Of a DNA stretch of 45,687 nt, positions 1-45,687 are shown piece by piece. The DNA lies in IMG/VR virus record IMGVR_UViG_3300033153_006718, positions 1 through 45,687 of that record; one strand, written 5' to 3'. Below the pieces are notes generated by a model that searched no databases, was not told where the DNA came from, and saw only the letters and a list, made by a program, of their open reading frames with translations. A program made the translations under genes and the position numbers. The DNA is from a virus. Positions within the stretch are counted from its first letter, which is position 1. The number at the start of each line of letters is the position of its first letter.

Positions 1-462
1 CCGAATGGGCAGGAATCGTCCCTTGTTGCGCTAGGCAAAATAGACCAGTCTCAATTCTCAATCGATCAGCTTGAACTACGGCAAAAACTGAGCAAAGAAA
101 TTGACGACGAAGGGGTAATTGCGCTCCTTGATGCCAAGATCACTCAAGCAGCGCAGAAGGGAGAAATCCCGATCAACATCATTTCATCCGCCAACAAAAT
201 GGATAACGGCGTTGCGATGCTGCAACAAATCGTTACGGATGATGGGCTTCGCGCCCAAGTCACCCTGGCGATGTTGAAAGCGGAGAACGATCCGGATAAA
301 TTCGAGAAATCCTTGCAAGGTATATTCAAAGGGGATACTATTGAAAAGGAAGGGAAAAAAGTGGCCGGCAAAAAGAAACCGAAACCATCTTCCCTCCTGA
401 AAGGAAAACCGGCCGGGAAAACGGACGACGGAGAGACGGAAGAAGCCGTTTACGAGTTCTAG
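1..462 (+). CDS. C-terminal part of a scaffold-like protein (5' end outside window)
   Basis: The frame is open from base 1 to a TAG at 460-462, giving the last 153 residues of a protein that starts outside the window. The visible part is charged and helical, then becomes Lys/Pro-rich (KKKPKPSSLLKGKP) and ends acidic. It lies directly before the coat gene, where P22-like phages keep the internal scaffold, whose basic C-terminus binds coat. The scaffold role is inferred from position and composition only. It could instead be the tail of a long portal protein or a small virion protein. An 88-base gap separates it from the coat gene. Confidence 0.5.
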   Translation, partial: PNGQESSLVALGKIDQSQFSIDQLELRQKLSKEIDDEGVIALLDAKITQAAQKGEIPINIISSANKMDNGVAMLQQIVTDDGLRAQVTLAMLKAENDPDKFEKSLQGIFKGDTIEKEGKKVAGKKKPKPSSLLKGKPAGKTDDGETEEAVYEF

Positions 463-550
463 GCCAACAGCCATCGCGGGGCGTAAACCGCGAACCGACG
501 CCGGGTAATCGGGCGCGCCGAAAGGGCAGAGCCACAAGAAGCGTTGAATC

Positions 551-1891
551 TTGAGTCGTGCGGAGACTAAACCGTCCGCCAACTTAATGCCCTACACAGC
601 AGACCAATTCCGCGTTCCAATGCGTGAAATGGTAGCTCTAACCATCAAAGACTTTATGCGGTGGTCCGAGCTTATCAAATACCACGACCGCGACGCCCGC
701 AGGATCATTCAGGCCAAAATCCAATCGCGTGGCGGACGAAAGTACATCATTCCCCTGCCATCCGGCTACACCACCGCCGGCATCGGGCCGAATATCAAGC
801 GCACGTCAGATACCAGGCTGTGGGGCGAAATCACCTTTTACGGCCACTACAACGTTGCTCGCGATATCGGCCAGGAAGACGTCACGTTCGAGACAACCGT
901 GGACCAGTTCAAGGACCGGCTGGAAACGAGCGCAGGCCGCGCCTTTGCCATCCGCGCGGATCAGCGATTCGCAAAGGAACTGGAGAATATGCAGTGGATG
1001 GTTCCGTTCAACCCCGGTGATCCGGGCCGTTCCATGCAGCAGGTGAAAAGCAAACTGCGCCGGGCTGGAATCATGGGTAAGCCGAATCTCGCCTTGTCGG
1101 ACAACGTGATGGATTCGTTGGACTACTATGACGCCAACGCCATCAACCCGACCAGCGTTACGCGCTTCTCAAACCAGTTCAATATGGTTGAGTCTATGCA
1201 GCGTTTCGGCGACTTCACAACCGGCGATCGTGCCGGGCTGTGTCTACAGGTTGCAGGAGCGTGTCAGACCGGCTGTACGATGTGGATTTACGGCGGCGCG
1301 GATGCCGCGAACCGTAAAATCATCAACGCCGGAGAGACCATCTCGTTCTGCGGTACGGAAGGCGTCGTTACGGCGTCGCAGACTCGTACTGGGCAGAAGA
1401 TGCAGTTCCGCGTCGAATGCGACGTGTGGACCGATTCGCAGGGCCGAGCGCCTGTGCGTATCTGGCCGCAACTGCGCCCTCAGCATCAGAACGTAGTGCT
1501 TGGCGAGAACCAATGGGGGCAGCAGATTACTTCTGACGCCTACGCCAACGTTACCGCTTCCCCTGTGGATGGTGCTGACGTGGTGGTTTCCGAAGGCCTC
1601 AAACCCAACACTTCATATGAGCAATCCATCGCATGGCTCAACGAAGCAATCACCCTGATTCCGGCCACTCCGGGAAAAATGAAGGGCTTTGGCTTTTACG
1701 AGACGATGAGCATCAACGTCAAGGAGGCCGGTGATATCACCGGCAATCTGGGCGCTGTCAGCTACGCAATCGAAGGTGATATCGAGCATGGGCCTACGGA
1801 GACCCACCGCCTCGACATGTACCTGGACGCGCTCGCCTATCAACGCAACCTCGGAGTCCGATTGGTCGGCCCCGAAGTTGGCAACTGCTAA
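551..1891 (+). CDS. Major capsid (coat) protein, P22 gp5-like
   Basis: This 446-residue protein is the likely shell subunit with the HK97 fold. Length and layout match P22-type coat proteins: an N-terminal helical arm, a long backbone helix region, a beta-rich insertion (about residues 225-330) comparable to the P22 I-domain, a YANV segment before the final domain, and a C-terminal stretch ending near residue 440. It follows the scaffold candidate and precedes the adaptor genes, as in P22. The first start is TTG at 551 with only a weak AAGAAG upstream. An ATG at 587 is in frame but has no ribosome site, so the start is uncertain. Coat assignment is firm from position and fold cues; the family is from recall. 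Confidence 0.85.
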   Translation: MSRAETKPSANLMPYTADQFRVPMREMVALTIKDFMRWSELIKYHDRDARRIIQAKIQSRGGRKYIIPLPSGYTTAGIGPNIKRTSDTRLWGEITFYGHYNVARDIGQEDVTFETTVDQFKDRLETSAGRAFAIRADQRFAKELENMQWMVPFNPGDPGRSMQQVKSKLRRAGIMGKPNLALSDNVMDSLDYYDANAINPTSVTRFSNQFNMVESMQRFGDFTTGDRAGLCLQVAGACQTGCTMWIYGGADAANRKIINAGETISFCGTEGVVTASQTRTGQKMQFRVECDVWTDSQGRAPVRIWPQLRPQHQNVVLGENQWGQQITSDAYANVTASPVDGADVVVSEGLKPNTSYEQSIAWLNEAITLIPATPGKMKGFGFYETMSINVKEAGDITGNLGAVSYAIEGDIEHGPTETHRLDMYLDALAYQRNLGVRLVGPEVGNC

Positions 1892-1902
1892 AGGAGGCTA
1901 CC

Positions 1903-2898
1903 ATGGCAGACCTTAACCCCCTCGTTGTCAATGCCGGTTGCGGTTGCGACAGCCCCGATCCTCAGACGCCCAGTGAGTGTCTGATCCCGGAGGCGTTCGA
2001 CTTTTCCGTAGATGTTGCGCTGGTCAAACAGTGTGGTAACTGTGGAGAGTTGATCATTCCTCCCCCGCCCGTCGTTCCTGACTATGACCCCAAGCGGGTT
2101 TGTTGGGAATGGGACCCGGCCTACAACGCCTATTGGGTGACGAGCCCGACCGATAGCGGTGATCGCCATCTGGTTGTGGAAATCGATCCTGGTTGCGGGG
2201 CAGTCATGCAGGACTGTGGCAACTGCGTAAATGAGTGCGAGAGTGACCCGTGCGGGACCGACCCGCTGGATAAGCACATGGAAATGAGCCTCACCGGCGG
2301 TTTCAATGAGTATTTCTGGAAACCGGCAGGGACCGACCCGCCCGCAACTGTCCCGCTTAAGTTCCACGTGCCCACCGAATACGTGGATCGTGTGAACAGC
2401 GAGCGCGGCTACGTGATGCTCGGGCAGCACAACATGCCGAACCAGTGGTATCCGATGGATTTTGTCCAGAACGGATATCATCTGACCCCGGCATCGCCAT
2501 TCCCGCAGAGCGAGATTGATCTGAGCAACGACCCGGCCGGCGCGCTGATTGCCAACTGCATTGGCACAGCCCCGCTGATCAAGGTCGAGACCTCGATCTT
2601 TCCGACCGGAACCGTGGTGGATGATCCCGTGGTCACGAACCCCGGAGATCAGTTGGACGATGAAGGTGCCGCGGTATCCCTGCAAATCGTCGCCAGCGAT
2701 CCTGACGATGATGTGCTTGTGTATGGCGCGACTGGTTTACCGACCAGCCTCTCTATCGACACGGGAACCGGAGAAATTACCGGGACCATCGACGTTGGGC
2801 AGGGCGCTTCCAGCCCGTTTACCGTCACGGTCACGGCAACCGACCCGGACAGCAACGTGGGCAGCACCACATTTACCTGGGTGGTGACCGTTCCGTAA
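1903..2898 (+). CDS. Cysteine-rich virion protein with C-terminal Ig-like domain
   Basis: This 331-residue product has a perfect ribosome site (AAGGAGG) just before ATG 1903, implying high expression alongside the coat gene. The first 140 residues are rich in Cys (GCGCDS, CGNCGE, CGNCVNECES). The last 90 residues look like a He_PIG/cadherin-like Ig fold with the motifs YGATGLPTSLSIDTGTGEI and TVTATDPDSN. Ig domains of this kind sit on many phage heads and tails. A capsid decoration protein is the best inference because the gene directly follows coat and is closed by a terminator, but a head-tail role is possible. Confidence 0.65.
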   Translation: MADLNPLVVNAGCGCDSPDPQTPSECLIPEAFDFSVDVALVKQCGNCGELIIPPPPVVPDYDPKRVCWEWDPAYNAYWVTSPTDSGDRHLVVEIDPGCGAVMQDCGNCVNECESDPCGTDPLDKHMEMSLTGGFNEYFWKPAGTDPPATVPLKFHVPTEYVDRVNSERGYVMLGQHNMPNQWYPMDFVQNGYHLTPASPFPQSEIDLSNDPAGALIANCIGTAPLIKVETSIFPTGTVVDDPVVTNPGDQLDDEGAAVSLQIVASDPDDDVLVYGATGLPTSLSIDTGTGEITGTIDVGQGASSPFTVTVTATDPDSNVGSTTFTWVVTVP

Positions 2899-2923
2899 GC
2901 GCCTATTGCTGCAATGAGTCAAT

Positions 2924-2953
2924 CCCCGCCGGCAGATCGTCGGTGGGGCTTTT
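2924..2953 (+). terminator. Rho-independent terminator after coat and Ig-protein genes
   Basis: An 8-bp stem (CCCCGCCG paired with CGGTGGGG, one G-T pair) has a 9-base loop and is followed by CTTTT. It lies 26 bases after the Ig-protein stop. The short T-run suggests partial termination, which would raise the two capsid genes above the downstream tail genes. Confidence 0.7.
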
Positions 2954-2975
2954 CAACCAAAATGGAGTCCCCAAG

Positions 2976-3692
2976 ATGACAGAAGTAAATTTAGATGAAG
3001 AATTCGTTGGGCGCAGGATCGCCCAGCAAGCCGCGGACAACGCGGCCAAACGAGTAAGTGATGACATAAAGAAGGGGGTTGACCTCGGCATGGACCAGGA
3101 GTCTATGCAACTCTCCTACGATCTGGAGGAGTACGACCGACTGACCAAGGATCACAACGAGCGCGCCCACCGCGAGCGTCCGATGGCAATTGACGGAACG
3201 GAAGCCACGCAGAACGAACCCTCGATTCGTTTCCGGCTGAAAGCCGGGGTCAGTATCGACGTGGCCGAACGGTTGCTCTCCGGAGGTAAATGGTCCGGAG
3301 CTTTTGAGAGCGAGCAGTTCACCGTATTGCAAACGTCACGCGGTGTTGAAGGATGGTACCGAAACCCGAACGATGCGTTGGCGGCAGCAAAGAAGGCTGG
3401 ACACACGCCGTCAACCTCTGCCCCGGAAGAGGCAAAACAGAAAGAAGAGCCCGTGCCGATAGTAGAGCCATGGAAAGTCGAGCCTGCACAGACCGAAGAG
3501 GAAAGTGAGGATACGGTAGAGGCAGCAGATACAGAGGCCCTGGACGACGTGTTGCCCGACCCTCCCGAGCGCCCGGACGTTGACCGCCGGACTGCGGCAG
3601 GGAAAGGAACCTATGAGAAATGGAGACTAGAGATGGACGCCTGGGAAGAACAGTATGGAGAGCAATGGGCTGCCGAGAGCATGGGAGATTAA
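2976..3692 (+). CDS. Acidic hypothetical virion-module protein
   Basis: The predicted 238-residue product starts at ATG 2976, nine bases after GGAG; an upstream in-frame start at 2943 lies inside the terminator and is less likely. The N-terminal third is charged and helical, a central part reads like a small alpha/beta domain (about 80-140), and the remainder is a long Pro/Glu/Asp-rich, probably disordered segment. No family recognised. It lies between the coat block and the gp4-like adaptor, where some phages encode a minor head or completion protein. Confidence 0.6.
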   Translation: MTEVNLDEEFVGRRIAQQAADNAAKRVSDDIKKGVDLGMDQESMQLSYDLEEYDRLTKDHNERAHRERPMAIDGTEATQNEPSIRFRLKAGVSIDVAERLLSGGKWSGAFESEQFTVLQTSRGVEGWYRNPNDALAAAKKAGHTPSTSAPEEAKQKEEPVPIVEPWKVEPAQTEEESEDTVEAADTEALDDVLPDPPERPDVDRRTAAGKGTYEKWRLEMDAWEEQYGEQWAAESMGD

Positions 3693-3701
3693 AGCACCGG
3701 G

Positions 3702-4733
3702 ATGCTCGTCGAACTCGACACGGTCATTCAAGACGTTGCAGACATCCTCAACTGGGGCGATGGCGCTGGATGCGTAAACCCTGACAACAAAAAGAAAATA
3801 ATCAAAGGCCTGCGTAGACTGTTCGATCGGTTTTCGATCGACTCCCGCAAGCTTCCCGTTCTGCACCGCCTTGAATTCTGTCTGGATCGATGTTCAAACC
3901 GATACGCGATCGGCCCGAGCGGCGATCTGTGCGCCTGGGCTGTTCCGCATACCATTTATTACGCCGCATGGGTTCACAAGCCCGAGTGCGGGTGCGAAAC
4001 AAACATCTGCTGTGACGACCATCGCGGCTCTGTGTCCGGTGATTATTTTCTCGGCGATCAGAAAATCCGCGTCAACAACCAAGCGGCGGAATTTCTGAGA
4101 GACGCTCCTGACAGGGAGAACTACACGGCCCTACCGTCCGAGATGTGGTTTCAGCAGTCCGCCCCGAATGGGGAAATTGTGTTCGACTCCATCCCGCCGA
4201 AAGGAAGCAATCTGTTGATCCGGGCGACAATGCCGTTTGATGGTGATCTTCTGGAACAAGCGTGTTGTCCGAAAAAGCCATGCAAGAACCCTGAGTGGGA
4301 GTTCGAGGTGTTTACCTGCGGCTCCCCTGTTTCACGTGAAACAATGGACGACATTGTGCATGAGGCGCGGCATTGCTTCGATGGATGCGAAGACTGGTGT
4401 CTGAAAACGAAGGCAATGACTTGTGGTCCATGCCCGGTTGAAATAGAGGCGACAGTCACGGCCAACAGAATACCGCAAATTCACGCGCATTCAATAAATG
4501 CCGGTTGCCTGGAACTTCCGCAAGGATATTACTCGGCAATCGTGGCGATCCTGGCTTACGACATGGCCCCGTTTGCACACGTCAAGCGCACCCCCGCCGT
4601 GATCACGGATCGCGCTCTCGCGGTTAATCTCCTGCACCGGGACAACGAAAGGCAAATAGCGCAAGACGAAGAACTTGATCTGACCGTCCCATGGAACAAC
4701 AAGTCGGTCGTTCACGATCCTTGGTATGGCTGA
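3702..4733 (+). CDS. Head-to-tail adaptor, P22 gp4-like
   Basis: This 343-residue product is a probable tail accessory factor that stacks on the portal and stabilises packaged DNA. It sits just upstream of the gp10-like plug, the gp4 position. The middle carries YTALPSEMWF and GEIVFDSIPP, a layout recalled from gp4-type adaptors, and the C-terminal part is helical. It is larger than P22 gp4 because of a cysteine-rich insertion (about residues 195-260, with CCPKKPC and CGPCPVE). Its TGA overlaps the ATG of the next gene (TGATG), implying coupled translation. Confidence 0.65.
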   Translation: MLVELDTVIQDVADILNWGDGAGCVNPDNKKKIIKGLRRLFDRFSIDSRKLPVLHRLEFCLDRCSNRYAIGPSGDLCAWAVPHTIYYAAWVHKPECGCETNICCDDHRGSVSGDYFLGDQKIRVNNQAAEFLRDAPDRENYTALPSEMWFQQSAPNGEIVFDSIPPKGSNLLIRATMPFDGDLLEQACCPKKPCKNPEWEFEVFTCGSPVSRETMDDIVHEARHCFDGCEDWCLKTKAMTCGPCPVEIEATVTANRIPQIHAHSINAGCLELPQGYYSAIVAILAYDMAPFAHVKRTPAVITDRALAVNLLHRDNERQIAQDEELDLTVPWNNKSVVHDPWYG

Positions 4734-6253
4734 TGGCAAGGCTAGCCTTACCGTGGGCGTTCCAAACGTACTCAGGCCGGACTCGCGTAGCCGCCCTTGA
4801 GCGAGTAGTCAATCTACTGCCGGAGCGCAATCTGACCATACAGAGCAACGCCGGGGACGCGACTGCTTTTGTTTTGGTTGGCGCTCCTGGCAGTAGACCA
4901 TTCTGCAACCTGCCTGATGATGATTCGGACGTAGTACAACTCCACTCCGCCGGCGGACACCTGTTCGCATGGAGCCGTGAAGGGTTCTACGACGTTACGG
5001 GTGGCCGGTGCAGGCTTATCGAAAAGCGCAACAACGGCAAAATCATTCACGCCGCGCATGGAACCTACCTGACGGACTCCGGGAAGCGAGTGTTTCAGGT
5101 TTGGTGGTCTGATCGCAGGACGGGATACATCTACGATTTCGACAGCGGAAACGTGCAGAAGATCACAGATGATAGTTTCCTGCCTGTTTCATCAACCACT
5201 TATCTAGATGGGTATGCGATCTGGTCCCTGTCCGGAAGTGACGAATTCACATGGTCTGAGATAAAGGACTACGATGAATACAACGGACTCAATTTCGCCA
5301 CAGCAGAGGGGGCACCGGACAATCTACTTCGTGTTGTTGCTTTCGAGCATGAATTATGGATGTTCGGAGAAACCTCTACTGAGGTCTGGACAAATGTTGG
5401 CGATCAGGATGCGCCGTTTCAAAGGCTCGGTAATGCGTTTCTTGAGGTTGGATGCGCGAGCGGAAACACTGTCGCAAAACTGACCAGAGACCTGTATTGG
5501 ATTGGAAACGATCTGCGTGTCTACAGAACGGCGGCGAAGTCCTACAGGCCGATCCCGATCAGTCAGCACCAGAACGTAGAGCACGATCTGCATCGCTACT
5601 ACACGGATGGAGTGGACGACGCTTTCGCGTTCGGGCTGTCTATTGAGGGGCATGAACTTTATTTCCTGACTCTGCCAAAGGCGAAACGCACATGGGTATT
5701 CGATGAGGCGAATGGCGCATGGTCGGAATTTGCCACCATGGACAATTGCAAGCTTCCCCCGTGGTGTGATGATACCTGCGAGGGTCGCCCATACGGCGTC
5801 TATATGGCCACCTGCGGTGTTATGCACGAAGGACAGCCCATTATCGGCTCAGCAGGCGGAAGCGTCTACAGCCTCGATATGGGCTACTTCCTGCATGACG
5901 AACAGCCTATTATGAGGGAGGCGTCCACCTCCCCCATACAGCTTGCGACGGACGAGGTATCGTTTGAGCGCCTGGAGTTTGAGTTTCAAAACTCTTGCGG
6001 TTTCTTGGATTCGGATTGTGAACAGCCTGGCCCAAGAGATTCCGTGCTTCTTCACTTCACCGACTCGCAGGGTAAAAAATGGTGCGACGCCGGAAAACGA
6101 TGGATCGTGAAAGATTCTGAGAAATATCGCCCAACATGGGACGCTCTAGGCAGAACCAGAAGCCGGGCATTCAGATGGCGCACCTTCTACGACGGGCAGG
6201 TGGTATTCAGGCGCTCAATCTTCTATATGGGGCAGTCATTCGATGGCCGTTAA
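4733..6253 (+). CDS. Packaged-DNA stabilisation / tail hub protein, P22 gp10-like
   Basis: This 506-residue product is the probable tail tube plug that binds the adaptor ring. It is a beta-propeller-like protein with repeated blades ending in aromatic and charged residues, including RTGYIYDFDSGN, YWIGNDLRVYRTAAKSYRPI and YFLTLPKAKRTWVFDEANGA, typical of gp10 (Phage_stabilise) proteins. Length is close to P22 gp10. I chose ATG 4733 because it overlaps the gp4-like stop as TGATG; an in-frame ATG at 4691 lies inside that gene. The stop overlaps the next gene by 11 bases. Confidence 0.8.
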   Translation: MARLALPWAFQTYSGRTRVAALERVVNLLPERNLTIQSNAGDATAFVLVGAPGSRPFCNLPDDDSDVVQLHSAGGHLFAWSREGFYDVTGGRCRLIEKRNNGKIIHAAHGTYLTDSGKRVFQVWWSDRRTGYIYDFDSGNVQKITDDSFLPVSSTTYLDGYAIWSLSGSDEFTWSEIKDYDEYNGLNFATAEGAPDNLLRVVAFEHELWMFGETSTEVWTNVGDQDAPFQRLGNAFLEVGCASGNTVAKLTRDLYWIGNDLRVYRTAAKSYRPIPISQHQNVEHDLHRYYTDGVDDAFAFGLSIEGHELYFLTLPKAKRTWVFDEANGAWSEFATMDNCKLPPWCDDTCEGRPYGVYMATCGVMHEGQPIIGSAGGSVYSLDMGYFLHDEQPIMREASTSPIQLATDEVSFERLEFEFQNSCGFLDSDCEQPGPRDSVLLHFTDSQGKKWCDAGKRWIVKDSEKYRPTWDALGRTRSRAFRWRTFYDGQVVFRRSIFYMGQSFDGR

Positions 6254-6785
6254 GAGACCCTACGCGATCCCGTCCGCGAGAGAGGCTATCGCGGTTTTTG
6301 TCGATGGCAGTGGAGACAACATCGACGTTCACGCTTCGCGCGAGCTATACCGATGGCTCTCTCAGATTGAAAGGCTGGTCGGAAAGAACAGCGTTCTTTC
6401 TGCCGTGGAAGATGAGAATGTCGAGATTGCCGGGGATGTTGCGGATAACGCCGGTGACATCGTTGATAACCAGAGCGACATCAACACGAACAACACGTCT
6501 ATCACACAAATCAACGCTGATTTGGTTATCATCACAACGGACATTTCAACGCTCGCCACGGATTTGGGGCTGTTGGCAACGGCTTTCGGAAACCATGCTT
6601 CCGCAACTTCCGCCCATGGATCGAATGGATATATTGTGGGAAACCTGGATTTGGCTACGCTGCTTGCCGCCGGACTGGTAAAGAAAACAGCCGACCCTGG
6701 AATTCCGGCGTTTGCCGTGTTGAATGACGCGCAGGTGTGGTGCGCCAACCTCAGAACGAATTTGATTGCAGCAGGGATTATCTGA
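6243..6785 (+). CDS. Putative tail needle-like trimeric coiled-coil protein
   Basis: The 180-residue product has a short N-terminal domain. From about residue 55 to 120 it carries an Asn/Asp-punctuated hydrophobic repeat (GDVADNAGDIVDNQSDINTN and onward) typical of parallel trimeric coiled coils, then a short globular tip. In P22 the gene after gp10 is the tail needle gp26, also a trimeric coiled coil, so position and architecture agree. Sequence similarity to gp26 is not evident to me. A short tail-fibre stalk is the main alternative. It overlaps the previous gene by 11 bases and the next as TGATG. Confidence 0.5.
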   Translation: MAVKRPYAIPSAREAIAVFVDGSGDNIDVHASRELYRWLSQIERLVGKNSVLSAVEDENVEIAGDVADNAGDIVDNQSDINTNNTSITQINADLVIITTDISTLATDLGLLATAFGNHASATSAHGSNGYIVGNLDLATLLAAGLVKKTADPGIPAFAVLNDAQVWCANLRTNLIAAGII

Positions 6786-7798
6786 TGAAAACGAAACAAT
6801 ACCTCGATGGTTATATCAAGCATCGGTGCGGGCTGTATATTGAGGGTGGCGGCGGGGGTGATAGGGGGGGAGACCCGATCAACGACCCACCGATAACTGA
6901 TCCGAATGCAGGTGGAACAACGCCCGTAACTACTACCACCTCCACCCCACCCGCCCCATCAGGCGGTATTGAGTTTGACATCGAGGGGCTTCTGGGCCTG
7001 GGCGACGAACTCGGCGCGGCTTATATGGCCGGATCGGAAGCGCAGGTCGCAGCACTTATGGAGGCGCTTGGGCTCAGCCGCGAAATGTTTGAGTTCCAGA
7101 AAGAAGCGATTATGCCGTTTCTGGAGGTTGGGCAGGCTGCAATCAGGCGTCTCGGTGTTGACGTTCCGGCCGGCCGGTTCGACCCTGGAGAGTTCAACTT
7201 CTCATTCAACGAAGACGACCCGGCATTTCAATTCCTGTTCAACCGAGGGATCGGCGCGATCGACGCGGCGGCGTCTGCCAAAGGCCTGCTTGGTTCCGGG
7301 TCGAGACTAAAAGACCTGAACCAGTTTGGTGTTGGCGTCACCTCGCAGGAAATGACGAACCAACTGAATCGTGACCTTGCCGTTCGGAATGCTAATGTTC
7401 AGCGCCTCAACAGCCTCTTCAACCAAGAGGCCGCGCTCGCAGGTGTCGGACAAACCGCAGCAGGCCAAGTGTCCGCCGCTGCCGGTAATTTCGCCAACAC
7501 CGGAGCAAGCCTGTACGGACAGATGGGCGCAGCGCAGAGCGCTGGGATCATCGGGGCGGCGCAAGCACCTTTCACTGCCGCCGGTCAGGCCATGAATTTC
7601 GGTTTGGCGAATCAGGGCCTTATCAATCAGATGTCCATGTTTAATATGGGAATGCAAGAGGACATCCGCCAATTTGATATAAACTCCGCTATCTCTCAAT
7701 CTCAAGCTGACGCGCAAAGCAGATCATCCGGGCTGGCTGGAATTGGAAGCGTTGCCGGCCTCGTTGGCGGCCTGATTGGTAGCGGAGTCATACCGTAG
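6785..7798 (+). CDS. DNA ejection / internal virion protein (gp7-position)
   Basis: The 337-residue product starts at ATG 6785, overlapping the previous stop. After a Gly/Pro/Thr-rich N-terminus it has the pattern common in podovirus ejection proteins: FSFNEDDPAFQFLFNRGIGA, AAASAKGLLGSG and a Gln/Asn/Ala-rich helical tail (LNSLFNQEAALAGVGQTAAG). The last 25 residues are Gly-rich and hydrophobic (GIGSVAGLVGGLIGSG), as expected for a protein that enters the host envelope. The family is from recall. By order it corresponds to P22 gp7. Confidence 0.7.
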   Translation: MKTKQYLDGYIKHRCGLYIEGGGGGDRGGDPINDPPITDPNAGGTTPVTTTTSTPPAPSGGIEFDIEGLLGLGDELGAAYMAGSEAQVAALMEALGLSREMFEFQKEAIMPFLEVGQAAIRRLGVDVPAGRFDPGEFNFSFNEDDPAFQFLFNRGIGAIDAAASAKGLLGSGSRLKDLNQFGVGVTSQEMTNQLNRDLAVRNANVQRLNSLFNQEAALAGVGQTAAGQVSAAAGNFANTGASLYGQMGAAQSAGIIGAAQAPFTAAGQAMNFGLANQGLINQMSMFNMGMQEDIRQFDINSAISQSQADAQSRSSGLAGIGSVAGLVGGLIGSGVIP

Positions 7799-7808
7799 GA
7801 GAAATATT

Positions 7809-9371
7809 ATGGGTCTATTAGATATTTTTGCTGACGCAGGGACTATCATTGGCGGCGCAAACCAGGGCCTGATTTTCGGGTCGAACATCGGGAAACTGTA
7901 TAACGCGCATCAGACCAGAACCGCCGCTGTTGGGTCTGTAGTGCCGCCAACTGCCCAACCAATGCCCCCGCCGACTGGCATAAACCCAGCCGCGCAGGCT
8001 GGCTTGAACGCAGCATTCACCCCGCCTGGACAGCCAACATTGCTTGGGCTTGGGCTTCCGCCTGCGCAAGCTGCCCCTGCTGCTGTATCTCCTGCTGGCG
8101 TTCAACCGAGCGGCGTCACTACTTTCCCGGTTCCATCTCAACCTCCGATCCAGTCTGTTTCTTTGATGCAGGGTGTGCCAACTGCACAACCTCAACCAGT
8201 GGCTGCCGCGCAACAACAGGCGGCACCGGCGCAGCAGCAAGGCCAGCCTGGAGGTGTTGCACTCAGCGCGCAGGAAGCGGCCAAGGTGAACGAGGTGTTC
8301 AACGCCAGCCCGTCTCAGGAAGAGGCTCAGGGGCAGAAAATGTCCATTGGCTCAACAGCCGAGTCAATGCAGAATTTCACCAGGTTGGTGGCGCTAGACC
8401 CCGCGAGAGCATCGCAGGTTGTCAAAGCGGTTGGTGATTTCAACGCTCAGAACATCGCCAACAGCATGGTGCAGCCTGCCATGATCAACAATTTGGCGGC
8501 GGCGGCTTTGAGACAGGGTGACCCGAACCAAGCAAGGCAGATACTAAGGAACGCGACGCTAGGGGATCGCCTGAGCCTGCCCCAGAAACGAATGCTTGCA
8601 AACTTCACAACGCCAGGGGATCAAGCCTTTTCGGCTGAAGTTGTGAATGCCGCAGGAATAACGAACCTCGCTCCTGAAAACCTTCAAAAAGCGATCAATG
8701 CGGCGGCTTTTCGCGATCCGAAGGCTGTTACTGTTGGCGGACAGGATATGCTTGTGCAGGGTGGGGCTGTAGCGCCTGGAACCACCACTAGATCGGCTAA
8801 GCAGATCGAAGCGGACAGGGCTATGGAGCTTGCGCGCGAGCGCGGCAGCCAACGGAGAGAAGTAGAAAGAGTCAGAGGCGAGGAGCAGCGATCTGTGGCG
8901 AGAATCAAAAAGTCCACGGTCGAGGCGCTTAAGAAACCCGTATCGCTCCCGACAAAAAGGGAGAGTGAAGAGGTCGAATCGATTATCGATGCGCGCGGAC
9001 TGGAAGATATTGACAACAAAGAAGCACTTATAAGAGACGCCGGGGTGCTCGCAAAAAAGAAACAGAAATCTGAAGGTGGGTCGATCATTGATCATGTAAG
9101 TTCCGCCGTGGACGAGTTGGAAGCAAATATTGAGCCAGCCGTAGAAACCAAGTGGGCCGATCTGTCGCTGGACAAATCAGCGAAATACGAATCTCCCGTT
9201 GGAAGCGAAAAGAAACGGCAAGAAGGTTCCATAAGAGAAGACGTGTCAATAATTATCAACGACCTGCTTGCCAGCGGTGAACTAGACGAAGGAAAGGTCG
9301 TCAGACTCGACGTTGACGGCGTTGAAGAGACGTATCAAATAATCGACGGGAAAGCGGTGCGTGTGAAATAA
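7809..9371 (+). CDS. Ejection protein candidate (gp20-position)
   Basis: The 520-residue product starts at ATG 7809 after AGGAG. Its N-terminus (MGLLDIFADAGTIIGGANQG) is amphipathic and Gly-rich. Residues 45-160 are Pro/Gln/Ala-rich and likely disordered; residues 160-330 are helical; the C-terminal third is highly charged (RERGSQRREVERVRGEEQR) and probably coiled-coil. I recognise no catalytic motif. Its place between two other ejection-type genes and before a very large one matches P22 gp20, so an injected virion protein is inferred. Confidence 0.5.
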   Translation: MGLLDIFADAGTIIGGANQGLIFGSNIGKLYNAHQTRTAAVGSVVPPTAQPMPPPTGINPAAQAGLNAAFTPPGQPTLLGLGLPPAQAAPAAVSPAGVQPSGVTTFPVPSQPPIQSVSLMQGVPTAQPQPVAAAQQQAAPAQQQGQPGGVALSAQEAAKVNEVFNASPSQEEAQGQKMSIGSTAESMQNFTRLVALDPARASQVVKAVGDFNAQNIANSMVQPAMINNLAAAALRQGDPNQARQILRNATLGDRLSLPQKRMLANFTTPGDQAFSAEVVNAAGITNLAPENLQKAINAAAFRDPKAVTVGGQDMLVQGGAVAPGTTTRSAKQIEADRAMELARERGSQRREVERVRGEEQRSVARIKKSTVEALKKPVSLPTKRESEEVESIIDARGLEDIDNKEALIRDAGVLAKKKQKSEGGSIIDHVSSAVDELEANIEPAVETKWADLSLDKSAKYESPVGSEKKRQEGSIREDVSIIINDLLASGELDEGKVVRLDVDGVEETYQIIDGKAVRVK

Positions 9372-9372
9372 A

Positions 9373-12300
9373 ATGCCCGTCTCAGTAATCAGTGTTGGAG
9401 AACAACAGGAACCAGTTGGCGTTGCCCCTGCTGCTCCATCCGTCCGTCTCATTAGAATAGAGAGCGCCGTTCCGAAGCAGAAACCAGGCGTCCGCGTCAT
9501 GGGTTTTGAAGATCCGGGCTTTGTCGATACTTCATCTGGTTTTATAAGCAACCTCACGGATGGTGGCGGCTTGCAGGGTTTCTCAAGAAACATAAAAACC
9601 GCAGCGGAAACAGGGGCGCTCGGGAGCGCCGCAAGGATGATTGCAGGCAATCCGACGACCGCCCAGATTGAGGAGCAAAAACGCAGATACGGTATGGGTG
9701 GCGTGTCTGATGAAGACCTTATAAATGCAGAAGCGAATCTGGCGTTTGAGCAAGGAGACGATGTCGAATTAGCCGAAGCAGAAGCGAAGCTCTCCGCAAT
9801 AAAACAAGCGGAATCGCAACCTATAGGCGTCGGTGATATCGCAAGAGGAATAAAACAAGACCCTGGCGGGGCGGTCGCCCAGGTGTTATTGGGCCTGGCC
9901 GGAGACCCTGAACTGTTAGCAATCCCGCTTGGGGCAACGAGGGCAGCCGCAAGTGTTGCAAAATCTGCCGGGACGGTTGGGAGATCACTGGCTGGCGCGA
10001 CGGGAGCAGCCGCCACCAGCGCAGCGATAGAAGCCCCTGTATCTGCGTTGATACAGCTTGACAAAGAGGGCCGAATAAGCACATCTGAACTTGCGCGGGA
10101 CGTAGGAATAGCGGCCGGAATATCCGCCCCGATCGGCGCTATAGTTGGCCCGGTTGCCGCTCGCGGGATTGGCAGGATAGCCAGAACCAAACAAGATACA
10201 GGACCGGCGCTAAATAGCGTTATTGACGCCGACAAGTTCACCATGCCGGAGCCGCGGCCCACAATTGACGCCGGTATCGACAAGGTACGATCAGGCGATC
10301 GCAAGTCTGTGTTTGTGTCTGACCGAAGCGCGCTCCCGCAAGAAATAGATGGATTGAAGATCGTCCAAACAGGCGACGGCGGCGCTCATGTGACTACCAG
10401 CGAAAACGTCAAATCCATCGCGATGATGGAGGCGCAAGGAAGGCGTGACGAAATACTAGATTACCTGCAAAGCAAGGAAGAGGCGTTATCGGCTGGTGAT
10501 GAAGTCGTAGCAACCCATATAGATGAATCAGGCAGGGTGATTGCAGACGAGGTTGTTTCAAGAGGCAGGGCAAAAGAGGCGATCGACACATCTTCCGAAA
10601 GGTTTGGCTCATCTGGTGTTGGACTGCGAACCGCGGAAGATGCTGTTTTCACTCGTGCAGCACAGAATCTTGAAGAGGCTGGAGCAACTGCCGGAGCACA
10701 GTTCGTCCCGGTTAAGCTAACAATTGGCGACAAACTTTCTCGTTACGCTAACGACATAACAGACAAGACCACGTTTGAGTTGCTAAGAGATTCAGGAGAG
10801 TTCCTTACCGGGAAGAGTATAACGCCCATCAGAAGAGTTGGAAAAAGAAACACCTATTTCAACAAAATAGCAGACATGCTTGAGCCTGACGAAACAGGGA
10901 AGCGTGTTGCCAAGCCGGTCTATCATGAATCTGTTTCGATGAACACTGGCAAGTTCATTTCGCGCTTAATGGACGTTCTAAACCCCATAACAAGGAAGAT
11001 TATGTTCGGCGGGATTCCTAGAGCCGTGGAGCGCGAAATAACTCGCGGCCTGCGCGGCATAGAGAAACCACAATCTCTGATGGCAGATCAGGTTGTCAAA
11101 CAATTGCGTGGGTATCTTGATGATGTGCGCCAATTCGTGGTTGATTCCGGGGTATCAGCCGGAGAAGTCAAAGACTATTTTCCAAGAGTTTACAACAAAC
11201 GGCTTATAAGCAAAGAATCAATTGGCGGCGAGTTGGAAAAGGTTTTTGTCAAGTACGGGATTGACGGAGAAGCAGCGAACCAGATCAGGTTGAATATAAT
11301 CAATAATGAGGGGATATTTTCACCAGCGGACACGGTAAGAAAAGTCTCACTTGACGACGCCGGGAACGTGGTTGATGTAAAGACCTTCAAGGCACCCCTG
11401 AAAGGGAAGAAAAATCCAAATCTGGAACGCGGCAGAACGCTTGACTTCATCCCTGATGCAGAGCTTGAACCATTCCTTGAAAACGACTTATTCAGAGTCC
11501 TTTCTTCATACACGCAATCAGCTATGAATCGCGCTGAATGGGTAAAGCGGTTCGGCGTTGGCGGCGGCAAACTTACGAATCTTGTTAGAAAGGGAATAGA
11601 GGAGGGGCGTTTATCAGGGCGGCTGCCAAAGCAGGCTGAGATAGATCGCGTTTACAACATTGCTGACGCACTTCAAAACAACTACAACCAGATAAAGTCG
11701 CAGTCTTTCAGGAAGGCAAACAATTTCAATTTGTCGTACCAGTTGATCAGGACGTTGCCGCTTGCGACGATATCTTCTTTGTCTGAGATAATGACGCCGT
11801 TTATTCGCGGAAACACTTTATCTTACGCAAAGGGTCTTGCTAAATCGATACCGCATATATCCAGGTCAGCGGCGCGAATGGTCTTCAAGGGAGTGAAAAA
11901 AGCAGACGCTACCAAAGCTATCGAGGAAATAGGAATAGGCCTTGACGGCGCATTATCTCAATATCTTGAACGTCTTTTCGGCGGCGTATCAAACAGAGCA
12001 ACAGAGGGATTTTTCAAACTTACCGGGCTGCAACAGTGGACAAGATTTAACCGAGTGATAGCAAACGAGACGGGGAAAGCGATGATTGTTGGTCATTTGA
12101 AGAACCTGTCTAAAGGCGGGTTGGGCAAGTTTCGTGACAACAAAATGCGCAGACAGTTGGGCTTGCTTGGCGTTCCTGTTGACGACGGTGTTCAGTGGAT
12201 CAGAAATGGAGCAAAAGAAACAGACGATTTCTTTGATACTGTAAAAAACGGCGGCTTGCGGTTCACGAATGACGTGATAATGAACCCGAGGGTAACAAAC

Positions 12301-12837
12301 AGACCACTATGGATGAGTGATCCGCATTTTAGGTTCCTTGCGCAATTGAAGGGATTCCAGACCGTGTTCAACAACACATTTCTAAAACGGTCAGCAAGAG
12401 AGTTGTTCGAGGAGGGGCTTGTCAACTCTCTCGAAGAAGGTGCGAGGATGGCTATCGGCGGGGCGCTTATGACCACTGTAGCCGTGTATGGAAACGCTCT
12501 TCGAGAGCGGATCAACTATGGGCCAGGAGGAAACCCCAGGTTCAAGAAGGAGGGCAATTTCGACACAATATTCAGAGGTGTAGAGAGAACAGGGTTGTTT
12601 GGTCCTGGTCAATATTGGTATGACTCGTCTCAGGCAAACAAGTTCGGATCAAGCGGCGTTCAGCAAATACTTGGCCCAACTGTTACACAAGCGAACGAAA
12701 TTGTAGAAGGGATAGAAAATGCCAGAAAAGGCAAACCAAAAAAACTCGCCAACGAAATCGTAAATGCGATACCGTTTGCAAACGTACACAAGCCTACCCG
12801 CAAGAAGATAGTTGAAGCCATCGCAGGGTCGGAGTAG
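9373..12837 (+). CDS. Large ejected virion protein (gp16-position, T7 gp16/LPD38-like C-terminus)
   Basis: At 1154 residues this is the largest product. ATG 9373 follows the previous stop by one base. An Ala/Gly-rich hydrophobic region (about residues 165-270) could cross a membrane. Residues 450-640 contain a charged helical part with KDYFPRVYNKR near residue 600. The C-terminal 350 residues include LAQLKGFQTVFNNTFLKRS, GVERTGLFGPGQYWYDSS and GPTVTQANEIVE, a layout I recall from large internal virion proteins with the LPD38 domain. No lysozyme or peptidase motif was found. It probably leaves the head first and builds the channel for DNA across the envelope. Confidence 0.65.
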   Translation: MPVSVISVGEQQEPVGVAPAAPSVRLIRIESAVPKQKPGVRVMGFEDPGFVDTSSGFISNLTDGGGLQGFSRNIKTAAETGALGSAARMIAGNPTTAQIEEQKRRYGMGGVSDEDLINAEANLAFEQGDDVELAEAEAKLSAIKQAESQPIGVGDIARGIKQDPGGAVAQVLLGLAGDPELLAIPLGATRAAASVAKSAGTVGRSLAGATGAAATSAAIEAPVSALIQLDKEGRISTSELARDVGIAAGISAPIGAIVGPVAARGIGRIARTKQDTGPALNSVIDADKFTMPEPRPTIDAGIDKVRSGDRKSVFVSDRSALPQEIDGLKIVQTGDGGAHVTTSENVKSIAMMEAQGRRDEILDYLQSKEEALSAGDEVVATHIDESGRVIADEVVSRGRAKEAIDTSSERFGSSGVGLRTAEDAVFTRAAQNLEEAGATAGAQFVPVKLTIGDKLSRYANDITDKTTFELLRDSGEFLTGKSITPIRRVGKRNTYFNKIADMLEPDETGKRVAKPVYHESVSMNTGKFISRLMDVLNPITRKIMFGGIPRAVEREITRGLRGIEKPQSLMADQVVKQLRGYLDDVRQFVVDSGVSAGEVKDYFPRVYNKRLISKESIGGELEKVFVKYGIDGEAANQIRLNIINNEGIFSPADTVRKVSLDDAGNVVDVKTFKAPLKGKKNPNLERGRTLDFIPDAELEPFLENDLFRVLSSYTQSAMNRAEWVKRFGVGGGKLTNLVRKGIEEGRLSGRLPKQAEIDRVYNIADALQNNYNQIKSQSFRKANNFNLSYQLIRTLPLATISSLSEIMTPFIRGNTLSYAKGLAKSIPHISRSAARMVFKGVKKADATKAIEEIGIGLDGALSQYLERLFGGVSNRATEGFFKLTGLQQWTRFNRVIANETGKAMIVGHLKNLSKGGLGKFRDNKMRRQLGLLGVPVDDGVQWIRNGAKETDDFFDTVKNGGLRFTNDVIMNPRVTNRPLWMSDPHFRFLAQLKGFQTVFNNTFLKRSARELFEEGLVNSLEEGARMAIGGALMTTVAVYGNALRERINYGPGGNPRFKKEGNFDTIFRGVERTGLFGPGQYWYDSSQANKFGSSGVQQILGPTVTQANEIVEGIENARKGKPKKLANEIVNAIPFANVHKPTRKKIVEAIAGSE

Positions 12838-12863
12838 TATCACCCGGAACAGGAGATCATACC

Positions 12864-14150
12864 ATGAGCTATTGCAACACCTGCCATAAACCAGAGACGC
12901 GGTGCGGATGTACCACGGGCCAACACCCATCAACACCTGATCCCTATGCTCATTACTGCCCGCCGCATGAGCACCGGAACGTCCCGCTCTGCCTGCCAAG
13001 GGGCGAGTCCTGCAAATACGGCCCTGCACAGCCGGTAAACAACGGCATATTCCAGGCGCTCAACTCATGCGGTCAGCCTGTTCCATATGCCAAGGTGACG
13101 GTCCTCTATGCGTCATCAGGGGAGCATGTCCCGCTCTACTACCGCCCGATTGCCAACCCGCAATATGGGCAGAGCAACCCTGTGATTACGGACGAGAAAG
13201 GCCGCGCACCGATATTCTTTTTCTCACAGGGACACGATGTAAAGATCATCGTCGAGTGCAAGAACAGCGACGGAAGTTACACGCTGATCGACAGCTTCAT
13301 TCAGTACGGCGCGACCTACCAGGACAATTTCGACCTGTCAACGATCGAAGACAAGGAGTGCGTGACCATCGCCAACCCGCGCATCCTGATATACGACAAG
13401 GATAATTGCAACATTCCATGGGCGTTCATGGATCTTCGGTTTGCCATGATCCGTGCGAACATAGATGCCGGGCTTCCTGCCGGTTCTTATGAGGATACGA
13501 AAGCATACTATGAATGTCTTGGAGAGCCGTGGCCGAACTGCATTGTTGTATATGGGAATTGCGAGTGCGGTTGCCCGCGCTTGTTTCGGTACAAGGCGGC
13601 ATGTGAAGATTGTTGTCCGCCTGATCCTTGTGACGTAGAGTTCGATAAACACAACGAACATGAGTGTTGGACTGATTGCACTACATGCGAGGATGTAAAA
13701 TGGGAAGGAGAAACAGTAGAGTGGGAGCCGGAAGGAGAGTTGGTCGCCCCACCAGAAGGCGATTTGCCAGGGGCGACACTGGTAGTCACCGCAACTGAAC
13801 GGGCAAGGGTTGTCCATATAAAATGTTCATGGGCTAACCCGTTTCTATATTCAGGAGTAGACGGTCTGGAAACCGATGTAACTACTCTGAGAGTGGCGTT
13901 GAAAGTAAAGATTAACGGCGGTAGCGAGGTCATAACAGAAGTTGTTGGTATGCTCACACCGTTACGCCCGCTTACGCTGAATTTTGGTTCTCCGCAATAC
14001 ATCCAGATGTTTAGGGTGGCTGCTGGTGACACATTAACAATTGAAGCAAACCCGGTAGTTGTAGAATCATCTGGCCGTTCAGACAGGTCAATAAACCAGG
14101 TTAGAGGGTCAATATCTGCCAGAAGTTGGGAGGTGTGCGATGTCAGTTAA
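12864..14150 (+). CDS. Cysteine-rich tail appendage / fibre base protein
   Basis: The 428-residue product starts 10 bases after AGGAG. The first 60 residues have several Cys (CNTCHKPETRCGC). Residues 60-150 read like the transthyretin-like base of podovirus fibres (GQPVPYAKVTVLYASSGEHV, then a GRAPIFFFSQGHDVKI strand). More Cys clusters follow (CECGCPRLF, CEDCCPPDPCD, CWTDCTTCED), and the C-terminal 150 residues are a beta-rich domain. A virion-attached host-binding or adaptor role is inferred from this base domain and from position at the end of the tail block. The stop overlaps the next gene by 11 bases. Confidence 0.6.
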   Translation: MSYCNTCHKPETRCGCTTGQHPSTPDPYAHYCPPHEHRNVPLCLPRGESCKYGPAQPVNNGIFQALNSCGQPVPYAKVTVLYASSGEHVPLYYRPIANPQYGQSNPVITDEKGRAPIFFFSQGHDVKIIVECKNSDGSYTLIDSFIQYGATYQDNFDLSTIEDKECVTIANPRILIYDKDNCNIPWAFMDLRFAMIRANIDAGLPAGSYEDTKAYYECLGEPWPNCIVVYGNCECGCPRLFRYKAACEDCCPPDPCDVEFDKHNEHECWTDCTTCEDVKWEGETVEWEPEGELVAPPEGDLPGATLVVTATERARVVHIKCSWANPFLYSGVDGLETDVTTLRVALKVKINGGSEVITEVVGMLTPLRPLTLNFGSPQYIQMFRVAAGDTLTIEANPVVVESSGRSDRSINQVRGSISARSWEVCDVS

Positions 14151-14700
14151 TACTACATGCGGGTGTGAGACTCCCAAATCATGCGCTTGCGGGAATGATG
14201 AATGCGGATCAGGCGTATGCGGATATCAAACAGAGCTTGGTCTTGATCAGAACGCTTCCTATTCGGTAGCGCTGAAAAAGGTATTGAGCAGCAGCGGTTG
14301 CGAGCCGTCAACGACATGCGGCGGCGCAACAATGCCGCTTGATGTGTTCGTGCAGAAAGCGGTTTTCTCCTTGTTCGCTCCTTTCATCGATGTGAACCAA
14401 GTAGATCACGGTTTCGAGATTACGGATTGCCCGGTTCCTGTGTATCAGGACCAGGCCAATCCCGGCCAATGGCTGAAGGCGTTAGACGGTGTGAGCCAAG
14501 CAGAGGCAATAATCATTGACGTTGCCGATAGCGACAATTACAGGGTTGCCTCGACACCAGGGTTTTACAAGATCGATCATAATCTCGATTCCGCCGAGAT
14601 CTATTATCTGTCAGCGACAGCGGCCGGCGAGGTCTCGACAACGCCGTCCACGCAGGCTGTATTCAACGCAGTGAATCAGAGCGTGTTGCAATATCTGTAG
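14140..14700 (+). CDS. Cysteine-rich putative tail-tip protein
   Basis: The 186-residue product opens with nine Cys in its first 60 residues (TTCGCETPKSCACGNDECGS). The remainder is beta-rich, and the last 45 residues (YYLSATAAGEVSTTPS and a short helix) resemble ends of tail fibres. It overlaps the preceding appendage gene, so the two are probably co-translated partners. No family recognised; fibre tip or chaperone are the main options. Confidence 0.5.
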   Translation: MSVNTTCGCETPKSCACGNDECGSGVCGYQTELGLDQNASYSVALKKVLSSSGCEPSTTCGGATMPLDVFVQKAVFSLFAPFIDVNQVDHGFEITDCPVPVYQDQANPGQWLKALDGVSQAEAIIIDVADSDNYRVASTPGFYKIDHNLDSAEIYYLSATAAGEVSTTPSTQAVFNAVNQSVLQYL

Positions 14701-14701
14701 A

Positions 14702-14986
14702 ATGGCAAACCCTCTCGACGACAAACGCGGCCCGCGCGGATGGCAATTTGCCGTTCTTGGTCTAATTGCTGTTTCAGTTGGGGTTAAGCTCAGCGGGTGG
14801 TCCTGGCTGTTCGATGGGGCGATCACCGCCTCCCGCGCAATGATCGGGTGTCTGCTCTATTACGTTGCCTATCGGGTGGCGACTTACACCAGAACACATA
14901 ATTTAGCAAAAGGCGAATGCAGGGCCAGAGAGCTTGTTATGCTGGCTGGGTATGCCGCCATTATAGCCATGGCATTCCGGATGTGA
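14702..14986 (+). CDS. Holin candidate
   Basis: The 94-residue protein has two clear membrane helices (about residues 15-35 and 43-62) and a third near the C-terminus (MLAGYAAIIAMAF). Helices two and three are separated by a charged loop (RTHNLAKGECRARE). Size, topology and its place directly before the transglycosylase and spanins support a class I-type holin that times pore formation in the inner membrane. Its ATG is two bases after the previous stop, and its end overlaps the endolysin start (ATGTGA). Confidence 0.7.
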   Translation: MANPLDDKRGPRGWQFAVLGLIAVSVGVKLSGWSWLFDGAITASRAMIGCLLYYVAYRVATYTRTHNLAKGECRARELVMLAGYAAIIAMAFRM

Positions 14987-15624
14987 TCGCGACGTTTCTA
15001 TGCGCCTGGCTGGGGTGGTTCTGCCCGGTCCAGGTCGATACGCCCGCACACGTCGGCACGCCAACACCCGCTCCCGCCGATTATTCAAAGATCACAGCCG
15101 ATTGTCTACGCTACCGAACGCTGATCCAGGAGCAGGACCAACCCTCTCGGCTTGCGGCGCAAATGGAGGTCGAATCTTCGTGCAACCCGGTTGCCAGGAG
15201 CAGCGTAGCGCATGGGTTATACCAATTTGTACCAGCTACCGCAAAATGGCTAAGTCGCGGTGCGTGCCGCCTACTTGGGCCTGCGAGGCCGTACTCTCCT
15301 GAGTGGAGCATAAAATGCGCCGCAATCTATATGGGGATGCTCGAAAAGCAAACTGCCTATGCCAATTCAGAATGTGAAATTAGAACGCTGGCAGAGAGAT
15401 GTTACAATGGCGGGTGCCGTTGGGTAGAGCGAGAGCGTGACCGGGTGATTGCCACCCGTGGGGACTCTGGCAGCGCGGAAGAGATAGGGCTACAATGTGG
15501 AAATACTGGCAGATCAAAAGCGAACTGTAATGAGAATCTATCTTACCCAAAGAAAATATCCGACCGGCAACCGAAATACCGCGACTACGGCGGTGGAATT
15601 TGCCTAGATGTGGTGGACTCTTAA
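14983..15624 (+). CDS. Endolysin: lytic transglycosylase (SLT fold)
   Basis: The 213-residue enzyme should cleave the MurNAc-GlcNAc bond of peptidoglycan. Visible motifs, counted from GTG 14983, are the catalytic Glu in MEVESS (Glu64), GLYQFVPATA (78-87) and CYNGG (140-144), the usual SLT order. A hydrophobic N-terminus (IATFLCAWLGWF) could serve as signal or signal-anchor. GTG 14983 is preferred because it overlaps the holin stop; an in-frame ATG at 14917 would overlap the holin deeply. The last 60 residues are polar and of unknown role, and overlap the i-spanin start by 17 bases. Confidence 0.8.
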   Translation: MIATFLCAWLGWFCPVQVDTPAHVGTPTPAPADYSKITADCLRYRTLIQEQDQPSRLAAQMEVESSCNPVARSSVAHGLYQFVPATAKWLSRGACRLLGPARPYSPEWSIKCAAIYMGMLEKQTAYANSECEIRTLAERCYNGGCRWVERERDRVIATRGDSGSAEEIGLQCGNTGRSKANCNENLSYPKKISDRQPKYRDYGGGICLDVVDS

Positions 15625-16072
15625 AGCGTTCCTGCTCAAACCAGCGGCGATTATCCTCGCCCTAGTGGTGGCTGTGGCTGCCGGCGGAGGCGGGCTGAAG
15701 ATAGGCGGGTGGTCAAAGGAGCGGATCAAGGACGATCTCGCCGCCACGCTTGCCGAACTTGCCGCGCTTCAAGATGAATTCGACCAGGCGATGGTGCAAC
15801 GCAAACGCGTTTTAGACATCCTGGAAGAGCGTGAGGAACTCCTGCGTGGAGAACTAATGGCGGAGCGGGCGGACCGCAAAACAGCGCAACGGCTCGCTGC
15901 CAGACACCAGCGAATCAGCATTGAAATTGAAGAGCGAAAAAATGAAATACTCGCTAAACTGGAAGAAGTCAACGCGAAGGATAATGCTTGGGCTAGCACT
16001 CTCGTCCCAGATGCTTACCGCAAGTTGCGCAAGCCTGAAGCCCGGGGGGGCAAACCTTATTTTCCTGAATAA
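15608..16072 (+). CDS. i-spanin (Rz-like)
   Basis: The 154-residue inner-membrane spanin subunit has one N-terminal membrane helix (AAIILALVVAVAAGGGGL) followed by about 90 residues of charged coiled coil (DDLAATLAELAALQDEFDQA and onward), the classical Rz layout. It spans the periplasm and, with the overlapping o-spanin, fuses inner and outer membranes after peptidoglycan breakdown. The o-spanin gene starts inside it in another frame, a nested/overlapping Rz/Rz1 arrangement. Confidence 0.8.
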   Translation: MWWTLKAFLLKPAAIILALVVAVAAGGGGLKIGGWSKERIKDDLAATLAELAALQDEFDQAMVQRKRVLDILEEREELLRGELMAERADRKTAQRLAARHQRISIEIEERKNEILAKLEEVNAKDNAWASTLVPDAYRKLRKPEARGGKPYFPE

Positions 16073-16235
16073 CCCTCCGCCGGTTACGCTGCTTAATCCC
16101 TATCCATTAAAATGGATTGATACGCCAACCAACGCTGACATGTTCAGGTTGCTGGTTTTGACGGAAAAAGCGTTGCTTCAGTGCAACACCAAAATCGTGC
16201 TCTTACGGTGGCATTTTAATTTAGAGGAAGAATGA
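15942..16235 (+). CDS. o-spanin lipoprotein (Rz1-like)
   Basis: The predicted 97-residue product starts at ATG 15942 inside the i-spanin gene. It has a basic N-terminus, a hydrophobic stretch and a lipobox-like MLTASC with Cys29, giving signal peptidase II cleavage and outer-membrane anchoring. A Pro-rich segment follows (NNPPPVTLLNPYP), typical of Rz1. The C-terminus (LTEKALLQC) resembles o-spanin tails. An in-frame ATG at 15921 is the alternative start. Its last 26 or so residues match a stranded sequence 190 bases downstream. The stop overlaps the next ATG. Confidence 0.75.
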   Translation: MKYSLNWKKSTRRIMLGLALSSQMLTASCASLKPGGANLIFLNNPPPVTLLNPYPLKWIDTPTNADMFRLLVLTEKALLQCNTKIVLLRWHFNLEEE

Positions 16236-16420
16236 ATATACAGAACGCCTCGACCCTTCTGGTTGCCGATGTGGTTGTTTTTGTGGTTATACTGATATGC
16301 ACACTAACCGGATTATTCTTTTTTGGTATTACTGGGAGTTTTCTTGGGCTGGCCATAGGGACAGCGCTAATAGTTGAAATCGCGTATTCGATTATGAAAA
16401 GAAAAGGGTGTGTAAAATGA
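16232..16420 (+). CDS. Small two-helix membrane protein
   Basis: The 62-residue protein has two hydrophobic segments (about residues 10-30 and 33-52) and a basic C-terminus (MKRKGCVK), so the tail is probably cytoplasmic. It overlaps the o-spanin stop (ATGA) and has AGAGGAAG upstream. A second holin/antiholin or superinfection-exclusion role is possible; I recognise no family. It separates the o-spanin gene from the stranded o-spanin end, so it may be a recent insertion. Confidence 0.55.
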   Translation: MNIQNASTLLVADVVVFVVILICTLTGLFFFGITGSFLGLAIGTALIVEIAYSIMKRKGCVK

Positions 16421-16526
16421 AAATTCCGACCTCTTCAATCAGCTGCTTCTGACCGAGGGGGCGCTCGATCAGTGCTCAACGCAGGTTGAGCTATTGAGGG
16501 AATACTATGGCGAGTGCTGGGAATGA
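16416..16526 (+). pseudogene. Stranded 3' end of a second o-spanin
   Basis: A 36-codon open stretch without a usual start codon ends at TGA 16524-16526. It aligns without gaps to the C-terminus of the o-spanin: NSDLFNQLLLTEGALDQC here against NADMFRLLVLTEKALLQC there, with 15 identities in 26 positions by eye. It lies just after the small membrane gene. This is best read as the displaced 3' end of an older o-spanin gene, left after recombination brought in the present 3' end together with the membrane gene. Confidence 0.6.
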
Positions 16527-16577
16527 AAAAACCCGCCAGGGGCCTGGGCCTTTATGAGGTGTTCCAGGCGTGGCGGG
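16526..16577 (-). terminator. Rho-independent terminator of the structured RNA
   Basis: On the minus strand a two-part stem (CCCGCCA with TGGCGGG, and inside it GCCTGG with CCAGGC) is followed at once by six T. It lies exactly at the end of the plus-strand lysis genes. Direction is set by the T-run, which is absent on the plus-strand side. Confidence 0.85.
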
Positions 16578-17094
16578 CGATGTCTGCATACCCCTTTAAT
16601 CGGGGAGCGTCCTTGCGGCAACATCCGACCGCAGGGCTTTGCTGGGCAACAATCCGAGCCCGGCTCCGGAGAGGATTTATTGACAGGTCCGTGGCCTGCC
16701 AACCTCGTATTGCGGGACTTCTCTGCGCGCCTCTACTGAGGTTTTCCGGGACCGTTTCTCCGGCGTAGATGTGAGCTGCAGGCAGGGTATGTCCCCCTGT
16801 CCTCGTGGTCTGGCCGGTATTAGCCGCCAGACCGCCCCCTGGGGTTTCGCCCAGGTTGGGAGCCGAAAGGCTAACGGCTCCGTCACTCACGTCTCTTGAC
16901 GCGCACCCCTGCGGTGGGGATTCTCCCTTGCCGCCGGTAGCTATTTCCGGCAGCAAACCCGTTTCCGGGTGCCAGCGCGATTTATTAGACCACGCTGCCG
17001 TTGACTACTCGCCCGTTTCCGGGCTTCTTTGTGTCAGTTGCCTCTCCCGATCCCAACGGCGACAGGAGAGCCTGGGGTGTCCTCCAGGTTGACG
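16526..17094 (-). ncRNA. Large structured non-coding RNA (class unknown)
   Basis: About 570 bases between convergent genes hold no convincing reading frame but read as a chain of stable hairpins on the minus strand. Among them are two 5-bp stems capped by GAAA (17024-17011 and 16970-16957), an 8-bp stem at 16954-16930, a 7-bp stem at 16881-16859, an 8-bp stem at 16833-16807, an 8-bp stem extended by a second helix at 16706-16671, a 7-bp stem with a bulged G at 16670-16653 and a 5-bp stem at 16633-16614. The segment 17060-17054 in a hairpin loop can pair with 17003-16997, a possible pseudoknot. A promoter lies upstream and a U-tract terminator downstream. Size and density recall ROOL/GOLLD-class phage RNAs, but I cannot match a consensus. 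Confidence 0.7.
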
Positions 17095-17100
17095 GTACAA

Positions 17101-17128
17101 ATTATACAGATGTTTAGTCATATGTCTA
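17101..17128 (-). promoter_or_regulatory. Sigma70-type promoter for the structured RNA
   Basis: On the minus strand TAGACA (-35, 17128-17123) and a perfect TATAAT (-10, 17106-17101) are 16 bases apart. The expected start is near 17094. No ribosome site or open frame follows, so the transcript is predicted to be non-coding. Confidence 0.75.
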
Positions 17129-17130
17129 TT

Positions 17131-17146
17131 CCCGCAAGCTTGCGGG
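17131..17146. repeat. Perfect 16-base palindrome at the end of the accessory operon
   Basis: CCCGCAAGCTTGCGGG lies directly after the stop of the beta-propeller gene and just upstream of the RNA promoter. As RNA it forms an 8-bp stem region, but no T-run follows on the minus strand, so it may mark a 3' end or slow polymerase rather than terminate alone. It could also be a protein-binding site that affects the adjacent promoter. Confidence 0.5.
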
Positions 17147-18520
17147 TCACGCTTTTCTCCCGTACCGTTTCGCCGGATCAGGAACTCGGCGCTTTATCGC
17201 CGGGCCGATGTGGATGATTGTGTTCGCCGGGTAGGCGCTTCCTGGCTTGTGCGTCCGCCACACTTGTCGATCGTTCAGTTCTTTCGAGTGTTTCCCGTCG
17301 TAGGCTTTTTCACCGTTCACGAATAGCTCTCCGACGTGCCATTTCCGGGGGAGGATTATTGCTAAATTACCGCCGTATCCGCTTCCGGCGCTAACCGGTT
17401 TCCAGATCATTTCTCCGTCCTTGGTTAGCGCCCGAACATCTTTCGGTACATCAACCTTTTCACTCCCCACCAGATAAGCACAGCCGCGCTTCTGGTCAGT
17501 CCTGGTCACAACCAGAACCTTGTCGCCGGCAATCTCGATTCCACGAATCTCGGCTTCGGGGAAAGTTGCGAGGGTTTCAAATTTACCGCCATATCTCGCC
17601 ATCAACGGAGCGCCGGAACCAGGATCACGCCAACCGCGATTAGGGCCGAATAGGAGTTGGCTGTTGTTGTAGAATCTACATACTGGAATGTAATCAAAAT
17701 CATTGAAATGGCCTTGCTGCTTTACTGTTACGCCGTCCGTGCATTTGTACATCGAGGCCGAGTTATCGTGGTGCTTGCCCCCTCTGTAGTTGTCAGACCC
17801 GCACAACGCCATTTCCTTTCCGTCTGGCCTCACAGCGCCGGACATGAACCGGTGCCCCTTAATCTTGTTCTTCCATGACCAACTTCTCAGATCTTTGCTT
17901 TCGTACCAGCCAGCCGAATCGGAGGATCGCCGATAGCCTGGAATAATGCACATCCCTTTGAATTCAAAGGGCCACTTGACATAAGTGTCCTTATCGAAAG
18001 TTTTGACTGTGCCGATGCCTTTGACGAAGATTTCTCCGCCGCCGATGACTACGAGTTTACCGAACACCACGCCCATTCCGAATGCACCGCCGTGAAGGCC
18101 TGGCCGTAGGGTTGCGTAGGGGTTGAAATCATACCAGGGTGTTTTTGCTCGACACACAAGCCCTTTATTTTCGCAGCTGGCATAGATGTGGCCTTCGTGC
18201 TCAATCATATCGAACACAGATTCGCCCGTGTTGAGAGAGGCAACGCTGCCCCTCCCGATTTTAATAATGTGCGAGGTTGCCTTAGGATGGGAATAGGTTC
18301 CGGCCAACATCGTCCCGTCCGGCAGGACTAATGCTGAGAAGAAACTTTCAGGAGCAACCTTCGCCACCCGCTTAACAGGGAACCCGGTGATGTTTCCACC
18401 CCCTGGAACGGGAACCGGAACAGGGGTCGGTCCTGGATTAGATTTTTTCTTTCTCAACAATAAATATGCGATCGCGGCGGTCATAACGGCTCCTGGTATC
18501 AGCAAGTTGAAATCGATCAT
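17147..18520 (-). CDS. Membrane-anchored beta-propeller-like protein
   Basis: The 457-residue product starts at ATG 18520, overlapping the upstream stop (ATGA). An N-terminal hydrophobic segment (LLIPGAVMTAAIAYLLL) is followed by RKKK and a Pro-rich linker (PGPTPVPVPVPGGG). Then comes a region of about 300 residues with repeated short beta motifs such as LVLPDGTMLAGTYS, FGKLVVIGGGEIFV, GAVRPDGKEMALCGSD and GDKVLVVTRTD, suggesting a propeller. The C-terminal 90 residues look like a separate small domain. The charge after the helix favours an N-out, C-in topology, though a virion location cannot be excluded. No catalytic residues recognised. It is the last gene of the accessory operon. Confidence 0.65.
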   Translation of the reverse strand: MIDFNLLIPGAVMTAAIAYLLLRKKKSNPGPTPVPVPVPGGGNITGFPVKRVAKVAPESFFSALVLPDGTMLAGTYSHPKATSHIIKIGRGSVASLNTGESVFDMIEHEGHIYASCENKGLVCRAKTPWYDFNPYATLRPGLHGGAFGMGVVFGKLVVIGGGEIFVKGIGTVKTFDKDTYVKWPFEFKGMCIIPGYRRSSDSAGWYESKDLRSWSWKNKIKGHRFMSGAVRPDGKEMALCGSDNYRGGKHHDNSASMYKCTDGVTVKQQGHFNDFDYIPVCRFYNNSQLLFGPNRGWRDPGSGAPLMARYGGKFETLATFPEAEIRGIEIAGDKVLVVTRTDQKRGCAYLVGSEKVDVPKDVRALTKDGEMIWKPVSAGSGYGGNLAIILPRKWHVGELFVNGEKAYDGKHSKELNDRQVWRTHKPGSAYPANTIIHIGPAIKRRVPDPAKRYGRKA

Positions 18521-18696
18521 TTTTCTATTTTTCCATAGTTGCAATCGCTGCACCCAGGACATTTTTGCCCACCTGGGTATACTCGCCATCCTGAACAGCG
18601 TTTCTGCCCGGATCGAACCAAAAGCCAATGGGCGATCTTGGTCTTACCAAAGGCTTTATCAAACCCTCTGGCCATACATACAAGAATATGGTACAT
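18517..18696 (-). CDS. Small cysteine-rich protein (59 aa)
   Basis: This frame starts at ATG 18696 nine bases after AGG in AGAGGTAAG and ends in a TGA overlapping the next ATG, the pattern used across this operon. The product (from MYHILVCMARGFDKAF) ends with a CSGW, CPGC, SDC cluster that could bind zinc. A competing frame, 18525-18725, has 66 codons but begins with TTG and no ribosome site. I prefer the ATG frame for its signals, but both are compatible with codon use. Confidence 0.45.
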   Translation of the reverse strand: MYHILVCMARGFDKAFGKTKIAHWLLVRSGQKRCSGWRVYPGGQKCPGCSDCNYGKIEK

Positions 18697-18725
18697 CGTT
18701 GCTTACCTCTTGCCTGACAAATCAA

Positions 18726-18938
18726 TCATTTTTTTCTATGTTCAGAACATTTGTTTTGATGACCATACGGGCTCGTCACGAATAACGACAGCGTGTTTGG
18801 AGCGAGACATTCAGGACACCCAATAATGTCGCAATCCGCACCCCATGTATTTGGGGCTTTGAGCATGTCAGCCGAGGATACTATTGCATTGCATTCTTCG
18901 CACCCTAGTATGCGTGGCTTTTGTTTAACTTTTAACAT
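18726..18938 (-). CDS. Small zinc-ribbon-like protein
   Basis: The 70-residue product starts at ATG 18938, inside the end of the previous gene and after GAGGG. It has two Cys pairs, CEEC near residue 15 and CPEC near residue 42, spaced as in zinc ribbons, and a basic C-terminus. Such proteins often bind nucleic acid or protein partners. The family is unknown to me. Confidence 0.6.
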   Translation of the reverse strand: MLKVKQKPRILGCEECNAIVSSADMLKAPNTWGADCDIIGCPECLAPNTLSLFVTSPYGHQNKCSEHRKK

Positions 18939-19426
18939 ATCCAACGACCCTCAATAAACCTGCAGTTTCTTAAATAATCAATCTCCGATTGCATGGCTCC
19001 AAGCCTTTTCGCAACTCTGATCTGTAAATCCTGAGCCTCCCGCTCTCGCTCGCCGGCTGGCTGATCGCGGTTTTTGCGCCACTGAATGATATGATATGCG
19101 TCGTGGATCAGCGTAGAGGCATCGTATGCCGTTGAGGCTGGAGCGCCCATTACCCAGTAAAATATTCTACGCTCTCTATCAACTCCTGAGATTCCTGTTT
19201 TGGGGTGTGGCACTGCTCTAACTTCACGGAGATTTAGCACGATCTCATATAAGTCAGGAGCCGATTTCAGCAAATCAATAGCGCGGTTAAACCTAGATCG
19301 ATCCGTATCGTTGCCGGAGAACCTAATGGTTTTTGGCCTTCGCTCTTTTTTCCCCCTGTTCCGATTCAAAATAACAACAACTATCGTAGCTACAATAGCC
19401 AGCCCGGCAAAGGCGAAATCAATCAT
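18932..19426 (-). CDS. Membrane-anchored zincin-like protein (HDxxH)
   Basis: The 164-residue protein begins with a membrane helix (FAFAGLAIVATIVVVIL) followed by RNRGKKERR, again suggesting a cytoplasmic body. A central helix contains STLIHDAYHIIQWR, with His108 and His112 spaced like the HExxH metal site but Asp109 in the usual Glu place. Several Glu (residues 126-130) follow and could supply the third ligand. A metallopeptidase-like or inactive zincin fold is inferred. Start ATG 19426 overlaps the protease stop (ATGA). Confidence 0.55.
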   Translation of the reverse strand: MIDFAFAGLAIVATIVVVILNRNRGKKERRPKTIRFSGNDTDRSRFNRAIDLLKSAPDLYEIVLNLREVRAVPHPKTGISGVDRERRIFYWVMGAPASTAYDASTLIHDAYHIIQWRKNRDQPAGEREREAQDLQIRVAKRLGAMQSEIDYLRNCRFIEGRWIC

Positions 19427-20085
19427 ATCTTTTTATGCCTCTTCATAAAAAACACTGCCTCACCATGCTCTTCCATTAATTTCTCAAGGTCTGAGAAATG
19501 AATTTTGCACGTCCCATTTTTACCCCAATGCGGACCCCAGCTATTGGTCAGGGTTACGTATTCCTTTTTGATGTTGATCGCATTGGCCAGGATCGCGTGT
19601 CCACCTTTGACCTGGCCTTGCGGGAAAATAAACCCGTCTTTGTTAGGGCGGACCATGCCGCTCCACCAATTCACGCCGAGTACCGCTGGCCCGTTATGCC
19701 CGATACCGTTAAGCAGGTCGTTAAACGTGAACGCCCACCTGTATTCATCGAACCACCCCAGTTTGTGGGCGATCTTAACACCAGCTAGAACGCTTGTCCC
19801 TTCATAAAATGGTCTCGCGCTTGGGTATGCCCCGCCAGGCCAGGGGTCGATCTTTTGCGCCTCCCAGTATATTTCCCTGAGCGCGTAGATCATCGTCATT
19901 TTCTCTACCTCGGAGGGCCGGGCGATCAGATCATGCGCGATAGCAGCCGCGACACAACTTCCGTCGTCTCCCTGGTTGAGCAGTTTGTTTACTCTCCAGG
20001 TGTACGACCGTATCGGTTTCTCTATCGCAAGCATGGGAAATTTTCTGCTGCGCTCGTCGAATTCCCTTAGTCTGCCGTATTTCAT
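19423..20085 (-). CDS. Papain-like cysteine peptidase (C1A-type)
   Basis: This 220-residue enzyme shows the papain signature in order: Gln38 and Cys44 in NQGDDGSCVAAAIAHD, His163 in GGHAILANA and Asn181 in NSWGPHWGKNGTCKI. The length is that of a bare catalytic domain, with no propeptide or signal peptide, so it should act in the cytoplasm unless carried by a partner. It has the strongest ribosome site of the operon (GGGAGG). Targets may be host proteins or the neighbouring phage proteins. Papain-like peptidases are uncommon in phage genomes; the assignment itself is firm from the motifs. Confidence 0.85.
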   Translation of the reverse strand: MKYGRLREFDERSRKFPMLAIEKPIRSYTWRVNKLLNQGDDGSCVAAAIAHDLIARPSEVEKMTMIYALREIYWEAQKIDPWPGGAYPSARPFYEGTSVLAGVKIAHKLGWFDEYRWAFTFNDLLNGIGHNGPAVLGVNWWSGMVRPNKDGFIFPQGQVKGGHAILANAINIKKEYVTLTNSWGPHWGKNGTCKIHFSDLEKLMEEHGEAVFFMKRHKKI

Positions 20086-20090
20086 GATCC

Positions 20091-20918
20091 TTACCTCCCA
20101 TTCCCCGTTGCATCTGCTCCTGCGTCCATCCCTGCACGACCAAGAGATTTGGCTTCTTTACTGTAGGAGTTTATGTGATATTCAGACAACACGACTTTCT
20201 TTTTAGTGTACGCTATAGACACCTTCACCCGCGCTTTTAGCGTATCAACATCTTCCGGCTTGTCAGGTTCATTAGTTTGGAGAAAATAATAATCAGCAAG
20301 CTTCCAGAACCCGGATTCATTATGCCCCATGGGGGTTAAATGAACCCCTTTCGGCTTGCTGGTGTTTTGGTTCAGCGCCGCGTAAATAGCCTTCATCTGC
20401 TCAAAACCCATATGCTCATTTGCTTCGAGCGCACCAACCCAACCGATGGCGTATTGGTCAAACCGTTTAACAAGCAGATCTGTCAATCCCCCCAGCACTT
20501 CCGGGCTTTTGCCGCTGATCACGGGGGAGTCGTCGGCGAATAGCCAAAAGACAGGATAAAGGCCCATCGAAATCATTTTTTCGATTTCGCTTTCCCACCT
20601 GGCCATTCTGGGCTCATATAACCTCGCCCCCCAATCGTCGCTGTCAAAAGGAAGAAGGCACGGGTTGATAAACTTCGATCTATAGTCCCCCTGATTTGTG
20701 AGGTAGACATATATCGTATCATCACCGTTTGCCACACACTCACGCAATATTTTCTCTCGCGTCGCATTGGATACTTGCGGTGAGAAATAGGTATGAGAAA
20801 ATAAATTCTTCCCCTCCATTAAAAACGACGCCTTGTGTCCGATGAACCGACGCTCGGCCTCTCCTGTTGATACACCCTGCTCTTTGTTGAGCAGGAGGTA
20901 CGAGATTGCAGCACTCAT
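20091..20918 (-). CDS. Glycoside-hydrolase-like TIM-barrel protein (clan GH-A pattern)
   Basis: The 275-residue protein begins with a short hydrophobic stretch (AAISYLLL), too short for certain membrane insertion. The body has TIM-barrel-like strands: YPVFWLFADDSP, then IGWVGALEANEHMG and later VVLSEYHINSY. A Glu after Asn (ANEH) and a second Glu (SEYH) match the acid/base and nucleophile positions of clan GH-A enzymes. Substrate unknown; cell-envelope glycans are a natural guess. It starts overlapping the previous stop and ends just before the protease ribosome site. Confidence 0.5.
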   Translation of the reverse strand: MSAAISYLLLNKEQGVSTGEAERRFIGHKASFLMEGKNLFSHTYFSPQVSNATREKILRECVANGDDTIYVYLTNQGDYRSKFINPCLLPFDSDDWGARLYEPRMARWESEIEKMISMGLYPVFWLFADDSPVISGKSPEVLGGLTDLLVKRFDQYAIGWVGALEANEHMGFEQMKAIYAALNQNTSKPKGVHLTPMGHNESGFWKLADYYFLQTNEPDKPEDVDTLKARVKVSIAYTKKKVVLSEYHINSYSKEAKSLGRAGMDAGADATGNGR

Positions 20919-21115
20919 TTAGCTTTCTCCAACAACACGCATTTATAGAGCGTGTCATAAGCTGGATGGCCTGCTGAAACTGGAATGCCTCCAGCTTCCT
21001 CGCATTCCAGGAACGAGTGTGGTTTGCGGTCCCCAGGCGGATACCAAACAAGCGCAGGAATTCCAACTGCCGCAAATATCAGGCCGGCAAACACTATCTG
21101 TTGAGGCTTGTTCAT
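20915..21115 (-). CDS. Small membrane-anchored protein
   Basis: The 66-residue product has an N-terminal membrane helix (QIVFAGLIFAAVGIPALVW) then a short domain with Cys at about 38 and 59 (FLECEEAGG and LYKCVLL). It overlaps both neighbours by ATGA junctions. The two Cys suggest a disulfide if exposed outside the cytoplasm. No family recognised. Confidence 0.55.
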   Translation of the reverse strand: MNKPQQIVFAGLIFAAVGIPALVWYPPGDRKPHSFLECEEAGGIPVSAGHPAYDTLYKCVLLEKAK

Positions 21116-21273
21116 TTTTTAGTTTCCTTCACAAGATAACCCTCTTTCTTGTTGTCAAATATCACTTTCCCGGAGCTATCCACGCACATATAGTGCGCTG
21201 TCACTTGAGATGGCTCCACGGTAGGTGGAATTTCAGACAGGAGGAAGCACGAGTAGAGTAGTGCTTGAATCAC
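21112..21273 (-). CDS. Very small hypothetical protein (53 aa)
   Basis: The frame starts at GTG 21273, overlapping the upstream stop as GTGA, and ends in a TGA overlapping the next ATG. It fills what would otherwise be the only gap in the operon. The product has a hydrophobic start (IQALLYSCFLL) that could be a lipoprotein-like or signal segment with Cys9, then a compact tail with YMCVDSSGKVIFD. It looks like a companion of the next gene, which also carries a short Cys-containing tail. Confidence 0.55.
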   Translation of the reverse strand: MIQALLYSCFLLSEIPPTVEPSQVTAHYMCVDSSGKVIFDNKKEGYLVKETKK

Positions 21274-21503
21274 CACTTTGCCCCGTTGACAAAATTCGTT
21301 CCGTCGCGCTCTTCATACCACACATTTACCAGGCCGTTAGACGGTCGAGCCTGTAGCAGCATTGCGAAAATTTCTCGGTAATCAGAAATTCTATTAGACA
21401 TGACAAACCTCTCTTTTACGACCCCTTTGTCCAGCGTAAAGCTAGACCCGCCTGCGTAGGTATGGATTTCCACCAAAATACCAGTATATTGTTTCTCGCT
21501 CAT
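21270..21503 (-). CDS. Hypothetical small protein
   Basis: The 77-residue soluble product begins at ATG 21503, overlapping the upstream TGA (ATGA). It reads as a small alpha/beta protein with strands GILVEIHTYAGG and LVNVWYEERDG around a helix (DYREIFAMLLQA). No motif recognised. Coupled translation makes it part of the accessory operon. Confidence 0.5.
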   Translation of the reverse strand: MSEKQYTGILVEIHTYAGGSSFTLDKGVVKERFVMSNRISDYREIFAMLLQARPSNGLVNVWYEERDGTNFVNGAKW

Positions 21504-22492
21504 GTCGTTTTATTTAACTCCGATAGTTTGTGAAAAAACTCAGCCCTTCCTATCCCGGAAGGGGTGGCTGAATCCCCGCTATTCGGAGCGTGCCCTGACG
21601 GTATTAACATCTGCGATGGACTCCATATCCAGTACCCGGAACCCGACTCATAAGTACCGCGCTCCTCAATCCCCGCTATCATCTTATCAACCGTTCCGAA
21701 CCGTTCCGGCCAGATTCCGCACATGACGTAGCCATACTCAGCCTCTTCTTTTATATTTGCCCGACTCTTTTTGTCCCAATCATCATAGCATCTTTCCTCA
21801 AGAAACCATGATATTTTACCAAGGACAGCAAAAGCATCGCGCACCCAGTCAGCACGATGGGGGAACATGCCGAAATTTTTACGCTTTAGTTTTTTAAGAG
21901 ATCGGCGGACTTCTCTAGAAAACTGCGTCTTTTCTGCTTTAGAATAAAACCCTGACTTTTGATGGAACCCATCTCTACCTGGGCTGTATTGCTCCATGTC
22001 GAACATCAATCCTGCTTGATATAGGTTTGCCAGCCTCACGGCGGAATCAAATTTATACCGATAATATTCCAGGTTCTTCAGGTCAGGTAGGTATGGAGTT
22101 TTGCTGTGTCTAAATTGCCTTGGCAGTTTCTTGTGATGCCGGGAAATCGACGGGCACAAAATCAACTTGACCCGTGAGTCATTCTTGTACCGCCTAAGAA
22201 TGGCTTGCGCCTCCGGCCACCTACCCCAGTGCCCGACGGTCCCGGTTTTATGTGGGCCATCCAGATCGGTAGGCATATCCTGTACAGCGACGAACAGCGT
22301 GTTGATCCCCGCCCCGATAAATCGTTCAATGTCGGCAGCGTTTTGTCCGGTCCAATTTGGAACCCATAACCCCTTAATAGGGATGGTGTCTCGATAGGAT
22401 GGGTTGTCAGATTTCCCGAGCGCCTTCTTTGCCGCGAATGCAGCGCCGCCCAACCCGAGCAGGATCAGTGGCCACCAGTCTGGTATGTTCAT
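21500..22492 (-). CDS. Membrane-anchored glycosidase-like TIM-barrel protein
   Basis: The 330-residue protein starts at ATG 22492 (overlapping the upstream TGA). A hydrophobic N-terminal segment (WWPLILLGLGGAAFAA) is followed by KKALGK. The body reads as a TIM barrel: IKGLWVPNW, INTLFVAVQDMP, VKLILCPS, AGLMFDMEQYS, NFGMFPHRADW, GYVMCGIWPER and SGYWIWSP. The DMEQ motif on a central strand is a likely acidic active site, as in glycoside hydrolases. Substrate unknown. It shares the anchor style of the beta-propeller and zincin-like proteins. Confidence 0.55.
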   Translation of the reverse strand: MNIPDWWPLILLGLGGAAFAAKKALGKSDNPSYRDTIPIKGLWVPNWTGQNAADIERFIGAGINTLFVAVQDMPTDLDGPHKTGTVGHWGRWPEAQAILRRYKNDSRVKLILCPSISRHHKKLPRQFRHSKTPYLPDLKNLEYYRYKFDSAVRLANLYQAGLMFDMEQYSPGRDGFHQKSGFYSKAEKTQFSREVRRSLKKLKRKNFGMFPHRADWVRDAFAVLGKISWFLEERCYDDWDKKSRANIKEEAEYGYVMCGIWPERFGTVDKMIAGIEERGTYESGSGYWIWSPSQMLIPSGHAPNSGDSATPSGIGRAEFFHKLSELNKTT

Positions 22493-22860
22493 GCCATTTC
22501 TCTCCATTCAAGATTAGCAATTGTGGTTGCAAGTTCAGCAGCCTTTTGCCCGTCAAAAAGAGCCTTTCGAGCAAATTCCTCATATAAACCGTTGAGGCAT
22601 GTGTGGCCGGCTTCTTCGTTTTTGTGGATCGGGCACAACAAGCAATGATCAATGAGTGGATTGGGTTCGCTGTTCTCCTTTCGCTCCAGGCTTTCCTGAC
22701 ACGCGAAGCAAAGAGCATCGACGTTTTCTATGCCCCCTCCATTAACTACCCATCTGGGCCATTTGCATTTGTGTCCGTAGCGCCCACGATGAAACTCACT
22801 CGCTATCCACAGCCACATTTCCCTGTGAAGGGACGCTCTTGACTGTGTGCTTTCAGTCAT
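22489..22860 (-). CDS. Cysteine-rich zinc-binding-like protein
   Basis: The 123-residue product starts at ATG 22860, inside the end of the preceding gene. The middle carries CFACQE, then CLLCPIH and HTCLNG, a Cys/His set that could bind one or two zinc ions. A basic, Trp-rich segment precedes it (HRGRYGHKCKWPRWVV). A regulatory or protein-binding role is possible. I do not recognise a family. Confidence 0.5.
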   Translation of the reverse strand: MTESTQSRASLHREMWLWIASEFHRGRYGHKCKWPRWVVNGGGIENVDALCFACQESLERKENSEPNPLIDHCLLCPIHKNEEAGHTCLNGLYEEFARKALFDGQKAAELATTIANLEWREMA

Positions 22861-23047
22861 CTTCCCGACATGCCATGGGCGATGCGGAAGCAGAGTCTGC
22901 GCTGCTTTTTGCGGCGGCAACTTCGCGCCAGGCGTTACGAGTATCGCCAGACAATTCACGCCACTCCAACAACAGGCCTGTAGGCATGTCTAATGCGCTG
23001 CGGTACACGCCAAATAACCGGGCCGCTAATGCTTCGTTCGCTCCCAT
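22853..23047 (-). CDS. Small hypothetical protein, first gene of the accessory operon
   Basis: The 64-residue product starts at ATG 23047 after AGGAGAGTAAA, a strong ribosome site. It is helical (EALAARLFGVYRSALD, then LLEWRELSGDTRNAWREVAA). The pattern of a Trp-containing helix near the C-terminus is common among short phage proteins of unknown role. It lies directly downstream of the structured leader. Confidence 0.5.
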   Translation of the reverse strand: MGANEALAARLFGVYRSALDMPTGLLLEWRELSGDTRNAWREVAAAKSSADSASASPMACREDD

Positions 23048-23423
23048 TTTACTCTCCTATGTTTGTGTTGTTTGCAACTTTCCCCCGCTAGGGCAGTTGC
23101 CGCCCTTCGTTTCGTTCTGGTTTCGCCCACGGGCCGCTAGCCTGTCTATCCAGGCTGTCTAACAATGTACTTGCGCGACGCGCGCATGTCGCGCTTTTCA
23201 ATTTGGGCGTGTGTTTTATTGTAACCCTTGCGGGTCAACCATATTCATCCTGTTCCGGCCTGTCAGGCCTTAGGGTCGTTAGACGCGCAACTTGTTGATC
23301 TCTCCGTGTATCTGCTACAACGCAGATAATGATTAGAGGAGTGGCCTCCTCATGAAGATCTTTATAAAAATCTTTATACAACTCAAACTCAGCAAATAGA
23401 TTACCGGCAAACACGTTTGAAGT
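23048..23423 (-). promoter_or_regulatory. Structured 5' leader of the accessory operon
   Basis: This 376-base stretch has no supported gene. On the minus strand it contains a series of hairpins: GAGGAG with CTCCTC (23352-23337), ATCTGC with GCAGAT (23326-23309), GGCCT with AGGCC (23269-23257), ACCC-GCAA-GGGT (23234-23223), GCGCGAC with GTCGCGC (23195-23174), AGCCTG with CAGGCT (23156-23139) and GCAACT with AGTTGC next to the ribosome site. The sequence CTAGCGG occurs twice. I found no strong promoter, so the operon may be read through from the recombination genes with this leader controlling it. On the plus strand the GCGCGAC hairpin is followed by TTTT and could terminate. Confidence 0.5.
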
Positions 23424-24314
23424 TTAGTACGGGGCCTTAGCCAAATCTTCCTTCGACAAAACCTCGCCGGTTTCGAGGTCCACCTGCTCGTTATCTTTTT
23501 TTGTCTTTTTCGGTTTCGGTTTCGGTTTGCCGCCCCCTTGTAGCGTGTCGTTCATGTCTTTGGCCTCTTCCGTTTTAGATTTGCCTTCCGTGTCTTTTTT
23601 TGAGAATGCCTGTTCAACGGTTGTGTCGCCATCTTTTATTGCTGTAGCAAGCCCACGCAATAAAAGCAGATGATCGAGAGTAATATCATCAACCCCTTTA
23701 ACCCCTAGCAGATCAAGTATCATTGGCTCGGTTGCGCCAAATTTACCTAGAAAACTCATGGCGTCCGCGCGCCGGTTGGCCAATGTTTTAGAGTCGCCGA
23801 TTGTTGTGCGTTTAGCGGCCTTGTAAATATCATTCCAAAATGCTTTCGGCACACCTTTTAGCACGGCGTTTCTCAGCGCAATACTACAGGCAGCGTTGGC
23901 TGTGACGCCTATCATATCCGGCTTGAACCGGCGACCGTGCTTGTCTACGATGCGGCGTTTAACTTCGTAGGTGATTGCGGAGTTGGCCTCTAAATCGTGA
24001 AAAACCCCTTGAGCAGTGATAAACTCCTTATCTTCCGCTACCACGCGCGCCCCGGCGCGGCAGTTGCCCCAAGCGCTAGTAATTACTTCGGCAAACCTGG
24101 CGCTTGGTCCTTCGATGACTTTTCCTGCTCTTGGTAGCGCGTAGATACACTCCCCCGCTACCTCTTCCGTAAGCGTAACCATTTCCATAGCTGTGTTGCG
24201 GAAGGTTTTGACAGACCGTGGGTATTGTTTCGCCGTGGTGATCTGTTGGTCTATTTCCGATTTGTTTAGAATCGCCAACGTGTTTGATTCAACCGTCATG
24301 GGTACGTCGTTCAT
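23424..24314 (-). CDS. Putative single-strand annealing recombination protein
   Basis: The 296-residue product starts after AGGAGATAAATAA. Its core (about residues 30-220) contains CIYALPRAGKVIEGPSARFA, NCRAGARVVAEDKEF, FKPDMIGVTANAACSIALRN and PKAFWNDIYKAA, which I recall from phage proteins paired with RecE-like nucleases. The C-terminal 70 residues are Lys/Pro-rich and disordered, ending in acidic residues. It immediately follows the RecE-like nuclease gene, so a RecT-type annealing role is inferred. Exact family is uncertain. Confidence 0.6.
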   Translation of the reverse strand: MNDVPMTVESNTLAILNKSEIDQQITTAKQYPRSVKTFRNTAMEMVTLTEEVAGECIYALPRAGKVIEGPSARFAEVITSAWGNCRAGARVVAEDKEFITAQGVFHDLEANSAITYEVKRRIVDKHGRRFKPDMIGVTANAACSIALRNAVLKGVPKAFWNDIYKAAKRTTIGDSKTLANRRADAMSFLGKFGATEPMILDLLGVKGVDDITLDHLLLLRGLATAIKDGDTTVEQAFSKKDTEGKSKTEEAKDMNDTLQGGGKPKPKPKKTKKDNEQVDLETGEVLSKEDLAKAPY

Positions 24315-24333
24315 TTATTTATCTCCTGTTTGA

Positions 24334-25188
24334 TTAACCGAAACCGAAATCGTCGTAATTGCTCAGCTTCGCCCAGCCTGGCAGGTAGATCGGGGTAAAA
24401 CCATCTTCATACCCCGGCCATTCCTCTTTATCCATGCATTGTGCGATCACATCCATGGCCACTGATCTGATAACGCGCCCACGCTCAAGAATTTCTTGGT
24501 CTGCGGGGTAGAACGCGACCCCGTGCGGAGGCTCTGGCTCAACCACGATCCAGGCAAATTTATCGACCTCGAGCCCGTCTGCGTAGTGCGCGGCCTGGAG
24601 GTCGTATTTGTAATTTACAATGGCTTTTGAAAACGCCTGATAGTTTGCATTTTCCGCCGATTTAAGGTCAAAAATAATTTCGTCTGCGCGCAACCAGTCC
24701 GCCCGCGCTTTACACTTTGCACCTGTGGCTTCGTCGTCCCAGTAGCAGGACGTTTCGGCCCGCCCTTTTGACATGATCAGTTTGCCGGTTTTGGTTTGCC
24801 ACACGGCGTCCCTGAGCGCCAGAGCGTTGTCGTAATCGATAAACCCAACCAGTTCGCGTTCGCCAGCGGCCTGCAACAACTCCTTTATTTCGTCTTTCCC
24901 AGCGTTGGAGTTTTTGACAGGCAACCCGGCAACGGTTCTTTTTGCCGGGCCTTTCTTTGGCGCGCTCAGGTATCGTTCTGTGAGAGTATCCGGTTCTAAT
25001 ATAGCAGTGTGGACCAGCCGCCCTTTCTGTAGGGCTGGGGTGACTTTGGCCGACTCTGGATCATCCAGCCGGTGTTTCAAGTGCTTCGGAGACCGCTCAA
25101 GAACGATCTTCATCCAACTTGAAGAAACGGCGCTGGTGTCGGCGAGGTATTTCTCAAACGGGAGTTCTTGGCGGGTGTAGGTTTTCAT
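24334..25188 (-). CDS. RecE-like 5'-3' exonuclease (PDDEXK fold)
   Basis: The 284-residue nuclease shows GRLVHTAILEP (conserved His), then KCKARADWLR with the first Asp, IIFDLKSAENA with the Asp-x-Lys pair, and QAAHYADGL with the Gln/Tyr helix. This is the order seen in exonuclease VIII/DUF3799-type proteins. It should resect double-stranded ends for the neighbouring annealing protein. The start overlaps the coiled-coil gene stop (ATGA). Confidence 0.8.
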   Translation of the reverse strand: MKTYTRQELPFEKYLADTSAVSSSWMKIVLERSPKHLKHRLDDPESAKVTPALQKGRLVHTAILEPDTLTERYLSAPKKGPAKRTVAGLPVKNSNAGKDEIKELLQAAGERELVGFIDYDNALALRDAVWQTKTGKLIMSKGRAETSCYWDDEATGAKCKARADWLRADEIIFDLKSAENANYQAFSKAIVNYKYDLQAAHYADGLEVDKFAWIVVEPEPPHGVAFYPADQEILERGRVIRSVAMDVIAQCMDKEEWPGYEDGFTPIYLPGWAKLSNYDDFGFG

Positions 25189-26243
25189 TCCGCCACCTCC
25201 TGGCTTTTGGTTATCGGTGAGTTTTGGATGTGCTCAACGATACGCTTCAGATCGCGCAGCACCGGGGCCGCGCATTCTTTGGCTTCGTCAGTCTGAACCG
25301 ACTCCAGCCACGACATCACCGGTTTTAATTCTCCGATAAACGAGAGAAACAGGCCGGCGTCCGTTGCAAACCGCTCCCGGTCCGCCTTCATCCGCTCAAG
25401 CCGTGATTTCTTTTCTTCGGCTGCCCGCTCCTCGGCGGCAACCCGGTCTTTTTCTTCCTGTTTGGCCCTCGCCTCGGCGTCGATTTTATCCTGTTTTTCT
25501 TTCGCTACGCGGTCAATCTCGGCTTGTTTCTCGGCGACGATCCTGGCCTCCTCTGCCTCAACATCAGCTTTCTGCCGGCGGACCTCTTCCTGGGCGGCTT
25601 CCAACTCGCACCGCTCCTTGTCTATCTTGTCCTGCTCAGTTTTGGCCTTGGCTTCGGCCGCTTCCTGCTCCAGACGCTGTTTATCCAGCCGCTTCCGCTC
25701 GGCTTCCTGCTCCCGCAGAACGGAGAGCTTTCCCACCATCGCAGCTACGGCTTTAGCGGTCGCCGCCTCAGCCGGGATGGCGAATTCCTCAAACGTCTCG
25801 AAATCGATCTCTGACATTCGCTGTAGAGCGGCCTCAAAGTCGGGGATGGCGTTACACTCGAACTGCGCCACCTTGATTCGCTGAATCCGCGCGTCATGCC
25901 CCGCTACACGACCCGCCTCTTTCGCGGCGGCCTCGGCCTTGACCCTGCTCTCTTCGTCGTCTATAGCCTGTTTTGCCTCTTTCATGGGGTCTTCAAGCGC
26001 CACCAGTCGACCGTGGATTCTTTTTGCCTCGGTGTTGCGCCACTTGATTCTGGCCTGGTCGTCGGCGTTTAGCCGCAGACGCTCTTTATCGAGCGCTACC
26101 CGCAGGCCGCGCAGTTCCGCGATTCCGGCGCGGACAACCTCGTAATTTTTTTTGACCGACAGATTGGATGGGAATGTTTTGTATACGACCTCAAGCTGCG
26201 CCAGGGCCGCCTCGGTTTTTTCAAACTCAATAATTTGGTTCAT
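25185..26243 (-). CDS. Long coiled-coil protein (DUF1351-like)
   Basis: The 352-residue product starts at ATG 26243 after GGAGATTGAAA. Almost the whole chain is charged helix: an N-terminal part (KKNYEVVRAGIAELRGLRVA, KRIHGRLVALEDPMKEAKQA), a small central region, a long Glu/Lys/Ala/Arg coiled coil (about 180-280) and a short helical end. Such proteins often sit next to RecE/RecT pairs in phages and are annotated DUF1351 or nuclease-associated. Function unknown; a scaffold for the recombination complex is a guess. Confidence 0.6.
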   Translation of the reverse strand: MNQIIEFEKTEAALAQLEVVYKTFPSNLSVKKNYEVVRAGIAELRGLRVALDKERLRLNADDQARIKWRNTEAKRIHGRLVALEDPMKEAKQAIDDEESRVKAEAAAKEAGRVAGHDARIQRIKVAQFECNAIPDFEAALQRMSEIDFETFEEFAIPAEAATAKAVAAMVGKLSVLREQEAERKRLDKQRLEQEAAEAKAKTEQDKIDKERCELEAAQEEVRRQKADVEAEEARIVAEKQAEIDRVAKEKQDKIDAEARAKQEEKDRVAAEERAAEEKKSRLERMKADRERFATDAGLFLSFIGELKPVMSWLESVQTDEAKECAAPVLRDLKRIVEHIQNSPITKSQEVAE

Positions 26244-26245
26244 TT

Positions 26246-26443
26246 TCAATCTCCTGCTGTTAAAAAATACACCCACCGCAAAATAACCGGAACGTCAATT
26301 ACACCCGCGACCGGCCTAAGCTGTTGAGACCGCAACCAATGTTGAACGGAAGTTGCGGCACTGATTTGCGGTTTACCGCCAGGTTTGGGCGGGGTTGTAG
26401 AAGCGCGGCTGGTCACAACCAACGCCGCTGAGGATGCGAGCAA
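26246..26443 (-). CDS. Uncertain small reading frame
   Basis: A 65-codon frame from TTG 26443 fills the 209-base gap between two genes. Its second half (SVQHWLRSQQLRPVAGVIDV) looks protein-like and could be a small helical DNA-binding segment. However, the start is weak, and a competing ATG at 26453 (overlapping the upstream TAA) gives only 26 codons in another frame. A frameshifted remnant is equally possible. Confidence 0.25.
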   Translation of the reverse strand: MLASSAALVVTSRASTTPPKPGGKPQISAATSVQHWLRSQQLRPVAGVIDVPVILRWVYFLTAGD

Positions 26444-26452
26444 CCGTAATCA

Positions 26453-26698
26453 TTATCTGTTAAAAACTTTGTGGCACAGGCGCGACACCTGGTCGTCCCC
26501 GCCGGCAATCGAATAGATTTCCCGGATAACCGAAAGCATAAATGCAATGTCTTCGCTTTTCTCACCCACCTCAAACTCAAAAGATGGTTGCAAAGAAGCT
26601 TCCAGACCTTTTCTCACTAATTCCCTACCCTCGTTGGTATACGCAGATCGTTTCCACGATCTGATGTACGCATCAATCATTTCTTCTGTTATTTGCAT
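26453..26698 (-). CDS. Hypothetical small protein
   Basis: The 81-residue helical product (EEMIDAYIRSWKRSAYTNEG, then EDIAFMLSVIREIYSIAGGD) starts at ATG 26698, touching the upstream TAG. No motif recognised. Position in the recombination operon suggests an early, possibly regulatory, role. Confidence 0.5.
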   Translation of the reverse strand: MQITEEMIDAYIRSWKRSAYTNEGRELVRKGLEASLQPSFEFEVGEKSEDIAFMLSVIREIYSIAGGDDQVSRLCHKVFNR

Positions 26699-27244
26699 CT
26701 AGCAATCTCCGCTCCATTTACGATCCTCATCTTCAGTAGCCAGCGCCTCGCGCGCATCTTCCTCGGTAGGCCAGAGGTAGGCCATGACTGACTGAGCTAT
26801 GATCTCGCCCAATTCCAGCCGTTTGCCGTTGTCGTGGGTGCAGGCGACATCAAGGATCAGTCCAGCAATACGATCGTGCCACGCAACTTCCTCTGTTATG
26901 CACATACCAAAAGTGAGTCCGTCAGCGCTCATAGCCTCCCGGAATAGATCCGGATTGCCAAGGCGCAACGAGACTTCGTCCCAGCGCCAGGCTTCAGTCC
27001 GTTCTTGCTGATATTTTTGCGCGCGCCGGTCTAGCTCTTTTTTTGTAGGGCATTTGGCTGTCGGCGGTTCGCCATGCCTGGCAGCCTCAGCCGCCAACAG
27101 TCCGCGGGCTCGGTCTATATCGCACCGCAGATCGTCCGGGCGTGTTGCCCAATCTGGGTCGCCTGCTTCGGGCAGCAGGTTGAGCACCGCCTCCACCGTC
27201 TCGGCAGAGGTTTTACGGTGCAATAAATCAGGGATTACGGTCAT
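26699..27244 (-). CDS. Hypothetical protein in recombination operon
   Basis: The 181-residue acidic product has ATG 27244 overlapping the upstream TGA and AGAGG before it. It is mostly helical, with no Cys cluster or nuclease motif. The end (EEDAREALATEDEDRKW) resembles short helical tails seen in other small genes here (compare KEDARKALLARQERR at 28142-28408), suggesting a shared module. Function unknown. Confidence 0.5.
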   Translation of the reverse strand: MTVIPDLLHRKTSAETVEAVLNLLPEAGDPDWATRPDDLRCDIDRARGLLAAEAARHGEPPTAKCPTKKELDRRAQKYQQERTEAWRWDEVSLRLGNPDLFREAMSADGLTFGMCITEEVAWHDRIAGLILDVACTHDNGKRLELGEIIAQSVMAYLWPTEEDAREALATEDEDRKWSGDC

Positions 27245-27417
27245 TTTTCATCCTCTTCTTTCTGCGGCCATGAGCCTATCTCGTGCACAAATAACCCGCA
27301 TTCAACATGCTCGCCTTCGTGGTCTTTCTCTCTTGTGCACCGATACAGCGAGACGGATGGTTTGATGGCCCCGCAACACCCGCCAGACACACAAAAACCG
27401 CATTCGCCCCTGCTCAT
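27241..27417 (-). CDS. Small Cys/His-rich protein (58 aa)
   Basis: The frame starts at ATG 27417, nine bases after GAGG, and ends in a TGA overlapping the next ATG. The product contains CGFC, GGCCGA, YRCTREKDHEGEHVECG, a Cys/His set consistent with zinc binding and typical of short phage early proteins. The codons are protein-like throughout. Its start region shares 18 identical bases with the start region at 36860-36877. Confidence 0.6.
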   Translation of the reverse strand: MSRGECGFCVSGGCCGAIKPSVSLYRCTREKDHEGEHVECGLFVHEIGSWPQKEEDEK

Positions 27418-27599
27418 TTCTGCATCCTCAGTTTCGGCCCAACCGCTGCCGTTGTTGTGTCCGCTATGGACATGATTAGCGCTCGCCGTCCCGTCGCGGA
27501 CAGCGGGCGGTGCTTGCGCAGAACAGCGCCGGTGGGTGATGTCTTGCGGGCCATCCGGCGGTTGGTCCTGATCGGGTGGTGGAAGTCGTTAGGAGTCAT
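27414..27599 (-). CDS. Small basic hypothetical protein
   Basis: The 61-residue basic product starts at ATG 27599 after GAGGAACTGAAAA and its TGA overlaps the next ATG. It contains RTNRRMARKTSPTGAVLRKH. No family recognised. The start region shares 17 identical bases with that of the gene at 35188-35823. Confidence 0.45.
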   Translation of the reverse strand: MTPNDFHHPIRTNRRMARKTSPTGAVLRKHRPLSATGRRALIMSIADTTTAAVGPKLRMQK

Positions 27600-27706
27600 T
27601 TTTCAGTTCCTCTTTTCAGGTTTCCCGGAACCGCCGGGTGTTTTTTTTGAAACGGCATCGGCAGCGTTTCTGCTTCCGGTGGTCTTTGTTGCTCGTAGAT
27701 GGCCAC
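27596..27706 (-). CDS. Possible very small leading gene (36 aa)
   Basis: A frame from GTG 27706 next to GGAGA ends in a TGA overlapping the following ATG, matching the operon style. The short product is polar (MAIYEQQRPPEAETLPMPFQ). Other frames here are also open for 25-40 codons, so this call rests mainly on the stop/start overlap. The 27707-27946 stretch upstream is probably leader; I see no confident gene in it. Confidence 0.3.
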   Translation of the reverse strand: MAIYEQQRPPEAETLPMPFQKKHPAVPGNLKRGTEK

Positions 27707-27929
27707 TCTCCGCTACCGCCGACCCTTATGGGTGCATTTTACGGCGGGCTGCAATACCAATCACTCGCTGCCCACAAACTATTGCTTCCGGCTCGTTTTA
27801 GACTTATCCGTTTTCGCGGAGCGTTCAGCACACAGGTCTGAAAACTTTTCTCGCCGGTTGCTCATTGCTTGGCGCGTCAACATCACTGGCCACGTTCGAG
27901 TTCGTGTCTGCCGCCGACGCCGCTTCAAA

Positions 27930-27975
27930 AAAATTACCGAGGGGTAATGTTAAGGCAACCTTGTCACCTTGTCAA
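27930..27975 (-). promoter_or_regulatory. Leftward early promoter with overlapping dyads
   Basis: On the minus strand TTGACA (27975-27970) and TAACAT (27952-27947) are 17 bases apart. The spacer holds AAGG-TTG-CCTT (27962-27952). A second dyad, ATTACC-cctc-GGTAAT (27948-27933), covers the end of the -10 and the start region and is followed by a T-run. Because the start would fall inside this dyad, I read it as an operator rather than a terminator. It should drive the recombination operon. Confidence 0.65.
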
Positions 27976-28047
27976 GCGTTTTTTGTAATTATTTTATTCC
28001 AACCGCCAGTGTATAGCAGTATATCGTACACAGCGGGGAAAAACAAC

Positions 28048-28076
28048 TTGACACCACGGCAAGGTTTCCTTTACCA
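28048..28076 (+). promoter_or_regulatory. Rightward early promoter sharing the operator
   Basis: TTGACA (28048-28053) is followed by a 17-base spacer and a weak -10 (TTACCA, 28071-28076). The spacer contains GGCAAGGTTTCCTT, nearly identical to GACAAGGTTGCCTT in the leftward promoter, with the same AAGG-N3-CCTT dyad (28061-28071). It precedes the replication operon. The poor -10 suggests activation or weak basal use. Confidence 0.55.
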
Positions 28077-28141
28077 TCCGGCTGTGGATATTCTAAAATG
28101 AGCCCGAAGCAGGCTGGATGACGACGCCAGAGGAAGCAACA

Positions 28142-28408
28142 ATGATTACTAAATACAGGATCAGTTTGAGCAACGCATGGGATTGCAGCATCGTAATAGA
28201 GAGAATCGAGGTCGAGAGAGAAACCGATGCCAGTGTTTGGATTCGCGGTCGTCGCTCTGCTAAACGGTCGGAGCACTGGTGGAGCTACTATCCGACGAAA
28301 GAAGACGCCCGTAAGGCGCTTCTCGCTCGCCAGGAACGCCGCACTGAAGCCTGCGAAGAAGCCCTGCGGATGGCCCGCTCTAGACTAGACAAGATTGAAA
28401 AACTGTGA
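28142..28408 (+). CDS. Hypothetical early protein
   Basis: The 88-residue product starts at ATG 28142 after AGAGGAAG; an in-frame ATG at 28118 has no ribosome site. An N-terminal strand region (RISLSNAWDCSIVIERIEVE) precedes a C-terminal charged helix (KEDARKALLARQERRTEACE). It is the first gene of the rightward operon and overlaps the regulator start as GTGA. Confidence 0.55.
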   Translation: MITKYRISLSNAWDCSIVIERIEVERETDASVWIRGRRSAKRSEHWWSYYPTKEDARKALLARQERRTEACEEALRMARSRLDKIEKL

Positions 28409-28641
28409 ACATATTACAACAAGCCCGAGACAGGGCTGTAACCAAAGCCGGGGGCCACGCCGCTATGGCGCGGGCCATTGGTCTGTACTGGTGCAAGCGC
28501 GGGGACTGCGATCGCGGATTAACACGGCAGGCAGTGCGTGACTGGGTGCGGATACCTGATCACCACGTTGTCGCGGTGAGCGAAATCACCGGGATACCGA
28601 AGCGCGAACTGCGGCCTGATAGGGACTTCCAAGGCCAATGA
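28405..28641 (+). CDS. Cro/YdaS-like helix-turn-helix regulator
   Basis: The 78-residue product starts at GTG 28405. It shows a helix-turn-helix pattern: GGHAAMARAIG, then LTRQAVRDWVRIPDHHVVAV and ITGIPKRELRPD, as in YdaS/Cro-like DNA-binding proteins that read promoter operators. The likely sites are the matching dyads in the two divergent early promoters just upstream. No CI-like partner gene is visible. Confidence 0.7.
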   Translation: MNILQQARDRAVTKAGGHAAMARAIGLYWCKRGDCDRGLTRQAVRDWVRIPDHHVVAVSEITGIPKRELRPDRDFQGQ

Positions 28642-28862
28642 AAAAGAACACAGCGAGCAAGATTGTTGATGTTGCTGACATAATACTGTCCTACCTCAAG
28701 GAAAACGGCTACGATGGCCTGTACACTACTGACGAGTGCGCCTGTTCCCTGGATGATTTTATGCCATGCGGCGGTGAGGATGTTGTCAAATGTATGCCGG
28801 GCTACAAGTGCACGCCGGAAGTATCCGCAGAATACGATTTTTACATCTGTGGGGAGAAATAA
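28638..28862 (+). CDS. Small cysteine-containing phage protein
   Basis: The 74-residue product overlaps the previous stop (ATGA). It has an N-terminal helix (VDVADIILSYLKENGYDGLY), then CACSLDDFMPCGG and CMPGYKC. I recall this layout from many short phage and prophage proteins of unknown function. A small zinc-binding or disulfide-free Cys fold is likely. Confidence 0.6.
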   Translation: MKKNTASKIVDVADIILSYLKENGYDGLYTTDECACSLDDFMPCGGEDVVKCMPGYKCTPEVSAEYDFYICGEK

Positions 28863-28879
28863 AGCGAAAATGAAACCCT

Positions 28880-29188
28880 GTGCTGCCGTGTAACATATTG
28901 ATTTGGAAGCAGGTTGATAAATACCACATCAAATCAGGAGATTACCGGATTAGCAAATCTACGTCCTACAGGATGATCCGATATTGCGCCTGGGGGCCGA
29001 GGGTTGGCGAGCGGACGAATTTGTTACTGATAACCGATAAATTGGAGGTTGCTAAAGATGCCTGCGAGAAACACAACACAAAAGATGCCGCCCAAAACGA
29101 TGTGGCAGATCATCCTGGATTATCACAAAATGGCCCCGAAGGCCGGAGTATCAGTGACCCGGCAGAATCTGGAAAAAGTCTGGCGTGA
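28880..29188 (+). CDS. Hypothetical protein overlapping the next gene
   Basis: The frame starts at GTG 28880 without a clear ribosome site; the actual start may be a nearby TTG. The first 70 residues (WKQVDKYHIKSGDYRISKS, LLLITDKLEVAKDACEKHNT) look like a small alpha/beta early protein. The last 40 residues share their DNA with the following gene in another frame and are low in complexity, so the biologically important part is probably the N-terminal part. Confidence 0.45.
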   Translation: MLPCNILIWKQVDKYHIKSGDYRISKSTSYRMIRYCAWGPRVGERTNLLLITDKLEVAKDACEKHNTKDAAQNDVADHPGLSQNGPEGRSISDPAESGKSLA

Positions 29189-29288
29189 GAAACCAATCCA
29201 CTCCGCCAAAAGCAAAACCGACTGGCTGAGTGCCCCGCACATTATAGGTCCGGACGGGCGGATCGATTTGAAATTGGCAAAAGGGTAA
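29058..29288 (+). CDS. Hypothetical early protein
   Basis: The 76-residue product starts at ATG 29058, 11 bases after GGAGG. It is helical and basic, with TMWQIILDYHKMAPKAGVSV and KPIHSAKSKTDWLSAPHI. It overlaps the previous frame by 131 bases. No family recognised. Confidence 0.5.
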   Translation: MPARNTTQKMPPKTMWQIILDYHKMAPKAGVSVTRQNLEKVWREKPIHSAKSKTDWLSAPHIIGPDGRIDLKLAKG

Positions 29289-29292
29289 ACAA

Positions 29293-29505
29293 ATGTTTTC
29301 AACAAGAGAAAAAAGAGAAATTGCGGATAAAGTCCAGAAGGCTCTGCGTGAAACAAACCACTCTGAACTATCGAACGGGGAGATTGAATTCACCCTCCAA
29401 GTGCAGGGCACGGCGGCTTGGTCATGGGTGATAATTCAGAACAATAGCGCAATAACAGCGCCCTCAATAAACCCTTGGAATGAGAGGCAGGACAAAAGCG
29501 TGTGA
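29293..29505 (+). CDS. Conserved small phage protein
   Basis: The 70-residue product begins FSTREKREIADKVQKALRET and contains GEIEFTLQVQGTAAWSWV followed by an Asn-rich end. I recall very similar short proteins in many phage early regions, function unknown. Its stop overlaps the next GTG start. Confidence 0.6.
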   Translation: MFSTREKREIADKVQKALRETNHSELSNGEIEFTLQVQGTAAWSWVIIQNNSAITAPSINPWNERQDKSV

Positions 29506-29687
29506 ATATCAAGACCATATTGGCTGCTGAAAAAGAGGCGTTGGAGTTTCTTGAGCGGGTTAAGAACGCAAAAACGCGCGAGCAAAAAAATAAATATTTT
29601 TTCTTCGGGTGTGGAGAATCTGCGGCCCTGCGGCGTCAATCGTTAGAACTTTCCGCTGCTCTGGTAGAGTTGCGGAAACCAGGATGA
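29502..29687 (+). CDS. Small hypothetical helical protein
   Basis: The 61-residue product starts at GTG 29502 inside the preceding stop. It is a charged helical pair (ILAAEKEALEFLERVKNAK and RRQSLELSAALVELRK). Its TGA overlaps the ATG of the resolvase. A regulatory or structural partner of the resolvase is possible but unsupported. Confidence 0.5.
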   Translation: MNIKTILAAEKEALEFLERVKNAKTREQKNKYFFFGCGESAALRRQSLELSAALVELRKPG

Positions 29688-30127
29688 AAACATTTATAGG
29701 CATTGACGGCGGCAAGAAAACCGGGTTTGCGGCCATCCGGGACGGCGAAATAATCCTGCTGGAGACTTGGGATTTCTGCCGCGTAACAGATTACCTGCGA
29801 ATGCGCAAACACGATGGCTGGATCGATGCAGCTAAAATATTCGTTGAAGACCCGGCGCAAATCTCACCGGTGTTTCGTAGAGCAAAACCGCAAGGCAATG
29901 CGAATGCCGAGATCGCGATACAAAACAAAATAGCGGAGGCAGTCGGGGGCGTGAAGCGGGAGTCGCGGTTGCTGATTAAATGCCTACGCCGGATGGGCTA
30001 CGACGTAACGCCCGTAAAACCTGCGCGGTCAAAGCTGAACGCAAAACGGTTTACGCAGATCACGGGCTGCACCCGGCGAACAAATCCGCACGAGCGAGAC
30101 GCGGCGATGTTGATTTGGGGAAGATAG
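29684..30127 (+). CDS. RuvC-like Holliday junction resolvase
   Basis: The 147-residue product starts at ATG 29684. It shows an RNase H-fold signature: FIGIDGGKKTGFA with Asp8, KIFVEDP with Glu55, and NPHERDAAML near the end with acidic Glu137/Asp139. Basic residues between these (KPARSKLNAKRF) suit DNA junction binding. In the replication module it probably trims branched DNA before packaging. Length fits small phage resolvases. Confidence 0.75.
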   Translation: MKTFIGIDGGKKTGFAAIRDGEIILLETWDFCRVTDYLRMRKHDGWIDAAKIFVEDPAQISPVFRRAKPQGNANAEIAIQNKIAEAVGGVKRESRLLIKCLRRMGYDVTPVKPARSKLNAKRFTQITGCTRRTNPHERDAAMLIWGR

Positions 30128-30151
30128 ATATCACACAACAGGAGTATTAGA

Positions 30152-30427
30152 ATGGGCGAAATAGCAGACCTGATATTAAACGGCGACCTGTGCGAAGGGT
30201 GCGGCGCTTATATGGAAAATGGCGGAAACGGATACCCTGTTTATTGCGCAAGTTGCCAGTGGGAGCGTGGCGTTGACGAACACGGCATTACAAAACCAAG
30301 CCCGGAAAAAGTTAAATGCCCTACTTGCGGGAAATTAGTCAAGAAAGCCGGGTTGGCTATGCACCATAAAGACGTGCATGACGTTTTTATCTCTGACAAG
30401 AAGCACAATGAGAGGCAAAACCCATGA
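30152..30427 (+). CDS. Zinc-finger-like small protein
   Basis: The 91-residue product has CEGCG and CASC (residues 14-36) forming a zinc-ribbon-like pair and CPTCGKLVKKAGLAMHHKDV, a C2H2-type finger, near residue 57. I recall the first part from frequent phage proteins beginning MGEIADLILNG. A nucleic-acid-binding role is likely. Ribosome site AGGAGTATTAG precedes ATG 30152. Confidence 0.65.
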   Translation: MGEIADLILNGDLCEGCGAYMENGGNGYPVYCASCQWERGVDEHGITKPSPEKVKCPTCGKLVKKAGLAMHHKDVHDVFISDKKHNERQNP

Positions 30428-30675
30428 CCGATAAAACAGCAACCACCCAAAAACCGATAGGACGCCCACGAATCCACCAGGACCAAGCGGCGTACAGACT
30501 TGAGTGGAAGCGCAAGGATCGTCTAAGAAAACACGCTGAGAAGCAGCGCCTTGGTGCTCTGCGGCTCAAGGCTGAGCGGGAAGAAAAAGAGCGTCGGCAA
30601 GCGGCGTTTGATGAGTTTCTAATGCGGCCGGTGGATATTGCGAATAGGGCTCCGCTACCGATCTGGGGTGAATGA
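30424..30675 (+). CDS. Basic AT-hook-like small protein
   Basis: The 83-residue product contains GRPRIHQD, an AT-hook-like motif, followed by a strongly basic helix (YRLEWKRKDRLRKHAEKQR). DNA or RNA binding is likely. Start overlaps the zinc-finger gene stop (ATGA) and its end overlaps the methyltransferase start by 8 bases. Confidence 0.55.
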   Translation: MTDKTATTQKPIGRPRIHQDQAAYRLEWKRKDRLRKHAEKQRLGALRLKAEREEKERRQAAFDEFLMRPVDIANRAPLPIWGE

Positions 30676-31201
30676 GCTGGCTCTTTTCGCGGGCGCTGGC
30701 GGAGGAATACTGGGCGGACAATTGCTTGGATGGCGAACCGTGTGCGGCGTTGAATGTGATGGAGACGCCGCGGCCGTTCTTGCGCAACGGCAAAACGATG
30801 GATTTCTCAAGCCTTTCCCGGTTTGGAGTGACGTCCGCACGTTTGACGGACGACCGTGGCAGGGAATTGTTGACGTGGTTTCTGGTGGGTTTCCCTGCCA
30901 AGACATTTCAGCGGCCGGGAAAGGCGCCGGCATCGAAGGGGGGCGGTCGGGACTCTGGTCGGAAATGGCGCGGATCATTGGCGAAGTACGACCACGATTC
31001 GCGTTTGTGGAAAACTCACCAATACTCACTTCTCGGGGGCTTGGACGAGTTCTCGGCGACCTGGCCGAGATGGGGTTCGATGCGAAATGGGGAGTTGTAT
31101 CTACTGCCGACGCCATCTGGTCTGCTGGAAATCCGAGCGTTGATCAACTCCGAGAGCGCATTTGGATTGTCGCAACGAATGCCGACTCCGCTGGAGAATG
31201 A
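30668..31201 (+). CDS. C5 DNA cytosine methyltransferase, catalytic part (motifs I-VIII)
   Basis: From GTG 30668 the frame encodes 177 residues with motif I FAGAGGGILG (7-16), motif II VECD, motif IV GFPCQ with catalytic Cys77, motif VI ENS (115-117) and motif VIII RERIWIVA (162-169). It stops at TGA 31199-31201 before any target-recognition region or motifs IX-X, so alone it is about half a methyltransferase. Those missing parts appear in the overlapping frame that runs on to 31640. At the stop, a +1 slip (GAA TGA C to AAT GAC) would join the two. The enzyme would make 5-methylcytosine, for example against host restriction. Confidence 0.75.
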   Translation: MNELALFAGAGGGILGGQLLGWRTVCGVECDGDAAAVLAQRQNDGFLKPFPVWSDVRTFDGRPWQGIVDVVSGGFPCQDISAAGKGAGIEGGRSGLWSEMARIIGEVRPRFAFVENSPILTSRGLGRVLGDLAEMGFDAKWGVVSTADAIWSAGNPSVDQLRERIWIVATNADSAGE

Positions 31202-31640
31202 CGCACGGAAACGCGGGGATTTCGATTCGAGCAATCCAAGAAACGGGTTGCCTGCCGCGGTCAAAAGGTTCCCGACACCGACAGCATCCGACGGATCGCG
31301 TGGCGGGGTGATGACAGAGGGCATGACTGGTCAGGGTCTGGTGCAGGTGGTGAACACTATCGAGCGCGTCTCTGCTAGGAGGCCGAGTTACAGGCCGAGT
31401 TACAGGCTGAATCCAGACTGGACAGAATGGTTGATGGGCTGGCCGATCGGGTGGACGTCTCTAGAGCCGTTGAGGGAATTGCGAGTTGAGGGCTGGGGCA
31501 ATGAACCATTGGACGTTCCCAGGGTGGCAAAAGGGGCGCCGGAGTGGGTGGCACGGATCAGGGCAATTGGTAACGGCCAAGTCCCGGCGTGCGTGGCGCT
31601 GGCGTGGCAGATATTAACCGATACGGAGACTATAAAATGA
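30672..31640 (+). CDS. Overlapping frame: overprinted N-terminus plus methyltransferase C-terminus
   Basis: This 322-residue frame starts at ATG 30672 and covers the whole catalytic half in another phase. Residues 1-175 (FSSLSRFGVTSARL, SLAKYDHDSRLWKT, FSATWPRWGSMRNGE) are the alternative reading of motifs IV-VIII, yet resemble a phage protein family I recall. Residues 176-322 have the recurring FPTPTASDGS, LNPDWTEWLMGWPIGWTSL and IRAIGNGQVPACVALAWQ, the last being C5 methyltransferase motif X. So its second half is the missing C-terminus of the enzyme. It may be expressed alone, by frameshifting, or from an internal start such as the ATG near 31178. Confidence 0.6.
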   Translation: MSWLFSRALAEEYWADNCLDGEPCAALNVMETPRPFLRNGKTMDFSSLSRFGVTSARLTDDRGRELLTWFLVGFPAKTFQRPGKAPASKGGGRDSGRKWRGSLAKYDHDSRLWKTHQYSLLGGLDEFSATWPRWGSMRNGELYLLPTPSGLLEIRALINSESAFGLSQRMPTPLENDARKRGDFDSSNPRNGLPAAVKRFPTPTASDGSRGGVMTEGMTGQGLVQVVNTIERVSARRPSYRPSYRLNPDWTEWLMGWPIGWTSLEPLRELRVEGWGNEPLDVPRVAKGAPEWVARIRAIGNGQVPACVALAWQILTDTETIK

Positions 31641-32236
31641 GTGAAACAAAAAAGCAATGTCGGAACTGTGTAGCGTGGTGCGAATGGGATGAAGCAGATC
31701 AACCAACGGTTTGGTCAGACAGCCGCCCAAGCGCAGAGAGGCCAATATACGGGCATTGCCGGCTAAAAGGGCCGGTATCTGCAGTCGGCGACGAAGGCTG
31801 GCCCGTGACGGTAATGAACGATTGGTGTATGGAGTTTGCCGCCCCCGCCTCTAACACACAAGAGCCGAAAGGAGACGCCGCCATGGGCGGCAAAGGCGGC
31901 GGTGGTGGGTATTCCGTTGAGATTATGGATAATGGCCTGGTAATTTTGTGTCACGGGCAGCCTATGACGCCGGAGGAAGTGGTAGAAATACAAAACCTGG
32001 TGCTGATGCGTATTGCGGTTAAAACATGGGGCAAACCAGAAATCACTGACAGGACCGTAGTTGATAATGCGGATCAATACAAAGGCGAGTATGTTGCTAC
32101 GGGGTCCGCCGAGTCGACAGTTGTTGTTAGCCATGATGTGTCGGCCGCAGCGGCGTTCGACATGGCAAAACAGGAAGGTGTCGAACGCCCGGTTTTGATC
32201 TATATACCGACGGACTTGGAGCGTTATGTGTGTTGA
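31637..32236 (+). CDS. Hypothetical protein with Cys-rich N-terminus
   Basis: The 199-residue product starts at ATG 31637, overlapping the previous stop. The first 60 residues hold CRNCVAWCEW, YGHCRL and NDWCMEF, probably a metal site. A Gly-rich linker (AMGGKGGGGGY) leads to a C-terminal alpha/beta region (about 110-199). Such Cys-N-terminal proteins are frequent in phage early operons; function unknown. Confidence 0.55.
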   Translation: MSETKKQCRNCVAWCEWDEADQPTVWSDSRPSAERPIYGHCRLKGPVSAVGDEGWPVTVMNDWCMEFAAPASNTQEPKGDAAMGGKGGGGGYSVEIMDNGLVILCHGQPMTPEEVVEIQNLVLMRIAVKTWGKPEITDRTVVDNADQYKGEYVATGSAESTVVVSHDVSAAAAFDMAKQEGVERPVLIYIPTDLERYVC

Positions 32237-32303
32237 CGCCACGAATAAACCGGGGTAATATCACGCTTCACCACAGGCCGTGACTGGCCGAACAAGGGAG
32301 AGT

Positions 32304-32417
32304 ATGTTTGTTTTCATCAACCTGCGCACTACAACCGACCCGAACCGGCCGCCAGGCCACCTCTCACGGGAACAGTCACCGGATGCAGTGCGCAGGTTCG
32401 TGAGAATATCCGTATGA
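32304..32417 (+). CDS. Possible 37-residue protein
   Basis: The 235 bases between two larger genes contain one small frame with a good ribosome site (AAGGGAGAGT) before ATG 32304. The product is Arg/Pro-rich (NLRTTTDPNRPPGHLSREQS). Codon use is ordinary, and no family is known. The rest of the gap may hold a promoter for the replication genes, but I see no clear -35/-10 pair. Confidence 0.35.
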   Translation: MFVFINLRTTTDPNRPPGHLSREQSPDAVRRFVRISV

Positions 32418-32471
32418 CGCAACGCCTTCCAAACGCCAAAAACCAACCCTTGCTATTGTGGGTGTAGATCA

Positions 32472-33281
32472 ATGAGTATTGAATGCCTGAATGACGCATT
32501 CAACCTCGATATTCGACCTGCATCGACAAAACTGGTGCTGCTTGCGATGGCTAATTATGCCAACGAAGACGGTGAATCCTACCCCAGCAACACCACGCTC
32601 CAAAAAAGAACGAGTCTCAATAAGAACACAATAAAAAAAGCGTTAAACCATCTGCGTGATCTTGGAATATTGACCGATACAGGCCAAAGAGTCGGAAGGA
32701 CGAACGGGGTTATTGTCTACAAAATAAACCTTCAAGCTGGCCTAAAAACAGGCCACTATAACTGGCCCGATAACAGGCCACCTACCTCCGAAGCTGGCCT
32801 AAAAACGAACACAAGCTGGCCTAAAAACGGGCCGACTAAGCTGGCCCAAAAACAGGCCACAGAACCATCAGTGTTTAACCATCAGAATAAACCAAAGAAA
32901 GAAAAAGTTAAAAAAGAAAAATGGAACATCCCGGCTCACGTCAACCAATCCGCATGGGAGGACTTTGAGGCTCACCGCAGAGAAATTCGCAAACCGCTGA
33001 CCAACCGAGCACGAACAGCGGCAGCAAAAAAACTAACCGGGCTGACGCACGATGAACAGCGCGACGCAATCGACAACACTGTCCAATCCCGCTGGACAGG
33101 GATATTCCCGCAAAACCAAAAAGGTAACGGAAATGGAAAAGATCATCTCTCAAAATCCGGCAGACGAAATCAAAACCTCACGGACGGATACAAACAAGCC
33201 ATGCGTGACACAGACCCAGCAGCCCTTGCAATCGAGGAAGCGGAATATGCCGAATACCTGGATCGAGGCAATACACGCTAA
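32472..33281 (+). CDS. Replication initiator (O-like), winged-helix N-terminus
   Basis: The 269-residue product has an N-terminal winged helix (about residues 15-85): AMANYANEDGESYPSNTTLQ, then LNKNTIKKALNHLRDLGIL and a basic wing. A middle part with repeated GLKT/WP residues is encoded by the iteron array, and the C-terminal part is charged and helical. A DNA-binding initiator whose gene contains its own origin, next to a loader-like gene, is the lambda O arrangement. Start ATG 32472 has little ribosome site (GTAGATCA). Confidence 0.7.
   Translation: MSIECLNDAFNLDIRPASTKLVLLAMANYANEDGESYPSNTTLQKRTSLNKNTIKKALNHLRDLGILTDTGQRVGRTNGVIVYKINLQAGLKTGHYNWPDNRPPTSEAGLKTNTSWPKNGPTKLAQKQATEPSVFNHQNKPKKEKVKKEKWNIPAHVNQSAWEDFEAHRREIRKPLTNRARTAAAKKLTGLTHDEQRDAIDNTVQSRWTGIFPQNQKGNGNGKDHLSKSGRRNQNLTDGYKQAMRDTDPAALAIEEAEYAEYLDRGNTR
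32734..32925 (+). repeat. Replication origin: five iterons plus A-rich tract inside the initiator gene
   Basis: Five copies of a 20-23 base element with core CTGGCCtAAAAACaGGCCac lie at 32734, about 32759, 32791, 32813 and 32838, spaced 22-32 bases. Most contain the inverted GGCC halves; the third lacks the right half. An A-rich stretch (about 32875-32925) follows, suited to duplex opening. The whole resembles lambda ori inside gene O. Confidence 0.7.
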
Positions 33282-33777
33282 GTTGCATTTGCGGTACCCT
33301 CAGCAGTGGTCAACCGCGATTGAAGGGTTGGATGAAGACGCGCTGATCACCGAATGGCAAAATGTGCTAACCGGCCTCACCGGCCTGCAAGTCAAATACG
33401 GGCTGGATATGTGGACGGGCGACTTCCCGCCCAACGTACAACAGTTCCGTAAACTCTGCAAAGCAGCGCCGGAGCAACCGCCGCAGCCGGCAAACAATCC
33501 ACGCCTTGAACAGAAGCCGGTGAGCGCCGAAACCGTAAAACGGAATTTCAAGGCGGTCAAACAGGCAGCGCTTGAAGGCAACCATGACCAAAAACCAATC
33601 TCACCGTGCGAGTCCAAACCCTGCGGTGATTCGCTTAATTTCCTCTACAGCGGATGGGTTAAAAACATCGCCGAATTCTGCGCCAAATCCGATCACGGAA
33701 ACAGGTGCTCTAAACACGGGGAAAACGTCAGCAACAGCGAATGGAAGAAGTACCGCAAAATCGTCACTGACTCGTAA
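33133..33777 (+). CDS. Helicase-loader-like protein (lambda P-like)
   Basis: From ATG 33133 the product has 214 residues and overlaps the initiator by 149 bases; later starts are possible. Residues 25-110 include WIEAIHAKLHLRYPQQW, LITEWQNVLTGLTGLQVKYG and DFPPNVQQFRKLC, the pattern I recall from P-type loaders. The C-terminal part has CESKPCG and CAKSDHGNRCSKHG, a possible zinc site not usual in lambda P. It should recruit the host DnaB helicase to the origin. Confidence 0.65.
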   Translation: MEKIISQNPADEIKTSRTDTNKPCVTQTQQPLQSRKRNMPNTWIEAIHAKLHLRYPQQWSTAIEGLDEDALITEWQNVLTGLTGLQVKYGLDMWTGDFPPNVQQFRKLCKAAPEQPPQPANNPRLEQKPVSAETVKRNFKAVKQAALEGNHDQKPISPCESKPCGDSLNFLYSGWVKNIAEFCAKSDHGNRCSKHGENVSNSEWKKYRKIVTDS

Positions 33778-34023
33778 AATAAAGATACCCGCTACACTGC
33801 TACTAGATTTGAAAGATCGTACAGCCAGCATCAAAAATAACATCAATGCGGCCATTCTAAGAACGTGTTTTAGAAACGAACCGTAAAATCGTAAACACAA
33901 TATACAGCAACACCTAAAACCAACCTCAAAAAGCCTTATATAGTAATGTGTCTAAAACAAACCGTAAAACGACCGAAAAACTGCCTGTTTTTTAATCAAC
34001 TAACTGCTTAAAATTTAATCAAA
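33778..34023 (+). other. AT-rich intergenic region with CGTAAAA repeats
   Basis: No supported gene. The motif ccGTAAAA(t/a)CG recurs (about 33753, 33773, 33880, 33958), the region is AT-rich, and TATATAGTAATG near 33938 resembles a -10. It may hold a promoter for the small genes that follow or a second set of protein-binding sites. Confidence 0.35.
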
Positions 34024-34236
34024 ATGACTATAGATTATCAGTACCCCGGGCCACCTGATCTTGTGGTAAAAACACTGATCGAACAGGTTATAAGAATGGC
34101 TGGTTCAAGCCGCGATCTCGCGCAAGAAATCAGGAATAAGAACGTCGCGATCTTGAGATATTACATCAAAAAACGGTACTGTACGGACGTGGCGCAAGCA
34201 AAGAAAACGATCAAAAACCTACTAAGAAAGAGGTGA
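34024..34236 (+). CDS. Hypothetical small basic protein
   Basis: The 70-residue product is helical and basic (IRMAGSSRDLAQEIRNKNVA, then RYCTDVAQAKKTIKNLLRKR). The first part could be a helix-turn-helix-like fold, but no family is clear. Its end overlaps the next GTG start. Confidence 0.45.
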   Translation: MTIDYQYPGPPDLVVKTLIEQVIRMAGSSRDLAQEIRNKNVAILRYYIKKRYCTDVAQAKKTIKNLLRKR

Positions 34237-34433
34237 AACAGGTGAAAAATAACATAGAAAAAATCCTTGCAATTTTTCTTTTTGGGATGGCGACCGGGAT
34301 GTTTATCGGGTTCTACGCCGGGGTGTATAATGTGATTACGCAAATCGAAACTGAGTGCAAAAGATTCGATTCGTTCTATGTCGGAGGGCGTAAATATGAT
34401 GGTTGCGAATCAACAGGGATTGGGGAAGAATAA
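34233..34433 (+). CDS. Small single-pass membrane protein
   Basis: The 66-residue product starts at GTG 34233. A membrane helix (ILAIFLFGMATGMFIGFYAG) near the N-terminus follows Lys residues, so the C-terminal 35 residues with two Cys probably face the periplasm. Its stop overlaps the next start. Function unknown; superinfection exclusion is one option. Confidence 0.5.
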   Translation: MKQVKNNIEKILAIFLFGMATGMFIGFYAGVYNVITQIETECKRFDSFYVGGRKYDGCESTGIGEE

Positions 34434-34711
34434 TGCAGTGGTTTAAGCATCAGGCGGCGGCGCACGAAGAGGAGAAATTGGCGCTGTTGAGACGCGAATT
34501 CGGAGCAGAGGGAACGGGCTTGTATTGGTACGCTATGGAGAGAGTCGTAGCGGCGATAGACGCATTAAATGTGCATCTTACATGCCCGATCAGCACGTCG
34601 TTAATTGCGACGGAGAACAAAGTAACTACCACAAAAGCAAATAAAATATTTGAGTTCATGGCCACTATCGGGATGGTTGAAATTATAACCATTCAAAAAA
34701 AAAGTATATAA
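34433..34711 (+). CDS. DUF4373-like replication-type N-terminal domain
   Basis: The 92-residue product begins QWFKHQAAAHEEEKLALLRR and has LYWYAMERVVAAIDAL and a following helical part with ATENKVTTTKANKIFEFMAT, a layout I recall from the Lin1244/DUF4373 winged-helix domain. It ends abruptly in an A-rich run (AAAAAAAAAG), so it may be truncated relative to longer family members. The next frame starts 11 bases later. Confidence 0.5.
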   Translation: MQWFKHQAAAHEEEKLALLRREFGAEGTGLYWYAMERVVAAIDALNVHLTCPISTSLIATENKVTTTKANKIFEFMATIGMVEIITIQKKSI

Positions 34712-34722
34712 AAATAGAGAAC

Positions 34723-34956
34723 GTGCTTAATGACCTGTATAGGTCAGCGGTCAAGAGCACCGGCATCAACGAGGCGTATACGGCAAAAAGAGACGGACGA
34801 AAGCCAAATCATAGTAAAAATGTATGTACAACGTATGCACCAAATAGAGTAAACAGTTGGGGGTATCATGCCTATGAGCTCAAAGAGTTTGCTGGTATCG
34901 ACCGCAGCCAAGGCAAGACGGTTCCGTCACATTTGAGAAAAGAAAAGCCGCGGTAA
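34723..34956 (+). CDS. Hypothetical small protein
   Basis: The 77-residue basic product starts at GTG 34723 without a clear ribosome site. It contains YTAKRDGRKPNHSKNV and a Tyr/Trp-rich middle. It could be the frame-shifted C-terminus of the preceding DUF4373-like protein, because the A-run between them is a likely slip site. No family recognised. Confidence 0.4.
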   Translation: MLNDLYRSAVKSTGINEAYTAKRDGRKPNHSKNVCTTYAPNRVNSWGYHAYELKEFAGIDRSQGKTVPSHLRKEKPR

Positions 34957-34963
34957 AGCGGCT
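34937..34963 (-). terminator. Rho-independent terminator of the 35-37 kb minus operon
   Basis: On the minus strand AGCCGC-tttacc-GCGGCT forms a perfect 6-bp hairpin followed by TTTTCTTTTC. It lies about 55 bases beyond the last minus-strand gene and overlaps the end of the convergent plus-strand gene. Confidence 0.65.
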
Positions 34964-35017
34964 AAGCGGTTGTAGTGAAAGGGATTATTTTCACATATTT
35001 ATTAACCTGCCAAAATG

Positions 35018-35173
35018 TCAGGAGCGCGGCTTGCGCCTCTCGATCAGTCGCCGGGCGTCGCGTTTGATCTGCTCATGCAGCTTTGGAGGGGCTTGTATGC
35101 CACGAACCTCCCTGAGACCACGGTCGAGCAGCCTGCGGCGGTATGAGGCTTGGTTTTTTGCGTAATCTGGCAT
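35018..35173 (-). CDS. Small basic protein, possible ribbon-helix-helix type (51 aa)
   Basis: The frame from ATG 35173 follows the previous stop by 14 bases. The product (YAKNQASYRRRLLDRGLREV, then PPKLHEQIKRDARRLIERR) has the basic strand-helix-helix look of short ribbon-helix-helix regulators. It is the last gene before the terminator. DNA binding is inferred, not shown. Confidence 0.55.
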   Translation of the reverse strand: MPDYAKNQASYRRRLLDRGLREVRGIQAPPKLHEQIKRDARRLIERRKPRS

Positions 35174-35187
35174 GGTTTTAGCGGCGG

Positions 35188-35823
35188 TTAAATGCGCATC
35201 GGCATAACAACCGCCGTACCCCAGTCGGATTCGACCCTGATCCCGCCGTTGCTGATCTTGTCGTTCATCTGGAGCGTGCAGCCCGGAGCCGCGAGGGTTG
35301 AGTCAAGAAGCTGCCGATCGACGCCGCCACCGTCCCACTTGTACGCCTCGATCACTTTACCCCGATACTCAAACTGGATGATTTCAGCCTTTTTCAAAAA
35401 CGACAAATCTTTTCTGACATCGTAGCCGTTGCTGAGGGTTTTCCAGCAATCCGGGTACCGCGTTGCGGCGTCCAGCGTGCATTTTTGCATCGTCAGCGGG
35501 TCATAGAAGCCGGGCGGCATTCCGTTTTTATTGGGCGTAACCCGCAGCATTGCGCCGTTCGTCGCGACAATATCTTCCTCTGTGACATATATATAATTAA
35601 GGTAGTACCGTATATCCTTCTTGGCCACTGCGCCTCTCACCCAATCAAGGGCGGTTTGCGGCTTTTTCGGGATTGCTGGCGCAAAGAACCGCAGTAGCTC
35701 GCCAGCCTGCCGGGGTGAAATTCCCGCCGTGAAGGAGGGAGTTTCAGTGAGGAGGTCTTTAACCAAGGCAAAAGCTTCTGCTCTCGCCATTTTCGGGGTG
35801 TCGATGCTGGTTTCGATTTTCAT
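35188..35823 (-). CDS. Sliding-clamp-like protein candidate
   Basis: The 211-residue product has KKDIRYYLNYIYVTEEDIVA and TNGAMLRVTPNKNGMPPGFY, which resemble the substrate-like beta strands of DNA polymerase III beta-clamp domains (compare the ATDGHRL-type motif). The length would allow one or two clamp folds instead of three. Clamp-like phage proteins may recruit or block host polymerase. The assignment is tentative. Start after GAGGAACTGAAAA. Confidence 0.4.
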   Translation of the reverse strand: MKIETSIDTPKMARAEAFALVKDLLTETPSFTAGISPRQAGELLRFFAPAIPKKPQTALDWVRGAVAKKDIRYYLNYIYVTEEDIVATNGAMLRVTPNKNGMPPGFYDPLTMQKCTLDAATRYPDCWKTLSNGYDVRKDLSFLKKAEIIQFEYRGKVIEAYKWDGGGVDRQLLDSTLAAPGCTLQMNDKISNGGIRVESDWGTAVVMPMRI

Positions 35824-35897
35824 TTTTCAGTTCCTCAGTTTTCGGTTGTGGCAGTATTGCCGCAATAGCCCGCTCTGACCGGGCTATAACCGCAGTG

Positions 35898-36668
35898 CTA
35901 CCCGGTCAGGTGAGTCCTTCCAGCGGCGAACGCCAGGTAGACATCATCGAGGTTGTGTATCAGGGTCAACTTGCTAACGGTCCATCCGTCGCCGTAGCCG
36001 TGTTTCAGGTAGAAACCCTTGCCCATCGAATGTTTTTCTCTGCGCTCATCCCCTCTGTTAAACGCGGCAAGGTGTTCTGTCCCTGAGAAGTTTCCGGCGT
36101 GTTTCCGCATTTCGGAGAACAGGTCGCGGGTATGCGCGGACCAGGAGAGCACGTGCAACTGCTCGCGCCGTTGGTGAAAGTAGTCAGTCATCGTGTCTGA
36201 TTCATCAACCTCATACTCAGCGATCACCAGCGCTTTTGCGACCTTCGGGCACTGCGCATCGAACAACGCCTTACCTTTGGCCAGGTTTTTATTGAGGTCT
36301 TCCGCCTTCTCCTTTGCGGCGGCGTCGGCGGCAATCAAGGCGGCGTCCGCGCTAGCTATCAGACTCGCGAGTTCTTCACCATCGATCGAGTCGCTCTCCG
36401 GCATTATGTATAGCTGGATGCGGTTGTCGCGCTTCTCATCGATAAATTTGAGGGCGAACACCTCTTTACGTGAGTATGTCAGCGTCTCAGGGTTTACCAC
36501 CTCATACTGTAGGCCGAAATCAGTAGGGATTTTTCGTGTGATGTAGTAGCTTGGGTTGCTGTACCCCTGCAAGGTGATCTTGCGACCTGGCTGTAGGTCG
36601 GTTTTGCCGGTCTCACTCGCGGGTTGCAGGCCGGCGCGCGTCATTTCGTAAATGTTGCTGATGTTCAT
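35898..36668 (-). CDS. Hypothetical early protein
   Basis: The 256-residue product has an N-terminal beta region (GRKITLQGYSNPSYYITRKI, QYEVVNPETLTYSRKEVFAL), a central helical Ala/Lys-rich segment (ASADAALIAADAAAKEKAED) and a mixed C-terminal domain with His and Tyr. No catalytic motif found. Ribosome site GAGGAATTGAA precedes ATG 36668. It probably acts with the neighbouring clamp-like and small proteins. Confidence 0.5.
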   Translation of the reverse strand: MNISNIYEMTRAGLQPASETGKTDLQPGRKITLQGYSNPSYYITRKIPTDFGLQYEVVNPETLTYSRKEVFALKFIDEKRDNRIQLYIMPESDSIDGEELASLIASADAALIAADAAAKEKAEDLNKNLAKGKALFDAQCPKVAKALVIAEYEVDESDTMTDYFHQRREQLHVLSWSAHTRDLFSEMRKHAGNFSGTEHLAAFNRGDERREKHSMGKGFYLKHGYGDGWTVSKLTLIHNLDDVYLAFAAGRTHLTG

Positions 36669-36669
36669 T

Positions 36670-36864
36670 TCAATTCCTCAGGTTACTGGTTACCGGCTCG
36701 TACCGGATAAAGGCGCTCTCTATCACGTTGCCGGCGAGCAGGGTATTAAGGGCGTCATCGGTATGTTCAAAGAGCCCGCCCTCGTATAGTCGGAGGGCGG
36801 CGATTTCAGCGCGCACACCTTTGATCAACTCTCCGTTGCTCTTGTCGACCATGTTTACTCTCAT
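36670..36864 (-). CDS. Hypothetical small protein
   Basis: The 64-residue product starts at ATG 36864 after GAGGATGCAGAA. It is helical and acidic (KGVRAEIAALRLYEGGLFEH, DDALNTLLAGNVIESAFI). Its start region is an 18-base copy of that at 27413-27430, though the two products are unrelated by eye. Confidence 0.5.
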   Translation of the reverse strand: MRVNMVDKSNGELIKGVRAEIAALRLYEGGLFEHTDDALNTLLAGNVIESAFIRYEPVTSNLRN

Positions 36865-36879
36865 TTCTGCATCCTCATT

Positions 36880-37119
36880 TTATCGGTTATTTGCTTCCAG
36901 TTTTTCGCCCACGAAGAAACCAGGGACCGGGTTGGCCGTTGGAAAGAACAGGCGTTGTTCTATTACAGTGCGGCCAGTATCAACCTATATCGCGTTATAG
37001 TCATTGACATAGGTCAAGGCCTGAGGAATAAGACCATCAAACGTTTCGATGGAATGATAAGCAACGCTGATGAAACGATCAGGCAATCGATAGGGTTTGC
37101 ACAAAAGGGTTTCGTTCAT
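36880..37119 (-). pseudogene. Small gene interrupted by an in-frame TAG
   Basis: From ATG 37119 one frame runs 79 sense codons to a TAA at 36882-36880, broken only by TAG at codon 45 (36987-36985). Both halves look coding: RLPDRFISVAYHSIETFDGL before and DTGRTVIEQRLFFPTANPVP after. It ends 15 bases before the next gene, as an operon member would. A single C-to-T change from CAG would explain it. TAG is used as an ordinary stop elsewhere here, so nonsense mutation, assembly error or suppression are all possible. Confidence 0.5.
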
Positions 37120-37575
37120 GCGCCGCAGCAGCGCGCTATAGACAAGGTGTGGCGCGACAGCGGCCGGTGGTGGGCAGGTATGGGCAGGGGGGGAGGTAGG
37201 GCCGGTCAGAGGCCAGGGAGGGGGTGGCCGGTGGTGGTGTCGCGGCCAGGAGAGCAACCCCCCTTTTGCTTTTTGCGCGCCATGGTAACTGTAACTATTA
37301 GCCCCCCTCCCACACAGCCCAGCCGCCAACAAAGACCAGTCTTACCCTTTTTTTACAACGGTTATGTAAAATATCGACCAAAACGGACTGTTCCTCACAT
37401 ACCCGCATACCAGGCGTTACCAAGCGCTGCCAACAGTTCCGGGTAGCAATCGTGTAACTGTTACAAGGTTTTCCGGAGGGGCGTGAGGTAACACGTCAAA
37501 AAACCGCCAGTCTTCTCACACCAGAAGGAAAAGCAGGGTTTATCCATACATCACCACGCTCTGCTCTTAAAGCGT
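37120..37575. other. Gene-free region with a G-rich tract
   Basis: I find no supported gene. From 37167 to 37250 the plus strand is very G-rich with several runs of three or more G, capable in principle of forming a G-quadruplex. The flanks hold poly-C/T and A/T stretches. Long frames on either strand here are Pro/Arg-rich artefacts of composition. The region must contain the start of the minus-strand operon, but I see no strong promoter. Confidence 0.35.
37453..37465. promoter_or_regulatory. Perfect 13-base dyad, possible operator
   Basis: TGTAACTGTTACA is a perfect palindrome about 110 bases upstream of a rightward promoter. A related half-site pair, GTAACTGTAAC, occurs near 37284. The XRE-type regulator encoded further along the same operon (39028-39285) is a candidate ligand. 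Confidence 0.4.
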
Positions 37576-37605
37576 TTGACAAGGAATTGTTGGCGAGTAC
37601 ATAAT
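37576..37605 (+). promoter_or_regulatory. Sigma70-type promoter of the 37.6-39.3 kb operon
   Basis: TTGACA (37576-37581) and CATAAT (37600-37605) are 18 bases apart; TACATA at 37598 with 16 bases is the alternative -10. The first gene starts 43 bases downstream with a good ribosome site. Confidence 0.65.
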
Positions 37606-37647
37606 AGGCTTCGTTAAAGTTACCCATAGAGCGGAATGGAGGGGGTT

Positions 37648-37863
37648 ATGAACAAAACACAACCATGCGGTTTTGAGCGGACAGTAGAACTTTTTTGGGA
37701 GGAAGTTTTGAATCGGTTTCGACTAGAGCACAGCGCGATGTTCCCTGTTTATTGGGGCCGCAAGGTTCTTTGGAAGGAGCAAGTCGAGGCATATCTCCGT
37801 GATTCATTACAAACTTCGTCCCTTTCAATGGACTATACCCGTAAGGGCGTTTATAAGCGATGA
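37648..37863 (+). CDS. Hypothetical small protein
   Basis: The 71-residue product starts at ATG 37648 after GGAGGGGGTT. It is amphipathic and aromatic (ERTVELFWEEVLNRFRLEHS, then VYWGRKVLWKEQVEAYLRDS). No family recognised. Its stop overlaps the next ATG. Confidence 0.55.
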   Translation: MNKTQPCGFERTVELFWEEVLNRFRLEHSAMFPVYWGRKVLWKEQVEAYLRDSLQTSSLSMDYTRKGVYKR

Positions 37864-38216
37864 ACAAGTACAGAATTATTGGGTTGTACAACAAAACCAT
37901 CAAAGTTGTCTATGTCCCGGATGAAAACCCCTGCTGGACTAGAGAGGCTTCCTACCTTTCCGATGGGGTAAGAGACATCCCTCCGCCTTTGTTCGAGGAT
38001 TTGGAGACAGCCCGGACGGTTATGAAATACGTACCGAGAACCATAATCTATACTGTTGACAGCGGCATGTCCGGAGGGCGCACCGCGCGCACACTATCAG
38101 TTTCAGGTATAGCGGTCGAAAAGTACGTCAATGACCCGTGGGTTCAGGTGTCCAAAATGGATGTTGTTGGCGAATCTATAAAGAAGTGGAACGAAAGACA
38201 CGAAACAATCACATGA
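37860..38216 (+). CDS. Hypothetical protein
   Basis: The 118-residue product begins with a strand (NKYRIIGLYNKTIKVVYVPD) and appears to be a small alpha/beta protein with a Gly/Arg-rich loop (SGMSGGRTARTLSV). ATGA overlaps tie it to both neighbours. Function unknown. Confidence 0.5.
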   Translation: MNKYRIIGLYNKTIKVVYVPDENPCWTREASYLSDGVRDIPPPLFEDLETARTVMKYVPRTIIYTVDSGMSGGRTARTLSVSGIAVEKYVNDPWVQVSKMDVVGESIKKWNERHETIT

Positions 38217-38449
38217 GCGAAATAAAACAGATTGTCGGTATAGAACCGGGGCGGGAAGGAGAATACCCGTTCTATTACCTCGTTGGCGCTGATGGCGTTA
38301 CTTTAATAGACTATTCGGTAACAAATTATGGAGACCACGGCATCGGGGAGTTTTTGGTTTATAAAGGCACAAAATTGTTCGTGAAAGTAACCCACAGAGC
38401 GGTATCGCAAATCCTATATTTTCTTTGCTCCGAGAACATTGAGGAATAG
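38213..38449 (+). CDS. Hypothetical small protein
   Basis: From ATG 38213 the product has 78 residues and looks like a compact beta protein (QIVGIEPGREGEYPFYYLVG, GEFLVYKGTKLFVKV). The start overlaps the previous TGA. No family recognised. Confidence 0.5.
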   Translation: MSEIKQIVGIEPGREGEYPFYYLVGADGVTLIDYSVTNYGDHGIGEFLVYKGTKLFVKVTHRAVSQILYFLCSENIEE

Positions 38450-38452
38450 AAA

Positions 38453-38821
38453 ATGCTATCAACCTACTCATCCCCGGAATATATTGCATCAATGACCCGC
38501 GTTAGAATCGAACGCCCCGTTCGCAAAGAAGAAATGCTGGCGGCGATTCTTTATGGAAAAGAAAAATATCGACTGGAAAAAAATCAATACCCAACTAATT
38601 TGTATTTGGGGAAAGTCGAGATGGCGGAACTAATGACCCAGTATGGTTGTAATGCAAATTGGCAGCCGGATGGCTCGCGGTTGCATGACCCAGAATCGAA
38701 CGCGGCCGGTCTAAAAGTGTATGTGGTCAACGAAGAATCGCATTTTGGGTTTGGTTCGCACAGTCGCCCCAATCCACCAGAGGTCATTGCGACGGAGTTG
38801 ATCCAGATGGTAAGTGGGTAG
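38453..38821 (+). CDS. Hypothetical protein
   Basis: The 122-residue product has a central helical part with KEKYRLEKNQYPTNLYLGKV, a beta stretch (GLKVYVVNEESHFGFG) and a short C-terminal helix. I recognise no motif. It follows three bases after the previous stop. Confidence 0.5.
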   Translation: MLSTYSSPEYIASMTRVRIERPVRKEEMLAAILYGKEKYRLEKNQYPTNLYLGKVEMAELMTQYGCNANWQPDGSRLHDPESNAAGLKVYVVNEESHFGFGSHSRPNPPEVIATELIQMVSG

Positions 38822-38854
38822 AATAAACATCAACCAACCACGGAGGCATTCCAA

Positions 38855-39037
38855 ATGAAAAAAGATAGGGACGCGATATGCAAAATCATAAGCGACATGC
38901 TGCACAACGCGGACGAGAACGGTATTTACCCAACAAGCACGTGCTACACAAGGCTTGAGCAGTATATTGAGGGTGTAAGGGCTGAGGCTATCGGGGGGGG
39001 GCCACGCGGAAGCATGCGCAACATTGGATGGAAGTAA
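38855..39037 (+). CDS. Small phage protein
   Basis: The 60-residue product (RDAICKIISDMLHNADENGI, YPTSTCYTRLEQYIEGVRAE) resembles frequent short phage proteins of unknown role. Its last codons, after a run of nine G that may be slip-prone, overlap the start of the XRE gene by 10 bases. Confidence 0.5.
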   Translation: MKKDRDAICKIISDMLHNADENGIYPTSTCYTRLEQYIEGVRAEAIGGGPRGSMRNIGWK

Positions 39038-39285
39038 AAATCAACGGCATCCGATACCTCCCCGAAAAGAAGAGCAATACCCGGAGGCTCCCCTTCGAGA
39101 AACTGATCCGTAGGGCGCGGATTGACAAAAAAGAAACACAGAAAGAAGCGGCCAAGCACATCGGGACCAGTCAAACACATCTGTGCAAACTTGAGAATGG
39201 TTCTCACAAACCATCGCTCCGTATGGCACAGAGAATGTTTACGCATTACGGACTTAGCCTTGACGATATTGATGTGCAGGGATGA
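39028..39285 (+). CDS. XRE-family helix-turn-helix regulator
   Basis: The 85-residue product has a standard XRE helix-turn-helix at about residues 25-80: LIRRARIDKKETQKEAAKHI, GTSQTHLCKLENGSHKPSLR and AQRMFTHYGLSLDDI. It probably binds dyads such as the one at 37453 to control its own operon or late genes. It is the last gene before a strong terminator. Confidence 0.75.
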   Translation: MEVKINGIRYLPEKKSNTRRLPFEKLIRRARIDKKETQKEAAKHIGTSQTHLCKLENGSHKPSLRMAQRMFTHYGLSLDDIDVQG

Positions 39286-39325
39286 ATTGAGAAAAGGGGC
39301 GCTTCCGAAGTAATCTCTGTCTGAA

Positions 39326-39412
39326 CCCCCGCCAGCATCGGATCGTGTCAACCCCACGATCCACCCCCTTGGAAGCCCCATCTCTTCCTCCGCGCTGGAC
39401 GGGGGTTTTTTT
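39326..39412 (+). terminator. Long branched terminator before the packaging genes
   Basis: CCCCCGCCAGC (39326-39336) pairs with GCTGG-a-CGGGGG (39394-39405) and is followed by seven T. Inside lies an 8-bp hairpin, GGATCGTG with CACGATCC. The closed structure of about 80 bases is larger than a usual terminator and could also be a processed small RNA. Confidence 0.75.
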
Positions 39413-39432
39413 ATTTCCCCTTGCTTTTCCGT

Positions 39433-39453
39433 CGGATATGGCGTAAATATCCG
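39433..39453 (+). promoter_or_regulatory. Hairpin abutting the small terminase start
   Basis: CGGATAT-ggcgtaa-ATATCCG forms a perfect 7-bp stem with a 7-base loop ending two bases before ATG 39456. No ribosome site is visible, so the hairpin occupies its place and could regulate translation. Confidence 0.5.
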
Positions 39454-39455
39454 GC

Positions 39456-40007
39456 ATGGGACAACTCCTCCAGAGCCAAACCGACTTCGTTCCGGTGTTT
39501 CAGCCGGACGACGTGTCGAAATACCACCACCTGTACCACCCCCAGCACGCCTATAATTATTGCCTCATGGGCGCTACGGACGAAACCCTGGCAACGTTTT
39601 TCGAGGTTACGGACTCGACCATAGGTTATTGGCGCGACAAGCACAAGGCGTTCCGTGACGCCTGCCGCCAGGGGAAGGGTATGGCGGACGCGAATGTCGC
39701 TATGTCCTTGTATCATAGGGCAATAGGATGGGAACACACGGAGACCAAGCTGGCATCTCACGAAGGCGTTTTTACCGATAGCCGGGATGTTGTTAAGCAA
39801 TACCCGGCTGACACGGAAGCAATCAAGATGTGGCTCAACAACCGGCAGCCGGAGCTATGGAAGAACAAGGTTGAGGTTAAGCACTCGTTCAATCTGGAAG
39901 ATTCCATAGCCTCTTTAACCGACGAGCAAGAGGTTGAGTTCAGGAAGTTGGTTTTTGAGCAGGATATGGAAGCCGCAACCGCCATTCGGAAGGTAAAAGG
40001 GAGCTAA
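39456..40007 (+). CDS. Terminase small subunit
   Basis: The 183-residue product reads as a small terminase: an N-terminal helix-turn-helix (YCLMGATDETLATFFEVTDS, TIGYWRDKHKAFRDAC), then ADANVAMSLYHRAIGWEHTE and YPADTEAIKMWLNNRQPELW, a pattern I recall from phage and prophage TerS proteins, followed by a charged oligomerisation helix. It binds the packaging site and recruits the large subunit. It is separated from the large subunit by five genes, unlike the usual adjacent pair. Confidence 0.8.
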   Translation: MGQLLQSQTDFVPVFQPDDVSKYHHLYHPQHAYNYCLMGATDETLATFFEVTDSTIGYWRDKHKAFRDACRQGKGMADANVAMSLYHRAIGWEHTETKLASHEGVFTDSRDVVKQYPADTEAIKMWLNNRQPELWKNKVEVKHSFNLEDSIASLTDEQEVEFRKLVFEQDMEAATAIRKVKGS

Positions 40008-40015
40008 TCCGGGCT

Positions 40016-40357
40016 TTGTCCAGACTGCGGCCTACCAGAGAAAAGGCGCATCCTGCGATATCCGCCCCTGATGGGGGTATGGTTCTTAAACATGACGTGC
40101 GTCTAGGGAAGATTCTTGAACTCGGAAAGTGGCATAAATTCAAGCTCATACGGCGCGGTGCTGTGTTAAAATGGGAATATTGCACCACCTGCTTGAATAT
40201 CAGGAATGCGCTGGGAATCGCTGGGGCGGATACGCCGTGGGTAAAGAAGGCGCTCGAGACGCTGCCGGGGGTTGCGGTTGACAATTACGTGAAGGCAAGT
40301 GCAATATCGGCGTTGGAGAAGGCGCTGGAACTGTGCTATAAAGAAGACTTATCCTAG
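40016..40357 (+). CDS. Hypothetical protein
   Basis: The 113-residue product starts at TTG 40016. It contains KWHKFKLIRRGAVLKWEYCT with a following CLN (Cys-x2-Cys) and a helical C-terminus (ASAISALEKALELCY). No family recognised. Its place next to TerS suggests a packaging or early-late link but this is unsupported. Confidence 0.45.
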   Translation: MSRLRPTREKAHPAISAPDGGMVLKHDVRLGKILELGKWHKFKLIRRGAVLKWEYCTTCLNIRNALGIAGADTPWVKKALETLPGVAVDNYVKASAISALEKALELCYKEDLS

Positions 40358-40382
40358 CCATTAAATTGGAGAATACCTGATC

Positions 40383-41870
40383 ATGTTTGAGAAGACGCTG
40401 AAAACACCCGGTTGCCTGGACTATGGGCCGCTGAGTGAAAACGGATTCGTCGTTACCGCGGCAGCAGACGCCGGAACAATGACAATCTACAAGCAGATTG
40501 ACGGAACGTTCGTTCTTGTCAACACCACCAGCCTGGCCGATTGCGAGGGCGTTACAGTCCCGGTCGCGGGGGCAATCGGAGATAATTTCAAGGTCTGCTT
40601 TGACGGGTTTGAGGATTGCGTCAAGGTGAGCATCCATGGAATTGATGTTGTTCCTGAAAGCGTGTCCACGCTGGAATCCGACCCGCTGATTGTTTGCAGC
40701 GTGATGGAACCAACTGAAAAGTTTATCGTCCACCCGCGCTACGAAGATGGCGTTTTCGCTGGATGGTTTAATTCCGCCGGGGAGGAAGTTGCGGAAGGTG
40801 TTGATTTTGTTATCTGTCCTGCCGTGGCCGTGGTACAACCGGCGCGTGAAATGTGCATCGCTATTGAGAGCTACCCTGTCATCCTGGAGGTGTGGGTGAC
40901 AGACATCATGGATTCAGATGGAAACATTATAAATCAGATTGTACGCGATATCGCCGGTACCGAGATCACCGCAACGTACACATTTGTTGGGTGCGATTGT
41001 GATTCGGTGGCTGATGTATTCAACCTATTGCTTGCTGATTACTACCCGATTGTTATCACGAACATAGAGAACGGGACACCTACCGAGTATTCGCTCCAGT
41101 CAACCGGCTCAGCCCTCCCCGTGTTGTGGCTGGAGGAAGACGGGACGGAGCATACAGGACTGAATTTTTCGGTGACGTATACTGATGACGGGCCGCGAGA
41201 TGTAATTGCATATGTTCCAAAAGACGCGACCATAGTGAACCTGACCGGTGATTCTGAGGAAATCGCTGCGGTAGACACGTCGGATGCGATAAACGTTACG
41301 CGCTTGAATCTGCGCACCAATCAACTTACAACGTTGGACATGACGCAGAATGTGTTAGTGACGTATCTTGACCTACGCAGCAACCAGCTTGCGACGTCGG
41401 ACATATCGCAGAATGCATTGCTGGCAACCTTGTATATAAGCAACAACCAGCTAGCTACGTTTGACGCGACACAGAACGTATTGTTGACGTTTTTGAATAT
41501 AGGCAACAACCAGCTAGCTACGTTTGACGCGACACAGAACGTATTGTTGACGTTTTTGGATATAAGCAACAACCAGCTAGCGACGTTTGACGCGACACAG
41601 AACGTATTGTTGACATCCTTGTATATAAGCAACAACCAGCTAGCTACGTTTGACGCGACACAGAACGTATTGTTGACGCGCTTGTATCTAAACAACAACC
41701 AGCTGGCCACTGCGGCCGTAAATGATGCGGTAATCGCGTTGGCAGCACACGGAAATCTAAACGGGTATTGCAGACTTGATGGGCAGTCACCGCCAGCGCC
41801 GCCTTCTGGCGCAGGAATAACGGCAATCAATGCTCTGGTAGCAGACGGTTGGACGGTAATAACGGATTGA
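40383..41870 (+). CDS. Leucine-rich-repeat protein with beta-rich N-terminus
   Basis: The 495-residue product has about 300 residues of beta-rich, Cys-containing sequence, then seven tandem 21-residue leucine-rich repeats (consensus LTxLdIsNNQLaTFDATQNV), a capping helix and a short C-terminal segment. LRR arrays form curved binding surfaces, so a host receptor or glycan-binding virion protein is the best inference. It sits among packaging and fibre-like genes. The length of the repeat unit recalls bacterial surface LRRs. The gene has a GGAG site 11 bases before ATG 40383. Confidence 0.7.
   Translation: MFEKTLKTPGCLDYGPLSENGFVVTAAADAGTMTIYKQIDGTFVLVNTTSLADCEGVTVPVAGAIGDNFKVCFDGFEDCVKVSIHGIDVVPESVSTLESDPLIVCSVMEPTEKFIVHPRYEDGVFAGWFNSAGEEVAEGVDFVICPAVAVVQPAREMCIAIESYPVILEVWVTDIMDSDGNIINQIVRDIAGTEITATYTFVGCDCDSVADVFNLLLADYYPIVITNIENGTPTEYSLQSTGSALPVLWLEEDGTEHTGLNFSVTYTDDGPRDVIAYVPKDATIVNLTGDSEEIAAVDTSDAINVTRLNLRTNQLTTLDMTQNVLVTYLDLRSNQLATSDISQNALLATLYISNNQLATFDATQNVLLTFLNIGNNQLATFDATQNVLLTFLDISNNQLATFDATQNVLLTSLYISNNQLATFDATQNVLLTRLYLNNNQLATAAVNDAVIALAAHGNLNGYCRLDGQSPPAPPSGAGITAINALVADGWTVITD
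41295..41735 (+). repeat. Seven 63-base tandem repeats encoding LRRs
   Basis: The array has seven units of 63 bases. Units three to six are nearly identical over aacaaccagctagctacgtt and the following 40 bases, differing only at the codons of the variable LRR face (TLYIS, FLNIG, FLDIS, SLYIS). This implies recent expansion and possible copy-number variation. Confidence 0.85.
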
Positions 41871-41874
41871 AATC

Positions 41875-42156
41875 ATGTATAGAATCGTAGAGAACGACAC
41901 TGACTCAGCCTTGATTGCTGTTGTATTGGGGGAGGCAGCGGTTATTTGGACGAACCATCCGGTTACGCCTGGTTTGTACGTCGAAGACATTGTGGACAAA
42001 CATCCGATGGCAGACGCCGGGAGTGATGAGGTTCGCAGAATCGACGAGGAATTCGGCTCCTTTTCCGACGAAGATAAAATCTGGCTCAAGGAGTACAAAA
42101 AGGCAGACAAAACCAAGCGAGACAAAATGAAGAAAGATAAAAAGGACAAGAGCTAA
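41875..42156 (+). CDS. Hypothetical protein with Lys-rich tail
   Basis: The 93-residue product has a small N-terminal domain (YRIVENDTDSALIAVVLGEA) and a highly charged C-terminal helix ending KKADKTKRDKMKKDKKDKS. Stop and next start overlap (TAATG). No family recognised. Confidence 0.45.
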   Translation: MYRIVENDTDSALIAVVLGEAAVIWTNHPVTPGLYVEDIVDKHPMADAGSDEVRRIDEEFGSFSDEDKIWLKEYKKADKTKRDKMKKDKKDKS

Positions 42157-42608
42157 TGGGACACGCAAAATGTTGTTGCCAAACGCAATGGCCTGAGTTC
42201 GGCAGCCTGAAACTGGTCGCCAGCACTCTGGATGCGGTTGTTGCCGGGACTTATTATAAGATCAGTGGCTACGACGCGGGGACGGATAGAGGGGTGACGC
42301 CTGATCTTGTAGCAGGTGCCCTGGTTGTCCAGCATGACGGTCTGTACAAAATGCACTTCGAGGTGTCTTTTTCTGCCTCTGCCGGCGGAGACATCACCGG
42401 GCGATTGTTCAAAAACGATGTTGAGCAGATCTACGCAGGGTTCGAGCGTGACATCCAAAACATCAACGATGACGGGGCGGCTTCAGGAAAGACCGATCTT
42501 AAGTTGGTAGCTGGCGATGTGCTCGATTATCGTCTCTCGAACAGCAACCCAACGACAACTATCCTTATGGCAACATGCGATTTTGATTTGCTGAGGATTG
42601 GTGGGTAA
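42156..42608 (+). CDS. TNF/C1q-like jelly-roll virion protein
   Basis: The 150-residue product opens with a Cys triplet (KCCCQTQW). The rest resembles a jelly-roll receptor-binding head: GLYKMHFEVSFSASAGGDI, then GRLFKNDVEQIYAGFERDI and KLVAGDVLDYRLSNSNPTTT. C1q/TNF-like domains are common on phage fibre tips, so a trimeric host-binding protein is inferred. It may associate with the LRR protein upstream. Confidence 0.55.
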   Translation: MGHAKCCCQTQWPEFGSLKLVASTLDAVVAGTYYKISGYDAGTDRGVTPDLVAGALVVQHDGLYKMHFEVSFSASAGGDITGRLFKNDVEQIYAGFERDIQNINDDGAASGKTDLKLVAGDVLDYRLSNSNPTTTILMATCDFDLLRIGG

Positions 42609-42811
42609 TGAACGGGCTAACAGACAGGGAAGCCGGAGAACTGGCCGCAGAAGTCAACCATTTGACTGCCGCTGTGACAAAACTCGATGCTAGAGTTCAG
42701 CACCTGGAAAACCAGATTGCAGGCGGGCGCGGTTTTGTCGTGGGCGTGCTTGCACTGGCCGGGGCGGTTGGGGCCGGTATGGCGACGCTGGTTGAAAAAC
42801 TGACCGGATAA
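42608..42811 (+). CDS. Small coiled-coil membrane protein (haemolysin XhlA-like layout)
   Basis: The 67-residue product has a coiled-coil half (GELAAEVNHLTAAVTKLDAR) and a C-terminal hydrophobic segment (GFVVGVLALAGAVGAGMATL), the layout of XhlA-type holin accessory proteins. Its location away from the lysis genes leaves the role open; it might be a minor virion or holin-modulating protein. Confidence 0.5.
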   Translation: MNGLTDREAGELAAEVNHLTAAVTKLDARVQHLENQIAGGRGFVVGVLALAGAVGAGMATLVEKLTG

Positions 42812-42824
42812 AGGCCTCCCTGAA

Positions 42825-44354
42825 ATGCCGTCGGCAAGAACAAAGAAGTTGCAACTAGAGGTTCATCTCGCAAAAAGACAAGCCGAGCCTATCCGCCAAT
42901 TTGCGCCGTATCAGAAACAGACGGACGTTGCCAGGGCCACCGGGAGCGCTGGCTTTGTTGCGGTTTTTGCGCTCAATCAGTGCGGTAAAACGCTGACCGC
43001 TGCTGAGATAGTCGCAATGCACGCCACCGGGCTGTATCAGCAATGGTACAAGGACGCGGGCGGGTTTATGATGGATGATATCGGAGACATGCGGGTTATT
43101 TCCGCGTCTCCAAAGACACTGAAGGAAGGCGCGTTCGTAAAACTATTCGGCCACAATGGCTATATCGGGATAAAAGGGGCGTGGCAAAATAAAGATAAGC
43201 CATGGACGGGGCTGATTCCTAGGTGGGCAATAAAAAGCATCGCGCGCGAAACAAACACAGACCGCGTAGAGCACGTTGTGATCGAGCACGCCAGCGGGAA
43301 AGAACTGGTTATAGATTTCATGCACACCGAGAAGTCAATACTGGACTTCCAGTCGAAAACCGGGATCAGGTACGTATGGATAGACGAGGGTATCCCGCTC
43401 AACTACTTCCAGGAGACCATCCCGCGTCAGACTCACTCGCCTTACGGAAGCAAGGGGCTGATCACCATGACCCCGCACCTGTATTGCCCTAAGGATTTTG
43501 TCGATTACATCTACCAGAACCCGAAAACAACATGGGTTGGAAATGACATGATCACAATCGGGATTGACGACGTGCCGGACCACATCATCCCGGAAGAACG
43601 GAAGCAAGAATTGATCAGGAACACGTCGGAGCGCGAAGCCCCCGCACGGCTTTACGGCATTCCATCCGGCGGCGGCGGCTCATTCTTCACGATCCGTCCG
43701 GGGGAGATCAGATATCCGAAGGCGCAGTTCATCAGAGACTTGGCTGAGGGAGCGTACAGTGTTGTTCACGGGATCGATTTCGGGTTCGGCCTGGGCGACG
43801 CCATGGCTTTTGGATCGCTCTATACGAACGTACATACCGGGGAACATTTTGCGGATAGAGTGGTGAAGGAGCACAAGATGGCTCCGGGAGAATTCGTCAA
43901 CAAACTACGGACAATGGGAATTGACGTGACGATCCCGTGCGCATGGCCGCATGACGGAAAGCGGGGCGATAAACGAGAAGATAAGCAACCGTTCGCGCAG
44001 TCTTTTCGCGACGCCGGGCTGAATATGCTTCCGTCGAACGTCACGCGCCCGAACCGGGAAGCCATCAAGCACCAGGTCTGGTGGGCGATTGAGGAGAAGG
44101 GCCGGAATCACCAGTTCTACATCGTCGAAGGCAACGGCGGATTGGAAGATGAATGGTCAAACCTCAGGCTTGGAGAAGACGGCACCGTTACCGGCCATGA
44201 CCACGCCATGGATTTTCTTTATTGCGCCTATCAGTCAAGAGGTTCCGGAAGGATTCTAAGGCCGGTTGACAGGAGCGCAGAGAGAGACGACAATATTATT
44301 GATTTTCCGGTCGCTCAGGGCGGCGGAATCGCGAAACCACATCTGTTGTGGTAA
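42825..44354 (+). CDS. Terminase large subunit
   Basis: The 509-residue packaging motor has a Walker A variant ALNQCGKT (49-56, Lys55), Walker B VWIDEG with Asp187/Glu188, and a coupling segment ITMTPHLY near residue 213. The RNase H-type nuclease domain starts with VHGIDFGFGLGDAM (Asp318) and has acidic residues further on. It packages DNA into the head through the portal encoded downstream. Length and motif order are standard. Confidence 0.9.
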   Translation: MPSARTKKLQLEVHLAKRQAEPIRQFAPYQKQTDVARATGSAGFVAVFALNQCGKTLTAAEIVAMHATGLYQQWYKDAGGFMMDDIGDMRVISASPKTLKEGAFVKLFGHNGYIGIKGAWQNKDKPWTGLIPRWAIKSIARETNTDRVEHVVIEHASGKELVIDFMHTEKSILDFQSKTGIRYVWIDEGIPLNYFQETIPRQTHSPYGSKGLITMTPHLYCPKDFVDYIYQNPKTTWVGNDMITIGIDDVPDHIIPEERKQELIRNTSEREAPARLYGIPSGGGGSFFTIRPGEIRYPKAQFIRDLAEGAYSVVHGIDFGFGLGDAMAFGSLYTNVHTGEHFADRVVKEHKMAPGEFVNKLRTMGIDVTIPCAWPHDGKRGDKREDKQPFAQSFRDAGLNMLPSNVTRPNREAIKHQVWWAIEEKGRNHQFYIVEGNGGLEDEWSNLRLGEDGTVTGHDHAMDFLYCAYQSRGSGRILRPVDRSAERDDNIIDFPVAQGGGIAKPHLLW

Positions 44355-44383
44355 ATTAACCCTGCAAACAAGAGGTATACCCC

Positions 44384-44923
44384 ATGGCTCAAGAAGGCCC
44401 TTATTATTTACTCCAGTGCGGAGGCCCGGACTGCGTAGAATGTTGCCCGGTCTACAAAGAATGCGATATCTGCGATTGCCTCTCGGTGGTCATGGATTAT
44501 GTCGAATACGTCAAGAACCGGGTGAAGAGAGAAAACCTGGGAATCTCGACTTCCGAAGTGACCAAGGCCGGAATGCTGCTGGTCGGATTCTCGGCCATGG
44601 GCACCTACTGGAGACCGGAGATCGACGGCGAGGTGGTGAACACCTACGGACGATCGATGGTGGTTTCCGACGTGAATTTCTGGGGCGTCCCCGGTTCAGA
44701 CTATCGCGGCTGGTTTCAGTTCATCCTCCGGGTGATGGATATCGACCGATTCAGTGAGTTCGGTGCGGAATGCGGGTGTAATCCGAACGACTTGGGCTGC
44801 CTGGAGGCGATCTTCGAGACCATGCGCTCTTATTTGGAGATCGGCGGCAACAACCAGCCCCCGTACACCCTGGCAGAGTGGGACCAGAAGCTGTGCGGCG
44901 TTTGCTATCCGGAGTGCCCGTAA
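44384..44923 (+). CDS. Cysteine-rich protein between terminase and portal
   Basis: The 179-residue product begins with a Cys cluster (LLQCGGPDCVECCPVYKECD, then ICDC) and ends with CGVCYPEC. The middle is helical and beta-mixed with no known motif. The position suggests a head protein. It carries the same Cys-rich style as other virion-module products here. Ribosome site AAGAGGTATACCCC precedes ATG 44384. Confidence 0.55.
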   Translation: MAQEGPYYLLQCGGPDCVECCPVYKECDICDCLSVVMDYVEYVKNRVKRENLGISTSEVTKAGMLLVGFSAMGTYWRPEIDGEVVNTYGRSMVVSDVNFWGVPGSDYRGWFQFILRVMDIDRFSEFGAECGCNPNDLGCLEAIFETMRSYLEIGGNNQPPYTLAEWDQKLCGVCYPECP

Positions 44924-44929
44924 AAGCAA

Positions 44930-45687
44930 ATGGCTGAAAAGGAGCACCTGAAACTAAACCAGCCCTTCGAGGAGAAGGCGGAGGACGTATCCGAACACGA
45001 CTCCGCCAAGCCTCTCTCGAAAGAGATGAAGGTGGCCCGGTCGCAGTTTGAGGAAGCTTTCAATTTCTGGAATCCAATTTACGCCATATCCCGACGAGAC
45101 AAGCATTACCTGCAGACCATCCAGTGGGATGCCAAGACAGTCGAGCTCCGAGCCAAGGACGGGAAGGCGAGCGTTACGGCCCCACTGATCGGGGCTTACT
45201 ACCGGCAACAGGTAGGACGGCTGATTCCGGGGGCAGTGGATGTGTCTTTTGTCAGTGTCAACTCGAAGCATGGCACCGACCCAGGCGACCGCGAAGACGA
45301 AGAAATGGCTGGCATCCTTCGCGGGATGTCCGCCTTCGTTGACCGGCAGTCAAAAGTCTGGATGCACCGGAACCGATGCCGGCTGGATCAAGCGTCAGGC
45401 GGGGTAGGGTGGCTCGGGATATCATTTGCCGAGACTGAGGGAACCAGCGACGGGGATATCAAGGAATTCTCTCCGAAAAACCCGTTTTCCATCTTCATCG
45501 ACCCCTACTCCGATGAGCCGGACTATTCAGACTCGCGGTACGGATTCCATCTGATCCGGATGTCATGGAAAGAGGCGAGGGCGAAATACGGGAAGAAACT
45601 GACCAGGATCGAGAAGGAAGGTGGTGGCTTCACGGATTGCGCGGATTTCGATGTTCTGTACAACAATCTGACCTCCACCATCGACAG
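44930..45687 (+). CDS. Portal protein, P22 gp1-like (3' end outside window)
   Basis: The visible 252 residues begin at ATG 44930 and run off the right end. They contain RRDKHYLQTIQWDAKTVELR, an early helix-and-strand pair typical of P22-type portals, and NPFSIFIDPYSDEPDYSDSR, the stem/wing motif I recall in that family, followed by an acidic loop. The full protein should be 600-700 residues. As the DNA-passing dodecamer it links terminase, scaffold and tail. Confidence 0.75.
   Translation, partial: MAEKEHLKLNQPFEEKAEDVSEHDSAKPLSKEMKVARSQFEEAFNFWNPIYAISRRDKHYLQTIQWDAKTVELRAKDGKASVTAPLIGAYYRQQVGRLIPGAVDVSFVSVNSKHGTDPGDREDEEMAGILRGMSAFVDRQSKVWMHRNRCRLDQASGGVGWLGISFAETEGTSDGDIKEFSPKNPFSIFIDPYSDEPDYSDSRYGFHLIRMSWKEARAKYGKKLTRIEKEGGGFTDCADFDVLYNNLTSTID

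Follow-up and report, generated by a model that had tools for sequence, protein, structure and literature searches.

What does a phage keep in a stretch of several hundred bases that holds no gene but appears to fold? The DNA analysed here, referred to as the window, is a virus record of 45,687 bases with a podovirus-like gene set. This includes genes for a major head protein (551-1891, phrog_283), a head-closure protein (4691-6253, phrog_578) and a terminase (42825-44354), the closest annotated relatives of which are 23-28% identical. Near the terminase gene, a leucine-rich-repeat protein (PF12799) with near-identical tandem repeats is encoded at 40383-41870 (+). The lysis genes encode a transglycosylase-type endolysin (14917-15624) and an Rz-like spanin (15608-16072), and the last of the rightward gene-like ORFs before the region of interest stops at 16420. 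Leftward accessory genes fill 17147-22959, leaving a gap of 726 bases (16421-17146) without a gene-like ORF in a hand-picked gene set. By the same gene set, 27245-28117 and 36865-37635 are two further large gene-free stretches. A sequence-only reading had placed a large non-coding RNA on the minus strand of the gap, between convergent lysis and accessory genes. This description holds for the lysis genes but not for the accessory genes, with which the RNA would be co-directional and of which it would lie just downstream.

The genes around the gap and further along the window have features of their own. The leftward accessory proteins encoded at 17147, 18932 and 21500 carry an apparent membrane anchor near the N-terminus, and the accessory gene at 19423-20085 (-) encodes a papain-like cysteine peptidase (phrog_16701, PF00112). 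Many IMG/VR contigs, as well as actinobacterial phages, encode relatives of this peptidase that share 39-59% identity with it. At 30638-31640 (+), a C5 cytosine methylase is apparently split across two reading frames: the N-terminal Pfam match lies in a 187-aa ORF, and an overlapping 322-aa ORF in the other frame has the apparent C-terminal part at its end, reflecting either a frameshift or an assembly error.

Codon usage was scored for all ORFs within 16505-17092, and the scores (-0.07 to -0.37) are those of non-coding sequence, relative to 0.10 to 0.27 for 20 of the 21 reference genes and 0.01 for the remaining one. The earlier statement that some 570 bases here contain no gene is therefore upheld, all internal ORFs being non-coding by this measure, and a conserved protein-coding frame across the region is disfavoured by codon usage rather than by comparison. 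The folding of the region was then set against dinucleotide-preserving shuffles, which keep composition. The minus strand of 16520-17110 (591 nt) folds at -270.3 kcal/mol (z -4.86), a value that 0 of 100 shuffles equalled; the plus strand of the same 591 nt gives a weaker yet significant z of -3.43, since it is the mirror image of the minus strand. For the predicted transcript itself, 16526-17097 (-), 572 nt in length, the energy is -264.9 kcal/mol against -226 +/- 6 kcal/mol in 120 shuffles, i.e., about six standard deviations below the shuffle mean, with the plus strand nearly as stable (-259.6). At least a dozen minus-strand hairpins had been claimed, and 19 are predicted, compared to 11.8 +/- 2.1 after shuffling, a count reached in none of the 120 shuffles. 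The overall z for the minus-strand region is about -5 to -6.

This excess of structure stands out within the window as a whole. In a scan of 608 windows of 150 bases on both strands, using a 7-window running mean of z, the lowest mean on either strand falls in the RNA region, and on the minus strand it is -2.60, versus -1.69 at the next unrelated place. The second strongest local structure signal of the record, in a single 150-base window, is at 20851-21000 (z -5.6 on the minus strand and -3.65 on the plus strand). The other two large gene-free gaps, used as controls, gave z of -1.6 to -3.4 versus -5.6 for the RNA region, and none of several coding regions used as fold controls came near -5.6. 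Given the shuffle, record-wide scan, control-region and codon results, neither coding nor composition is likely to account for the structure. The GC content is 62% in the region and 52% record-wide.

The borders of the structured segment are marked by transcription signals. As the sequence-only reading had noted, TAGACA-16-TATAAT lies upstream on the minus strand (17101-17128), a sigma-70-like promoter with 11 of 12 consensus matches. Sites with at least 11 of 12 matches and a spacing of 16-18 occur twice in the whole record, counting both strands, and one of the two is directly before the structured segment. The other match, TTGACA-18-CATAAT at 37576 (+), is near the end of the gene-free stretch 36865-37635. 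From the position of the -10 box, the RNA would start at about 17094-17097. Downstream, the stem followed by six U that had been described is present as a putative intrinsic terminator (16526-16578, minus strand), in which a GC-rich 8+6-bp stem (16578-16531) runs into a U run ending at 16526. GNRA tetraloops number two on the minus strand, relative to 0.33 in shuffles (3 of 120 reach two), and zero on the plus strand. Because the promoter, the terminator and the GAAA tetraloops all point the same way, we take the minus strand as the one that would be transcribed. Between the promoter and the 493-aa leftward gene, a perfect 16-base palindrome, CCCGCAAGCTTGCGGG, can be read directly at 17131-17146, immediately after the stop codon of that gene and just before the -35 box. 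A U run does not come after it, and it may form the hairpin end of the transcript of the 493-aa gene or be the site of a regulator.

By computation, then, the region combines structure beyond chance, no coding signal, and a promoter and terminator placed at its two ends. A significantly stable fold and an own promoter and terminator, here present as consensus matches, are traits of free-standing structured non-coding phage RNAs. Sequence statistics, namely the fold z, the hairpin count, the record-wide scan and codon usage, thus give good support to a large structured non-coding RNA at 16526-17097 (-), some 570 nt long and with its own promoter and terminator.

In the predicted fold, most of the longer helices have pair probabilities above 0.94. 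The 5' domain (17088-16928) is a series of hairpins, and 17092-16926 folded alone gives a z of -5.2. Its first hairpin, CCUGG-AGGACACC-CCAGG (17071-17088), has a second copy further along the minus strand, CCUGGG-CGAAAC-CCCAGG (16838-16855), the two forming a 21-nt repeat that is 86% identical. The first copy is followed by a hairpin with the stem UCUCCUG/CGGGAGA (17043-17069, stem probability 0.99). By inspection, its loop GCCGUUG (17060-17054) is complementary to CAACGGC (17003-16997), and the two may form a candidate 7-bp pseudoknot; the possible pseudoknot of the sequence-only reading therefore has the complementarity that it needs, but within 570 nt chance is expected to yield a complementarity this long. 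The two GAAA-capped stems were found as described, with CCCG-GAAA-CGGG at 17024-17011 and 16970-16957 on the minus strand only, in the hairpins GCCCG-GAAA-CGGGC (17011-17024, probability 1.0) and ACCCG-GAAA-CGGGU (16957-16970, probability 0.97). A 9-bp hairpin with the loop CUAAUAA (16973-16997, probability 0.99) lies between them, and the domain ends in a 10-bp hairpin of the pair-probability fold (16928-16956), the loop of which, AAAUAGCUA, includes UAGCUA (16943-16938), a self-complementary stretch that could form a symmetric kissing loop.

A long-range 9-bp helix (probability 0.96), in which the 5' strand ACCGCAGGG (16915-16907) pairs with the 3' strand CCCUGCGGU (16636-16628), encloses the second domain, some 290 nt with at least six hairpins, after which come a small stem and the terminator. 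In addition to the second copy of the repeated hairpin, the minus strand of this domain contains a 7-bp hairpin of the pair-probability fold with the loop UUAGCCUUU (16859-16881), an 8-bp hairpin GGUCUGGC/GCCAGACC with the loop region GGCUAAUACCG (16807-16833, probability 0.94), the hairpin AGG.CAGGG/CCCUG.CCU (16780-16803, probability 0.97-0.98) and an 8-bp hairpin UUGGCAGG/CCUGUCAA (16680-16702, probability 0.94). UUAGCC (16874-16869) is complementary to GGCUAA (16825-16820), and a loop-loop pairing of the two is possible by inspection. Palindromic loops appear in 15 of 120 shuffles, and UAGCUA alone is not significant. Since a palindromic loop is not unusual in shuffles, the loop contacts remain proposals, and the pseudoknot, the UAGCUA palindrome and the UUAGCC/GGCUAA kissing interaction are each within chance expectation.

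An RNA of this size and build invites comparison with the known giants. ROOL (Rumen-Originating, Ornate, Large) is a phage and prophage RNA that forms a homo-octameric nanocage, and many of its loci adjoin tRNA islands, which are not strictly required. GOLLD forms a homo-14-mer nanocage with symmetric kissing loops, and OLE (Ornate Large Extremophilic RNA) is about 600 nt long. The homo-oligomers of ROOL, GOLLD and OLE use A-minor contacts and kissing loops, some of these loops being symmetric and palindromic (PMC12286853), and OLE occurs mostly in Bacillota cells (PMC12054373). Kinship with ROOL or GOLLD, which the size class had suggested, was not borne out: the Rfam 15 covariance models, including those of OLE, HEARO and further RNAs from nuclease-associated elements, gave no match at the gathering score anywhere in the record. 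With permissive filters, cmscan of the RNA region gave no local match to ROOL, GOLLD, OLE, ARRPOF or similar up to E = 5; the sole Rfam listing up to that value was the model of a mycobacterial sRNA, which is unrelated and scored 15.1 bits versus a gathering score of 45. By the covariance-model membership test, the predicted RNA would not belong to ROOL, GOLLD or OLE.

The likenesses are those of kind. As predicted from its sequence, the RNA shares with ROOL the size class, a phage-borne and free-standing organisation, many hairpins, the potential for a pseudoknot and possibly an RNA-only form, but it differs in having neither a covariance-model match nor homologues in the records searched nor a nearby tRNA island, tRNA genes having been found nowhere in the 45,687-base record. 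With GOLLD it shares the phage-borne ornate RNA and a candidate palindromic apical loop resembling the symmetric kissing loops of that RNA (UAGCUA being within chance), whereas the covariance-model match and tRNA are again missing and the sequence is unrelated as far as tested. With OLE it has in common the size of about 600 nt and the ornate fold, but not a covariance-model match, and OLE belongs mostly to Bacillota cells rather than to podovirus-like phages. We consider it improbable that the RNA is a highly divergent ROOL, GOLLD, OLE, ARRPOF or similar RNA beyond covariance-model recognition. The size range, phage location and ornate fold would suit such an origin, as would several symmetric-loop features known from these RNAs (PMC12286853), but even the permissive cmscan gave no local match to those families.

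Relatives of the region were sought by sequence, by neighbouring genes and by motif. Comparison by blastn with phage, plasmid and E. coli records gave no credible match; a 34-nt match of low E to a Sphingobium plasmid falls on codons for the catalytic motif of an alpha/beta hydrolase and was rejected as chance. In IMG/VR, no phage relatives were found with the terminase, the major head protein or the neighbouring 493-aa protein as queries. A profile of the head-closure protein found 80 loci (28-35% identity), none of which carry the RNA, and the papain-like peptidase gene found 20 loci, which have neither the RNA nor the other accessory genes. An exact 21-mer scan of IMG/VR found none. Motif scans returned 12 matches to the repeated hairpin, all unrelated phage hairpins, and 53 matches to the tandem GAAA hairpins, none homologous (L136 and L174 were inspected and rejected). 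Among unrelated IMG/VR contigs, the hairpin AACCTGGGGGAAACCCCAGG or close variants are shared (L114, L118, L123; L113, L115, L117, L119-L122), immediately ahead of a gene start in one contig group, and inside what looks like coding sequence in another.

Of two motif scans of GTDB genomes, one gave none and the other eight matches, none of which scored with a one-sequence covariance model (R1). This model, built on the 5' domain (16926-17092), is weak, so that its negatives mean little. In about 1.8 Mb of loci it found the record itself and five weak matches of at most 18.9 bits, all in pattern-selected loci, and in 767 whole bacterial genomes (369 + 398) it found nothing. Among the records searched, the phage appears to be an orphan, with structural genes about 30% identical to their relatives. 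A scan for antisense targets within the phage gave nothing striking, the longest exact complement outside the region being 13 nt.

The main rival to a free-standing RNA is that the leftward operon ends in a long, structured 3' region. Hairpins in such an untranslated or insulating segment between convergent units would stabilise the leftward mRNA, block read-through and pair with late transcripts that do read through, without any trans-acting RNA. The position of the region suits this explanation, since it closely follows the leftward accessory genes in their own direction and faces the lysis genes, and leftward transcription could continue into the region past the palindrome that follows the 493-aa gene without a U run. 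Nevertheless, 570 bases and 19 hairpins far exceed what an insulator needs, a strong promoter stands between the 493-aa gene and the structure, and GNRA-capped stems on one strand together with long-range pairing suggest a folded RNA; we hold this explanation to be unlikely. Somewhat less probable again is that a decayed gene or GC-rich DNA of foreign origin makes up the region, in which case the folding would be compositional chance and the promoter a chance match. Its GC content, 10 points above that of the record, its lack of detected relatives and its location in one of three large gene-free stretches are compatible with such an origin, but the composition-keeping shuffles argue against it, both in hairpin count and in folding energy, and a gain of hairpins is not expected in a decayed gene.

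Action at the level of DNA, with folded single strands serving as a site for packaging, replication or recombination, would be consistent with the foldability of both strands. We judge it very unlikely, since the promoter, the terminator and the GNRA loops are features of an RNA, the terminase gene is about 18 kb off, across the contig end, and among the genes adjoining the region no recombinase was recognised. That the RNA acts as a sponge for a CsrA/RsmA-type host protein, which would bind GGA, is barely credible: 19 GGA triplets in 572 nt are a slight excess over the 14.0 +/- 2.6 of shuffles, AGGA (3 versus 3.1) and ANGGA (4 versus 3.2) are not enriched, and the sponge was rejected since GGA is not sufficiently above background.

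The explanation that we favour, and consider about evenly poised between right and wrong, is that 16526-17097 (-) gives rise to a non-coding RNA, some 570 nt long, that is free-standing and highly structured and acts as a ROOL/GOLLD-type scaffold. Leftward transcription of this RNA by the host RNA polymerase would begin at a strong sigma-70-type promoter of its own and stop at its own intrinsic terminator. The RNA would be compact, multidomain and abundant during infection, held together by GAAA tetraloop (A-minor) contacts, the long-range helix and the pseudoknot, and it would perhaps self-associate via its palindromic and complementary loops. This mode of action is proposed by analogy with the way ROOL and GOLLD work, membership in either family not being implied. 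Going by its sequence, the RNA may represent an undescribed class. A bolder version is doubtful, namely that an undescribed class of large, ornate phage RNA, some 570 nt long and without sequence kinship to ROOL, GOLLD or OLE, self-assembles by loop-loop contacts into an RNA-only particle in infection.

To our knowledge, the large ornate RNAs known from bacteria are very few. Should the RNA described here be transcribed and fold as predicted, it would be a new class within this small kind, although a class cannot be established from a single sequence. If the explanation is right, a phage RNA that is in the same size class but unrelated would mean that phages have recurrently adopted such RNAs as a strategy, and it would provide an independent system in which the function of large ornate RNAs can be tested. 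It would also mean that large RNA classes with few relatives evade alignment-based discovery.
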